Shown piece by piece: positions 1 to 64,000 of a DNA stretch of 64,000 nt (positions are counted from its first letter, which is position 1; each line of letters starts with the position of its first letter). Source of the DNA: Cinnamomum chago (taxonomy: Eukaryota > Streptophyta > Magnoliopsida > Laurales > Lauraceae); the NCBI GenBank assembly GCA_038049695.1, contig CP142451.1:46635001-46699000 (forward strand). The letters are read 5' to 3'. Below the pieces are notes generated by a model. It did not search any database and was not told the DNA's origin. It saw only the letters and a list, made by a program, of their open reading frames with translations. A program made the translations under genes and the position numbers.

Positions 1-3000
1 ATACGGAAAGGAAGAAGATAACCAAGTTCTTGGAAGGGTTGAATCCGATTATCATGAGAGATGTCATAGGAGTAGTTCCTCCAGCTACATATGATGAGGC
101 AGTCAAGCGGGCATATACATTTGAAGATATTAACAACATGATTGTTCAGGACAGGAAGCAGCAATATCAACAACAGAATCAGAGGCAACAGCAGGGCAAG
201 AAGCCAAGGCAAGAGCAAGGCCATGTGAGGCAGGGTTGTGGCCATTGTGGCAAGAATCATGAGACACATGAATGTCGTAAGGCCATGGGTGCCTGTTTCA
301 AGTGTGGGGCCATGAACCATGCAATCAAGGATTGCCCACTACTTCAGAATCAGGGGAACATGAACCAGCAGCAGAGACAAGTAGCTCCTCAGAATCAAGC
401 ACCAGTTTAGAATCAGATGAGACCACCTCAGTAACAGTAACAGGCTAGGCCACCAGCGCAGAACCAGAATGCTCGTCCTCCACAGCAGAACAGACAAGGC
501 CAGGGAAGGCAGAACCAAATACCGAACATACTAAAGATGCATGGACGCTTGTATTATCTCAACCGTGCAGATGCTGAAGCTGCAGGAGACGTGGTAGAAG
601 GTAAACTTCTTGTTTGTGGGGTAGAAGCCCAGATTTTATTTGATCCCAGATCCACACATTCTTTTTCATCTCCTAGTTTTGCTAAGTTGATTGATGCACC
701 ATGTAGTGAGTTGGATTATATTTTAGTGGTTACCACTCCAGTAGGGAAACAAGTTATGTGTAGAAACCATTACCCTAGTTGTATAGTTTTGTTAGGAGAT
801 GTTAATCTACCGGCCAACCTCATAGTTTTGGACATGCATGATTTTGATGTCATATTAGGCATGGATTGGTTAGAAGCATATCATGCCACTATGGATTGTT
901 TTAGTAAGACCATCACATTCAGATTCCAAGGACCACAGGCAGAGTTGATATTTCAGGGGAACAGGAGAAAATCTCAGGCAGGGTTTATTTCAGTTTTGAA
1001 GGCAAGAAGATCAATGCAGAGTGGATGTCAGGCATTTATTGCGTTTATCACGGAGGATAAACAGTCCCAAGGGGTGGAGGATATCCCCCATTGTGTGTGA
1101 ATTTCCGGACGTTTTTCCAGAAGAAATCTCGGGTTTACCACCAATTAGAGAAGTTGAGTTTACAATTGAGCTCCTTCTAGGGACGACTCCAATCTCTATT
1201 GCACCATACAGGATGGCTCCAGCAGAAATGGGTGAGCTAAAGCTCCAATTGCAGGATTTGTTGAGCAAAGGCTTTATTAGGCCAAGTGTTTCACCGTGGG
1301 GAGCACCGGTGTTGTTTGTGAAGAAGAAGGATGGAAGCTTGAGAATGTGCATTGACTACAGGAAGTTGAACCATGTGACCGTGAAGAACAAGTACCCTTT
1401 GCCAAGGATAGATGAATTGTTTGACCAATTGCAAGGAGCAGCCTATTTTTCCAAGATAGACTTGAGGTCAGGGTACCATCAGTTGAGAGTTAGAGACTCA
1501 GATGTTCAGAAGACAACCTTTAGAACAAGATATGGGCACTATGAATTCTTAGTGATGCCCTTTGGTTTGACAAATGCACCCGCAGTCTTTATGGCTCTGA
1601 TGAACAAGGTCTTTGCGCCTCATTTGGATCACTCTACGGTAGTGTTTATTGATGATGTCTTTGTGTATTCCAAGAGTAAGAAGGAGCATGAAGAACATTT
1701 GAGGACAGCGTTGCAGCTCTTGAGGGACAACCAGTTATATGCGAAACTCAGTAAGTGCGAATTCTGGTTAGAGCAAGTTGCTTTTCTAGGCCACATCATC
1801 TCTAGAGAAGGTTTAGCAGTTGACCCAGCCAAGATAGAGGCAGTTGTTAGCTGGGCAAGGCCAAGCAGTGTGATAGAGATTAGAAGCTTTTTGGGGTTAG
1901 CAGGCTACTACAGAAGATTTGTCCAAGGTTTTTCGTCTATTGCAGCCCCGTTGACAAAATTGACTAGGAAGAATGTCCCATTTGTTTGGACCGATCAGTG
2001 TGAAACCAGTTTCCAAGAGTTGAAAGGAAGGTTAACCACAGCTCCAATCCTTACATTACCCTCGAGCAACAACGGATTTATTGTTTATACAGATGCTTCG
2101 AATGTGGGACTGGGTTGTGTATTGATGCAAGAGGGCAAGGTAATTGCTTATGGCTCGAGACAGTTGAAGGACCATGAGAAGAACTATGCGACTCACGACT
2201 TGGAGTTGGCAGCAGTTGTTTTCGCATTGAAGATGTGGAGACACTATCTCTATGGAGAAAAGTTTGAAGTCCATTTAGATCACAGAAGTCTAAAGTATTT
2301 GTTCTCGCAAAAGGATTTGAACATGAGGCAGAGGAGGTGGATGGAGTATATCAAAGATTATGACTTTCCAATCAAGTACCATCCAGGCAAGGTGAATGTT
2401 GTAGCTAATGCATTGAGTAGGAAATCAGTGGCTATGGCCAATTTGAGAGGAATGGGTGTCTTACAGCAGTTTGAAGAGTTGGGTGTAGAAGTGCAGACCC
2501 TGAGATTGGGTGCGATGTTAGCGAATATGACAGTTTCAGAACCTACCTTCATTCAAAAGATTAAGGAAAATCAATTACAAGACCCAGACTTGGCCAAGGT
2601 AGTAGAAGTTATTGCAGAACGTCCCGATTTCAAGATGGTGAATGGAATAGTGTATTTCCGTGACCGGTTGTGTGTGCCAAATGTGGATGATTTGAAGAAT
2701 GAGATAATGAACGAAGCTCACAGCACGAGATATTCTATGCATCCGGGTAGCACGAAGATGTACCACAATTTGAAGAATAGATTTTGGTGGAACAACATGA
2801 AGAGAGAGATAGCAGCTTTTGTGTCTCGTTGTCTAACTTGTCAGTTGATCAAGGCAGAGCATCAGAAGCCTCCAGGCTTGTTACAGCCTTTGGAAATTCC
2901 GGAGTGGAAATGGGAGCACATCACCATGGATTTCGTCTCCGGTTTGCCGAATACTAAGAAGGGGAATAATGCAATTTGGATCATTGTAGATCGTCTGACA

Positions 3001-4026
3001 AAGTCTGCTCACTTCATTCCGATGAAGACAGGGAACATGATGCATATGGCGCCATTGGCGAAGTTATTTGTTGATGAGATTGTTAGTAAACATGGTCAAC
3101 CCGTCTCCATTACTTCAGACAGGGACAGTAGATTTGTTTCAAAGTTTTGGAAGACTCTTCATGAGTCGATGGGTACCAAGCTTCAGTTCAGCACAGCTTA
3201 TCATCCTCAGACAGATGGCCAGTCAGAAAGGACGATACAGACTCTCGAAGACATGTTGCGTGCTTGTGTATTGGATTTTAAGATTCAGTGGGATGAGTGC
3301 TTACCGCTTTGTGAATTTGCATATAACAATAGTTACCACTCTAGCATCGGTATGGCACCTTTCGAGGCACTCTATGGTAGGAGATGCAGAACTCCGGTTT
3401 GCTGGGAAGAAGTCGGTGAACGTAGTTTTCATGGACCGACGATAGTTGGAGTGACAAGTGACAAGGTCAAGCTGATTCAAGAGCGTTTGAAGATCGCCCG
3501 GAGTAGGCAGAAGAGTTATGCAGATACTCGCCGAAGAGAATTGTAGTTTCAAGTGGGTGACAAGGTGTTTTTGAAAGTCTCACCAACTAGAGGGACTTTG
3601 AGATTTGGACAGAAGGGAAAATTAAATTGTCTAGAAGGTTTATTGGTCCGTATGAGATTTTGAGCAAGATTGGAGATGTAGCCTATAGACTTGCGTTACC
3701 GCCGGAATTCTCCGGGGTACATAATGTTTTCCATGTTTCTATGCTCAAGAAGTATGTCTCTAGTCCTGTGCACATTCTACAGCATGAACCTTTAGAGATT
3801 CAGGAAGATGCCTCGTATGTGGAAAGACCGATCAAGATCATTGACACCAAGGAGCAAGAATTGAGAAACCGGACTATTCATTGGGTCAAGGTACTTTGGG
3901 AAAATCACGAGCCAGAGGAAGCCACCTGGGAATTGAGAGAGCAAGTGCAAAGAAAGTATCAACAGCTTTTACGAGAGGTAATTGTTTGATTTATTTGGTG
4001 GACCAAATATCCTAAGGGGTGGAGGA
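1..4026 (+). mobile_element. Ty3/gypsy chromovirus internal region, 3' part (fossil)
   Basis: The window opens inside the gag region. Two CCHC zinc knuckles lie at about 235-335, after a Gln-rich stretch. The protease region follows at about 560-900, reverse transcriptase at about 1,230-1,830 ([10 protein letters not shown] is typical), RNase H at about 2,060-2,420 and integrase at about 2,650-3,450 (zinc-binding HHCC, then the core). The tail at about 3,620-3,980 has FHVSMLKKY and a chromodomain-like VKVLWENHEPEEATWE, which marks a chromovirus, probably of the Tekay/Del clade given the long LTR. A purine-rich tract (AAGGGGTGGAGGA) ends at 4,026, right before the LTR. The element is broken, with about three or four breaks in the visible part, and its 5' end lies outside the window. 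Confidence 0.95.
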
Positions 4027-6621
4027 TGTTAGACCCCGACCCAGACCTTTACGATTAGTGTGCGATTAGTATGTGTTTAGTCCTAAGTGGGTTTAGTTTT
4101 TGTTTGGTTAGAAGTAATTAGTTTTAGTCTTGGACATAGCTTTGGGAATGTTGAGGACGTTTAGTATCAGTCAGACACACTCAGGAAGGCCTGAGTGCAC
4201 GTGTGAGCTTGGGAAGATCGTATCGATTTCAGTGTGATTGTGATTTTGATTTCATTTGAATGAGGTTCCGACATGTTGCAACTTTAGTTTTAAGCATATT
4301 CATATTTGAAGCCCAAAAGCCCATGTTTTGGCCCAAAGAGGGTAAAATTGTCTTTTATGTACAAATCTGGACATAATTTTCGAGATCTCAAAACCATGTC
4401 AAAAATATACTTTTTCGAAACTAGATTTTTTGACGATCGTTTTATCCTTCTTCGTCGAAGTCATCCGAGGTCCCCAAGACCATGTTTTCGTAGTTTCAAG
4501 TTCAACTAGTTGGGGCCCATTTTCCTCACTTAAGCCCATCTCCCTCTCTTTTCATTCACTTTACCAATTCCTGCAACTTTCTTGACCTAGGGCAAGGAAA
4601 GCTCTTCTTCTCTTCAATCTTCTCCATCTTGCATGCTTTGGCCAGAGAGCTCCAAATAGAATTCCAAGCTTATCATCTTCTTCATCTCCTTGCAAGCTCT
4701 CTATTGGTATAAGCTTATTGGAGTTTCTTGTGGAACAAGCTCTACATTTTCTTCCTCCACTCTTGGTTGACTTCTCTAGGTAAGAGCTTCCACTCATATC
4801 CTTCATGGAGTTATTTGGTTCCTCAAGATCATGTTTTTCATGTTTTCAAACCATTTTGTTCAAATGGGTTCCTTGGTTCCATTTTTGAGTAAGTTGTGTG
4901 GTTTTCTCTTGGGTTTTCTTGTAGTGTTGGCTTAGCTTGAGAGAAGTGCTTGAGAAGGATTGTTTAGCATTTGGGCAAGGCAAGTAATCTCTATAGGACC
5001 ATTGTGCATGTGTATTTTAAGCTACATTGTTGTTTTGGAAATTTTACATACAAATATGTTTACAAGCTTCATGATTATGTTTCTTCGGATCGAATGTTTA
5101 AGATTGAGAAAAATGTGTGTTTCACCCTTGGAGAGCAGGTAGGCTCAAGGGAATGCAGGTGGAATGAGAATAAGAAGAAGGGTAGAAGAAGATGTGAAAA
5201 ACTTGCACTGAACCGCGCGTCCCGTGCATTGGCGGTCAGCTCGCGGCTAGCCGCCAGTCTCCACTTCGGCTAACCGCAGGCTAACCGAACTCGGCGGTTG
5301 CTTTTCCAGTAGCTGGCTTTTGCATCAGGGTTCGGCGGTCAGCCCTGCGGTCAGCTCGCGGTTAACCGCCAGCTTCCCTTGCGGCTAACCGTGAGCCAAC
5401 CGCGGGCATTTCGTTTCCTTTTCCAGAGAGCTGTTTCAGACCTGGGTTTCCAGCGTTCACCCTGTCGGTCAGCTTGCGGCTAGCCGCCAGTTCCCATTTC
5501 GGCTAGCCAACAGCTGACCGCGAGCTGACCGAAATTGACCCATTTGCTTGTTTTGAAGAGTTTTTGCAAGAATGAAAACTAGAACATGTTTAGGAGCCTT
5601 TAGCCTGATATTATGCACTCGAAACTCGAGATGTCCTTGAACTTCAGAGGCACCAATTTTGTTTTAATGCCAACATCTGGGCTTCGGCTGCATAACGATC
5701 AACCAAGGGTCCTTGCATGAACTTGATAGGCTTTGTATTCGTGCTTTGGTTTCGATATAATGAAGATCCTCGTGTACTCGTTTTGAAGTTAAATACAAGC
5801 TAGTTTTGAAGATGTGTTTCAAGAAAAAGGGGATCACTTCCTAAGCGTGTTATGCATATTATATATGCCCTTGCTAGTCGTGTTCATCGCGTTTTGATAA
5901 GTGATTTCCCCCTTTTTATCTCGACGTGTTTAGACCGTGTTTCGCGTGTTTTGTGCATTCGTGAATTAAGTAAACACCACTGAGCTTAGACTGCCCTTTC
6001 AGTCTGATCCACTGTCTCGGGGTCTTTAAACATGTGGACTGTCTGCAGACTGGTCGTGTTTTTATTACACATCGTGCGTGTTCGGTTCCGCGGTCGGAAT
6101 TCCCGTCTTTGTGGGAAATCGTGTCGTGCTTATATTATGTATATCGTGCTTGTCGTGCGTGCTTGCTCTTTTCATTATATAAATGATAGAGAAAGGATGG
6201 GCTCTTCGTGGATTGTAACTATTCATGATATATTATGTATTCATGCTAGTTTCTTTCGGTATCTCAGCTTTGTTCGCATTCATGAAAATGTACCTCAATT
6301 TTGATAGTATTTCATATCAAGGATTTGCTTATATGTTTTCTCTAAAAGTTATTGTTCATGTTCATGCCTAAATTGATTACCTGCCAAACCGTCGTGTTTG
6401 ACCCTTGTTTGTTGGTGCCCAGGTGCAGGAGACGTTACCTTTGAGGAGGAGCGTCAGGAGGAGGCTTGTGAGCCAACCCCTGTGAGAGAGTGGCAGCCTG
6501 ACGATGTCATCTAGACGTCGGGCGGGTTCTCGAGTTTCGTCACCTTTTGTCTTGGGGTTTCTTTTGCTATATTTTGAGAATTGTATTGGCCTCTGTTGGC
6601 CTCTTATGTACAATAATGACA
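4027..6621 (+). repeat. Chromovirus 3' LTR (2,595 bp)
   Basis: The LTR starts with TGTTAGACCCCGACCC directly after the polypurine tract of the upstream chromovirus and ends with ATGACA. An inverted copy of equal length follows at 6,706-9,305, and the two agree end to end, which fixes both limits. The middle (about 5,215-5,535) holds a GC-rich array of short palindromic words. The last 80 bp carry GGCCTCTGTTGGCCTC, mirrored in the other copy. No 5-bp target duplication can be tested because the 5' end of the element is outside the window. Confidence 0.9.
5215..5535. repeat. GC-rich array of palindromic words inside the LTR
   Basis: About 320 bp is built from variants of GGCTAGCCGCC, GCGGTTAACCGC and GCGGTCAGCTCGCGGC, separated by spacers such as TTTTCCAGTAGCTGGCTTTTGCA and TTTCCAGAGAGCTGTTTCAGACC. 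It is much richer in GC than the AT-rich LTR around it. A mirrored copy lies at about 7,795-8,115. Words such as GGCTAGCC and GGTTAACC are self-complementary, so the transcript could form a chain of hairpins. No coding potential is apparent. Confidence 0.8.
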
Positions 6622-6705
6622 AGACATCGTATCAAAGAAAGAAGCTAACATGGCATTCCCATTAATATTCAAGTTATAGGACTAACACTAAAACAAGATA
6701 AGTTT
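6622..6705. other. 84-bp spacer between tail-to-tail LTRs
   Basis: This short unique sequence lies between the 3' ends of the two inverted LTR copies. It shows no primer-binding site, no polypurine tract and no resemblance to either LTR. It is the loop of the 5.3-kb palindrome. Confidence 0.7.
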
Positions 6706-9305
6706 TGTTACAATTCCATAAGAGGCCAACAGAGGCCAATACAATTCTCAAAATATAACAAAAGAAACCCCAAGACAAAAGGTGACGAAACTCGAGAACC
6801 CGCCTGACGTCTAGATGACATCGTTGGGCTGCCACTCTCTCACAGGGGTTGGCTCACAAGCCTCCTCCTGACGCTCCTCCTCAAAGGTAGCGTCTCCTGC
6901 ACCTGGGCACCAACAAACAAGGGTCAAACACGACGGTTTGGCAGGTAATCAATTTAGGCATGAACATGAACAATAACTTTTAGAGAAAACATATAAGCAA
7001 ATCCTTGATATGAAATACTATCAAAACTGAGGTACATTTTCAAGAATGCGAACAAAGCTGAGATACCGAAACAAACTAGCATGAATACATAATATATCAT
7101 GAATAGTTACAATCCACGAAGAGCCCATCCTTTCTCTATCATTTATATAATGAAAAGAGCAAGTACGCACGACAAGCACGATATACATAATATAAGCACG
7201 GCACGATTTCCCACAAAGACGGGAATTCCGGCCGCGGAACCGGACACGCACGATGTGTAATAGATACACGACCAATCTGCAGACAGTAAACATGTTTAAA
7301 GACGCCCAGACAGTGGATCAGACTGAAAGGGCAGTGTAAGCTCAGTGGTGTTTACTTAATTCACGAATGCACAAAACACGCGAAACACGGTCTAAACACG
7401 TCGAGATAAAAAGGGGGAAATCACTTATCAAAACGCGATGAACACGACTAGCAAGGGCATATATAATATGCATAACACGCTTAGGAAGTGATCCCCTTTT
7501 TCTTGAAACACATCTTCAAAACTAGCTTGTATTTAACTTCAAAACGAGTACACGAGGATCTTCATTATATCGAAACCAAAGCACGAATACAAAGCCTATC
7601 AAGTTCATGCAAGGACCCTTGGTTGATCGTTATGCAGCCGAAGCCCAGATCTTGGAATTAAAACAGAATTGGTGCCCCCGAAGTTCAAGGACATCTCGAG
7701 TTTCGAGTGCATAATATCAGAATAAATGCTCCTAAACATGTTCTAGTTTTCATTCTTGCAAAAACTCTTCAAAAAAAGCAAATGGGTCAATTTCGGTCAG
7801 CTCGCGGTCAGCTGCCGGCTAGCCGAAATGGGAACTGGCGGCTAGCCGCAAGCTGACCGACAGGGTGACCGCTGGAAACCCAGGTCTGAAACAGCTCTCT
7901 GGAAAAGGAACCGAAATGCCCGCGGTTGGCTCACGGTTAGCCGCAAGGGAAGCTGGCGGTTAACCGCGAGCTGACCGCAGGGCTGACCGCCGAACCCTGA
8001 TGCAAAAGCCAGCTACTGGAAAAGCAACCGCCGAGTTCGGCTAGCCTGCGGTTAGCCGAAGTGGAGACTGGCGGCTAGCCGCAAGCTGACCGCCAATGCA
8101 CGGGACACGCGGTTCAGTGCAGGTTTTTCACATCTTTCTTCTATCCTTCTTCTTATTCTCATTCCACCTGCATTCCCTTGAGCCTACATGCTCTCCAAGG
8201 GTAAAACACACATATTTTTCCCAATCTTGCTCATTCAATCCGAAGAAAACAAGACCATGAAATTTGTAAACATATTCATATGCAAAATTTCCAAAACAAC
8301 AATGTAGCTTAAAATACACATGCACAATGGTCCTATAGAGATTACTTGCCTTGCCCAAATGCTAATAATCCTCTCCAAGAACTTCACTCAAGAGCTAAGC
8401 CAACACTACAAGAAAACCCAAGAGAAAACCACACAACTTACTCAAAAATGGAACCAAGGAACCCATTTGAACAAAATGGTTTGAAAACATGAAAAACATG
8501 ATCTTGAGGAACCAAAATAACTCCATGAAGGATATGAGTGGAAGCTCTTACCTAGAGAAGGTCAACCAAGAGAGGAGGAAGAAAATGTAGAGCTTGTTCC
8601 ACAAGAAACTCCAATAAGCTTATACCAATAGAGAGCTTGCAAGGAGATGAAGAAGATGGTAAGCTTGGAATTCTATTTGGAGCTCTCTAGCCAAAGCATG
8701 CAAGATGAAGAAGATTGAAGAGAAGAAGAGCTTTCCTTGCCCTAGGTCAAGAAAGTTGCAGGAATTGGTAAAGTGAATGAAAAGAGAGGGAGATGGGGCT
8801 TAAGTGAGGAAAATGGGCCCCAACTAGTTGAACTTGAAACTACGAAAACATGGTCTTGGGGACCTCGGATGACTTCGACGAAGAAGGATAAAACGATCGT
8901 CGAAAAATCTAGTTTCTAAAAAGTATATTTTTGACATGGTTTTGAGATCTCGAAAATTGTGTCCAGATTTGTACATAAAAGACAATTTTACCCTCTTTGG
9001 GCCAAAACATGGGCTTTTGGGCTTCAAATATGAATATGCTTAAAACTAAAGTTGCAACACGTCGGAACCTCATTCAAATGAAATAAAAATCACAATCACA
9101 CGGAAATCGATACGATCTTCCCAAGCTCACACGTGCACTCAGGCCTTCTTGAGTGTGTCTAATTAATACTGAACGTTTTCAAAATTCCCAAAGCTATGTC
9201 CAAGACTAAACTAATTACTTCTAACCCAACAACAACTAAACTCATTTAGGACTAAACACATACTAATCTCACACAAATCGTAAAGGTTTGGGTCGGGGTC
9301 TAACA
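6706..9305 (-). repeat. Inverted copy of the chromovirus LTR (2,600 bp)
   Basis: This is the reverse complement of the LTR at 4,027-6,621, running from TGTTACAATTCC to GGGTCGGGGTCTAACA. Stretches compared by eye agree at about 96%. No polypurine tract or internal domain follows at 9,306, and the flanking 5-mers (AGTTT and TACAG) do not match, so it is not a clean solo LTR. Inversion or recombination after insertion is the likeliest origin. Divergence of a few percent suggests an age on the order of one to two million years under usual plant rates (inference). Confidence 0.88.
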
Positions 9306-9470
9306 TACAGCTTGTTGGGTCACAAGGTCAAAATCCAAAAAATCAAACCCCGACCCCCTAACCTGCCACATACAGCTTGTTAGGTCACAAGGTCAAAAAC
9401 AAAAAATCCTTCTTGATCGCTTGATGCGCCACATAAAGCCCTTAGGTTCACAAGGTCAAAGGGAAAATAA
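9306..9470. repeat. Three tandem units of about 64 bp
   Basis: Units begin at 9,306, 9,371 and 9,434, each opening with a variant of TACAGCTTGTTGGGTCACAAGGTCAAA and ending in GCCACA. The third unit is more diverged. The array starts at the very base after the LTR. Confidence 0.75.
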
Positions 9471-9846
9471 AAAATTTAAAACCCAAATCCAACTCCCTCA
9501 TGTCATTTTCAAAACTTTGCCTTGAGATAGTACGTGATCCCTCACACTACCATAAAATCCCCTCGGAAACTCAAAAGGCTATTAAAAAGAAATGCTCAAA
9601 GACTCTTGGTCAAGTCGAAAGCTCTCCTTCAAGTTTCTCTTCGAGGCACATCGACTCCAAAAGCTACTCGTCGCTGTACCTCGAGGAGGCATTTGTTGAC
9701 ACCAAAAATGTCACTTTGCCTCTTCAAAATCAAGAAGCCGCATGAAGCCATATCCTACTACAAACGGGCAATGCTACTTCAAGCATAAGATCTTGTCAGA
9801 ATCACTTGAAAACTGCAAGATCCTCCAAAACTGCCAAAAGAGGAGT
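9471..9846. other. No recognisable gene; retroelement-like non-coding DNA
   Basis: Short open frames overlap here in several phases, but none resembles a known protein. Composition and position suggest the untranslated or LTR part of an old element. Confidence 0.4.
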
Positions 9847-10483
9847 TCACATGAAGTTTCGGGCCATTTCAACATCATTTGGCCTAACTTCACTCCTCCG
9901 GCAGCCAAACAGGTGCTCCTGGCGGCGTCATCGTCGAAGACAACAAAACTTCGATCTGAGCCTACGGATGGTCTCAAAATACATCGAAAAGGCTCCACGT
10001 CAAATTTCAGGTCATTCCGACAATGTTTGACCCGACTTTGACGCTCCGAAATAAAATCAAGCCCTTCGGTGGTGAGAACTACTGTGACCATTACTCATCA
10101 AAAGGAGCACATGGGCGGCTTCAACATGCTTCAAAAGGGCTGCACATCAAATTTCAGGTCATTCCGACAACGTTTGACCTGACTTTGACGCTCCGAAAGA
10201 AAATTAAGGCTACCGGCGACAGAGCACCCAGGGACCATTACATCTAAATCGGAGCTAATGGATCATCTCAAATGACTCCAATAGGCTCCCTGAAATTTTC
10301 AGGTCAATCGGACATCGGTTGATCGCACATCAAGCGAGCCATCTTCCTCGTGGTGAAATCAAGCCTAGCAGCGACAGGACCCCAAACAGCTTCAAAACTC
10401 AAACAAAAGCCCATGGCTGGTCCTATCTATTGCTCGGGAGGCTCCACGTCAAATTTCAGGTCATTCCGACATCGTTTGACCTA
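9847..10483. repeat. Five diverged tandem units of about 150 bp
   Basis: The core CACGTCAAATTTCAGGTCAT followed by TCCGACATCGTTTGACC recurs in variant form at about 9,847, 9,997, 10,142, 10,288 and 10,446, so the period is 145-158 bp. The stretches between cores are only loosely alike. Arrays of this type occur in LTRs and 5' leaders of large plant gypsy elements (known); which element this came from is not visible. Confidence 0.75.
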
Positions 10484-11400
10484 GTTTCAACTCTTGACAA
10501 AAAATCAGCAACTCTGCGTGGCAAAGTCTTCTGTTTTTCCAAGAAATAGGAAACTTTGTGCTTCGATTTGCACGTTTTCTCATCAGGCTTTCTTCAGGAG
10601 AATTGAGCCAATAAACGAGGAGAAATGTCAAGAAAAATCTAGGAGAAAACGGTGGCGAAAAAGACCAAAGAACGGCCGAGAAACGGCGACCGAAAGGGGA
10701 CCAATCCCCAAGGTCGCCGGCGACCTTGGCCGGCGGCGACCCTAGCCCATGGTCACCGCCGAAGACCATGGGTACATGGTCGCCCGGCGACCATGGAAAT
10801 CCGGGTCACCGGATTTGTCACCGGGTGACCCGTTTTCCATCCCTTTTCGCCTTTCGGAAGTTCCAGCCCCTGTAATTTCCTGAAAATCTGATTTTTGATG
10901 CTCGGAATCGACTTATCTTCGTCTACATCTCGGATCCGCCATCACGAGCATGAAATCGTTATTGATCGCTCCAAGATCGCCAACAAAGCTACTCTGAAGA
11001 AACTCTACTGCAGCGAATACCAAAAGGTGATTGAAGCCCCTTGGGGGGCACCCCCCTCCCCCCCCCCCCCCCAAAGAAAAAGCCTTCTCTTCTCCTATTC
11101 AACATGGCCAAGACACGGCTCTTCAGCCCGTCTGTTCATTTTTTATTGGATATAGGACCTTCCCTTGGTCCTTATTCTCTAAAAAACTGAAGTCCAAGCC
11201 AAGCCAAAGAATCAAAGCATTAAGCGTTCTCATCTGAAGGACGATGGCGAAGTCCATACATGACTTGCGACCGTTGATCTGAACGGGACCCCACAACCTT
11301 CTGAGAAGTCAGATTCCCTTTCTTGCTTTTCCGTTGTATTTTGTATTTCCTTTAAGAGACAAAAAAATCACATTTCTTGTCTTTCTTCATTGATGAGATT
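10484..11400. other. Non-coding stretch with GC-rich dyads and a poly(C) tract
   Basis: At 10,700-10,830 there are nested dyads of the type GGTCGCCGGCGACC and CCGGGTCACCGG / CACCGGGTGACC. A C-homopolymer with a few interruptions lies at 11,048-11,072. No protein similarity was recognised. It probably belongs to the same decayed element as the 150-bp units. Confidence 0.5.
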
Positions 11401-11404
11401 TGTA

Positions 11405-11510
11405 AATTGCCTTTCACGGCACAAATCGCCTCCTACGGAACAAATCACCTCCTACGGCACAAAATCACCTTTCACAGCAAACAAAATGAAGTCGCCTCTC
11501 ACGGCATTTT
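11405..11510. repeat. Five short tandem units (about 20-25 bp)
   Basis: The units are variants of CACGGCACAAATCACCTCCTA: GCCTTTCACGGCACAAAT, CGCCTCCTACGGAACAAAT, CACCTCCTACGGCACAAAAT, CACCTTTCACAGCA and CGCCTCTCACGGCA. A poly(A) run follows at 11,511. The function is unknown. Confidence 0.65.
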
Positions 11511-12388
11511 AAAAAAAAAACTGTCTCTTTCTTAAAATATATGTGCAATGGAAAGTTAGAAAAAGGTTGATTTCCTTTCTACTTGCAAAGGTGGATCTCC
11601 GGATCACCATTTCTAAATTCCAAGTAGAATAGAAAATCTAGCATACCCCTACAAAAAATGTAGATGCCCTTTTTTTTCTCCCCCTTTCTTTCCTTCATTC
11701 GGATCCTCTTGGTGACCCCGGGGACGGATGGGAGAGGAGAGGAAGGGAAAAAAATCGGGTCCATCAGGTAATTTAATTACTAAACTTTCTCCATGGGTTT
11801 TATTCAAACGAAGTGATTCGGGCTCGAATTCTTAATTCCCGATGATTAATAAACCATTAGGAAATTCTTCATACTCAATAGGGCCACAAATTTGCACAAA
11901 TGAGCCTCAATTTGCACGAGAATTAAATCTGGGCCAGAACCCAGGCCCAATCTGGTTTTGTTGTCCATTTTCTCCTTCATTTACACTCCCCAACTATTCA
12001 ACAACATTCTGAATACTCCCAACATCCAACAACATCATCTCAATCACAAAAGAAACCAATCTCATTCTCAGATCATTTACAACAAAAATTAAAAATTCAG
12101 CATGAATGAACTTGCAGGAATTTTAACAAATCAGATTTGCATTCTTATGAGCTATCAAAACCCCTGGTTATCTCAGCTATAAAAGACATAACATTCTGCA
12201 TAAACATTTCACACTTTATTGCATATAAAACTTTATGAGATGAGCAACATATAAACCAAGAAACAAATCAAATGAAATAGAAGTTTCTTCCATATCAAAT
12301 TAGAGGGAAAAACACCCATTTCAAACACATGCATTCCGAACTGAGTTATTCACTTGCCTCAACTGAAATGGATCTCAAAAATAGTCCA
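11511..12388. other. No gene seen; probably part of an inverted gypsy LTR
   Basis: This AT-rich stretch has no protein similarity that I recognise. It is continuous across the nested copia solo LTR with the inverted chromovirus-type LTR that ends at 15,082, so at least its right part is probably LTR sequence. The outer LTR edge could not be placed. Confidence 0.4.
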
Positions 12389-12393
12389 ATAAC

Positions 12394-14136
12394 TGTTAGG
12401 GATTTTGTGTATTGCAATTTGATGGATGCATTATCATATTAGCACCATTTGAATTTTCACACATGCATTGATGTAGAAAAACTTGAAACCTTGATTTATA
12501 CATGCATTGTTTTTAAGATTTGTAAAAGTATTGATTTATGCATGTTCTGTTTTTTAAACTTGGATGCAATTAGATTTGAAAAGAATTTTTATAAATCAAG
12601 CAAGCCATGAGTTTTAAATTTTTCAAATCATTTTAGGCTTTTTATCTTTCATGTTTTTAAACCTCTTAGTTTGATTTAAAACATGATTCCAAGCTTGATT
12701 CAGTGGCCCAAAAGTCCCCATATAAAAATACTTTGAAAAATGCGAGTTTAGGGGATTTTGGTCCCAAGCCAGAAACGTAGTGTACCAGGTCGACCGAGCC
12801 AGGCCCAGGTCGACCGGGTAAAGAGCCGTTGGCTTTTTTCTCAAACGGTCAGTTTTATATCCGTTGAAGGCTAGGTCGACTGGGGATAGGGCAGGTCGAT
12901 TGGGGACACACAGGAACTCATTTTTTTTAGTATAAATACAAGTTCATTCATTTGAAAAAGTGGTTGAAAAAGAGGGGAACCAAGAGCCACTCTTGAGGTG
13001 TTTTGAGACAAAGAAAAGGGGATGAACTAAGAGAGACCAAGGGGTCATTAGTGAAGCTAAAGCTTGGATCAATGAAGTTAAATCTCTAAGTAAGCTTTAC
13101 TTTTTATTAATCATTTGTTATATGCTTTGCTTAAATTATTGGTAAATGATTTTTAGCATTAAAACTATGATGTGTTGAATCCATTCTTCATTTAAACTTT
13201 GATCTAAGTTGGATTGGATTCTTCACCCTTGATTTCAAACCAAGTTATTTTAAAATCTTCCTTAATCATGCTTAGCTAAAATCTTTGATTTCTTTTAAAG
13301 CATGATTCATTTTCTTGGTTGAATCTTTATTTGTTGTTTTCATTCATTTGAACTTTAGTTAAATTAATTTTTGAAAACAACATTGCACATGCATCACATG
13401 TTCTAAGTTAATAAATTTCATACAACTTGTGAGCTCTTGATTTTCATGTCATTAACAAGTTGTTATTCATTCATGTGATTTGCATTAAACTTCAATCAAA
13501 TCTTTTATGTGCCTTAAACTTTTAAATGTTTTAAGCATATATTAATTGAGCCTTGTTTTTAACTTGATTGAAGTTATCACACACACACATCATGAGCATA
13601 CATCTTTGCATTCATTTAGTGTTTGTGTGAGTTGGTTTTTCACTTTCACATCTGCCTATTTTAGAGGCAATTACATTGAGGTTAAATTGTATCTCTTTGA
13701 GTGTTTTTGTAGACACTTTTTTAAGAGAAATCTTTTTCTTGTAAAGGTTATTGCTTAGCCTAAGAAAAGCATTGTGTAAAGGTTATTGCTTAGCCTAGAA
13801 AAACATCTTGTAAAGGTTGTTGTTTAGCCTAGAAAAACATCATTGTAAAGGTTATTGCTTAGCCTATTGAAAAGCATAGATAGTGGAAATCCGGTGGGGT
13901 GATTGGATCACAAGCCAGTAGTGGATGTAGGCATTGAGGCCGAACCACTATAAATCTTTGTGTGGTGGTGATTGCGTTGTGGTGATTCTTTTTAGCTTCC
14001 GCATTTTGTTTGTTTATCATCACTTGTGACTAGTTTATTTTTAAGAAGTTAAAATTTGTCATAATTGGTCACATATTGTAGCTCACCCTATTCATCCCCC
14101 CCCCCCCCCTCTAGGGTTAGGATCCCAGGACTTTCA
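12394..14136 (+). mobile_element. Solo LTR of a copia-like element (1,743 bp)
   Basis: It begins TGTTAGGGATTTTG and ends GGACTTTCA, giving TG...CA ends. It is flanked by the perfect 5-bp target duplication ATAAC (12,389-12,393 and 14,137-14,141). A TATA-like TATAAATAC lies near 12,941. Three or four copies of GTAAAGGTTATTGCTTAGCCTA lie at 13,744-13,865, and a poly(C) run lies near the end. A GGTCGACC-rich stretch lies at 12,785-12,905. There is no internal domain, so this is the product of LTR-LTR recombination (inference). Confidence 0.9.
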
Positions 14137-14141
14137 ATAAC

Positions 14142-15082
14142 TCCCACACAGCTCAGCTGCAGCCCTACACCAATCCCATGGAAAAACCCATTTCAAAATC
14201 CACAAAAATTTGAAAAAAAATGGAGTTCTACAAAAGAATCCATGCATGTATGATAAGAAGCTCTAATTGGTCCAATAAAAAACCAGATTTGAGAAGAAGA
14301 TATCCATTGCTAACCTTGAGAAGCTCTAGACAAGAAGAAGAGTTTGGAGAAGAAGGAAAGCCCAGCTGGAATTTCTTGAAAAGAGTATCAATGGGTAGCT
14401 AGAGATGAGGAGAAAAGATTTGTGTAGTTTGTTTTCCAATTTGGGTTTGGTCTCTATACATGCAAGAGGAGAGAAGATGAGAAGAAAGAGAGAGGACTCC
14501 CCTGGTTCATTGCAGGAAATGAAATGGGGAAGATGAAGTTCAACGGGAGTTTCTTTTATAAATGGGTTTAAGTAAAAAATGTGGGTCCCAATGGCCTTAA
14601 AACTTCAGGGCTTTAAAACTCTTGTTTATGGGTCCTGGATGAAGTCGACGAAGAAGAGAAAAATGATCGTCGAAAAATCTAGTTTTCAAAAAGTACATTT
14701 TTCTCATGATTTTCAAATTTCAAAATTTATGCACATATTTGGGTGTGAAAAGACTGTCTTGTCCTTTTTCTCGAAAAACGCAATTTCTAAGGTTCAAATG
14801 CAAACGGAGTGAATGTAAAAGTTCTTGTGCTTAAAATAACACATCCAAAAATATGAAAATCAATATTTTCCGAAAATCAAAGTCAATTTCCCACACGAAC
14901 ACGCATCACACGGATCACCCCGGACCCGGTCAAACCAGACTCAACGCGCTCAAAATTTCCCAAAGTTATTCATAATTCTAATCTAACTAAAAATCCAAGC
15001 TAATCGTCCTCTAATCCCACTTATAGATTAATCACAGTTAAAATAATAATAAAATATACTAAACTTGGGTCGGGGCCTGACA
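14142..15082 (-). repeat. Inverted chromovirus-type LTR, promoter-side part
   Basis: On the minus strand the LTR starts TGTCAGGCCCCGACCCAAG at 15,082, which is the family signature of the TGTTAGACCCCGACCC LTR at 4,027. The stretch at 14,640-14,780 also matches that LTR loosely around the motif GAAGTCGACGAAGAAG...GATCGTCGAAAAATCTAG. The copia solo LTR at 12,394-14,136 is inserted in it. The 3' edge was not located. Confidence 0.7.
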
Positions 15083-17955
15083 GTCAGCAATCGCTTGTCC
15101 TTTTACAGACTTCTGTGTAACATAGGTTATGGCGAATTCGTCCAAGAGCATTTGCCATCGCGTGACTCTTCTTGAAATGATGGTCTTCTAAAAGATGTAC
15201 TTCAAAGGGTCCATCCTGGCTAATAGTTTGACCTGATGGGCTAGAAAGTAGTATCTCAATTTCTGAGCCGCCCAAACTACGGCTAGCAGGTTCTTTCCAA
15301 AGGGGAGTATTTCCTTTCATATGGAAAGAGAGATTTGCTCAGGTAATAAATTGCGCTCTCCTTTCAGCCAGTCTCGTCATGTTGACCCAGGACCACACCT
15401 ACCGGGGATTCTGTCGTTGACGCATATAAAATAAGAGGTTTGTCTCTGGAAGGGGCTTTAGAACAGGAGGACTCAACAGATATTTCTTCAAATCTTCAAA
15501 TGCAACCTGGCATTTGTCGTCCCATTGGTATTCTACGCCTCCTTTTAGCAGTCTGTAGAATGGCTCGCATCTTTGCGAATACTGCGAAATGAATCTCCTG
15601 ATGAATTGTAATTGACCTATAAGGCCTTTTAGTTCTTTGGGGTTCTTTGGGGGTGGCATTTCAAGGATGGCCTTTACCTTAGAAGGATCAACTTTGATTC
15701 CCAGATTGCTTACCATAAAGCCCAGGAGTTTGTCAGGGGATACTCTAAAAACGCATTTCTTCGGATTCATCTTCAATTGGGTGTCCCAGGATCGTTGAAG
15801 GACTCTCCTGAGAGCTACGACATGGTCTTCATTGGTTTTGGATTTGATAAGAATGTCATCTACGTAAACCTCTACACAATCATGTATCATATCGTGAAAT
15901 ATCGCCATCATGGCTCTCTGATAAGTGGCACCGGCATTCTATAAATCAAAGGGCATAACAACGTAGCAGTAAGTTCCCCGGGGTGTAGTGAATGAGGTTT
16001 TCTCCTGATCTTTAGGTGATAGCCTAATTTGGTTGTACCCCGAGTAACCATCCATGAATGATAGCATGGCGTGCCCTACAGTATTATCAATAAGCATGTT
16101 GATGTGAAGCAAGGGGAAATCATCTTTGGGAGATGCCTTATTCAGATTTCGAAAATCGATGCAAACTCAGACGCGTCCATCTTTCTTCTTTACCGGTACT
16201 ATGTTGGCGACCCATTGAGGAAACAATATGACTTTGATGAATTTAGCCTAGTGGAGTTTGTCGACCTCTTCCTTTACTTTCAGGGCAACATCGGGAAGCA
16301 TCTTTCTTAGCTTTTGCTTGACAGGTTTATCATTTTCCTCAAGCGGGATCTGGTGCTCCAGGTCAGGTGCAAGTCCGGGCATATCATTATAATCCGATGC
16401 AAACATGCCCTGATATTCTCTTAGGACCTCAACAATTTTACTCTCTTCGTCAGGTTCTAGGCATGCACTGATTTGGACCTGTTTGGGTCTCTCCTCCGTC
16501 CCCAGGTTTATCTCCTTCGTCTTTTCAACATCTGCTTGCATCTCTTCATCAAACTTCTTGACTACTCTCCTAAATTCATCCGAAATTTTGTCATCCCCTT
16601 CTTCGGTGTCCACTAATTCGTACATACCCATTCCATCGTTGATGTTTGCATGTTGCGCAGAGAGTTCGGGCTCTGGAACGACAGGCAGAGATTCGCAGCC
16701 TAATTTATCAATGTTGATAATAATTTCCTCTAGTCGGGACTTCTCTACCGGGGGTAATTTCCATCACCTTAAATTGCCCATATTTTGATGAGACTAAAGT
16801 TTTCTACTCTACGATTCCTATGTTTTTGGGTTTTCTATTTTCTATTTTTTTGGGTTTTTGGGGTTTTCTATTTTTTGGGGATTTTTGGAATGATATAGTA
16901 CAAGTGGAGTTAGAGATGGGCTATCTACCGAGGAGGATCCTCCCCGCTGGCGTGGCCAGGCAGTGGGGCGGTATAACACTTTGTGGTCATTGAGGTCATC
17001 AGATTCCCAAATTTCGCAATCTCCTTAAGAGGGGTCTTCTCGCCACTGGCGCCAGGCAATGGGCCATTATACCACTTCTTTGCTTGTGGGGTCTTCGATT
17101 TCCCTTGCTTCACAACTTTCTCAGAGTTCGGTAATCGGTGTTTTTTTTTTGGTAAATGAGTCGGCTTGCTCATAGTCAGCATGTTACACGATAGGATCTG
17201 GAACCTTGGATCAATAGTGTGATCTGTATTGTTCACTTCTTCTGGTGAATGGAGCTCTCTCCAAGTGCCAAAGATTTCCTCGTAAGTCTCACTTTTGGAC
17301 GAAGCAGAGTCTTCCTAATCTACTACTAAATTGGCCTTACCTTTATCGTTTGGATCCAAATTGTAGCATCCCTCCTTAGTCGGTGGTCGTTGGGATCTAG
17401 AGTTTTACCGTGTCTCATGAAGTGTTCATCTAAACTCCAGTCCTCCCGTTTATACCTTATATTATCGTGTATATTGTACCCTAATCCTTTTGCTCTCGCT
17501 CTAGGGTCAGGTATATAGGGGTTGATAATACATTCTCTATTCTTTCCTAGCCCAAATCCGGGTTGATATCCCATATTCCTCATCAAATTCCATCCTCGAG
17601 CTTAACTCTCGTAGCCTGTTGTTGGACTTTATAGGGAGGATAATTCAGAAAACATATTTTGCATGGGTCCATATCCATTTAGGAGATGAGAGGGTCAACT
17701 CTATATCCAGAATTTTGACCTCTGGCGTCATGAGAGCGGGTTGTAGGGTCGGGAGTATTTGAAGTTCTTCCTGTTCAACCACAGGTGGGTCTCCCATCAT
17801 TTTCATGATCTTGCCTAAATAGGCGAATTTGACACATTGATGCCTGCTTGACATGGCGGCGTTCATATGATTCACCCATCGGTGTCCTAAGATTAAGTTG
17901 AAGGTGGCGGAGATATCCATGATATAAAATTCTACCGGCATCGAGATCGAACCCG
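15083..17955 (-). mobile_element. Tat-type Ty3/gypsy fragment (fossil)
   Basis: On the minus strand there are, in order, a protease-like region (about 17,960-17,650, FYIMDISATFNLILGHRW), a G-patch-like region (about 17,590-17,470), reverse transcriptase (about 16,300-15,640, YVDDILIKSK) and part of RNase H (to about 15,090). The protease, G-patch and RT order resembles the Tat-clade element at 31,442-39,769. It is broken, with perhaps six or more breaks, and cut at both ends: by the inverted LTR on the left and by a chromovirus on the right. Confidence 0.85.
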
Positions 17956-19346
17956 TTTGCACTCACAGCAGCAACAGCAGGCCCGTCAACAAAGACAGAA
18001 CAAGAATCGACGTGCACCACAACAGAACATAAAGGTCCAACAAGGCAGGCCACAACAGGCTCAGAATAGGCCACAACATCGAGGACAAATTTATGCGGTT
18101 AATAGAGCTGATGCAAAGGCAGCAAGCGATGTCGTGGAAGGTACACTCCTTGTTTGTGGGATTAAAGCTAAGATTTTGTTTGACCCTGACTCTACACACT
18201 CGTTTTTGTCTCATGCATTTTCTAAGTTGATTGATGACATGCTAGAGAACTTGAGTTCATTTTGACTGTGGCAACCACAATAGGTAAACAAGTTATTTGT
18301 AGTGCAGTCCAGATAGGAGAAGTGGTTTTAACCGCAGATCTCATTTTATTGGAGATGTATGATTATGATGTCATCCTAGGGATGGATTGGCTGGCAGGGT
18401 ACCATGCCGCAATGGATTGTTTCCATAAGACCCTTACTTTCAAGTTAGATGGGACACCAGTAGAGGTGTTGTTTCAGGGAGAGAGGAAAAATCCTCGTGC
18501 AGGGTTTTTCTCAGCATTGAAGGCTGATAGACTATTGAAAAGTGGATGTGAAGCATATTTGACGTTTATCACGGAGGATAAACGGTCACAAGGGGTGGAG
18601 GAGATCCCAATGGTTTAGGAATTCCCAGATGTTTTTTCGGAGGAGATTCCAGGTTTACCACCCATCAGAGAGATTGATTTCACTATCGAGTTGTTACCAG
18701 GGACCGCTCCGATATCTATTGCACCATATAGAATGGCTCCGGCAGAGTTGGGAGAATTAAAGACTCAATTACAAGAATTGTTAGACAAAGGTTTCGTGAG
18801 ACCGAGTATTTCACCATGGGGAGCTCCAGTCTTGTTTGTTAAGAAGAAGGATGGTTCAATGAGAATGTGTATAGATTACAGAAGATTGAATCAAGTGACC
18901 ATCAAGAACAAATACCCATTGCCAATGATAGATGAATTGTTTGATCAGTTACAAGGTATTTCATACTTTTCGAAGATTGATTTGAGATCCGGTTACCATC
19001 AGCTGAGAGTCAGAGAATCAGATGTGTTGAAAACCGTTTTTCGGACAAGATATGGCCACTACGAGTTCCTAGTGATTCCATTTGGGTTGACGAATGCACC
19101 GGCGATATTCATGGCGTTGATGAACAAGATATTTGCAGAGTATCTAGATCAGTTTGTGATAGTATTCGTTGACGATATTTTGGTGTACTCCAAGACCAAA
19201 GAAAAGCGTGAAGAGCCCTTGAGGATAGCACTGCAACTCTTTAGAGAGAACCAGCTGTATGCGAAGCTCAATAAGTGTGAATTTTGGTTTGAACAAGTAG
19301 TATTTTTGGGACACATTATCTCCAAAGAAGGATTATCAGTAGATCA
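17956..19346 (+). mobile_element. Chromovirus, 5' segment before a nested copia insertion (fossil)
   Basis: Present are a Gln-rich end of gag, the protease region (about 18,090-18,420) and reverse transcriptase (about 18,690-19,340), closely related to the element at 1-4,026. The sequence stops at 19,346 where a complete copia element begins and resumes at 28,517. It is broken, with about two breaks visible in this part, and the gag start is missing. Confidence 0.9.
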
Positions 19347-21203
19347 TGTTGGAAGTAGGTGGGCCTTCCAGACAGGTTTCAAAAACTTTTGACCCACTTG
19401 ATGCAGGGATCAATTGTCTAGAAAGGCAACAAACCCAATCCGGGATGCAATTCCTCAATCTCATAAACCATGTACATCAAAATATCCTATCTAGAAGATA
19501 GAAAACAGCACATAAACATGCAACCACGAAATCTACAGCATACAAGGATATAGATATACCTTTGGAGCCTTGTAGTGCTCTAATGGAGAATTTGAGTTCT
19601 TTCTTTGATGATGAACACCTTCACTAATCAAATTAGAATCTCCAACACCTTTTGATCTTCCACGCTATGACCCGTATTAGATCTTTTTTTCTCAAGAAGA
19701 TGGTGGAATCTTCAAGAGAAAACCCAACTAGAAACTCCAAGGAACTAGAGGAGAAAGAGATGAGAGAAACTTGTAGAGGAAGAGAACTTGTGCAACACTT
19801 GCACAAAGGGGCTGAAGTTGTTCACCATGTTATGCACGACCAAGAGGGGTTTATTCCTCTATATATAGCCCTCCAATCCACCTCTTTTCCTATTTGAAAT
19901 AGAAGTTTAACTCCCATTACAAAATAGTAAACTTCTCCCTTGCTAGTTGCCATAGAAGTCTCACTTCCACAACAATTAGTAGCTTTCTCCTTTCTAATTA
20001 AAATAGAAGTCCTACTTCCATTAATAACTTACTAAATCACAATTAGAAGTCTTACTTCAAATATGATTAGTAACTTCCTCTTTTACTAATTAAAATAGAA
20101 GTCTCACTTCCATTAATAATTAGTAACTTACTATTACCACTATTAGAAGTCTCACTTCAAATAGAAATAGTAACCTTCCAATTAGAGTTCAAGTAGAATT
20201 AGTATCTTTCTAATAACTTGGGCTAGCGTGGGGACAACTAGGGATTCCTTAGAAAGCTGGCTCCAACTGGGACACGCGACCCCACATCTCATGTGCAATC
20301 CGGGCCCACAGTTAATTGCAAATAACTCCACTATATAAATGCAATTGAACTCCAGTGTTAGGAATATATTACAATGAAGACCCTAAACTTCCTCAGTACC
20401 ACAAGTAGGCCCCTCTATCAATATCCATGGATCAATTGGACCTGTCCACCAAATTAGATCCATATCTTATTATCATTGAGCCCCAATTAATTATAGTGAT
20501 CATTTGGTACCGATCCAATTAACTCCTAATTGAAATCGGTGCGCACTTACCAATGATAAATCCATTAATTGACACAAGGGGATACTAAAGATAGATTCCA
20601 TCTTGACCATTGAATGTTCCCACAGCTCTACTACTACATACCCAAATCACCGAGGTGTTGACCTAAAATTGGCCTCACTCATTGGTGACTCAAAGCAAAT
20701 GAATAGATAGAAACTTGAGTTCATTAATGTCTCAGGATTATGAGCCTATTGCTAGGGAATTATGAGAGCACACCTTAAAGTAAAGACAGTGTATATAAGG
20801 TGCTTCTCATGGTCCTTCAATACATCCAATGTACCAGCACCATGATCCAGAATCTTACATTCTGATGATCAAGACAAATCACACTATCTCATAGTGATCA
20901 AAGTGCTGCAACCTTGTCAGATGAGATGGCCAATCTCATCATTGGTTGTGAAGATATTTAAGTATAAGATTTGCAATACATGTCTCCTGTATGTGGATCT
21001 CATCCACACACATATATTACATCTGGTATACTTGTGGACTCCGATTCATTTCTTGAATCATTATGTCATTCGTATTGGTTATGTGCAAACAAGTAATAAA
21101 ACACCATTCATCTCATGAAAGGAAAGAAATAATATATATTGATAATAAAAGAAATTAATCAATTTATTCATCATATATTAGTATTGAGACCATAGAACTA
21201 ACA
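19347..21203 (-). repeat. 3' LTR of the nested copia element
   Basis: On the plus strand it reads from TGTTGGAAGTAGGTGGGCC to ACTAACA. A polypurine tract (GCCCAAGTGGGAGAT on the minus strand) abuts it at 21,204. It pairs with the LTR at 26,660-28,516. Confidence 0.92.
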
Positions 21204-24200
21204 ATCTCCCACTTGGGCTCAATGCTAGTCAGGGTTGCATCTCATGCAGATCCTGTCTACTTACTGCCCAAAGACTTTGGTACTGAAAGGCTTAGTAAAG
21301 GGATCTCCCAAATTGTCTGCAGAGTCTATCTAGGTGATAGCAGTATCACCTCTCTGCCCAATCTCTTTGACCATTTGTTACAACCTCTGTACATGCTTTT
21401 GGCTCCTGGGTTCCTTGGACTTATCGACTGCCCTGCTGTTATCACAGTAAACTGTGAGCGGTTGTCCTGCCAAAAGCACCACTCCAAGTTTCATAAGGAA
21501 TCTTTTGAGCCAATCTTCTTCTTTAGCTGCTTCTCAAGCAGCTACAGCATAAACACATACCCAGAAGTTGATTTCTTGGAATCCTTATTTGACTGAAAGT
21601 CAGTATCTATGTAACCGACTCATTACTGCCGTAAATCAACATGTGATATTTAGTCCTTGTCAAAGATTTGAGAACACATCTTATAGCAGTCCAATGGTTA
21701 GGACCTAAGTTAGACTGATATCTGCTGACTAAGCCCAATGCATGACAGATATCCGGTCTAGTATATAGCATAGCATACATGAGGCTACCAACACCCGAAG
21801 CGTATGGTATCAACCTCATCTGCTCCTTTTTCCTCAGGTGTCTTGGGACACTGATCCTTGGAAAGGTGCACTCCATGCCTGAAAGGTGTAATACCCTTCT
21901 TGGAGTCTTGCATAGCAAACCGTACTAGTACCTTATCTATGTATGCATATTGGGATAAGCTTATCATCCTATTTATCCGGTCTCAATGGAGTTTGATCCC
22001 TAGGATGCGACTGGCTTCTCCCAAGTCCTTCATATCAAAAGTCTTAGCCAACTAAACCTTTTACTGTTGACAACATCCATATACCACTCTCTAGGAGAAG
22101 GATGTCGTCGACTGGAAAAATTACCCTACCTCCTTTACTTTTCATGTACACTCATGACTCATCCGGATTTTGACAAAAATCAACTGAATTGATTCCTTAG
22201 TCAAAACGAATGATCCAGCTTCAGGATGCCTGCTTCAGTCCATAAATGGACTTCTGCAGCATGCAAACTCTTTGCGTTTGGTTACTCGCTCTAAAACCGT
22301 CTGGCTGCATCATATAGATGTCTTCCTTAAGATGGTCATTCAAAAACGCCGTCTTGTCATCTATTTGTCAAATCTCGTAATCGAGATGAACCGCTATGGA
22401 TAAGAGTATCCGGATGGACTTGAGCATGGCTACCGGTAAGAAGGTTTCCTCATAATCGATATCTTCTTTCTAAGTATATCCTTTCGCAACAAGCCTGACC
22501 TTTAAAGGTCTCAACTCTTCCATCTGGTCCTCTATTTCTCTTCACCCAATAAGTTTGATATTGGCAGGCAAGTCTACAAGTGTCTAGACCTGATCAGAGT
22601 ACATAGACTCCATCTCAGCTTTCATAGCATCTTGCCAACATCCCGAATCTATGTCATTAATTGCTTCATCATAGTTACAGGGATCTTGTTCCGGTTCTTC
22701 CGGGACTGCCTCGTAAGACTCTCCCAAGAACGAGAACTTGTCAGGGGGTTTGACAATCCTCCCACTACGACGAGGCACTGGTGTAACTATTGGGTCCGGT
22801 AAGGGCGCTTCTTCCTCAAGTTCGGCCATACTAGGATTTGGAATTGTTTGCTCTTGAATTTCTTCCAAGATCACCTTTTTCTAAAGGTTTCCGGTCTATC
22901 ATATAATCTTCCTCCAGAAAACCCGCATTAGTGCTCACCATCACTTTCCGCTTTCTGGGATTATAAAATAACCAACCTTTAGTTCCTTTAGGATATCCTA
23001 CAAACGTGCATACTTTCGACTTCGCTTCCAACTGATCCGTCTCAACCTTTAGCACATGTGCTGGACAACCCCAAATGTGTAAATGTTGTAGACTAGGCTT
23101 TCGCCCGGACCACAACTCCCAGGGAGCCTTAGGTATAGACTTAGATGGTACGAGGTTTAGTATGTACATCGCAGTATCCAAGGCATATCCCTAAAAGGAT
23201 ATACATAATCATGAGAAACTCAGTAGAGACCTGACCATATCTAAAAGAGTCCGGTTCCTTCTTTCTGCTGCTCCATTCTGTTGAGGCATACCAAGAGCAG
23301 ACAATTAGGATAAAATCTCATTTTCTGATAAGTATCCCATAAAATCAACGAAGAGATATCCTCCTCTGGCCCTGACATTAATGGGTCCACACATATCAGT
23401 ATACACTAATTCCAACAAATCTTTGGCCCTATTGCCCTTTGATGAAAAGGGTCCTTTTTGTCATTTTACCTTCCTGACAGGAGTCGCAGACAGGCATTGG
23501 TTCTACCACCAATGAAGGCAAGATACCATCTTTCACTAGCCTGTCAATCCTATTTAGGTTTATGTGACCTAGCCTCAAGTGCCAAAGTTTTGTTGGATCA
23601 GATGAAGGTGATTTCCTCTTTACTGATGGTCTATTAATTGTTTCAGTATCATGTATCTCATACATTGTGGGATTAACAAATAAATTCCTTTGATTACCTT
23701 GTCAAAATATATAAAAGTACCGTATCTCTTTATGACAATTTCAGTACCAAGAGTAATAGAATAACTCTTATTCACCATACTAGAAACTGAAATTGAATTT
23801 CGACGTAAAGACGGTACATATAACGTGTCTGACAAAACCAATTTATCATTTGAAAAACATAATGTAATAACTCCCACTGAAACAACCTCTGCCTTAGCAT
23901 CAGATCCTAGGTTGACAATGATTTCTCTGTCACTGAACCTCCCGGTTTCCCTGAACCCCTGCAACGAATTACATATGTGATCAGTTGCCCTGGAGTCCAT
24001 ACACCAAGATTCTAAAGTACCAGTTGCAAAACTAACTTCAGAAATAAGTGACTCAATCATACCGGAGGTCTTCTTCTTAGACAGATATTCTGGACAATTC
24101 CTTTTCCAATGTCCTGTCTTACCACAATGGAAACACTTTCCTTTTACTCCCGTACCCTTAGCCTTGGCCATACTACAAGTAGAACCATTCTCCACCTTAG

Positions 24201-26304
24201 GACCCTTGATGACTGATTTCTTCTTGCTATCTCAGTCTTTGCCTTTCGGCTTGGTCCTAGTAAATGACTTTTCTGTCATGAGGGAATTTTGCTTTTTTTT
24301 CATGATTTCCTCAGTCACTACCAATTGGCGAGACAACTCAGCTATGGTCATTTCCAATTTATTATAATTGATCTCGAAATGATTGAAAGAATCCGGTAGT
24401 GACTGAAGGATCTTGTCGATCTGCAATTCTTTATCAATCGTAACACCCAATACATCTAACTCATTTAGTGCGAGACTCATCTTCAACAAATGTTTTTGTA
24501 CTGGGGTTCCCTCAGCCATCTTAGTGTTTATCAGCACCTTCATAGCAGCTTGCCTAGCAGGTCTAACCTGGTCCGCAAACATCTCCTTTAAGTTCGATAT
24601 AATATCGTATGCTGACTTATAGGATTGATGTTGGTGTTGTAAAACACTAGACATGGATGCCTGTATAAAACATCTGGCTACCTCATTGTCTTTTGTCCAT
24701 TCAATGTAAAGGTCTTTTTCATACTGAGGTGCATGAAACTCAGGCTTAGGAAGGGAGGGTATGGTAAGGACATATCTGCATCCTGAAGTTCTCAGGATAA
24801 TATCCAGGGTCCTTTTCCAGTCTATAAAGTTGGATTCCATCAACTTATTCTGGTTGAGGATGATCGCAAGTGGATTGAAAGTATTTGAATTCATGCTTAA
24901 AATACTGTAGCACATAACCATACATTCAATTAATGAATTGAAATGACATTAGAGTTTAGTATTCTACCAAATTTATATGGAATCCTCATAACCACTAAAT
25001 TCAGAATACATCGGAATCCCAATCTCCGGGGTATGCCTCCTTGGGGAGTGCGAATACCACCTAGATTGGTGCGGATCAAAGTTGGTCAAAATTAGGATTA
25101 AGACTAACTTTCCATGATCCCCTTCATTCATTATTATCTAGGTATCTCATACTAAATAATGAATGACTCCCGATTAGCTTCAATTTCTAAAATAAATGAG
25201 GCAAATCCTTGGGGATACTATATCATTATTTTAGTTAAGTGTGACCCACCAACTAGCATTGCATGACAACCGTTGCGAGCAGCTCCTCCTTGGGGAGTGG
25301 GCCCCACCCCGTCTCACCAACACTATCCATATGAGATCCATATCTAGTAACCAGACAAGTAAAAGCCCTCCGTGAGGAATGGCCATTCTCAAGATGGCGC
25401 GAGGCTAATACTCTCCTTAAAATGGACCTACGGTGGAAAACCATGGGGTTTCTAAATATAAATGCCTCGCTCTCACTTAATATTTTAGAATTGAGGATTT
25501 CCTTGTAAGGTATTAGGGCCCACATGTATACATATGAACATCAAAACATCTCATGATATGATCAAAGATTGGTTCCAAGTCAAGTTATTTTAAGGAAAGT
25601 CCAGTTTCTAAATTAGTGTTACCAATGTGTCCATCTCATGGGTCATCAACACTAATTAGAACTCTTTCCAAAAATTAATTTGATTTGACCAATTTTAGTA
25701 ACTTGCTATGTTTGGATCAGATTTGGAAACATTCTAAATTAAGCATGCATCCATAAATAGAAAGTGCTAAAATTAGAAACTAGTCCTCTCCTCCACATGG
25801 CCCTAGCGGAATAGACTTCTTGGACTTCTAGACTTTCCAAAACTTTGGAATTCCTCAAACTCTTTGGGCAACTCCAAAACTCTTTTAGTAGTCTTCAAAC
25901 TCTTTGATTAGGAGTCCAACATTGCTTTCTTCCTTCGTCTCGGACATCGCCAGAATTTACAAATTTAGAAAAAAATACATAAATTCCTATGCCTCAATTA
26001 TGAGACTTGCATGGTAATCTAAACATGGAAATAAAAGGGCTATAGGGAAATTCATCATGCCTTGCCCTTTCACGGGAAACCAAGGAAACCACGACGCCCT
26101 TTACATTTAGCCTTAAATAAACCAATAACCATAAATAGAAAGCAAAAGAATTGTGGGCCATATGGAGAGGACATGATCATCTGCAAGTTAGTATTTCATA
26201 CAACCATACAAAACACAAAAATAGGCTGCCAAATAATGCTGGAAAAATAGGAAATAAAAGAAGACCCAAAACTGGAAAAACCAGTTTCTGCAGCAAACTG
26301 TGCA

Positions 26305-26395
26305 GTTGGCTCGGTCGACCGGCCAGGGTGCTCGATCGACCGACCTGCAAGTCACCTGGTCGACCGAGCACGGGCCAGGTCGACCGGACTGACAA
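26305..26395. repeat. GGTCGACC palindrome cluster in the copia leader
   Basis: Four copies of TCGACCG-type words (for example GGTCGACCGGCC, GATCGACCGACC, GGTCGACCGAGC) lie within 90 bp. The arrangement GTCGACCGAGC, a short spacer, then CAGGTCGACCGG recurs in the unrelated copia solo LTR at 12,785-12,825. Confidence 0.75.
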
Positions 26396-26659
26396 AAACC
26401 TGCAACTGGATTTTTTCTGTTTCGTGTCCATTCTTCACCAAATCACTTCCAAAGTGTTCCAATGGCTTCCTACCATCCTTCCATCATTATTAAACCCTTT
26501 TGTGACTATCCAAACATGAATCTACTATCAAACCAAGTAAATACATCAAAACTGATCCTTACATAGCCCTTGCTTTATCTTCTTCGCATCTCATGCAAAG
26601 ATTGGAGCAAGCTTACTGATCAAACATGATTAGAGATGAGGTATGGCTCTGATACCAAT

Positions 26660-28516
26660 TGTTGGAAGTAGGTGGGCCTTCCAGACAGGTTTCAAAAACT
26701 TTTGACCCACTTGATGCAGGGATCAATTGTCTAGAAAGGCAACAAACCCAATCCGGGATGCAATTCCTCAATCTCATAAACCATGTACATCAAAATATCC
26801 TATCTAGAAGATAGAAAACAGCACATAAACATGCAACCACGAAATCTACAGCATACAAGGATGTAGATATACCTTTGGAGCCTTGTAGTGCTCTAATGGA
26901 GAATTTGAGTTCTTTCTTTGATGATGAACACCTTCACTAACCAAATTAGAATCTCCAACACCTTTTGATCTTCCACGCTATGACCCGTATTCGATCTCTT
27001 TTTCTCAAGAAGATGGTGGAATCTTCAAGAGAAAACCCAACTAGAAACTCCAAGGAACTAGAGGAGAAAGAGATGAGAGAAACTTGTAGAGGAAGAGAAC
27101 TTGTGCTACACTTGCACAAAGGGGCTGAAGTTGCTCACCTTGTTATGCACGATCAAGAGGGATTTATTCCTCTATATATAGCCCTCCAATCCACCTCTTT
27201 TCCTATTTGAAATAGAAGTTTAACTCCCATTACAAAATAGTTAACTTCTCCCTTGCTAGTTGCCATAGAAGTCTCACTTCCACAACAATTAGTAGCTTTC
27301 TCCTTTCTAATTAAAATTGAAGTCCTACTTCCATTAATAACTTACTAAATCACAATTAGAAGTCTTACTTCAAATATGATTAGTAACTTCCTCTTTTACT
27401 AATTAAAGTAGAAGTCTCATTTCCATTAATAATTAGTAACTTACTATTACCACTATTAGAAGTCTCACTTCAAATAGAAACAGTAACCTTCCTATTAGAG
27501 CTCAAGTAGAATTAGTATCTTTCTAATAACTTGGGCTAGCGTGGGGACAACTAGGGATTCCTTAGAAAGCTGGCTCCAACTGGGACATGCGACCCCACAT
27601 CTCATGTGCAATCCGGGCCCACAGTTAATTGCAAATAACTCCACTATATAAATGCAATTGCACTCCAGTCTTAGGAATAAATTACAATGAAGACCCTAAA
27701 CTTCCTCAGTACCACAAGTAGGCCCCTCTATCAATATCCATGGATCAATTGGACCTGTCCAACAAATTAGATCCATATCTTATTATCCTTGAGCCCCAAT
27801 TAATTATAGTGATCATTTGGTACCGATCCAATTAACTCCTAATTGAAATCGGTGCGCACTTACCAATGATAAATCCATTAATTGACACAAGGGGATACTA
27901 AAGATAGATTCCATCTTGACCATTGAATGTTCCCACAGCTCTACTACTACATACCCAAATCACCGAGGTGTTGACCTAAAATTGGCCTCACTCATTGGTG
28001 ACTCAAAGCAAATGAATAGATAGAAACTTGAGTTCATTAATGTCTCAGGATTATGAGCCTATTGCTAGGGAATTATGAGAGCACACCTTAAAGTAAAGAC
28101 AGTGTATATAAGGTGCTTCTCATGGTCCTTCAATACATCCAATGTACCAGCACCATGATCCAGAATCTTACATTCTGATGATCAAGACAAATCACACTAT
28201 CTCATAGTGATCAAAGTGCTGCAACCTTGTCAGATGAGATGGCCAATCTCATCACTGGTTGTGAAGATATTTAAGTATAAGATTTGCAATACATGTCTCC
28301 TGTATGTGGATCTCATCCACACACATATATTACATCTAGTATACTTATGGACTCCGATTCATCTCATGAATCATAATGTCATTCGTATTGGTTATGTCCA
28401 AACAAGTAATAAAACACCATTCATCTCATGAAAGGAAAGAAATAATAAATATTGATAATAAAAGAAATTAATCAATTTATTCATCATATACTGGTATTGA
28501 CACCATAAAACTAATA
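26660..28516 (-). repeat. 5' LTR of the nested copia element
   Basis: It has the same length as the partner at 19,347-21,203 and starts identically with TGTTGGAAGTAGG. The tRNA-Met primer-binding site lies directly inside it (26,646-26,657). Confidence 0.92.
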
Positions 28517-30716
28517 GATCCGTCCAAGATTGAAGCAGTATTGAATTGGGAAAGATCAAAGAATGTGACGGAAATCAGAAGTTTTATGGGATTAGCAGGC
28601 TATTATCTGAGGTTTGTGCAAGGATTTTCATTGATTGCATCACCATTGACGAAGTTGACAAGGAAGAATGTACCATATGTGTGGAGAGATCAGTGTGAAA
28701 CCAGTTTCCAAGAGTTGAAAAAGAGATTGACTACAACACCAGTCCTTACTTTGCCATCCGGAAGCGGCGGTTTCACCATTTTTACCGACGCTTCGAATGT
28801 TGGACTTGGTTGCGCGTTGATGCAAGAGGGAAAGGTTGTCGCATAAGGATCCCAACAGTTGAAAGATCACGAGAAGAACTATGCCACCCATGATCTTGAG
28901 TTAGCAGCGGTTGTTTTCGCGTTGAAAATGTGGAGACATTACCTCTATGGAGAGAAGTTCGAATTCTACTCCAATCACCGCAGCTTACAGTATTTATTTT
29001 CTCAGAAGGAATTGAACATGAGGCAGAGAAAATGGATGGAATATATCAAAGACTACGATTTTCCAATCAAGTACCACCCGGAGAAAGCTAATGTAGTTGC
29101 CGATGCCTTGAGCAGAAAATCAGTAGGCTTGGCAAATCTAAGTGGCACTTGTATTTTTGAGCAATTTGAAGAGTTGAGCATAGACCTACAACCACTAAGG
29201 CAGGGTGTACTATTAGCTAACAAGTTAGTGTCAGAACCCTTTTTTATTCAGAAGATCAAGGATAGTCAGTTGCAAGATCCAGAGTTGGCCAAGATTTCAG
29301 AGCATATAGCAGACCATCCTGATTTCCGTATCGTTGATGGAGTTTTATACTACCGTGACCGTCTGTGTGTACCAAATACTGAAGATTTGAGGAATGACAT
29401 CATGATCGAGGCTCACAGCACGAAGTATTCAATGCATCCAGTCAGTACAAAGATGTATCAGAATTTGAAGGTCAGATTTTGGTGGAACAACATGAAGAGA
29501 GAGATTGCAGCATTTGTCTCTTGTTGCATGACTTGCCAGTTGATTAAGGTAGAACATCAGAGGCCTCCAGGACTGTTACAGCCGTTAGAGATCAAGGAAT
29601 GGAAATGGGAGCATATTACCATGGATTTTGTTTCGGGACTACCGAGGACCGGCAGAGGCAACGATGCGATATGGGTCATCGTAGACCGTCTCACCAAGTC
29701 AGCTCATTTCATTCCATGATGACAGGGAAGAAGATGCACATGCTACCTTTGGCAGAGTTGTTTGTCAACGAGATTGTCAGTCGACATGGACATCCAGTTT
29801 CTATCACATCTGACAGAGATAGCAGATTCGTCTCGAGGTTCTGGAAGACACTACATGAGTCTATGGGTACGAGACTACAGTTCAACACGGCTTATCACCC
29901 GCAGACAGATGGTCAATCAAAGAGAACAATTCAGACCCTAGAGGATATGCTCCGTCCTTGTGTGTTAGATTTCAAGATTCAATAGGATGAGACTCTACCA
30001 TTGTGTGAGTTTGCTTACAACAACAGTTACCACTCGAGCATTGGGATGGCGGCTTTTGAGGCTTTGTATGGTAGAAGGTGCAGGACACCTGTATGTTGGG
30101 AAGAAGTCGGCATTCGCAGTTTCCATGGACCGACTATTGTAGGTGAGACTAGCTACAAGATCAAGTTGATTCAAGAACATCTGAAAGTGTCCAAGAGTAA
30201 ATAGAAAAGCTATGCAGATTATCACCGAAGGGATTTACAGTTCCAAGAAGGAGATAAGGTTTTCTTGAAGGTGTCGCCTACAAGGGGAACATTGAGATTT
30301 GGGCAGAAGGGCAAGCTATCACGGAGATACATTGGACCATACAATATTGTGAGTAAGATCGGTGATGTGGCTTATAGATTAGCCTTATCACCCGAGCTAT
30401 CCGGCGTACATAACGTCTTTCACGTGTCGATGTTGAAGAAGTACGTCCCCGACCCTTTGCATGTACTCCAACATAAGCCTTTGGAAATTAGAGAAGATGT
30501 TACCTATGTTGAGAAGCCCGTGCGGATCATTGATACAAAGGAACAAGAGTTGAGGACACAGACTATTCAGTTGGTAAAATTACTATCGGAGGATCATGGA
30601 CTGGAAGAGGCCACATGGGAATTATGAGATCAAGTGCAGAAGAAGTATCCACATCTACTACCAGATGTGAGTTTTATATTTCATTTAGAGGACCAAATGC
30701 CCTAAGGGGTGGAGGA
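28517..30716 (+). mobile_element. Chromovirus, 3' segment after the copia insertion (fossil)
   Basis: This continues the element at 17,956-19,346 at the target base. RNase H lies at about 28,780-29,110, integrase at about 29,330-30,120 and the chromodomain-type tail at about 30,290-30,640. The polypurine tract AAGGGGTGGAGGA ends at 30,716. It is broken, with perhaps five breaks in this part. Confidence 0.93.
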
Positions 30717-31440
30717 TGTAAGACCCCGACCCGAGAGAACCCGATTAGTGTTAATTAAGTCGTGTGTTAGTCTTAAGCATGATTAGTAGTCTTTGACTAA
30801 GTTGGGTTTGGAATAGCTTTTGACATAGTTTTCGGGAATTTTGAGTGCTTTGGTGACTAGTGGGGCCCTTTGGGGGTTCCTTTTGTGACTTTGCGTTTAC
30901 TTAGGGGATTTTCCAGAATTGTTTTGATTTGTGTTTTTATCCCGTTTTGTTTATCTTGTTAATCCCTACAACTTTTATGTTGATCCCGAAACCCGATTTC
31001 CTAGCCTTGAGGGCAAAACAGTCTTTTCACACTAAATCTGTACCCAAAATTTGATATCCCCGAAACCCGCAAAACATATACTTTTTGGAAACTAGATATT
31101 TCGGCGATCATTTCTTCCTTCTTCGTCGAATTCATCCGAGATCCCGATAGACATGATTTCAGCCCTTGAATAATTCTAATGGTGGGACCCAACCCCATTT
31201 TGTATATAATGAGGACTCCCTTCCCTTTTCTCCTTTTCTAGCAAACTACAACTTCTCAACCTAGGGTTTCCCTTCCTTCTTCCTTCTTCTCTTGCTTTAC
31301 ATCACCAAATCCACCACCAATCTTGCACAAATTGAGAGGTTGAGATCATCATCTTCTTCCTCACCACTATGGCTTTCCATGGATACTATTTTTAGAGAAG
31401 ACCCTCCATTTCAAGATACTCTTTGAGCTCACCTTGTTCA
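30717..31440 (+). repeat. Chromovirus 3' LTR, truncated
   Basis: It starts TGTAAGACCCCGACCC right after the polypurine tract. It shares the CTTCTTCGTCGAATTCATCCGAG block with the 2.6-kb LTR at 4,027. After about 720 bp it runs into the integrase end of an unrelated Tat-clade element, so its 3' part is missing. Confidence 0.85.
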
Positions 31441-31441
31441 T

Positions 31442-34400
31442 TTAGCGCAAGAAGTGAAGGACTGATGACGTCTTCATTTCACTAAACGCGAATGCTTCTG
31501 ACCACTTGGAGAAATAATCCGTAGCGGCGAAGATGAAGCGATGACCTTTGCTCGATGGAGGGGAGATAGGACCTATGATGTCCATACCCCAGGCTTCAAA
31601 AGGCCATGAGATTGCTGTAGGATGTAGCCATTCCGGAGGCATGTGGACATAATCTCCATGAACTTGGCATTGTTGGCAGCGCTTAGCAAATTGCATTGCA
31701 TCAGCCACCATGGTAGGCCAATAATAACCTAACCTTTTTATCTGATCGTAAAGCTTAGGCCCAGCCTGATGGGCTCCACAAAGACCAGCATGTACTTCTT
31801 TGAGTGTTCCCTCAGCCTCTTGTTGTGACAAGCAGCGTAGAAGTACTCCATTGTAGGATTTTCTATACAGCATTTTTGCAGGAATATCCAAATGAAAGTT
31901 TGGGGCTCGTCTTTGGATGCTTACCCGTTCTTTTGGATCTTCAGGTAGGATTCCGAACATTATGTAATCAATGAACGGATCCCTCCAGTCGCCGATCAGA
32001 GGTTTAAGGACGGAAATCCGACTTCCAACCACTTGGTGGCATTCAGCAACTGCTTGATGTGTGTTGAGAGGAGGGAGAATCCTTTTTTGACACACTGTAA
32101 TTTGCATGTTTTTCCCTTCTTGGATTGCCATAGACGCAGCAAGTCCAGCCAGGGCATCTGCACGAATGTTTCCACCTCTGAGGATGTGGATGATATGACA
32201 GATGTCGAACTTTTGTCGAAGCGATTGTGCTTTGTTGTAGTAAGGCAACAGATCGGGCTTCCTGACTTCAAATTTCTGATTCATCTGGTTGACGATCAGT
32301 TGAGAGTCTCCAAAAGCTTCCAGCGTAGTGATGCCGGATTCAAGGGCGAGTTCCAATCCTATGATTAGGCCTTGGTACTCAGCTGCATTGTTTGAACATG
32401 GTTCCAGTAGCGAGAATGCGTGTGGAATCATGTATTTGTCGGGATTAACAAAGAGAATGCCAATTCCCGATATTTGATTTCCCTTTTCATTTGTCCTGGT
32501 TGCGCCATCGAAGTACATGTGCCAGGAAGCATTTGATAAGGAAGTCTCCACACTGTAGACTGATTCGTCTGGGAGGTCATCCCTGAGTGGAGAATCTTTA
32601 GGCAATGGATGCTCCGCGAGGAAGTCTGCTAGAGCTTGGCCTTTGATTGCTTTTTGTGGTACATACCTAATGTCAAATTGTGACAGGAGGATGGACCATT
32701 TTGCCAGTCGGGCATTGAGAGAACCTGCTTTTGTGACAAGGACCTTTAGGAGGTTGATCCTCGAAATCAGGTAAACTGTGTTGGATAGCAGATAGTGACG
32801 CAGTTTTTGTACGGCGAACATCACTGCCAAGCATTCTTTTTCGACTGGAGAGTAGCGATGCTCTGCACCTACCAACATGCGGCTAAGGTAATATAGAGCA
32901 GCTTCTTTTCCCTGGTCATTCTTTTGTGCGAGTAGAGCGCCTAAAGAACAGTCAAGGGCTCTTGTGTACAAGAGGAATGGTTTTCCAGTTGTGGGGGCAG
33001 CCAACACTGGAGGTTTAGTCAGGTATGACTTGATGTCCTGGAACGCCGCTTCACATTCAGCATCCCAGACAAAATCGACACCTTTCTTCATTAACCGAGA
33101 GAATGGACGACACTTTCCTGATAGGTTGGAGATGAACCGCCGAATGTATGCCAATCTTCCTTGGAGCCCTTTTAATTGTCTTAGGGTTCTTGGAGATGGC
33201 ATTTCTAGGATAGCCTTGACTTTGGTGGGGTCAAGCTCTATGCCAGCTTTCCGTACTATGAATCCGAGAAACTTACCCGATGAAACACCGAAGAAGCATT
33301 TGAGGGGATTCATTCGCAGTTTGTGTTTGCGAAGTCGGAGGAAGACTTCTCGAAGATCTTTGAGATGGTCTTCTTTTCTTTTGCTTTTGACGGCGAGATC
33401 ATCGACATAACATTCGACCGTCTTGTGCTGCATATCTTGGAATATCTTCATCATAGCCCTCTGATATGTAGCGCCGGCATTCTTCAGACCGAATGGCATG
33501 ACAGTGTAGCAATACACGCCAAACGGGGTCCAAAATGCTGTGTGTTTTCCATCTTCAGGATGCATCTTTATCTGATTGTAGCCAGAGAAGCCATCCATGA
33601 ATGTCATTCGCTCGAACCCACAGGTATTGTCGATCATCACCTCCGGTATAGGGAGCGGGAATTCATCTTTTGGGCATGCATTATTCAGGTCTCTGTAATC
33701 AATGCAGACCCTGATTTGCCCATTTTTCTTTGTCACGGGGACGATGTTGGCCAACCATTCAGGATGCTGTTCCTCACGGATGAAGCCAACGCTTTTGAGT
33801 TTTTGAACTTCTTGTTCAATTTTGTCCATCACGTCAGGACGGAACCTTCTTTGGCCTTGTTTGACAGGCTTGATATCTTTTTGAAGATTGAGTTTATGGA
33901 TTGCTATTTTGGGGTCTAAGCCAGGCATCTCAGCGTAAGACCATGCAAAACAATCAACGAACTCATGAAGAAACGCGATATACTCGGGTAACTCATCATC
34001 CTTTATATTCTTGCTTATGAATACAGGACGTGAGTTATCAGGTTTTCCCAAGTCTATCTTTTGAACAGAATCTTCTGTTGGAAGATTTGAAGGTGGTTCC
34101 TCCACAATATTTTCGGAGGCTTCCAACCCAACAAAGCCTTCTGGAGTTCCAAAGGTATCTACAGACCACGGCTCTGCTTTTGTCCATGGGTCTTCTTGAT
34201 TGGTACTTTTCTCAAGATTTGCTATGAGATGGTCCCAATCACCTGTTGAAACTAGGTCGAAGTAGGGCACTTCCTTTGGAGACAGTGGTTCTTCTGGGTC
34301 AGAGAACCGTGTGTCTGTATCATCGGACAATTCCTCTTCATCATCAAAGAAATCGTACCAATTGGATGAACTTCCTGGATCCTTGACGACCAACTGTTCA

Positions 34401-37400
34401 AAGAGATATCCAGGGAGATCGATGTCTTCATTAATATGAGATGTTGAGGCTTGGTTGGCAAGATGACTTTGCAGCCTTTGTGTCAACTGTCTCAAGGCGG
34501 CGTCAGGATCATACCCCAGCCCATATGAAGACTTTTCTATGTGGCGGTGGGGTTTCCAACCTTCCAGTTGACTTTTGGTCAGGGTTGGTTCCAATGGCGT
34601 GATAATACCACGACCATCTCCCAAACCGGTTGGGTTCTGAGCGTCGTAGCCCATTTTCTTCATGATAGCTTGCGCCATTGGACTATACAGGGATAGTTGA
34701 GGCATACCTTCATTTTTGAAAGGTTCAAGCGAAGAATTTGATGAAGAAACTCCCGATTTATGGAAGAAGATTGGCTTTTCTTCTGCTGATGTTGCTGGAA
34801 CAACGAAGGAAGCAGATGCCGGATCTTCTATGTCAACGGTTGTCTCCATCGGAGTGAGAGCGGGCTGAACTTGTTGATCATCAGCTTGGCTTGACGATGT
34901 ATCGTCTTCTGGCTCTGAGTCCGAATCCGTGTCTTGCAAGATAGACACGAAGGAGACAGCAAACTTGCCCCCAGCCCTTTGTTTTGTCTTCTTTGCTTTG
35001 GTGGTGATCACCAGAGGCTTTGAAGACTTGAGGGAGACCATGAAGGGAGATTGATTATTCTCTTCGGTTTTGATAGAGGGTTTATTTTCTTCCAGTGATT
35101 GCTGAGGAGCCTTGCCTTTGTCTTTATGGAGATTTTCGGCAAAGGATGCTGTTTCTTCCTCCCTTTCTTCTTTTTCATCTTTGTACAACTGAGCATCTGC
35201 GAAATAGACTTCTTTGCCTTTGAAGGGCTTTTTGTCTGCAAACACTCGATGTATCAAGCCGTCATTGCCAACGAACTTGATGCACTGATGTAAAGTCGAA
35301 GGGACAACACCATTCTCGTGTATCCAGGGGCGTCCGAGAAGGATGTTGTAGCATGAAGGGGTCTTTATCGCATAGACAGTGACCTCGGAGATAAGATCAC
35401 CGATTTGCAACTTGAACCTGATTTTGCCGATCGGCCTTTGAGCGCTGCCATCATATCCAAAGATGGACACAGACGTGTGGCTCAGCTTGCTAGGCGGAAT
35501 GCCCAGTTCTTCGAGTGCCGAAGTGGAGATGAGGTTGAGTGCAGAACCTGGATCGATCTGGATTTTGCGTACTGGCACCTCTTTGATGTACCCGGTGAAG
35601 TACAGGGGTCGGTTGTGCTTTGTCTCGCCTAGCAGGAGGTCTTCCTTGGTGAAGGCGATGGTTGCACTTGCTGCTTTTTGAACCGAGAGGCATTCGATGC
35701 AGGATCCCTCAGTTTTCTTCTTTTCTCCTTTTGAGAGAGTTTTTGATTTTTCGACCCTATAGTCCATTTCAATTTGTAGGACTTGTGGGGCATGTTTGTC
35801 GACATCCGCATCCAGCATTTGTAGTTCTGAAATGAGACTATCACGAGTCTGTGGTGACATTCGTAATAAGTCTAGGATGTGCAGACGTGCAGGTATGTGT
35901 TTGAAGTGCTGAATCAAGTCGTACTTGAAAGCCTCCTTGGGGCCTGGATTTTCATTATTCTTGCCACTAGGGGCGTTTACAACTTGTTTTCCTGAAGGAT
36001 TTATATAAGAAGCAGAAGGTTGGTTGTAGTTTTTGTGGTAATCCCGGCCAGAACGGGTACCTCTACCAACTTCAAGAGCTTCTGGAGAAGGGTCTTTGTT
36101 TAGAAGATCACCCTCGAGATCGAGGGGTTGTTCCTTCTCATTTGCTGAAGATGTCTCTGTGTCAGCATTACCATCTTCAGTAATTGTGTTGCATGTAGCA
36201 TTTTCCGGGAACAAGTCCTGAACAGCATCCAGCAACTTTCCTTCTTTATCGAAGATTTTGTCGGTCCAGACATCATCGATGAGATCGGGCATTTGGGACC
36301 CATTAACCGGATTTTCTCTGAAGAAGATTTCACCGGCTGGAATTTCTTCAAGGTGATCAGTCGGAAGAGGTTTGAGTTCCGATGTCACTGTTCCAGGAGA
36401 CGAAGCCTGAGAAGGTGAGGAATCATCATCCTGAGTTATTGCATTGCAAGTAACTTTGACGGAAGATGCCTCCAAGATGAACTGTTGGGAATCAGATTCG
36501 TCCTCAGATGTAAGAGGATCGTCGATCCAACAGCTTTCTTCATTTTCCGGGGTTACCGGAGGAGATTCCTGTAGATTTTCAGGAACTTCCGGTGCTGGGT
36601 TGTGACGAAGCTGATTGATGCGACCTTGTTCTTGCTCTATAGCAAGGTGCTGCAAGATCCTTGCGTATTCATCGAGATTAGGCACGAGAGCCAAATCTTC
36701 TTCTTTGTCTGCTCCTTGTGGTTCAACATGGTTGGGTTCCACTGGAGTATTTTCTTGGACAGCCTCTTGGTCTTCTTCATCATCAGACCAGGATCCTTGC
36801 GGCTGTAATGGGTTATACCAGATTACTGGCATAAGATGAGATTCAGGGATCCATTCCTCGTCCGAGAGATATTCTCCTGTTTCGAGGGATTCCTCCCACT
36901 CATCGATGTCACTGGCGGTGTCACTGGACTCGTATCCATCCATGGGGAATCCGACCACCGAGTTGCAAGAGTATGATGCCCCTTGCATAGTTTCATCTTT
37001 GAGGTGTGGTGGCATGAAATCACCAAGAGTGAATTTTCTTGCCGCCTTTGAAGCCTTAGGGGAGGACTCTTCTGTTGCCCCCAGTGAAGCGGTAGAGGAG
37101 GTTTCTGCCTTTTCAGCGACTTCTTGCTTTTTCGGAGCTTTCTCCTGCTGTTTGAGCTTGCAGAGTTGTCTCCTGGCTTGCCTTCGCTGTTGAGCGGTTG
37201 GCTTTGTTTTGACGACCTCCCAATTTTCATCTTCTAGGAGATCGGGGTGTACCCATATGGGCTGTCCGTCTGATGTTGGATATGGAACCAACTCTTGGGA
37301 CGTTTGGGTCATCTTTATCACCTTGAAGGAAGTAGTGATCTTCTCTTTTGGTGATTTTTGTTTTTGTCCACACGACACCATGTTGACGGAGGCAGACCCA

Positions 37401-39769
37401 TAGTTCTTGTCGAAGGTAATGACTCCGTTTTTCCACATCTCATTTATCTTCTCTCTCACAACAAAGCATTGATTGAGAGGATGCGAGACCATCTGATGGT
37501 ATGGACAGTACCGAGGATCGTTGGTTTTGCCAACATCGCCCGGTCTTTTGGGGTCAGGCAATGTAAGTTTGCCGTTTGCTAGGAGTGCCCCAAAGATTTC
37601 TTCAACATCTTCATCGAACGGGTATTTCTTTTCTACTCGTTCTTTGAAGGCATCAGAGAGTTCAGGCTTTTTACCTGCAGCTTTGTTTTCAGCTTTCTTT
37701 GGCTGCTGAGGAGCTGACTTGGTTTGCACATTGAGAACCTCCTTTTTCTTTGGTTTTGAGGTTGCAATGGCAGTCGGCTCTTTCTTTGATGACTTCTGAC
37801 TGTTGAGGTCTTTGATCACCGTTTCAGCTTCCATAGATGCTTCCAGGAGTTCTCCCAGGTTCTTTGATTTGTTGCCGATGATCATGGAGCGGATTCTTGC
37901 TCTCATGTTGTTTCGGCAGATGTCGATCAGTGATGCTTGTGGCAGTACATCGGAGCATTTGTATGCCATTGCCTTCCACTTGTGAATGAAGTCATATGTT
38001 GACTCATTCTCTCCCTGTTTTAGGCTGCAGAGCTGAGCCATAGTAACAGGATGATCATCACCTTTGAAGTGGGTTAGGAAGCGTGTCTCCAACATGGCCC
38101 AATTTTGAATGGAGTCCTCCGGCAGAGTGGAGTACCAATCAAAGGCCGTACCTTTTAGGGTACTTGCAAAGAGGCGGATTTTGAGGGCATCTTGATCCGC
38201 AATAGCTCCCGTCAGGATCTTGAAATGGATGACGTGTTGTCTGGCTGAACCTTTCCCCGTATATGTTTGGAGAGTAGGTTGCTTGAATTTTGTAGGGAAC
38301 GGGACCGAGTCCATCCACAAGGGATATGGTGGCTTGATCCCATGCTCCTTTAGTGTATCCTCTTCTTTTGCTTTGGCGAGGATATCGTCAACGTCCTTTT
38401 TGGTAAGGGCGCGTGACTCACTGTTTTCCGCATTTTCCTCGTCGCCTTGATGGCTCGGAGGAGCTTCATTGTTTTGTGGACGCTGAAGATTGAGAATTAG
38501 GTTCTCTATTAGAGTCTCTATCCTCTGCTGCCCTTGCTCCAGCTGCTGGATGCGTGCGGTTACGTCATCATGCGGCGGAGGTTGCTCAGCATTTGTTACC
38601 AAGACGTTCATTCTTCGAGAGTCGAAAGAGGATACAGTCTTGGTGACTGAGCTGGAGCTCATTCTTTTAGATGAAGAGCTCGAAGAGTGGTCACTCTGAT
38701 GTCCTTGGCTTGAAGGAGCGGGAGAGTTTTCTTTATGTCTTCGTGTCCGGGAGACGCTGCGAGTCACCGGTCGTCTGACATGGATTTTAGTTGCTGACTT
38801 CTGGCATTTTCTGGTTTTGCCAACCATATGAACAGCAACAAGTTGGTCGGGTCTTTCTTTTTCGACCCATTTTTGAGAGACTTGAAGTGCAGAATCCTGG
38901 GTTCTTTGCTTCTCTAGTCTCTTTTGTCGATATGCCGTTCGGCGACGCATACGACGAGCGATTTGAGCTTTGGTTAGCTCTGGCTGTGCCCTAGCAATGA
39001 AGGAAGTAGTCCCTGGTGCGCAGCAGCCAAGCTTGTCTTCTTTGAAGATGGGCAGGGACAGGATCTGGACGCGGTCCTTTGCCTGTCGCAGCGAAGCTTT
39101 GAATTTTGCGAGTTCGGCTCCCGTTGAGAGGAAGGGTCGACTCGCAGGTGTGAAGGCCTTGACAGGTTCTTGCGGAGGCCTTACGATGCACGATTTGATT
39201 TTGGGCTTGTATGAGCAAGCCGGCTCGTGCTGAGTTGGTTTTGTTTGGCGGAGGGTAGGCTTCTCCTCTTTCATGTAAGCAAGAGGGTAGAACCGGTTCT
39301 CCTTGAGAGGGGCCAGGTATGCTGGCTTTGCTGATGTTTGTGACCTTCGCTGTTTGGGTGAAGGCCTTGGAGACCAAGTCTTTGAGCAGACCTGGTTTCT
39401 TGCTGGTTGAGGCTTTGCAGGAGCACTACGGGCCTCAGGTTTCTTGATGATCGCCCTTGGTATCACTGTAGTGATACGTTGAGGGGCGGTTCTCTGCTTC
39501 TTGGCAGGTGCGGTTTCTTCTGCGGGTAGTGGGAATGGTCCCAATGACCCGAAGACAATGGTCCGGGGAGTAGAGTTTGACCCGGTGTCTTCTGAGTTGC
39601 CGAGGGAAATGACGCTTCGGCAGCTGGCGGGGCGCTTGTAAGTGCGCTTGGTTTGTTTGTCTTGGAGCATGAGCTGGTACTTGTTCTCATCAAAGGTGAT
39701 GGTTAATGAAGCTGCCATTGTTAGTTTTTGGAAAACTTCTGAAACAAGACCATATCCATTAGTAATCAC
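31442..39769 (-). mobile_element. Tat-clade Ty3/gypsy coding region, one long open frame (2,775 codons)
   Basis: The likely start is the ATG of MAASLTITFDENKYQ at about 39,718. Domains on the minus strand are gag (about 38,300-37,800), protease (about 35,660-35,270), a G-patch-like segment (about 34,690-34,490), reverse transcriptase (about 33,830-33,280, YVDDLAVKSK), RNase H (about 33,000-32,640), a second archaeal-type RNase H (about 32,530-32,090, MYFDGATRTNEKGN and NNAAEYQGL), the integrase zinc finger (about 31,815-31,650) and the start of the integrase core. The second RNase H marks the Tat clade (Retand/Ogre relatives). The reading frame looks whole as far as it goes. The element is cut in the integrase at 31,442 and has no LTR here. 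Many open frames on the other strand are shadows. Confidence 0.93.
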
Positions 39770-40100
39770 AAGAATATGGTGATCATAAATGGAAAATACT
39801 ATGGTTTCGCCTTTTCAAGTCGCCCGAGGGGACATGGCCTAGCCCAAGCAATATGAGGAAGGCAGAAAAGCCATAGAGGGCACAATTGTTCTGAACGCAG
39901 GTAGGGTCAGCTCAGAATGAGCGTCCCAGTGACTGCTAGAAGCAATTGTGAACCTTAATTCAAATTACCGAGAAGCAAAGCTCACTCAAGGTAAAATGAT
40001 AGAAGGTTGAGATACAAATGTGTCGGTTGCGAATACAGTAGACCCGAAAGGGCGTACTAGCACCGCTAGGCACAAATGTTGCAAATCGCATCCTTGGAAA
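39770..40100 (-). other. Leader of the Tat element; no gene
   Basis: This lies 5' of the long open frame in element orientation and shows no protein similarity. The change into copia-type LTR sequence occurs somewhere around 40,060-40,110. No LTR end or primer-binding site of the Tat element was recognised. Confidence 0.5.
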
Positions 40101-41840
40101 GGACACGAGATGGGATTTTTGAAAGTTATAGTGAGATACTCTCCTGTATTCAGGGTGACTTACCTAAGTCACGGGAGGCTTTTCCGGATTTATCTCATTA
40201 GTGCATGTATCATGCATTGAACAGGACCACTTGTAGGTGTGATCTCTAAAATAGTACTATCACTGAGAGAGATCAAATCACCTTATGCTACTGAGTGACC
40301 AGTGCTCTTAATCTTGAGCATATGTGGATGAATTGACGAAGTCGAGTTCTTGTACTTTAATTCACTATGGGTGAGATCCTGTTCATGGGTCAACAGCTCT
40401 GTGTTTTGGGTACTCGAGCTTGATTAGTTAGGACGTGCAGATGCAATAAAGAATCTATGCCATCTTGTGATGGAGTGATCGTCCCCTTAGAATTATCCGA
40501 TTAATCATTAGAATCTAAGATCTTAGTATATGGATGTTCCATATGGATATTGAACTTGTGGGTCGCTCCCTGGACCAAGAGAATGATATCCGCATGATGA
40601 TTAAGTCAAGGATATGAAGTTCTAAGGTTGAGATATAATCAAGAAGGTTGATAGTACATCGGATAACCTGACTTGATTATGGATGTTACATAGAGGGGCA
40701 TTTTGGTCATTTCACTTAGTAGGTCGAAGACGAATGTCATTCCCTGACGAGCTTATTTCATATTTAATATTTGTCCCTGGAGTGAAACCATAACTCTTTA
40801 GTGGAATGAGTTAGGGTTAAAATGATCTTAATGTTGCTATGGGGTTAGCATGGACATTTTGGTCATTTTGGGAGCCAAGGGCAAATATGTCTTTTGGTCC
40901 CTCTTCTAGCCATCTTCCTATATTGGCATGGTTTCCTAATTTGATTAGATGATATGTGGTTGAATTAATTTTGTGGAAAAATATTTTTGAGTTTAAATTC
41001 AAATAGGCTTTTGATGGCATACATGAATTTAACTCTAGCTAAATAATTAACTTGTGGGCCATGGTGTGTTTATCTATCTTGTGGGCCAGCCATAAGGGGA
41101 GCCCCTTGTGTGAGGTTTCCAAGTTTAACTAGGTATCTTTACTTGGAAGGAAGAATTCCTCTTTGGGTAAGAATTCCTATGATTAAAGTTTACTAAATTT
41201 TAGTATCTTTAATTAGAAGGTGTTGCACTGCTAAGGTGGCAGGTTACTAATTTTTGGGATACTCATTCCTATTAGAGAGAACTAAAAAGGAATGAGAACA
41301 ACATGTTATATATACCCCACACTACCCTAGGCGTGTAACATGCAATCAGAATTGCCCTAGGCGTGAAAGACATAGGAACTCCATTGGCCGCCCAAGAGAG
41401 AAAGAAAACTCACGCCCATTGCTCTCTTCTTCTTCATTCATTGAAGAGTTGAGATCAGGTCCTGGTTCTTTTTCCACAAAGTATAGTTCAGAAAACCCAC
41501 ATAGGAAACCATATTTTGATCCCACAATCAAAGCCAATCAGATTGGGTTGTGGAATAGAAGAGAAGATCAAAAACAAAAGCTACTGCAGAAAATTCCTGC
41601 AACTTGCATTGCTGACTGCAGGCTGAGATCAGACCTTTGGAGTTTTCTTTTTAGAGATTTGAGGCTTTCATATCATCAAGGTATTAGTCCTCTTTCATCT
41701 CCTTTCATTATACACATGTTGATCATGATTTCATGGAGTTTTATGCGTGTTTCATGGCTGCCAAATCAGATCTGCTTTCGTTTTAAAAAACATATCAGCC
41801 ATGGACGTCCAAGTTCAGATTAGAATAGCATGAACTTTCA
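40100..41840 (+). repeat. Partial copia-type LTR, 5' end missing
   Basis: It matches the solo LTR at 47,966-49,960 over most of its length. Shared blocks include CAGGGTGACTTACC, GTGATCTCTAAAATAGTACT, GGTCGCTCCCTGGA and GAATGAGTTAGGGTTAAAAT. It ends CATGAACTTTCA, like the TTATCTTTCA end of that LTR. About the first 250 bp are absent. It abuts copia integrase sequence at 41,841. Confidence 0.85.
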
Positions 41841-44800
41841 GTTATGGCCTAGGCGAAAGCCTAGTCTACAACATTTACACATTTGGGGTTGTCCGGCACA
41901 CGTGCTAAAGGTAAAGACGGACAAGTTGGAAACGAAGTCGGAAGTATGCACGTTTGTAGGATATCCTAAAGGAACTAAAGGTTGGTTATTCTATAATCCC
42001 AGAGAGCAGAAAGTGCTGGTAAGCACCAATGCGGTTTTTCTGGAGGAAGATTATATGATGGACCGGAAATCTTTAGAAAAGGTGATCTTGGAAGATATTC
42101 AAGAACAATCAATTCCAAATCCAAGTATGACCGAACTTGACGAAGAACCACCCCTACCAGACCCAGTAGTTACACCAGTACCTCGTCGTAGTGGGAGAAT
42201 AATCAGGCCCCCTGATAGGTTCTCGTTCTTGGGAGAGTCTTACGAGGCAATCTCGGAAGAACTGGAACAGGATCCTTGGAACTATGATGAAGCAATCAAT
42301 GACATAGATTCGGGACATTGGCAAGATGCTATGAAAGCTGAGATGGAGTCTATATACTCTAATCAGGTCTGGACACTTTTGGACTTGCCTGCCAATATTA
42401 AACCTATTGGGTGCAAGTGGGTCTACAAGAGAAAAAGAGGACCAGATGGAAAAGTTGAGACCTTTAAGGCCAGGCTTGTTGCGAAAGGGTATGCTCAGAA
42501 AGAGGGTATCGATTATGAGGAAACCTTCTCGCCGGTAGCCATGCTCAAGTCCATCCGGATACTCTGATCCATAGCGGCTCATCTCGATTATGAGATTTGG
42601 CAAATGGATGTCAAGACAGCGTTTCTCAACGACCATCTTGAGGAAGACATCTATATGATGCAGCCAAACGGTTTTATAGCAAGTAATCAAAAGCAAAGAG
42701 TTTGCAAGCTGCAGAAGTCCATTTAAGGACTGAAGCAGGCATCCCGAAGCTGGAACATCCGTTTTGACCGGGCAATCAAATCATTTGGTTTTAGTCAAAA
42801 TCCGGATGAGTCATGTGTGTACATGAAAAATGAAGGTGACAGGGTAGTTTTTCTGGTTTTATACGTCAATGACATCCTTCTCTTTAGGAAAGATATAGGA
42901 ATGTTATCAACAGTAAAAGTTTGGTTAGCAAAGACTTTTGATATGAAGGACTTGGGAGAAGCTAGTTACATCCTAGGGATCAAACTCCATCGAGACAGAA
43001 AAACTAGGATGATTGGCTTATCTCAAGCTGCTTACATAGATAAGGTACCGGTACGGTTTGCTATGCAGGACTTCAAGAAGGGTATCACACCTTTCAGGCA
43101 TTGAGTACACCTTTCCAAGGATCAGGGTCCCAAGACCCCGGAGGAAAAGGAGCTAATGAAAGCAATTCCATACGCTTCGGCTGTTGGTAGCCTCATGTAT
43201 GTTATGCTATGTACTAGACCGGATATCTGTCATTTAGTGGGCTTAGTCAGTAAATATCAGTCTAACCCAAGTCCTGACCATTGGACTGCTGTAAAATGTA
43301 TTCTCAAGTACTTGAGAAGAACTAGATATTACATGTTGATTTACGGCAGTGATGAGCTGATTCCAGTCGGATACACAGATTCTGACTTTATGTCAGATAA
43401 GGATTTCAGGAAATCCACCTTTGGTTATGTGTTTATGCTTGGCGGAGGAGCTATCAGCTGGAGGAGTATTAAACAGGAATGTACCGCTGATTCCACTTTT
43501 GAGGCTGAATATGTAGCGGCTTGTGAAGCAGCTAAGGAAGCAGTATGGCTCAAAAGATTCCTTTTGGAACTTGGAGTGGTACCTTTGGCACGACAGCCGC
43601 TCACAATTTACTATGACAGCAGCGGGGCAGTCGCTCAGTCCAAGGAACCCAGGAGCCATAAAAGCTAAAAGCACATACAGAGGAAGTATCACTTGGTCAA
43701 AGAGATTATGCAGAGAGGTGATACTGCAATCACCAAGATAGCTTCTGCGGACAATCTGGCAGATCCCTTTACTAAGCCTTTGACTACCAAAATCTTTGAG
43801 CAGCATGTAGACGGAATGGGCATGAGATGCAATCCTGATTGGCATTGAGCCCAAGTGGGAGATTGTTAGTTTTATGGTCTAAATACCAAGAGTATGATGT
43901 AATAAGTTGATTAATTTCTTTATTCATCAATACAATCATGTTTTCCTTTCATGAGATGAATGGTGTTTAATTATATACTAGCACATAACCAATACATATG
44001 ACATAATGGTTCATGAGATGAAATGGGTCCCATTAGTATATTAGATGTGATATATGTATATGGATGAGATCCACATATGGGAGATATGTGTCATAAATCT
44101 TATACTTAAAATATCTTCACAACCAGTGATGAGACTGGGCATCTCATCTGACAAGGTTGCAGCACTTTGATCACTATGAGATAGTGTGATTTGTCTCGAT
44201 CATCATAATGTAAGATTCTGGATCATAGTGCTGGTACATTGGATGTATTGAAGGACCATGAGAAACACCTTATATACACTTTCTTTACTTTAATGTCCGC
44301 TCTCATAATTCCCTAGCAATACACTCAGAATCCTGAGACATTAATGAACTCAAGTTTCTATCTATTCATTTGGTTTGAGTCACCAATGAGTGAGGCCAAT
44401 TGTAGGTCAACACCTCGGTGATTTGGGTACGTGGTAGTAGAGCTGTGGGAACATTTAATAATCAAGATGGAATCTATCTTTAATATCCCCTTGTGCCAAT
44501 TAATGGATTTATCATTGGTAAGTGCGCACTCATTCCGATTAAGAGTTAATTGGATCGGTACCAAATGATCACTATAATTAATTGGGGCTCAAGGATAATA
44601 AGATATGGATCTAATTTGGTCGACAGGTCCAATTGATCCATGGATATTGATAGAGGGATCTACTTGTGGTACTGAGGAAGTTTAGGGTCTTCACTGTAAT
44701 ATATTCCTAAGACTGGAGTGCAATTGCATTTATATAGTGGAGTTATTTGCAATTAACTGTGGGCCCGGATTTCACATGAGATGTGGGGTCGCGTGTTCTA

Positions 44801-45812
44801 GTTGGAGCCAGCTTTCTAAGGAATCCCTAGTGGTCCCCACGCTAGCCCAAATTATTAGAAAGATACTAATTATACTTGAACTCTAATATGAAGGTTACTA
44901 TTTCTATTTGAAGTGAGACTTCTAATAGTGGTAATAGTAAGTTACTAATTATTAATGGAAGTATGGCTTCTATTTTAATTAGAAAGGAGAAAGCTACTAA
45001 TTATTATGGAAATGAGACTTCTATGGCAACTAGCAAGGGAAAGGGTTACTACTTTGTAATAGGAGTTAAACTTCTATTTCAAATAGGAAAAGAGGTGGAA
45101 TGGAGGACTACAAATAGGGGATAGAACCCCTCTTGGACGTCCATATTAGTTTGAGCAATTCCAGCCCCTTTGTGTAAGTGTTGCACAAGTTCTCTTCCTC
45201 TCTTTCTCCTTTAGTTCCTAAAAGTTACTAGTTGGGTTTTCTCTTGAAGATTCCACCATCTTCTTGAGAAAAGAGATCTAATACGGGTCATAGCATGGAA
45301 GATCAAAAGGTGTTGGAGATCTTGATTTGGTTAGTGAAGGTGTTCATCATCAAAGAAAGAACTCAAATTCTCCATTAGAGCACTACAAGGCTCCAAAGGT
45401 ATATCTACATCCTTGTATGCTATAGATTTTGTGGTTGCATGTTTAGGTGATGTTTTCTATCTTCTAGATAGGATATATTGTTGTACATGGTTTATGAGTT
45501 TGAAGGAATGCATCCTGGATTGGGTGTGTTGCCTTCTAGATAGTTGATCCCTACATCAAGTGGGTCAAAAGTTTTTGAAACCTGTCTGGAAGGCCCACCT
45601 ACTTCCAACAATTGGTATCAGAGCCATACCTCATCTCTAATCATGTTAGATCAGTAAGCTTGCTCTAATATTTACATGACATGCGAAGAAGACGAAGCAA
45701 GGGCCATGTATGGATCAGTTTTGATGAATTTACTTGGTTTGATAGTATATTCTTGTTTGGATAGTCATAAAAGGGTTTAATTATGATGGAAGGATGGTAG
45801 GATGCCATTGAT
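41841..45812 (+). mobile_element. Second copy of the 9-kb copia family, truncated (fossil)
   Basis: It is in the opposite orientation to the copy at 19,347-28,516. Parts are the end of integrase and the linker (41,860-42,370), reverse transcriptase (about 42,380-43,100), RNase H (about 43,370-43,850), polypurine tract (about 43,850-43,863), LTR (43,864-45,610), primer-binding site TGGTATCAGAGC (45,613-45,624), then about 190 bp of leader matching the leader of the other copy. One LTR thus sits between two internal regions. The coding part is broken, with about four breaks. gag is missing. Confidence 0.9.
43864..45610 (+). repeat. LTR of the second copia copy (1,747 bp)
   Basis: It starts TGTTAGTTTTATGG and ends CACCTACTTCCAACA. 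It is the same family as the 1,857-bp LTRs but visibly more diverged from them than they are from each other. It is followed at once by a tRNA-Met primer-binding site, so it acts as a 5' LTR for what follows and as a 3' LTR for what precedes. Confidence 0.9.
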
Positions 45813-46985
45813 GATTAGTGATGAACATTGGGAGTTATGTGCCCATATAAGAGATTTATTAAAAGCTTTTTATACTTCAACATTATTTTTTTCCGGGATA
45901 TATTATCACACATCTAATGAAGCTTTCTAAAATTACTTTACAATTCAGTAGATTTTGAGATCATTTTTTTACTGAGTAGCACTATTAGAAACATGGAACA
46001 AAAATTGAATAAATATTAGAAAAACACTCCAATGACATTTTCGTTAGCTGCTGTATTTAATCCTAACTTAAAATTAAGTGGTGTACAGTTTTTTATTGAT
46101 GGAATAAATAAAAATATGAATTATATAGATTTAAATATTTTTTCAAATATAAGGGCAAATTTACAAGAATTTTTCAAATTTATTGTGAGCAAATGGGTAC
46201 AACTAGGCTTAGTATTGGCCATTCAAAAGTCCAACAAATAGGTGTTGGTGAGTGGGATGTGTGGTATTTTTCCCTATCCACGGGTATGTCAACCAGCTCA
46301 AGCTCAAGTAACATTTTGATGGAGTTATGATCGTATCTTGACGTCGGTGTAATACGGGTGCAAGATGCATCTAGTTTTGACATTTTAGCCTGTGGAAGCA
46401 ACAAGAAAGCATTTATCCGGTGTTGGCCGCCATGGCTCGTGATCTATTAACTATTCCAATGTCTTTTTTAGCATCAGAACAGGCTTTTAGTGCAGGTGGA
46501 CGTGTGGTGGATGACAAAAGAACAAATCTAACTGAAGAAACAGTGGAGTGTTGTGTTTGCCTATGAGACTGGTATTTGGCAGATCAAAGGAAGCAAGAGT
46601 TGACATTAATGGAAGATTATGATCCAGCAGAATACATTAGTGGACTATGCATTTGATTTTTTACTTTTTCCTTCATTGTAATTTGTAAATATATAAGTTT
46701 TTCATTCTTTTTTTATTTTTATTTGCTAAAAAGATTGTAAGGTTTTGAAGGTAATCCTATTTAGAAACCTTTAAGAAGTTAAGATCCAAATAGTCTCTCT
46801 TTTCAGTGGAGTAGGTTGAGTTTGATTGAACTACTTAAATATATTTGTCATTCTCCGTGCTTATGTTCTAATTTTTTTTTTAATACTGATCAGGGGAAAA
46901 AAAAGGAAAAAATATGAAGCCCGCCGGCCCGGCCCAAGGTTGGAGCGGGCCGTGCCGGTCCGGCCTGGCCCGTTTCACATGCTTA
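45812..46985 (+). mobile_element. hAT DNA transposon remnant
   Basis: Conceptual translation in several frames gives pieces typical of plant hAT transposases: RDLLKAFYTST..FSGIYYHTSNEAF near 45,850-45,930, a KLNKYW...TFSLAAVFNPNLKL segment at about 46,000-46,080, and the C-terminal dimerisation domain at 46,393-46,656 (PVLAAMARDLLTIP, SEQAFSAGGRVVDDKR, NLTEETVECCVCL). Inside the dimerisation domain one TGA lies at 46,564-46,566, and the upstream pieces are out of phase with it, so the copy is dead. A GC-rich segment at 46,915-46,975 (GGCCCGGCC, GGGCCGTGCCGGTCCGGCC) resembles hAT subterminal sequence. Terminal repeats were not located. Confidence 0.8.
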
Positions 46986-47421
46986 AGGAGCTTGATATCT
47001 GGCCGTACTGGTTATGGCACCAATCTAATAGAGGAAAAAAAGGCATTTTCTTTATTTGCTTCTTGGTTAAATAATAAATCATGGGATTGCTATTTTTACT
47101 AAGAAATGAAATACCAAATGAAACGGGAGAGTATCAAACGAGACGTTTGTAAGGCTCCATGGTGGGCCCGCATTGTAAAAATCTAAATTGCTCCTAAGTA
47201 ATTATCTCTATTTGTAGGGGTCCTCAAATTTCACTTGCTTAGCCTATGAACCATCATCAAATTCATTAAATGATATCTAACATGTTTTATTCACATATTT
47301 TACTTGTGATCAATCATATATGGACTTAATTTATATTAGAGTGAGATTTTATCAGCTCATTTATTATGAGTAGTTTAAATCTTTAGCAGGCGAGAACATT
47401 TTCACTTGGCTGCCCAGGGTT
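46986..47421. other. No gene recognised
   Basis: AT-rich DNA lies between the hAT remnant and the first CACTA terminus. No protein similarity or structured repeat was seen. Confidence 0.5.
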
Positions 47422-47965
47422 CACTACACCATAATAATCAATTAGTAACGGATCTACAGCCGTTACAAAAAATATTAGTAACGGTTATTTTACGTTGACA
47501 CAATTGCGTCACAAATGAAAAGTAACGGAAATTAGTAACACTTAATAACCGTTAGAAATATTACTAACGGTTATGAACTATGACTGAAATTAATTTCAGC
47601 AACACATCTATAATCGTTACAATTTATTAGTAACGGTTATTAATTTTGTTCATAGTTTGTTCCCAACGGATAAAACTGTTGGTAATTCCCACTTTCTGAC
47701 TCATATATAACTATTTGGTCAACCTATTTGTAACGGTTGTTATCTATTACGAAGTATTCTATTTGTAACGGTTAGAGTCCGTTACTAAGTATTATATTTG
47801 TAACGGTTTATATCCGTTACTAAGTATTTGTTGTTTTAAGAAAAAAAACAATAGAATTTCATGATCAATTTCTGACAGGCCACCTACAGTACTTCTGACT
47901 ACATAGATACTAAATGCTATATTGGTAAATGACACTTGCTATCAAAATTAAAAGAATCATGAAAC
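47422..47965 (+). repeat. CACTA subterminal repeat region A
   Basis: Direct and inverted copies of AGTAACGGTT and its variants recur roughly every 30-60 bp. Arrays of short subterminal motifs are the transposase binding region in CACTA elements (known). The matching array in element B is at 50,914-51,330. Confidence 0.8.
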
Positions 47966-49960
47966 TGTTGGGATTGGTGTATGCCCTAAAGCCCACTGAC
48001 TGCACTTTCATCTCTGTAACTGGATATTTATTGGTTATTTAATGGAATGACATCTTTCTCTTATTACTTGTGTATATGTATGGTTGTATAAGGCCCATTG
48101 TTTTCAAGTAAATGACTTAGGTGTGCAGTGGCTGCACACAGAAAGGTCTGAGTCATGGATACTGGAAACAACTAATATGTTCATAACTGAAAGGTGGAGT
48201 TGGGCACTTCATCTTGGTATAAGTTATAATGAGAAACTCTCCTATGTTCAGGGTGACTTACCTTAGTCACGGGAGGTCTTTCCCGGATTTATCTCATTGG
48301 TGCATGTGTCATGCATTGAACCGGACCATCTGTAGGTGTGATCTCTAAAATAGTACTATCACAGAGAGAGATCAAATCACCTCTTGCTACTGAGTGACCA
48401 GTGCTCTTAATCTTGAGCATTTGTGGATGAACTGACGAAGTCAAGTTCTTGTGCTTTAATTCACTGTGGGTGAGATCCTGTACATGGGTCAACAGCTCTG
48501 TGTTTTGGGTGCTCGGGCTTGATTAGTTGGGACGTGCAAATGCAATATGGAATCTATGCCATCGGGAGATGGAATGATCGTCCCCTTAGAATTATCCGAT
48601 TAATCATCATAATCTAAGATCTTAGTATATGGATGTTCCATATGGATATTGAACTTGTGGGTCGCTCCCTGGATCAAGAGAATGATATCCGGATGATGAT
48701 TAGGTCAAGGGTATGAAGTTCTAAGGTTAAGACGTAATCGAGAAGGTAGATAGTACATCGGTTAACCTACTTGATTATGGATGTTACATAGAGGGGCATT
48801 GTGGTCATTGTACTTGGTAGGTCAAAGACAATCGTCATTTTATGACGAGCTTATTGTGCATTTAATATTTGTCCCTGGAGTGCAACCATAACTCTTTAGT
48901 GGAATGAGTTAGGGTTAAAATGATCTTAATGTTGCTATGGGGTTAGCATGGACATTTTGGTCATTTTAGGAGCCAAGGGCAAATATGTCTTTTGGCCCCT
49001 CTTCTAGCCGCTTTCCTATATTGGCATGGTTTCCTAATTGGAAGATTTGTGGTTGAATTAATTTTGTGGAATAATAATAATTTTGAGTTTAATTCTAATA
49101 GGCTCTATGAGGCATACATGAATTTAACTCTAGCTAAATTATTGTCTTGTGGGCCATGGTGTGTTTAGCTAATATTGTGGGCCAGCCATAAGTGGGGTCA
49201 CATGAGTGAGGTTTCCAAGTTTGATTAGGCATCTTTACTTGGAAGGCAAGACTCCTCTTTGGGTAAGAATTCCTCTCATTAAAGGTTACTAATTTTAGTT
49301 TCCTAATTTAGTAAGTGTTGCACAACTAAGGAGACTAGTTACTAATTTTTATGGAAAGGTGTTTCCTATTAGAAATAGGAATGTACACTCTTTATAAGAA
49401 GGAAACTACCTTGGGCGTGCAACACATGAGTACTAATAGAAAGAGGAATACCCTAGTGGACGTGCATCACTATATAAAACCCCTTGGCCGTCCACTTTGA
49501 AAATAACACCATTCACGCCCAGCCCTCTTGTTGGCTGCCTTCTCCTTCATCTTAGGAGAGAGAAGATCAGCAACGTCCTTCTCCACAAAGAGAGATTCAG
49601 AAACCCTTCTTTGGATTCCATACTTTGATCCCACCATCATCACCAATTAGATTTGGGAGTGGAATAGGAGAGAAGACCATAGGAAGAAATTCTGCACAAA
49701 TTCCTGCACCTGGGTTGTAGATTGCAGGAGGATTTCAGAGCCTTAAAGCTTCTCTTTTCAAAGTTTCAGAGCACACAAATCATCAAGGTAATAGATTACT
49801 ATCTACTCCTTGATTTAGGAACATGTTGGTCATGATTTCATGGGTTTTAATGCATGGTTTAATGGCTGATTTCAAATCTGTTTTTAAGTTTTTAAAACTC
49901 TGGTTTAGCACAAATCAGCCATGTATATCTCTTTCCAGACCTGATATGCATTATCTTTCA
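47966..49960 (+). mobile_element. Solo LTR of a copia-type element (1,995 bp)
   Basis: It runs from TGTTGGGATTGGTGTATGCC to GCATTATCTTTCA and is flanked by the perfect 5-bp target duplication GAAAC (47,961-47,965 and 49,961-49,965). The empty site is seen directly in CACTA element B, where ATCATGAAACCACATCCCC is uninterrupted near 51,450. A TATA-like TATATAAAACC lies at about 49,471. A partial LTR of the same family lies at 40,100-41,840. Confidence 0.95.
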
Positions 49961-50128
49961 GAAACCACATCCCCATGTGGGATCAACACGTAAAAATAAA
50001 AAATATATATCAATACCGAAAACTTACTGCAGTCTTAAAAGGCATATATCTCTAGAGATACAACAGAATGAATATCCAACATGAATCAATGACACATCCA
50101 AAATGACATAAAGAAGAAAAAACCTTAC

Positions 50129-50524
50129 TTGTTCATGACCTCGTATTTTCATGAATCGACGCAATAATTCACGTTTGTAGTGGCAGTCACCGCTTAGATG
50201 GCCAGCACGTATCTGAATTTGTGAGAGAAACCATCGAGAGCAAACCTTAGGGATTAAAGAGAACTCCAAGTCTCATGCACTAAACACAAGTTATGTAAAG
50301 TTGATATAGAAAAAAAAAACCAGCTAGAATAAATCATAGTTTAGGAACCATCAGAGCACATACTATATGAAAAGAATCCAAATTACCTCGCTGCAAGCAT
50401 GATGGGCACAATTAGCCCAGTCCAAATTTGCAGCCCAACAGTCATCATACGCATGGATTAGCTCATGGATAACAACTTGGTTGACTTCATCTTGAATATT
50501 CATATGATTACTACATAACATTAT
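50129..50524 (-). pseudogene. ATP23: Captured fragment of ATP23, mitochondrial inner-membrane metalloprotease (2 exons)
   Basis: Two in-phase minus-strand exons are present: 50,387-50,524 (46 codons) and 50,129-50,212 (28 codons). The first carries NHMNIQDEVNQVV and the zinc-protease motif HELIH (HEXXH), then AYDDCWAANLDWANCAHHAC. The second carries IRAGHLSGDCHYKRELL and KIRGHEQ. Both are bounded by AG acceptors and GT donors. In the family the HEXXH site removes the presequence of ATP synthase subunit 6 or aids its assembly. The N-terminal third and the C-terminal exon (normally rich in NPYC..A) are missing, so this is a fragment. It lies directly right of a CACTA left end, which suggests capture. 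No stop occurs inside either exon. Confidence 0.88.
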
Positions 50525-50913
50525 CTGATGATACATAAAAAAGGTAGGTAAGTACCATCATCAAATAAATGGTGTCAGTTGTTCATAGTAGCATCCACAC
50601 CAACATAATATGCATCTCATCTGTCTGTCCAAAAGATCATCTTCTTATAAAAGAAAGAGAAATTTACATATTAACAACTGCAGTTCTTTATAATTAAAAT
50701 TAGCCACCTGCGTATTCTACTTTCGCCCATAAACACCTCTAGGCTCTAGTAATCATTGGAAAATCTCGGTTAACCACCTTGACTAGTTTTTTCCCGATAA
50801 ATGAAATCCACTGTCTCACGCAATTTAGAACTGTTGAAAATGTAAAAGAGACTGCATATTTATGTTCGCTAGTATCGAATAAAAGATCAACCGAATTGAT
50901 ATGAAGAAACAAA
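50525..50913. other. No gene recognised between ATP23 exons and CACTA B
   Basis: AT-rich, intron-like sequence. If it derives from the captured ATP23 gene it would be intron upstream of the HEXXH exon. The last three bases (AAA) are the target site of CACTA element B. Confidence 0.5.
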
Positions 50914-51330
50914 CACTACACCATAATAATCAATTAGTAACGGATCTATAGCCGTTACAAAAAATATTAGTAACGGTTATTTTACGTTGACACAATTGCG
51001 TCACAAATGAAAAGTAACGGAAGTTAGTAACACTTAATAACTATTAGAAATATTACTAACGGTTATGAACTGTGACTGAAATTAATTTCAACAACACATC
51101 TATAATCGTTACAATTTATTAGTAACGGTTATTAATTTTGTTCATAGTTTCTTCCCAACGGATAAAACTGTTGGTAATTCCCACTTTCTGACGCATATAT
51201 AACTATTTGGTCAACCTATTTATAACGGTTGATATCTGTTACGAAGTATTCTATTTGTAACGGTTGGAGTCCGTTACTATGTATTATATTTGTAATGGTT
51301 TATATCCGTTACTAAGTATTTGTTGTTTAA
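50914..51330 (+). repeat. CACTA subterminal repeat region B, left
   Basis: About ten exact TAACGG/CCGTTA cores plus variants occur in 420 bp. It is nearly identical to 47,422-47,840. Confidence 0.8.
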
Positions 51331-51768
51331 AAAAAAAACAATGGAATTTCCTGATCAATTTCTGACAGGCTACCTACAGTACTTCTGACTACATAGATAC
51401 TAAATGCTATATTGCTACATGACACTTGCAATCAAAATTGAAATAATCATGAAACCACATCCCCATGTGGGATCAACACGTGAAAATAAAAAATATATAT
51501 CAATGCTGAAAACTTACTACAGTCTTAAAAGGCATATATCTCTAGAGATACAACAGAATGGAGGATCAATTTCATAGAGCAGTAAAGCTGGAAAAATGGG
51601 GTAGCCCACTGACCGTCATTCCAATCTCTGAGCAGCCCCCAAAGGAACAGAATGGAGAATAATCCATTCTGCCAGATAATTCAAGACTGACTATGAGAGT
51701 TGGGGCATACGTACCCAGGCACACCCATAAACATGTAAAACAACAAAAATAAAGATTGCAGAGTTTAC

Positions 51769-52077
51769 CAAGCCTTTCAAATTGAAACTTGTCTCCCAAT
51801 ACAGCATTGGCAAGAGTGGATACAACAAAAGCTTCTGGTATTACCTCTTTGGAATGTGAATTCAAATCAGCAAGCCAATCATCAAGTTCAGCAGGATTCT
51901 GATGCAATTAGAAAGAAGTCATGAGCACAGCTGTGACTTTGTAAAAAAAAAAAAAAAAAAACCTACAGAGAAATGAGAGTAACACACCTCTGAAAGCAAT
52001 AGTTTATCAAACAATCTGACTTCCACTTTAAGAGGATCGACCCCTGGAGAAGGTTGTGCTACCCAATGGAGAACACC
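51769..52077 (-). pseudogene. Captured fragment of glutaminyl-tRNA synthetase (2 exons)
   Basis: The minus-strand exons are 51,988-52,077 (30 codons, GVLHWVAQPSPGVDPLKVEV then RLFDKLLLSE) and 51,769-51,898 (NPAELDDWLADLNSHSKEVI and NAVLGDKFQFERLG). They are consecutive in GlnRS, in its C-terminal anticodon-binding beta-barrel region, and have AG acceptors and GT donors. The enzyme charges tRNA-Gln in the cytosol. The catalytic Rossmann fold is absent, as is the end of the protein, so no aminoacylation activity is possible from this piece. It sits about 0.2 kb inside the left arm of CACTA element B, which supports capture. The reading frame is open within both exons. Confidence 0.88.
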
Positions 52078-52204
52078 CTGCATCAAGTGTCAATAGTTCA
52101 CATCAAGTGACAAAAACACTCTTCACAAAGATATATAATTTGAAAGAGCAGGTGGAGATTGAATGTGCTGTATGTTTGTTTTTTTTTCTCTCTCTCCCTC
52201 TCTC

Positions 52205-52520
52205 TCTTGAGAGAGAGAGAGATATATAAGGCCTTTACCAGGTTCATCAACAGTATTCTCCTGTGCAGAATCAAGAGCTACCGTCTGGGCTTTCCCAAGA
52301 GTTGTAACATTGTATAAAGAACATTTGTTAGAAATTTAGTTTGGAGTGAAAATTGGATATATGTAAATTGAACCCTTTTTCAAAGTGAGTAATTTATCTG
52401 GCAAAAATAATGGCTACTGCAAAAAGTTCCTCAGAAGATCCAAAAAGAAAGGGAAGCTTTTTATCAGCTTCCAAATTGGCAACAACACATTCGGCCAGAC
52501 CAAGAACCTGATTTGGAAGA
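52205..52520 (-). other. Two unidentified exon-like pieces
   Basis: Minus strand, about 52,425-52,518: after an AG acceptor an open stretch reads VLGLAECVVANLEADKKLPF, then LFGSSEELFA, followed by GTAGCC. About 52,235-52,320: TTLGKAQTVALDSAQENTVD. Both look protein-coding in composition, but I cannot assign either to a family. They lie between the GlnRS exons and the CPP exons and may be further captured gene fragments. A CT/GA microsatellite lies at 52,181-52,222. Confidence 0.4.
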
Positions 52521-53208
52521 ACAAATTGGAGTAGACAACTTTGTAAAATTGCCATGAAGCAATTAAGATCATTTAACAACATGTACGACCATTTTATCGA
52601 ACATGGCACCTATACTACCGAAAAAAGGAAAAGAGAGATAGGAGAGAAGAGAGAGAGACTCACCACCTTTCCTACCATATGCATTCTTACACCCTTCACA
52701 TCTGCAATTACTGGAGCACCCAACACCACCCTTTAAAAGTAAAATAGTTCATCAGAATCAGATTACACAAAACATGGAAAGCAGAGAATGCATGAAAGGA
52801 AATACCTGATAGCATTCGCAATACTTCTTAAGACAACTCGACTTCTTGCAATTGCATCCTCTCTTATGTCGGGCTGAAGCAGGTGTGTTGATACCTTCGT
52901 CCTGCAGAGCATGCTCTAAAAATTAAAACTGACTCAAGATGTCCAAGTAAACCAAAGCAAAGGGAGCAGTATTCCCCACCCCAGTTTCCGGAATAGTCTC
53001 GGAGTTCCTTATGACTTTGGGAGCAAATGCAAGAGGATTGCGTGATTCAATCTGCTTGCGAGTAGCCAAAATAGTATCTTCATGTACAGGCTTGTTAAAG
53101 CAGTCATGACATGAACAAGGCTCAACACAGTAGACTCCAGCAGCAAAGCATTCACAATGGCTGAATGAGAAAAGGCAGCATGTTAGATCACTGGAAAAAT
53201 TCACAAAC

Positions 53209-53833
53209 TGATGTAGCCCAAGAGGGACAGGCCCCAGAATAGGCTTTTGGATAATGGGTTAAATCCAGCCAAAGACCATTGGGGCCTAACCCATGGGGCA
53301 GCCCATGGCCCAGAGGCACATCAAGTGGTTTAGTCATGTTTTAGCCTTTGCTTTATTAAAAGTCAAAGTCCTGTTATGTTAAGAAGTTAATTTATTAAAT
53401 AGACCATGTAATAGGCATTCTAGTTGTAATTGGCTGGAAAACAGAAAATTGGAGTAAAATCCCATCCTTTTCAAAGATGGGCCAGTTCAAGTATAAAAAA
53501 CTGTTTGATTGACATGAAATCAACCCCTTCAAGATAGATTATCAGTTCTCTAAAAAGGTGAACACAAGATTGTGTGATTCTGATGCAACTAATAGTCCAG
53601 TAGTGACCTTACTGAGATTGTAATAAAGTTGGGAGTGGAACTTGTACCATGTCCAAGCGGACATCTAGTTGAGTCTATAAAAGCAAATATTAATTGATTG
53701 AATAATATTGACATGGTTTCTCTTATCTGGTGATTGTCTAAAAGCCTTGGGTCAAGAAATCTAGAAAGTGATCTATCCATAGGCTTAGGCTTGGAGAATG
53801 AGTATTGCTCAATCATCCTCCTTGGCTGCATCA
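53209..53833 (+). repeat. LTR-like insertion in a CPP intron (candidate)
   Basis: The 625-bp segment starts TGATGTAGCCC and ends GGCTGCATCA (TGATG...CATCA), has TATAAAAAACTG near 53,493, and is followed by ATTGGTAT and then TTGGTATCAGAGC at 53,864, a tRNA-Met primer-site look-alike. The flanking 5-mers do not match and no second LTR is seen. It is probably a fragment of an LTR or TRIM-type element. Confidence 0.5.
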
Positions 53834-55309
53834 ATTGGTATAAAACTTCGCTCTCTGTTGTTTTGGTATCAGAGCTTTGGCCTCTATCTAATCAATAGAA
53901 GTTGCAAGCTAGAAATATATAAATATATAAAATAAAATCAAGTATCAAACTACTCAAGGATTGATTCAGGATAAATAGAAATATTAATGTTTATTAAGAG
54001 AGAAAACACACTAGTCTCCCATGAAAAACAAATGGCCGTGCAAATAAATAAGTAGCATAAAATACATTCTTCTTAATAACCTTGTATCTGCATTAAGATT
54101 CTGTAGCAAGATTTAGCTAACCATATAACTCTGCTCAGAGAGTATTCAGATTTTCAACCTTGTTCACTCATGGCCAAAGAAGGAAGTTGAACCACTGGTG
54201 AAAAAGTTCTGTATTTAGAAATATAAAGCATTCTGGCTGACTCACATATATGGGAATGACACTATACATCTCCATGCAATGTATAAAGATACAAATCTCT
54301 ATTATAGGGCATGTGGATTCATTATTCTGAAAATAAAATTTGCATCTCAAATCGTTCAATGGGTCAAATCGAATCATGAATCGTAGAATTTTTTGAAAAA
54401 AAATTAAACTAAATTTAAAAAAAAAGAGTAGCCATTAATTGATCCATAGCAAAATCAATGCAATGATAAATTAGACTGTCATACAGTCATGAAGAACATC
54501 ACGACATATATCACTAAGAGGTCTCCTTAATCACTATGTAACTTCTCAATAATGAAAACAACAAAAAAGGGGGATCATAAGATTTGATGCAACAAGTATC
54601 AAACCGTAAGATTGACTTCTAAATAGGATTTGTTGCATATATACGAATTTGTTTCCCTAGGATTCAGTATGACTTGTAAGTCGTAAGATCCCGATTTGTA
54701 AGATTTTAACAACAACGAGTGGGCTTATTGATCATTAAACAAATGAAGAAGTAACATGCTAATGCAGTCCAGGTTGGGGTTAAACCAGTAAAGATGAATT
54801 TAAAGATTTTTTTTTCATTTGTTATCTCTATGATAGTAGAGCAATATCTTGAGAAATTGAGGGGGGGGGGGGGTGGGGGTACCCAGTTCTAGATGCACTA
54901 AACTCATACAGGTTCTGGTAAAGCCATAAAAGAGTGAACTTGATCAAAATTTGGAAGGAAACTAAGGCATAACCTTGATGTAGAAGGTAATTTAGAATAA
55001 AATTTAAATGACTCACTCTCTGCAATCCATACAAGTTGGACAAACCCACCATCACTGCCAAACAAACCACATTCTGAATGATCTGATCATTTGTCCAAAA
55101 TGCACCCAATAATCCAATATCTAAATCAGAATGCATCTGAATGAATGGGTTGAATAGGGATGACTATTGGGTCAACCGTACAAATTTTCTTATCATGTTT
55201 AAGTGCGTATGCTTTGGTAGGGAACATAGGCCTGACTTGAAATGTTAAAAACAACAACAGCCATCAACTTTTAAATTCAAAAGCAAACAAGTGAATGTGA
55301 TATACTTAC
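53834..55309. other. Remainder of the large CPP intron
   Basis: AT-rich intron sequence lies between the exons that split the first CXC motif. A poly(G) tract lies at about 54,861-54,878. Short open frames show no family similarity. Confidence 0.6.
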
Positions 55310-55991
55310 AGTTTCAAGCATTTAGACTTCTTACAGTTGCAGCGCTTACAAGCCTCACTTTCTCCAGCATTTTCTAGCCTGCGCCTGTTCATTGTGAAAC
55401 CTCGATTTTCAGTAACAAAGTGAAAGCAGAAGCCAGGTAAGAAATATATCAGCATCCTGGAACAAAATTAAACTGACAGCAATAAATGGAATAGAGTGCA
55501 TGCCTCTTCTTCTTGGGGCTATTCTGATTGAACTCTTCACCAATTTCAAGTGCAGGTTCCTGAAGATCATCTTGCATAACCTGAACTGCATTGCCATTAG
55601 AGCTCAAGTCTCCTTGAGCATTGTTTGGAGCCAAAGACTGATTTGTGGAACTGTGTGTAGCTGCTAGGGAATGAAATGAACCAACAGATCTTGGCATACT
55701 AATTAATCGGCTTACAGAAGTCAAAGACTCATGCTTGACAATTCTGAAGTCCTTTGAGGTACTTTCAAGAGCATTCGAGTGCAAACAATACTAGGCAGCA
55801 TGCACTGTGATGACGAACCAATTCCGGGCTTGAGAGGAACCAATTTTTTTATCCTCAGAAGCACATTTTCCCTCAGACTGCATGGAATTTAAGGAATCGC
55901 TTTTTGAATCATCCGTTGCAATCTTTTTATGAGCTCCTACATCAAAAACTAAACAGCGCCTACGCATGCCACGCTGCTGCGGAGTGTCGAC

Positions 55992-57921
55992 CTATATACA
56001 GAGAAGATGCAATAATTTATCTAGAACCAAGTAATTCATATAAGCTAAATAGCAATTCATAGTTTTTTTCAAGAGATTAAAATGAGTTAAAAGAAAACAA
56101 ATGTGCAAGTTTTAATATCTACAAAAGGTACATAAATAGGTCCATAGAGGATATGGACAAAACGCCACACTCCATCAAGGGATAGGGACAGGATGCGCTT
56201 TGGAAATGGTCTATGAGTGGCAGTTTATCAGCCAGAACCATGTTTCAGCCTTTGATTTGCAAGGGAGGTAACGCCTACTTGTCAATCTACTGTTGCAACA
56301 AAATTAAAACACTACAACATCTTCAGGATTGACAAGACAATTATCACAGCAACTTTTTCATGAGCAAAGATAAGTGGGAAATGTGGACGCCGGAGTGTGT
56401 TTTTCCCTTAAAGTTGTGTTGATTGTGTTCTTAGAGCTTGGATTGTCGTCTGCCAGACATGAAGAGTGCAGTAGTAGCCCTTTTTTTGCAGCAAAGGAAA
56501 GATAATACAAATCCTTGCATAATTTGCATGCAAGGAATTTGTAGGCGAGGAAACAAGAATAGGTTTTTTTTGTTTTTGTTTTTTGTAAGAAAAACAATAA
56601 TAGTTTAGAGATACATTAAGAAACAGTTCAGAAGGAGACTGATTTAAAGAAATTAGAGGTCATGGGGACCAATTAAGGTGGATATCACAATGAAGGACTT
56701 TTCCATAGCGCGGCTGGGGATATTCAGAGATGGTCATATATCATAAATAATAGCATTGATTCTTTATCCCTAACTAGAGCTGTGGCAAGGTGGAAGATGT
56801 TCATTATTGCAACACTGGGGTTGTAGCATGTAGGTTCAAGTCAGTTACCAATCGAAAATAAATTATTGCTATTACTTTTCTTTTTTTTCACCTTTGGGTA
56901 CATACACATCCTACCCAAGTCTCTCACCGGACACAACCAGGGATTGGTCCCTAGTTATTACTGTAGCGAGGGAGATGTCTACCATTGAGCTACCAGTGGA
57001 CTGGCAGGAAAAAATATATATTGTTGTCATAATTAGCCTGTGTCATTTTAAGAATCTTCTGGGTATGAATAATCCCTCAAGTAATTTAGCTTGTCACTTT
57101 TTTGGGCCAATCGGAGTAAAATATTACAATGAAGCTGATGTTGAGCAACTAATAAAGCTCTAAGGATCTTCAATCACTCATTTTCAAAGTATTCAATTGA
57201 AGTGATTCCTCTTATGCTATTGGCTTGGTTACCAATAGACGTCAAAGCCCTCAGAAGCTGCACTTTGTTATCAATGAGATACGTACCCATGTATGACCTT
57301 GGAAGAATAAAAAAAAAGTTCAAAATTATCCTGGAAAAGCACTGCAAGAGACTGTAAAAAGTTTGCACATGTGAAAATTGGAGCATTTTCCATGTCGTCA
57401 AGGGATCCTCAACATTACAGAAGCATAGCCTAAGGGAAGCAAAAGAGATAACACATTAAGCAGGGTTTTTAGTAATTTTATGCACATTGGTCCTATGTTG
57501 TTCTTTGTTTATAGGCCTTTGATTTCGTTTGAATGGATGTCCTTCATAAAGAGAATCAGTATTCAGCTCTTATACTGACTTCTCATGCCTTTTTAGTCGT
57601 ACTTCATTTCTTATTCAATAAATTTACCGTTACCGATCAAAAAATATAACAATCCCTCTCTATTCTATCTGGTTTGGACATTCTTTCCCTTTCTTAACAA
57701 AGTAACAATAGACAAGAGTTAATATAAAAAAAAAAAAAGCGCAGTGAAGTTAAGTGTGTAAGATAGTCCCTACAAACTTAGAATCATTTGCACCTTTTTA
57801 CCAAGTGAAATGCAATCTCCAACTTTGTCATCCATTTTCTCACATAGATCACCGGTGTCTTGCTCATTCTGATAAACGCTTGGAAGTAGCTGTGGGGTGT
57901 GATCTGTTTCTTTTTACTCAC
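55992..57921. other. CPP intron or lost-exon interval, with a SINE-like piece
   Basis: The flanking exons do not join in phase, so an exon may be lost or unrecognised here. Apart from the SINE-like element at about 56,775-56,885, nothing was recognised. A minus-strand open stretch at 57,174-57,300 (QLLRALTSIGNQANSIRG) has no identifiable family. Confidence 0.5.
56775..56885 (+). repeat. SINE-like element with tRNA-type promoter boxes
   Basis: Box A-like GTGGCAAGGTGG lies at 56,782-56,793 and box B-like GGTTCAAGTC at 56,833-56,842, a spacing typical of RNA polymerase III promoters in plant SINEs. Its 3' end and target duplication were not found. Confidence 0.45.
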
Positions 57922-59194
57922 CATCCTCAACTTCTTCAAGCTGGTTTATTGGATTTTGTTGCTGTTGCTGCTGGTGGTGGTGGTGGTGCAGAGAACTAAC
58001 AGGTTGTGCATTGTGTAAACCATCAACTTCGTCTTGTGGAGGGTGTGAAACAAGAGCAAAAGAAGTAGCATCAAAGTCCACCATGTTGTTATCTTCTTCT
58101 GTGCATGTTACAGATTCAGTGGATGAATTGAAAATTAAGACATCAGGGGCAGCATCAGAAATGAGCTTCTCCCAATCATAGCATGACCCATCTTCCTTAG
58201 TCTGCTCAAGCTGATATTGCCCTTGCGTTTCCACTGAACATGTCCCTTCTTTGGGATTCTCTTGGGGAAGTTTATCAAGTGATGCTCCTCCATCCATTTC
58301 CATTTTAATAGCACAGCATGATGTATCATTGTCGAGGTTACCATAATCAAGTGAACCAACATACTGCAGTGCTTGAGGCAGCTTAACAGATAGCTTTGAA
58401 CGCCCATTAGATCGCTCAACATTGAACTCTTCTACAGAAACACCAATGTCACATTTTTCTTGCTCACTAGCTGAGCCGCAATCAGACAATTTGACACTGC
58501 CTGAAAAGCTAGTGGACATTTTGCCTCCATCCCCATCGTCGGAAGAAATTTCAAGTTTTGAGAAGTCCGAGAAATGATGCCTAAAAAACAGAACAGTTCA
58601 TCACAAAAAATTTATTTTCATGGTACATATTGAGATGGAGCATGATTTCAATAATACATCATGATTCATGACATGATGATTACCTGCCAAGGAATCTTGA
58701 CTCCTTCTGGGAACTGATATGTGGCGAAGTAAACACGGAAGGGATGGATGCAAAATTGAGCGAGTGAAAGGTTTGTGCACTATGCAAAGATTTGACAGGT
58801 TTAATAGGAGATAGATTATTGATGTAATTGAAGACAGGAGAGTCCTGAAACAGAAAGAAAACCCGTCATATAGAGTTGGTCATGACTGATAAACAAAAGC
58901 AAGAAGAAAAAACTTCAACATAATTTTATTAAAATGCCAATAGTCTTCAACACTATACTATCAAATCAAAAGGACTGAAGCATTAAAAGTAATGCCCATG
59001 GAATCCAGATGGTTGAAATATAAGAAATCACCAAACTGACCACAAAAAATAATAAATAGTAATCTACTTGAATGAAAAAATAACAAAGTTTGGATAAAGG
59101 CATGAGAAATAATTGAAAACAAACACTCAACTCAAAACATGAAAACAAATGCTATGTTACTTACTACCTCAAGATATGCAGAAAATCTCATCAA

Positions 59195-60350
59195 CTGAAT
59201 AAAAAAGATGCAGTTGCATTAATTAGCAAGAAAAAATTTCCACAAAACCATCTAAAAAACCCAACTTTACTTTCAAAACATTTAGAAAAAGAAATCACAC
59301 TTTTAGATTAAAACACCTTAAGAGAAATCAGCCAAACAGGGGTAAAGAAAAAACAGTCCAAATACAGAACAGAAAAATCTGAACAAAAATCTCACTGAAA
59401 AAAGAGGGAAGATCCAACACAAAGAGAGAGAGAGAGAGAGAGATCAAATCGCACAAAAAGCTCAAAAAACTAGCGACAGCCTCAAAATTCAGCACCAGAA
59501 GCAGAACAAGTGGATAATCCAAGACCTGAAAACGATCGACCAAACAATCAACTAGATCGCACAAACGAAATCACCTAAAGACCTCTTTGGATGTAGATAA
59601 AAAGGTTCAGAAAATGAAGCCAGAGAAAACCGTCTACACTACACATTTCTACTGCAGACAATTCTCCCCACTTGTTTTTCCGCCTATTTTTCTCTACACA
59701 TCCAAACAGACCCTAAAACGAACAAATCAAAACCCAAATCTCAAAGAAAAACTTCAAAACACACACATCCATGCCACAAATCAAGCAGAAACACACATCG
59801 AGGATCTTCTGAGGAACAGAGGAGGAAGCAGGGGAGAGGGAGAGGAAGAAGGGAGGAAAAAGAGAAGAGAGGGAGAGAGAGAGAACTGAGGAAGCGAGGG
59901 AGTGGTGTGCAGGTGGGCGCTGCAGCAAGCGCATGCGAGGGGAGACAGGGGAGGAAGATGAGAGGAATGGAAGGAAGAAGAGTAGACAGAGAGGAAATAG
60001 AGTGATGGGGAATGAGGGAGAGAGAGAACAAAGAAGAAAGAGAGAGGAGAGGGGGAATGGTGCGTGAGTGCAGGAAGAGGGAGGGGTGTACCTGGTGCCG
60101 GGGAGGGGTCCGCGGCGCGAGGAGGAAGATGAAGGCGTCCGGGGGCTGCTGCGAGCTCTTGGTGATGCTGTTGTGGTCGTCGTGCAATGGAGAGGGAGGG
60201 AGAGATAGAGGAGATGGGCTCTGGAGAGGGCGATGGAGGCGGGAGAGAGAAATGAGTGAGGAGAGAGAACGAAATGAGTGAGCAGAGGGAGAGGGCGATG
60301 GAGGCGGGAGACAAAGAAATGAGAGAGGAGAGAGAACGAAACGAGGGAAA
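59195..60350 (-). promoter_or_regulatory. Upstream region of the captured CPP gene, GA/CT-rich
   Basis: The plus strand from about 59,815 to 60,345 is dominated by GAGAGA/GGAGGA repeats, with a short GA microsatellite at 59,425-59,442. On the minus strand this is a pyrimidine-rich stretch like the 5' UTR and promoter of many plant genes. It also produces long low-complexity Ser/Pro/Leu open frames, which are not proteins. No TATA box was placed. The presence of upstream sequence suggests capture included the promoter side of the gene (inference). Confidence 0.45.
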
Positions 60351-60394
60351 TGGGAATTTCGAGAGGAGTGAACGAAAGCGCGGGAAATAAGAAT

Positions 60395-60625
60395 TTCGCT
60401 GGCAGGAGAGGGGAAGTTAAAACCTTGGCCTTTTACCGGCGAAAAAAAAACTCCGAGAATACCTTCGACCTTTGCCCGCGAGAAAAACAAAACGCTGGGA
60501 AAACCTTGAACTTTGCCGGCGAAAAAGGCAAATCACTGGGAAAAGCCTAACATTTGCCGGTAAAAATATGTTGCCGGGAAAACCCTATCTTTTTCCTGCA
60601 AAAGCCGCTTTTTCGCCAGTAAAAG
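60395..60625. repeat. Tandem array with GCCGGCGAAAAA core
   Basis: About four or five diverged units of roughly 45-55 bp share a pattern like AACCTTGAACTTTGCCGGCGAAAAAGGC...CTGGGAAAA. It lies just inside the right subterminal region of CACTA element B. Arrays like this may be a second class of subterminal repeat or a captured repeat. Confidence 0.65.
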
Positions 60626-60724
60626 TAATACTTTCCCCCTCGTAAAAGTAATACTTTTCCCCCTCCTGTTTTCATTTTTATTTTGTAATGTGATTTTTCC
60701 TCTTTTTATTATTTTGATACCATT

Positions 60725-60913
60725 GTAACACATTACTAATCGTCACAAAATATCCAATAAATGTTACAAAATAATTCAAGTATTTGCAAAGATATTTACT
60801 AACGGTTATGAATATTGCTAACGGATAATAAATGTGACAAATTACCTAACGGAAATATTTGCGTTACTAATAAGAAATCTCAAATGTTGCAAAATCACCC
60901 AAATGGTGTAGTG
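60725..60913 (-). repeat. CACTA subterminal region and right terminus of element B
   Basis: ACTAACGGTTATG, GCTAACGGATAA, CCTAACGGAAAT and related motifs lead to the terminal GGTGTAGTG at 60,905-60,913. The array differs in order from the left arm but uses the same core word. Confidence 0.75.
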
Positions 60914-61071
60914 AAACTTCGCATCAACAATAAGTTAAAAGTAGATTGTATCCCAAAATGGGAATGTTTCAGTTACATTAATCAGACCAGGCCTTGCATC
61001 TTTCACCTGATATGAGCATACAAAGTCCAAATAGAAGAGTGTTGTGATAGGCAAAATGCTTGAAAATTTAC
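60914..61071. other. Sequence right of CACTA B, no gene recognised
   Basis: On the minus strand a short open stretch after an AG acceptor at about 61,017 reads VKDARPGLINVTETFPFWDT and ends in a stop. I cannot assign it. If the nested model holds, this is the interior of CACTA element A. Confidence 0.4.
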
Positions 61072-61168
61072 CATAGATTGTGTTCGTTGGATTCATGGTA
61101 GCCTGATTCTTCGCTGCATCTCTAACATATGCAACACCAACCCTTTTCAGATCTTCACAGTCCAGACC
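61072..61168 (-). pseudogene. Hsp70-like exon fragment
   Basis: One 97-nt minus-strand exon is bounded by TGCAG and GTAAAT. Its second half, RDAAKNQATMNPTNTIY, matches the conserved GDAAKNQ..MNP.NTV segment in the ATPase domain of Hsp70. The first half (GLDCEDLKRVG) is not typical. It follows the NSF exons but is out of phase with them. It is too short to be functional; a captured fragment is likely. Confidence 0.5.
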
Positions 61169-61239
61169 CTGCATTATTGATTGAAAGACAATCAAACAAA
61201 ACCAGAAGTAACATATAAATCAACATTGACAGGAGTTAC

Positions 61240-62021
61240 CTTTCAATGTCATCAAGGATGACAATGCTCAACTGAGACTTGTAAGCATCTTCAAAAACCT
61301 GTCCAAAACACATAGTAAAAAAGCCAATTTCAAATTCTCAAAACAAGCCGCACAGATAGGAAACAAAAGGGCAAATAGGACACAACTATAACAACAGCTT
61401 CCAAGAAAAACCCAAATTGTTATAAAAACATGGAATAATAGATTTAATAATGAAATTAAGGCAATTCTAACAAACTTTGTAAGCTTAGCCCCCAAAATTT
61501 GATAAAATGAAATTAAGGAAAACATAACAAACCTTGACAATTTGTGCACATTTACTGCTTTCGCTTAGACCGATCATTGTCTCTGCTAAGATCTATCCTC
61601 ATTTAAAAAGGTATGAGTTAATTAAAAACTAAAAGCGTAAGAGTAACTCTAGAAACATGTTGAAGCAACTTACAATCTTGAAGTAGGGGAATTCACTTTC
61701 AATACCAATTGTAGCTACCATTGCGGTCTTACCACTAACAAGAAATAAAATTTCAGAAGAAGAGGATTTATGGGGCCCTAAAGCATCAGAATGTGAATAG
61801 TATCCTGAAGTCAGTATATTGTACGTAGAAGACATTAATTCTTATAATTGTAAAAAGGATAGGAAGAAAATATTTATGTGGAAGTATACCTGCCACTTGG
61901 ACCTTCCAGAAGGCAAGTAACAAGTGGGCTTCCTTTGCTAACTCTAACTTGCTCCACTAGAAGCATGGCCCTCTTGTGAATGTGCTTATGTCTCTCACCA
62001 CAGTCCACAATGCCGTTAAGT
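61240..62021 (-). pseudogene. NSF: NSF (vesicle-fusing ATPase) D2-domain fragment, 4 in-phase exons
   Basis: The minus-strand exons are 61,890-62,021 ([20 protein letters not shown] then LVEQVRV...TCLLEGPSG), 61,674-61,734, 61,533-61,592 and 61,240-61,298. All phases agree and no stop interrupts them. The Walker A motif GPSGSGKT spans the first junction, Walker B is IVILDDIE, and SESSKCAQIVKVFEDAYKS is the conserved sequence between them. NSF is the AAA+ ATPase that disassembles SNARE complexes at plant membranes; D2 mainly supports hexamer formation (family knowledge). The N domain, D1 and the end of D2 are missing from this stretch, and the next exon is Hsp70-like, so this is a gene fragment. 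More 5' exons could lie beyond the window, but about 2 kb upstream holds none. Confidence 0.88.
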
Positions 62022-62281
62022 CTGCAAGTTACAGATATTCAAGAAAGGCCAGTAAACATTTGCACTGTTAAAATTTTCACTCCGTCTTCACCAAATAACT
62101 AATAGCAACATTTGAGCTTGACTAAGCGCACCTTCACTTGACACAGTGAGGTTTAAATTTTAACCCTTACTTAAGCAATTTAAACTTGGATTGTGATGAC
62201 ATTAGGAGGGGGGAAAAAGAAAGAAAGGAAAACATTTTCCATTCCATTGAGTCTCTGAACTCTCGATGGATGGATGGATGG

Positions 62282-62330
<49 letters not shown>

Positions 62331-63055
62331 TACAAGCAAAGCCAAAAGGAAAAGAGATTTTATTATGCAGACTGTATAACTAGTGCAGTATACTTCTCAT
62401 AAGAAAACAGGTATAACTAGTATCATATATATTGGCTGGGCTTCCAAAATATTGCAATATTTCTTCAAGATTGTAACTAAAAGAAGATGTGATAAGTATG
62501 TTAAAAGATGTTCAAAATGCCTTGTTAAGAAATTCACTACAGACCGCAAAAAGGAGCATAGACAAAGACAATAAATACACATAGAGTAGAATTAAAATCA
62601 CAAAATTAAAATAAAATAAAATAAAGCCAACCTTATAACTAGGGTCATAAACTTCTCAGAAGAAAATAGTAATACTTAGTGTCATATATATTGCCACTCC
62701 TTCCAAAATATTCAAATATTTCTGTAAGATTGTAACTAAAAAGAAGATGCCATGAATATATTAAGAGATTTTCAAAATCCCTTCTTCTAAAGGAGAATTG
62801 TTTGAAAAATTAGGAAAATGTTAAAATACTCCGGTGGACTTTCATGGAGCATCTTTCCTGTATCTTCAAATTATTAAATATTTATATTTTCAACAAAATC
62901 TAAAAGATTTTTTTTATTCAGCAGACGAGCCATCCAGAATTCCAGATCTCATACATGGGTGGCATGCATCCTAGTTAAAATCCACATATTGTAAGTTAAG
63001 AACAAGGAACATTGTACTTAGAGATATATGAATTATTTGATGGCATGAACCAAAA
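62022..63055. other. No gene; microsatellite and a local duplication
   Basis: A GA microsatellite occupies 62,285-62,329. The segments 62,390-62,530 and 62,645-62,795 are diverged copies of each other, sharing ATCATATATATTG, CTTCCAAAATATT and AAGATTGTAACTAAAA. No coding sequence was recognised. Confidence 0.6.
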
Positions 63056-63185
63056 ACATGCTCTTGTCAAAATATCCTTGAGAATCCTTTTCTATTATAG
63101 GTAACATCACTCAAACCCACAACCTCAAGGCTCCAATAGTGAGCAACCTTCCGTTGTGCCACATGTTCTTGTCAAAATATCCTTG
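63056..63185 (-). mobile_element. Short tRNA-derived SINE with 25-bp target duplication
   Basis: The 80-bp element (63,081-63,160) lies between two copies of ACATGCTCTTGTCAAAATAT plus CCTTG (63,056-63,080 and 63,161-63,185), one mismatch apart. On the minus strand it begins GGCACAACGGAAGGTTGCTC (box A) and has GAGGTTGTGGGTTTGAGTG (box B). The long target duplication shows LINE-style insertion. It is shorter than typical plant SINEs and lacks a clear A- or T-rich tail. Confidence 0.85.
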
Positions 63186-63704
63186 GAGTTTCCTTCTAGA
63201 AAGCTAGGGAAACTATCAAAATGAAAGTAGCCCAAACCTTGTAAAACGTGACAATGAACCTATCAATAAGTTGCTTGCTTTCTCAATGGAGACCCTTCTG
63301 GAGAAGACCATCTTTGGTAGAAGTTAGAGAGAGAGAGAGAGATGGGGAGGGATGTAGGCTTCATAAGAAATGGCAAGGCAACTGCCAGGAAGTTCCACAT
63401 GGAAGAAGGAAGACTTCAACAAACTAGAATTCAAGAAAGTTTGGACCATACTGAATTTTTCTTCTTTGAAGCATGGTGGTTCTGGTTCATACTCATGCAC
63501 GATTCGCAAGAAGTTCCATAATCAATCCAAAGCATCCAATTCATGGGGCCCTGCAGATTAGAAGAGCCTAAATCACAATTATAATGGCACAAATGGTGCC
63601 AAGTGACCATCACGTGGATGGTTGGAAATCAAATTTGTTTTCCAAATTCAGTGGGCAAAAGACCATCAGTTGCAATCTTCATGCCTCGGCCCTACATTTG
63701 GATG
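63186..63704. other. No gene recognised
   Basis: A short GA run lies at 63,327-63,342. Several short open frames on both strands show no family similarity. Confidence 0.5.
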
Positions 63705-64000
63705 TTTTTTTTTTTAAACGATGACAAAAACTTTGTATTGAAGAAGGAAATTACTTGCAAAAGAAAGACAACAAAGCCAGTTACTGGAGCCTTACACCCA
63801 ATCACAAAAAACAACCAACAAACCGACCATTACATAGTATAACTGTATAAGCAATTAAAAGCACCACCCTATCTACCCCTAATTTACCTAGAGAATCAAC
63901 CATAGCATTGGCCGGCCTTCTCACATGCTGAAACTCAACCTCCCAATGAGAGGCCAAAAAATTGATTTCCGCGAATAAAAATCAGCCCAAATGTGTAATT
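63705..64000 (-). mobile_element. LINE (non-LTR retrotransposon) 3' end
   Basis: Poly(T) at 63,705-63,715 is the poly(A) tail of a minus-strand element. Upstream, the end of an RNase H-type domain can be read from about 63,990 to 63,800 (FAEINFLASHWEVEFQHVRR, then PANAMVDSLGKLGVDR), like the HVYREAN..AD.LAK motif of plant L1-type LINEs, followed by a stop and a short 3' UTR with TTCAATACAAAGTTTTTGTCATCG. The element continues past the window edge. Confidence 0.82.

Follow-up and report, generated by a model that had tools for sequence, protein, structure and literature searches.

We find that positions 50914-60913 of the window, the 64,000-nucleotide stretch of Cinnamomum chago DNA analysed here, are very probably a complete non-autonomous CACTA transposon of the Pack-CACTA type, in which host DNA took over the interior step by step and which later landed in an older element of the same family (family A), duplicating AAA at the target. 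The element is exactly 10,000 bp long, begins with CACTACACCAT at 50914 and ends with ATGGTGTAGTG at 60903-60913, and these termini are CACTA-type inverted repeats. Target-site duplications of AAA lie at 50911-50913 and 60914-60916, and TAACGG/CCGTTA subterminal arrays reach at least 3 per 500-bp bin at both ends; element, duplications and arms are annotated as unstranded. A Pfam search of the 10 open frames of at least 110 amino acids in the element returned no transposase, and Rfam gave no matches within 50800-61050. The matching ends, AAA duplication, TAACGG arrays, exact length and lack of a transposase, all described in a preliminary description of this DNA, are thus borne out, and its reading as a gene-capturing CACTA agrees with the multi-copy ends, empty sites and parents elsewhere reported below. 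Pack-CACTA identity follows from the lack of a transposase of its own, the host gene DNA inside and parents that lie elsewhere, one of them a probable parent. Pack-MULEs have Mutator ends and 8-11 bp target duplications; the 3-bp duplication and CACTA ends rule out that identity.

The termini belong to a large family. The left 501 bp have at least 39 other near-full-length matches in the genome at 95-98% identity (best 40 of 121 candidates scored). The right end likewise has at least 39 others (best 40 of 427 candidates scored), 19 of these 39 spanning nearly the whole 494 bp at 87-96% and the other 20 just the last ~255 bp at 98-99%. Because both ends match many copies, they are not chance likenesses, and the search for further copies with these termini, proposed earlier, succeeded. 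The left arm with its subterminal repeats (50914-51560) is common to copies on C4 and C12 and to window positions 47422-47965 and 49958-50070. The C4 copy (C4:89632155-89643371), the sole other family-A copy examined over its full length, has the same termini and carries a tnp2-type transposase domain (Transposase_21, PF02992, 2.9e-71; DUF4216, 1.4e-11). The stretch C5:24372463-24382467 is nearly as long (10,005 bp), but none of three CPP queries match there, so the similar length looks like chance.

We searched the genome with the flanks joined so that AAA is read once. Nine of 12 matches run uninterrupted over 1-248 of 248 at 96-98% identity, with length unchanged. These we read as paralogous empty sites, located by sequence search; an empty site with a single AAA was a check that the preliminary description had proposed. 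Five of the nine lie 1491-1495 bp from a listed family-A left end, and the corresponding distance in the window is 1491 bp. The 10-kb element is itself nested in an older family-A element that starts at 47422; the left part of that copy (47422-50913, plus strand) has its own ~2-kb insert at ~47966-49957. This nesting had been overlooked.

From left to right, the interior holds a piece of a glutaminyl-tRNA synthetase (GlnRS) gene, an intron piece of an ABC transporter and a segment of a CPP/TSO1-like gene; family or captured DNA explains all of the interior except ~11 bp, which also speaks against a transposase. The GlnRS piece (51560-52106, minus strand) covers the region of the anticodon-binding domain and comprises two exons with an intron. 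One exon-like stretch, 30 amino acids long, lies at 51988-52077 and the second at 51764-51907 (boundaries approximate), both on the minus strand; joined, they match PF20974, as does one open frame. The two exons had been described as sharing a strand with CPP, which holds, as all are on the minus strand. The 547-bp piece occurs in 19 other places in the genome, and its copy number and divergence suggest an old, family-wide capture; the age and spread of this capture had been missed. It is 91% identical to C10:61898133-61898698, which lies 11.6 kb downstream of seven glnS-model matches on the same strand, and the parent is probably the locus C10:61882828-61898698. C2:63610641 was dismissed as parent, inspection showing just one more exon fragment, and C5:20778907 and C5:20781372, which did not match the GlnRS peptide query, were for that reason taken for GluRS.

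A third source gene, absent from the preliminary description, is represented by 320 bp of intron of a PDR-type ABC transporter (52102-52422, unstranded). Source-type loci are C9:44652324 and C5:34507117, and the C9 match lies between open frames matching ABC_tran and PDR_assoc. At the junction with CPP both source sequences have AAAAG, and the window has one extra A.

The largest part of the cargo is the CPP segment, 7.38 kb at 52422-59801 on the minus strand, collinear with C7:47523870-47531240 in an alignment of 7,410 columns with 97.2% identity. The parent is an intact gene of 10 exons and 812 codons at C7:47523595-47532281; with it and the probable C10 locus, both captured genes have parents elsewhere, as had been anticipated. 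That CPP and GlnRS are simply neighbours in normal chromosomal DNA, flanked by chance CACTA ends, found no support in our analysis and is contradicted by the empty sites, the multi-copy ends and the fact that the CPP parent and the probable parent of GlnRS are on two further contigs, so that we give it practically no credence.

Comparison with the C7 parent shows that exons 2-8 are present, 1,855 of 2,439 coding bp (76%), whereas exon 1 with the start and exons 9 and 10 are absent. All captured exons are on the minus strand: exon 2 at 58684-58844, exon 3 at 57794-58580 with an in-frame stop, exon 4 at 55504-55991, and exons 5 to 8, each with part of the CXC motif, at 55310-55384, 52980-53160, 52806-52901 and 52664-52730. 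Exon 4 has a 1-bp insertion and a 1-bp deletion with a stop between them, and a GC donor as in C7. Exons 5-8 as they stand match PF03638 at 2e-24 in two stretches, the paired CXC (TCR) domains; single exons gave 32.3 bits and 22.8 bits, the latter just below the 23.5 cut-off. Splice dinucleotides are kept in all seven. The earlier account of eight exons with splice signals is therefore right on splicing and strand and wrong on the count, and its "nearly complete" gene was too strong.

With exons 1, 9 and 10 missing and two in-frame stops, the segment reads as a pseudogene, presumably without coding function. It lies in sense orientation behind the right arm with its splice dinucleotides intact, and it differs from C7 slightly less in exons (28 of 1,854 sites, 1.51%) than in introns (111 of 5,487, 2.02%), which could hint at use of the copy. 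This hint is countered by the substitutions unique to the window, which are equally dense in exons (22 of 1,854) and introns (61 of 5,139) and give no purifying signal. A functional CPP gene here, or a functional chimeric protein expressed from the right arm, is accordingly very improbable given the missing exons and the stops. As a pseudogene, its sense-oriented exons might still enter chimeric or small RNAs, and small RNAs directed at the parent regulator could arise from a copy that differs from it by ~2%.

The right arm (59813-60913) includes a GA-rich stretch and is common to many family-A copies, and its last 257 bp are also present in the transposase-bearing C4 element. The GA-rich part (59813-60430), described earlier as the upstream region of CPP, is instead repeated DNA (574 candidates in the genome, best 40 scored) that belongs to the right arm in many family-A copies. 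It has no match at the C7 CPP locus, and we reject it as a CPP promoter.

Fragments of CPP also occur elsewhere. At least five others with readable context, on C1, C3, C8, C10 and C12, are embedded in or adjacent to other sequences of CACTA type, a recurrence that had gone unnoticed. Ends of the CACTACAACAA type lie near the C1, C3 and C12 copies, C8 being a near-copy of C1, and CACTACAAAAAAAA ends occur at the C10 copy, to which BRCA2 repeats are added. A family-A left end 3.5 kb from the CPP fragment on C12 first made that copy look like a sister of the 10-kb element, but inspection showed that the CPP block there is arranged as in the C3 type and may be nested in that family-A element. Queries came from within the window's CPP span and spared 53190-55500, 56000-56400 and 57790-59801, and the list of fragments may thus be incomplete; for one query 40 of 47 candidates were scored, and 36 of 41 rows were set aside as short (50-131 bases, 73-86%).

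The cargo appears to have passed between CACTA families, because these fragments, which fall within the window's CPP span, are associated with other CACTA types and two of them, C1:117918282 and C8:15778195, share with the window the junction of ABC intron and CPP at C7 17240. We consider it an even call that the GlnRS, PDR-transporter intron and CPP cargo was assembled once in family A and its pieces then handed to two or more further CACTA-type families, the window copy being the fullest example found of the composite. The shared junction and the nesting of the breakpoints suggest that family A was the donor, all fragments with mapped ends falling within the window's CPP span, from which all queries came. 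Independent captures from the C7 gene, with no transfer of one block, are a weaker though serious contender. They fit the breakpoints, which differ among fragments save at C7 17240, and the star-like relation of different groups: among 2,018 sites the window, C3 and C10 have 22, 26 and 17 unique ones, 16 common to all three and 2 common to two only. The shared junction and the nesting speak against them, as do the 248 variable sites for which two or more groups give coverage: at 45, some falling in one T run, all covering copies depart from C7, versus 6 at which some do. A test for C>T/G>A excess did not polarise the 45, giving 10 versus 10, with 25 transversions. Three shared exon sites could be polarised; two are derived in the copies, against independent capture, and one in C7, in its favour. 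A CPP paralog on C4, tried as intron outgroup, aligns in exons only, save one short intronic match.

Copy number and divergence suggest an order of capture. The GlnRS piece would have been taken long ago and then spread through the family; the PDR-transporter intron piece and the 7.38 kb of CPP would have come later, most likely through gap repair in which the template switched at short matches. The insertion itself and the existence of transposase-bearing kin point to mobilisation in trans by the tnp2 transposase of relatives such as the C4 copy, the last step being insertion into the older family-A element.

CACTA elements are already known to capture genes, and the preliminary claim that this cargo is unusual is weak, since host segments from several genes with introns are known in Tgm-Express1 and Tpn1 elements. 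As summarised in PMC1947982, soybean Tgm-Express1 is a 5.7-kb CACTA with pieces of five genes, located in a gene intron, and its exons splice into chimeric RNA. Both it and our element have taken up intron and exon sequence from several unrelated genes of the host, but in ours a single gene dominates, with one collinear block of 7.38 kb, and the target is another transposon. According to PMC5105172, the Tpn1 family of Japanese morning glory has a 28-bp terminal repeat, 3-bp AT-rich target duplications like family A, few transposase-bearing copies, and non-autonomous copies in which host genic DNA replaces the interior with the ends kept, as in the window; the likeness concerns these described features. 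What adds interest here is the recurrence of cargo parts within or next to different transposons of this genome. PMC4290129 reports 140 CACTA capture events on wheat chromosome 3B, including two cases of the same gene in two different CACTAs, one of them in two families, from which its authors infer recent DNA exchange. Wheat is thus a precedent for cargo passing between families; here, unlike there, direction is suggested by a composite junction common to several copies and by the nesting of breakpoints, and one more type of terminus takes part. If cargo did pass, captured gene pieces would spread beyond one transposase's reach, one transposon would supply another with stolen genes, the nested breakpoints showing in which direction, and models of exon shuffling and of host-gene silencing by captured copies would change.

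With its CPP parent, capture series and empty sites in one genome, the window element is a clear example of layered CACTA gene capture. Rice and maize Pack-TYPE elements, as outlined in PMC8903248, are similarly non-autonomous, with captured coding DNA inside and layered capture in subgroups; the captured pieces in its examples measure 58-280 bp, and the window block is far longer. That source describes a joint-excision model for such elements, and both this model and gap repair would fit the captures. Two family-A elements at one place, as here, are the setting that joint excision requires.

The element at window 50914-60913 starts with CACTACACCAT and ends with ATGGTGTAGTG, is exactly 10,000 bp long, has AAA on each side, and is dense in TAACGG/CCGTTA words at both ends, just as the preliminary description had stated. 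It had also claimed that transposase is missing, and indeed none of the element's 10 open frames of at least 110 aa matches a transposase in Pfam. Searches of the genome (1.06 Gb, 14 contigs; the window is C1:46635001-46699000) show that the ends belong to a multi-copy family, which we call family A. The left 501 bp gave at least 40 near-full-length matches including itself (95-100%; 40 of 121 candidates scored), the further 28 of the 68 alignments being short opposite-strand matches. Likewise, the right 494 bp gave at least 40 matches including itself (40 of 427 candidates scored); besides itself, 19 span essentially all 494 bp (87-96%) and 20 the last ~255 bp (98-99%). Pairing left- and right-end match coordinates yielded ten candidate family-A elements of 7.7 to 34 kb. 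The family-A element at C4:89632155-89643371 (11,217 bp; loci L058/L059) has window-type ends and AAT on both sides, and its minus-strand frames match Transposase_21 (tnp2; 2.9e-71) and DUF4216 (1.4e-11); a third frame had no match in the same domain search.

A query of 248 bases, in which both element flanks are joined with AAA once, returned 12 matches. Nine run uninterrupted over 1-248 (96-98%) and read as paralogous empty sites, which had been named as support for the insertion; the other three are the window's own two halves and a partial match at 82%. These nine matches demonstrate the insertion. In five of them a family-A left end is listed at 1491-1495 bp from the insertion point; the distance is 1791 in one and 9025 in another, and for the remaining two no left end is listed. 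The window's own insertion point is 1491 from its left end at 47422 once a ~2-kb insert is discounted. Since these distances agree, the element sits inside an older copy of family A. The right end of the outer copy was not seen in the window, where the right arm matched once only. The ~2-kb insert occupies 47966-49957, and the matches flanking it have a 9-bp overlap, perhaps a target duplication. Elsewhere in the window, a minus-strand open frame of 2,790 codons (31442-39814) looks like a retrotransposon polyprotein.

The CPP parent does lie elsewhere, as an intact gene on C7 with 10 exons (2,439 bp, 812 codons, one terminal stop). C7:47523870-47531240 is collinear with window 52422-59801, at 97.2% over 7,410 aligned columns. 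The splice signals reported for the captured copy are present (AG acceptors and GT donors, with a GC donor at exon 4, likewise in C7), but a nearly complete gene of eight exons is not: the element holds exons 2-8, 1,855 of 2,439 bp, and exons 1, 9 and 10 fall outside the captured span. As it stands the copy's reading frame is broken by two stops: exon 3 has the first, and the second falls in the stretch of exon 4 bounded by a 1-bp insertion and a 1-bp deletion. CXC domains are still recognisable in exons 5-8 as they stand (PF03638, 2e-24). Window and C7 differ by 28/1,854 substitutions in exons and 111/5,487 in introns; changes seen in the window copy alone number 22/1,854 and 61/5,139, giving no sign that the captured copy is under selection.

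The GA-rich stretch at 59813-60430 had been taken for the CPP upstream region, a reading that does not hold. It has 574 candidate places, 40 of which were scored (89-94% besides itself), the other 29 of 69 alignments being short. We compared 14 loci with the window, nine from the right-end query and five from the GA-rich query. The stretch is continuous, or nearly so, to the family-A right terminus in 11, is separated from it by 0.8-0.9 kb extra in two, and in one no terminus was seen; for the five GA-rich-query loci these counts are two, two and one. Being repeated and running to the terminus, it is repeated DNA of a large family-A subset, not of CPP. The transposase-bearing C4 element has only the last 257 bp in common with the window's right arm.

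The two GlnRS exons described earlier are confirmed at 51560-52106 (PF20974, 5.3e-14 with exons joined, 4e-06 in one frame). Querying the genome with the GlnRS and ABC region gave 30 matches: the window, 19 places holding some 400 bp or more of the GlnRS piece, the presumed GlnRS parent, two (C1, C8) holding window ~51912-52425, two (C9, C5) with the ABC piece only, and five short ones. In at least nine of the 19, a family-A left end is listed no more than 1 kb away on the expected side, which shows the GlnRS piece to be an old capture that the family has spread. The claim of a GlnRS parent elsewhere stands in part: C10:61898133-61898698 matches 1-547 of the query at 91% with open frames free of stops, and its parent status is presumed. 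Seven glnS-model matches lie on the same strand 11.6 kb upstream (C10:61882828-61886520); none of the eight glnS matches reaches the model cut-off, as expected for single exons. The transposase-bearing C4 element also holds the old GlnRS piece, and C2:63609801-63611800 (L063) has a lone GlnRS exon copy (138 aligned columns, 93%) adjoining T-rich DNA, without the remainder of the family-A piece.

Window 52102-52422 is matched at C9:44652324 and C5:34507117. The C9 interval is flanked by frames matching ABC_tran (1.6e-11) and PDR_assoc (3.1e-20), so this piece is intronic DNA from a PDR-type ABC transporter, the third gene to have supplied cargo. Template switching during gap repair could have assembled the cargo; AAAAG at the ABC/CPP junction, present in both source sequences, fits. 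A joint-excision model for cargo capture (PMC8903248) is a conceivable alternative.

That the element is a gene-carrying CACTA of a fairly ordinary kind is well supported, and its supposed unusual status is weak beside known captures. Soybean Tgm-Express1 holds exonic and intronic pieces of five genes (PMC1947982); morning glory Tpn1 elements have interiors replaced by host genic DNA and 3-bp duplications (PMC5105172); wheat 3B has 140 CACTA captures, with the same gene in two different CACTAs in two cases, for one of which the authors inferred exchange between two families (PMC4290129). These three cover this kind of element, and Chenopodium adds further captures (PMC8978399). The single captured block is longer here than in the compared examples. 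Among the papers listed by literature searches on CACTA captures across families, and on CPP with CACTA, none reports this case.

Parts of the cargo recur in or beside other CACTA-type sequences. Three queries drawn from the window's CPP span found, beyond the window, the C7 parent and diverged paralogs, CPP fragments at C3:131821717-131826984, C10:34153319-34157627 (with a ~930-bp insert), C1:117918282, C8:15778195, C12:30418645 and C4:59028424. The C10 copy lies in a complete 8,573-bp CACTA-type element (C10:34152674-34161246; joined loci L030-L032, 14674-23246) with ends CACTACAAAAAAAA...TTTTTTTGTAGTG, a TGA duplication and BRCA2 repeats (2.4e-22) inside; locus L007 is its paralogous empty site, with TGA once. 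The C1 copy holds window 51922-53298 plus 54529-54769, joining the GlnRS piece, the ABC intron and CPP into a single block, then 2 kb, largely common to C3, ending in a TTGTAGTG terminus. At C8, the 2,500 bp read are 99.2% identical to C1. C3 and C12 share 4.2 kb of CPP DNA and flank up to a CACTACAACAAATC-type end (one base off in C3). A family-A left end lies 3.5 kb from the C12 block, which may therefore be nested in a family-A element. In the sequence read, neither a left end for the C1 and C8 copies nor a right end for those at C3 and C12 turned up; complete elements there are thus what we infer.

The ABC/CPP junction is identical in window, C1 and C8; it leaves little doubt, short of certainty, that the block in C1 and C8 has a common origin, and counts for one CPP capture against several independent captures from the C7 gene. 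Fragments with mapped ends (both for C3, C12, C10 and C1, one for C8) all fall within the window's CPP span, from which all queries came, and one end coincides with the end of that span. Two or more groups cover 248 variable sites. At 45 of these every covering copy departs from C7, at 6 only some do, and at 197 the difference is confined to one group; a single T run accounts for several sites in each of the first two classes. The C4 paralog gives polarity to three of the six shared exon sites; the copies have the derived state at two and C7 at one, a thin basis for one capture. On the side of several captures, the relationships between copies from different groups are star-like, a pattern that near-simultaneous captures would produce too. 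We put a single CPP capture with transfer between CACTA families at roughly an even chance. There are 8 sites shared by C3 and C12 alone, as expected for sisters, compared with 1 and 1 in the other pairs. At C3 (L027-L029, joined 8828-25945), a cluster of partly duplicated CACTACAACAA-type sequences surrounds the CPP fragment, with one end directly beside it.
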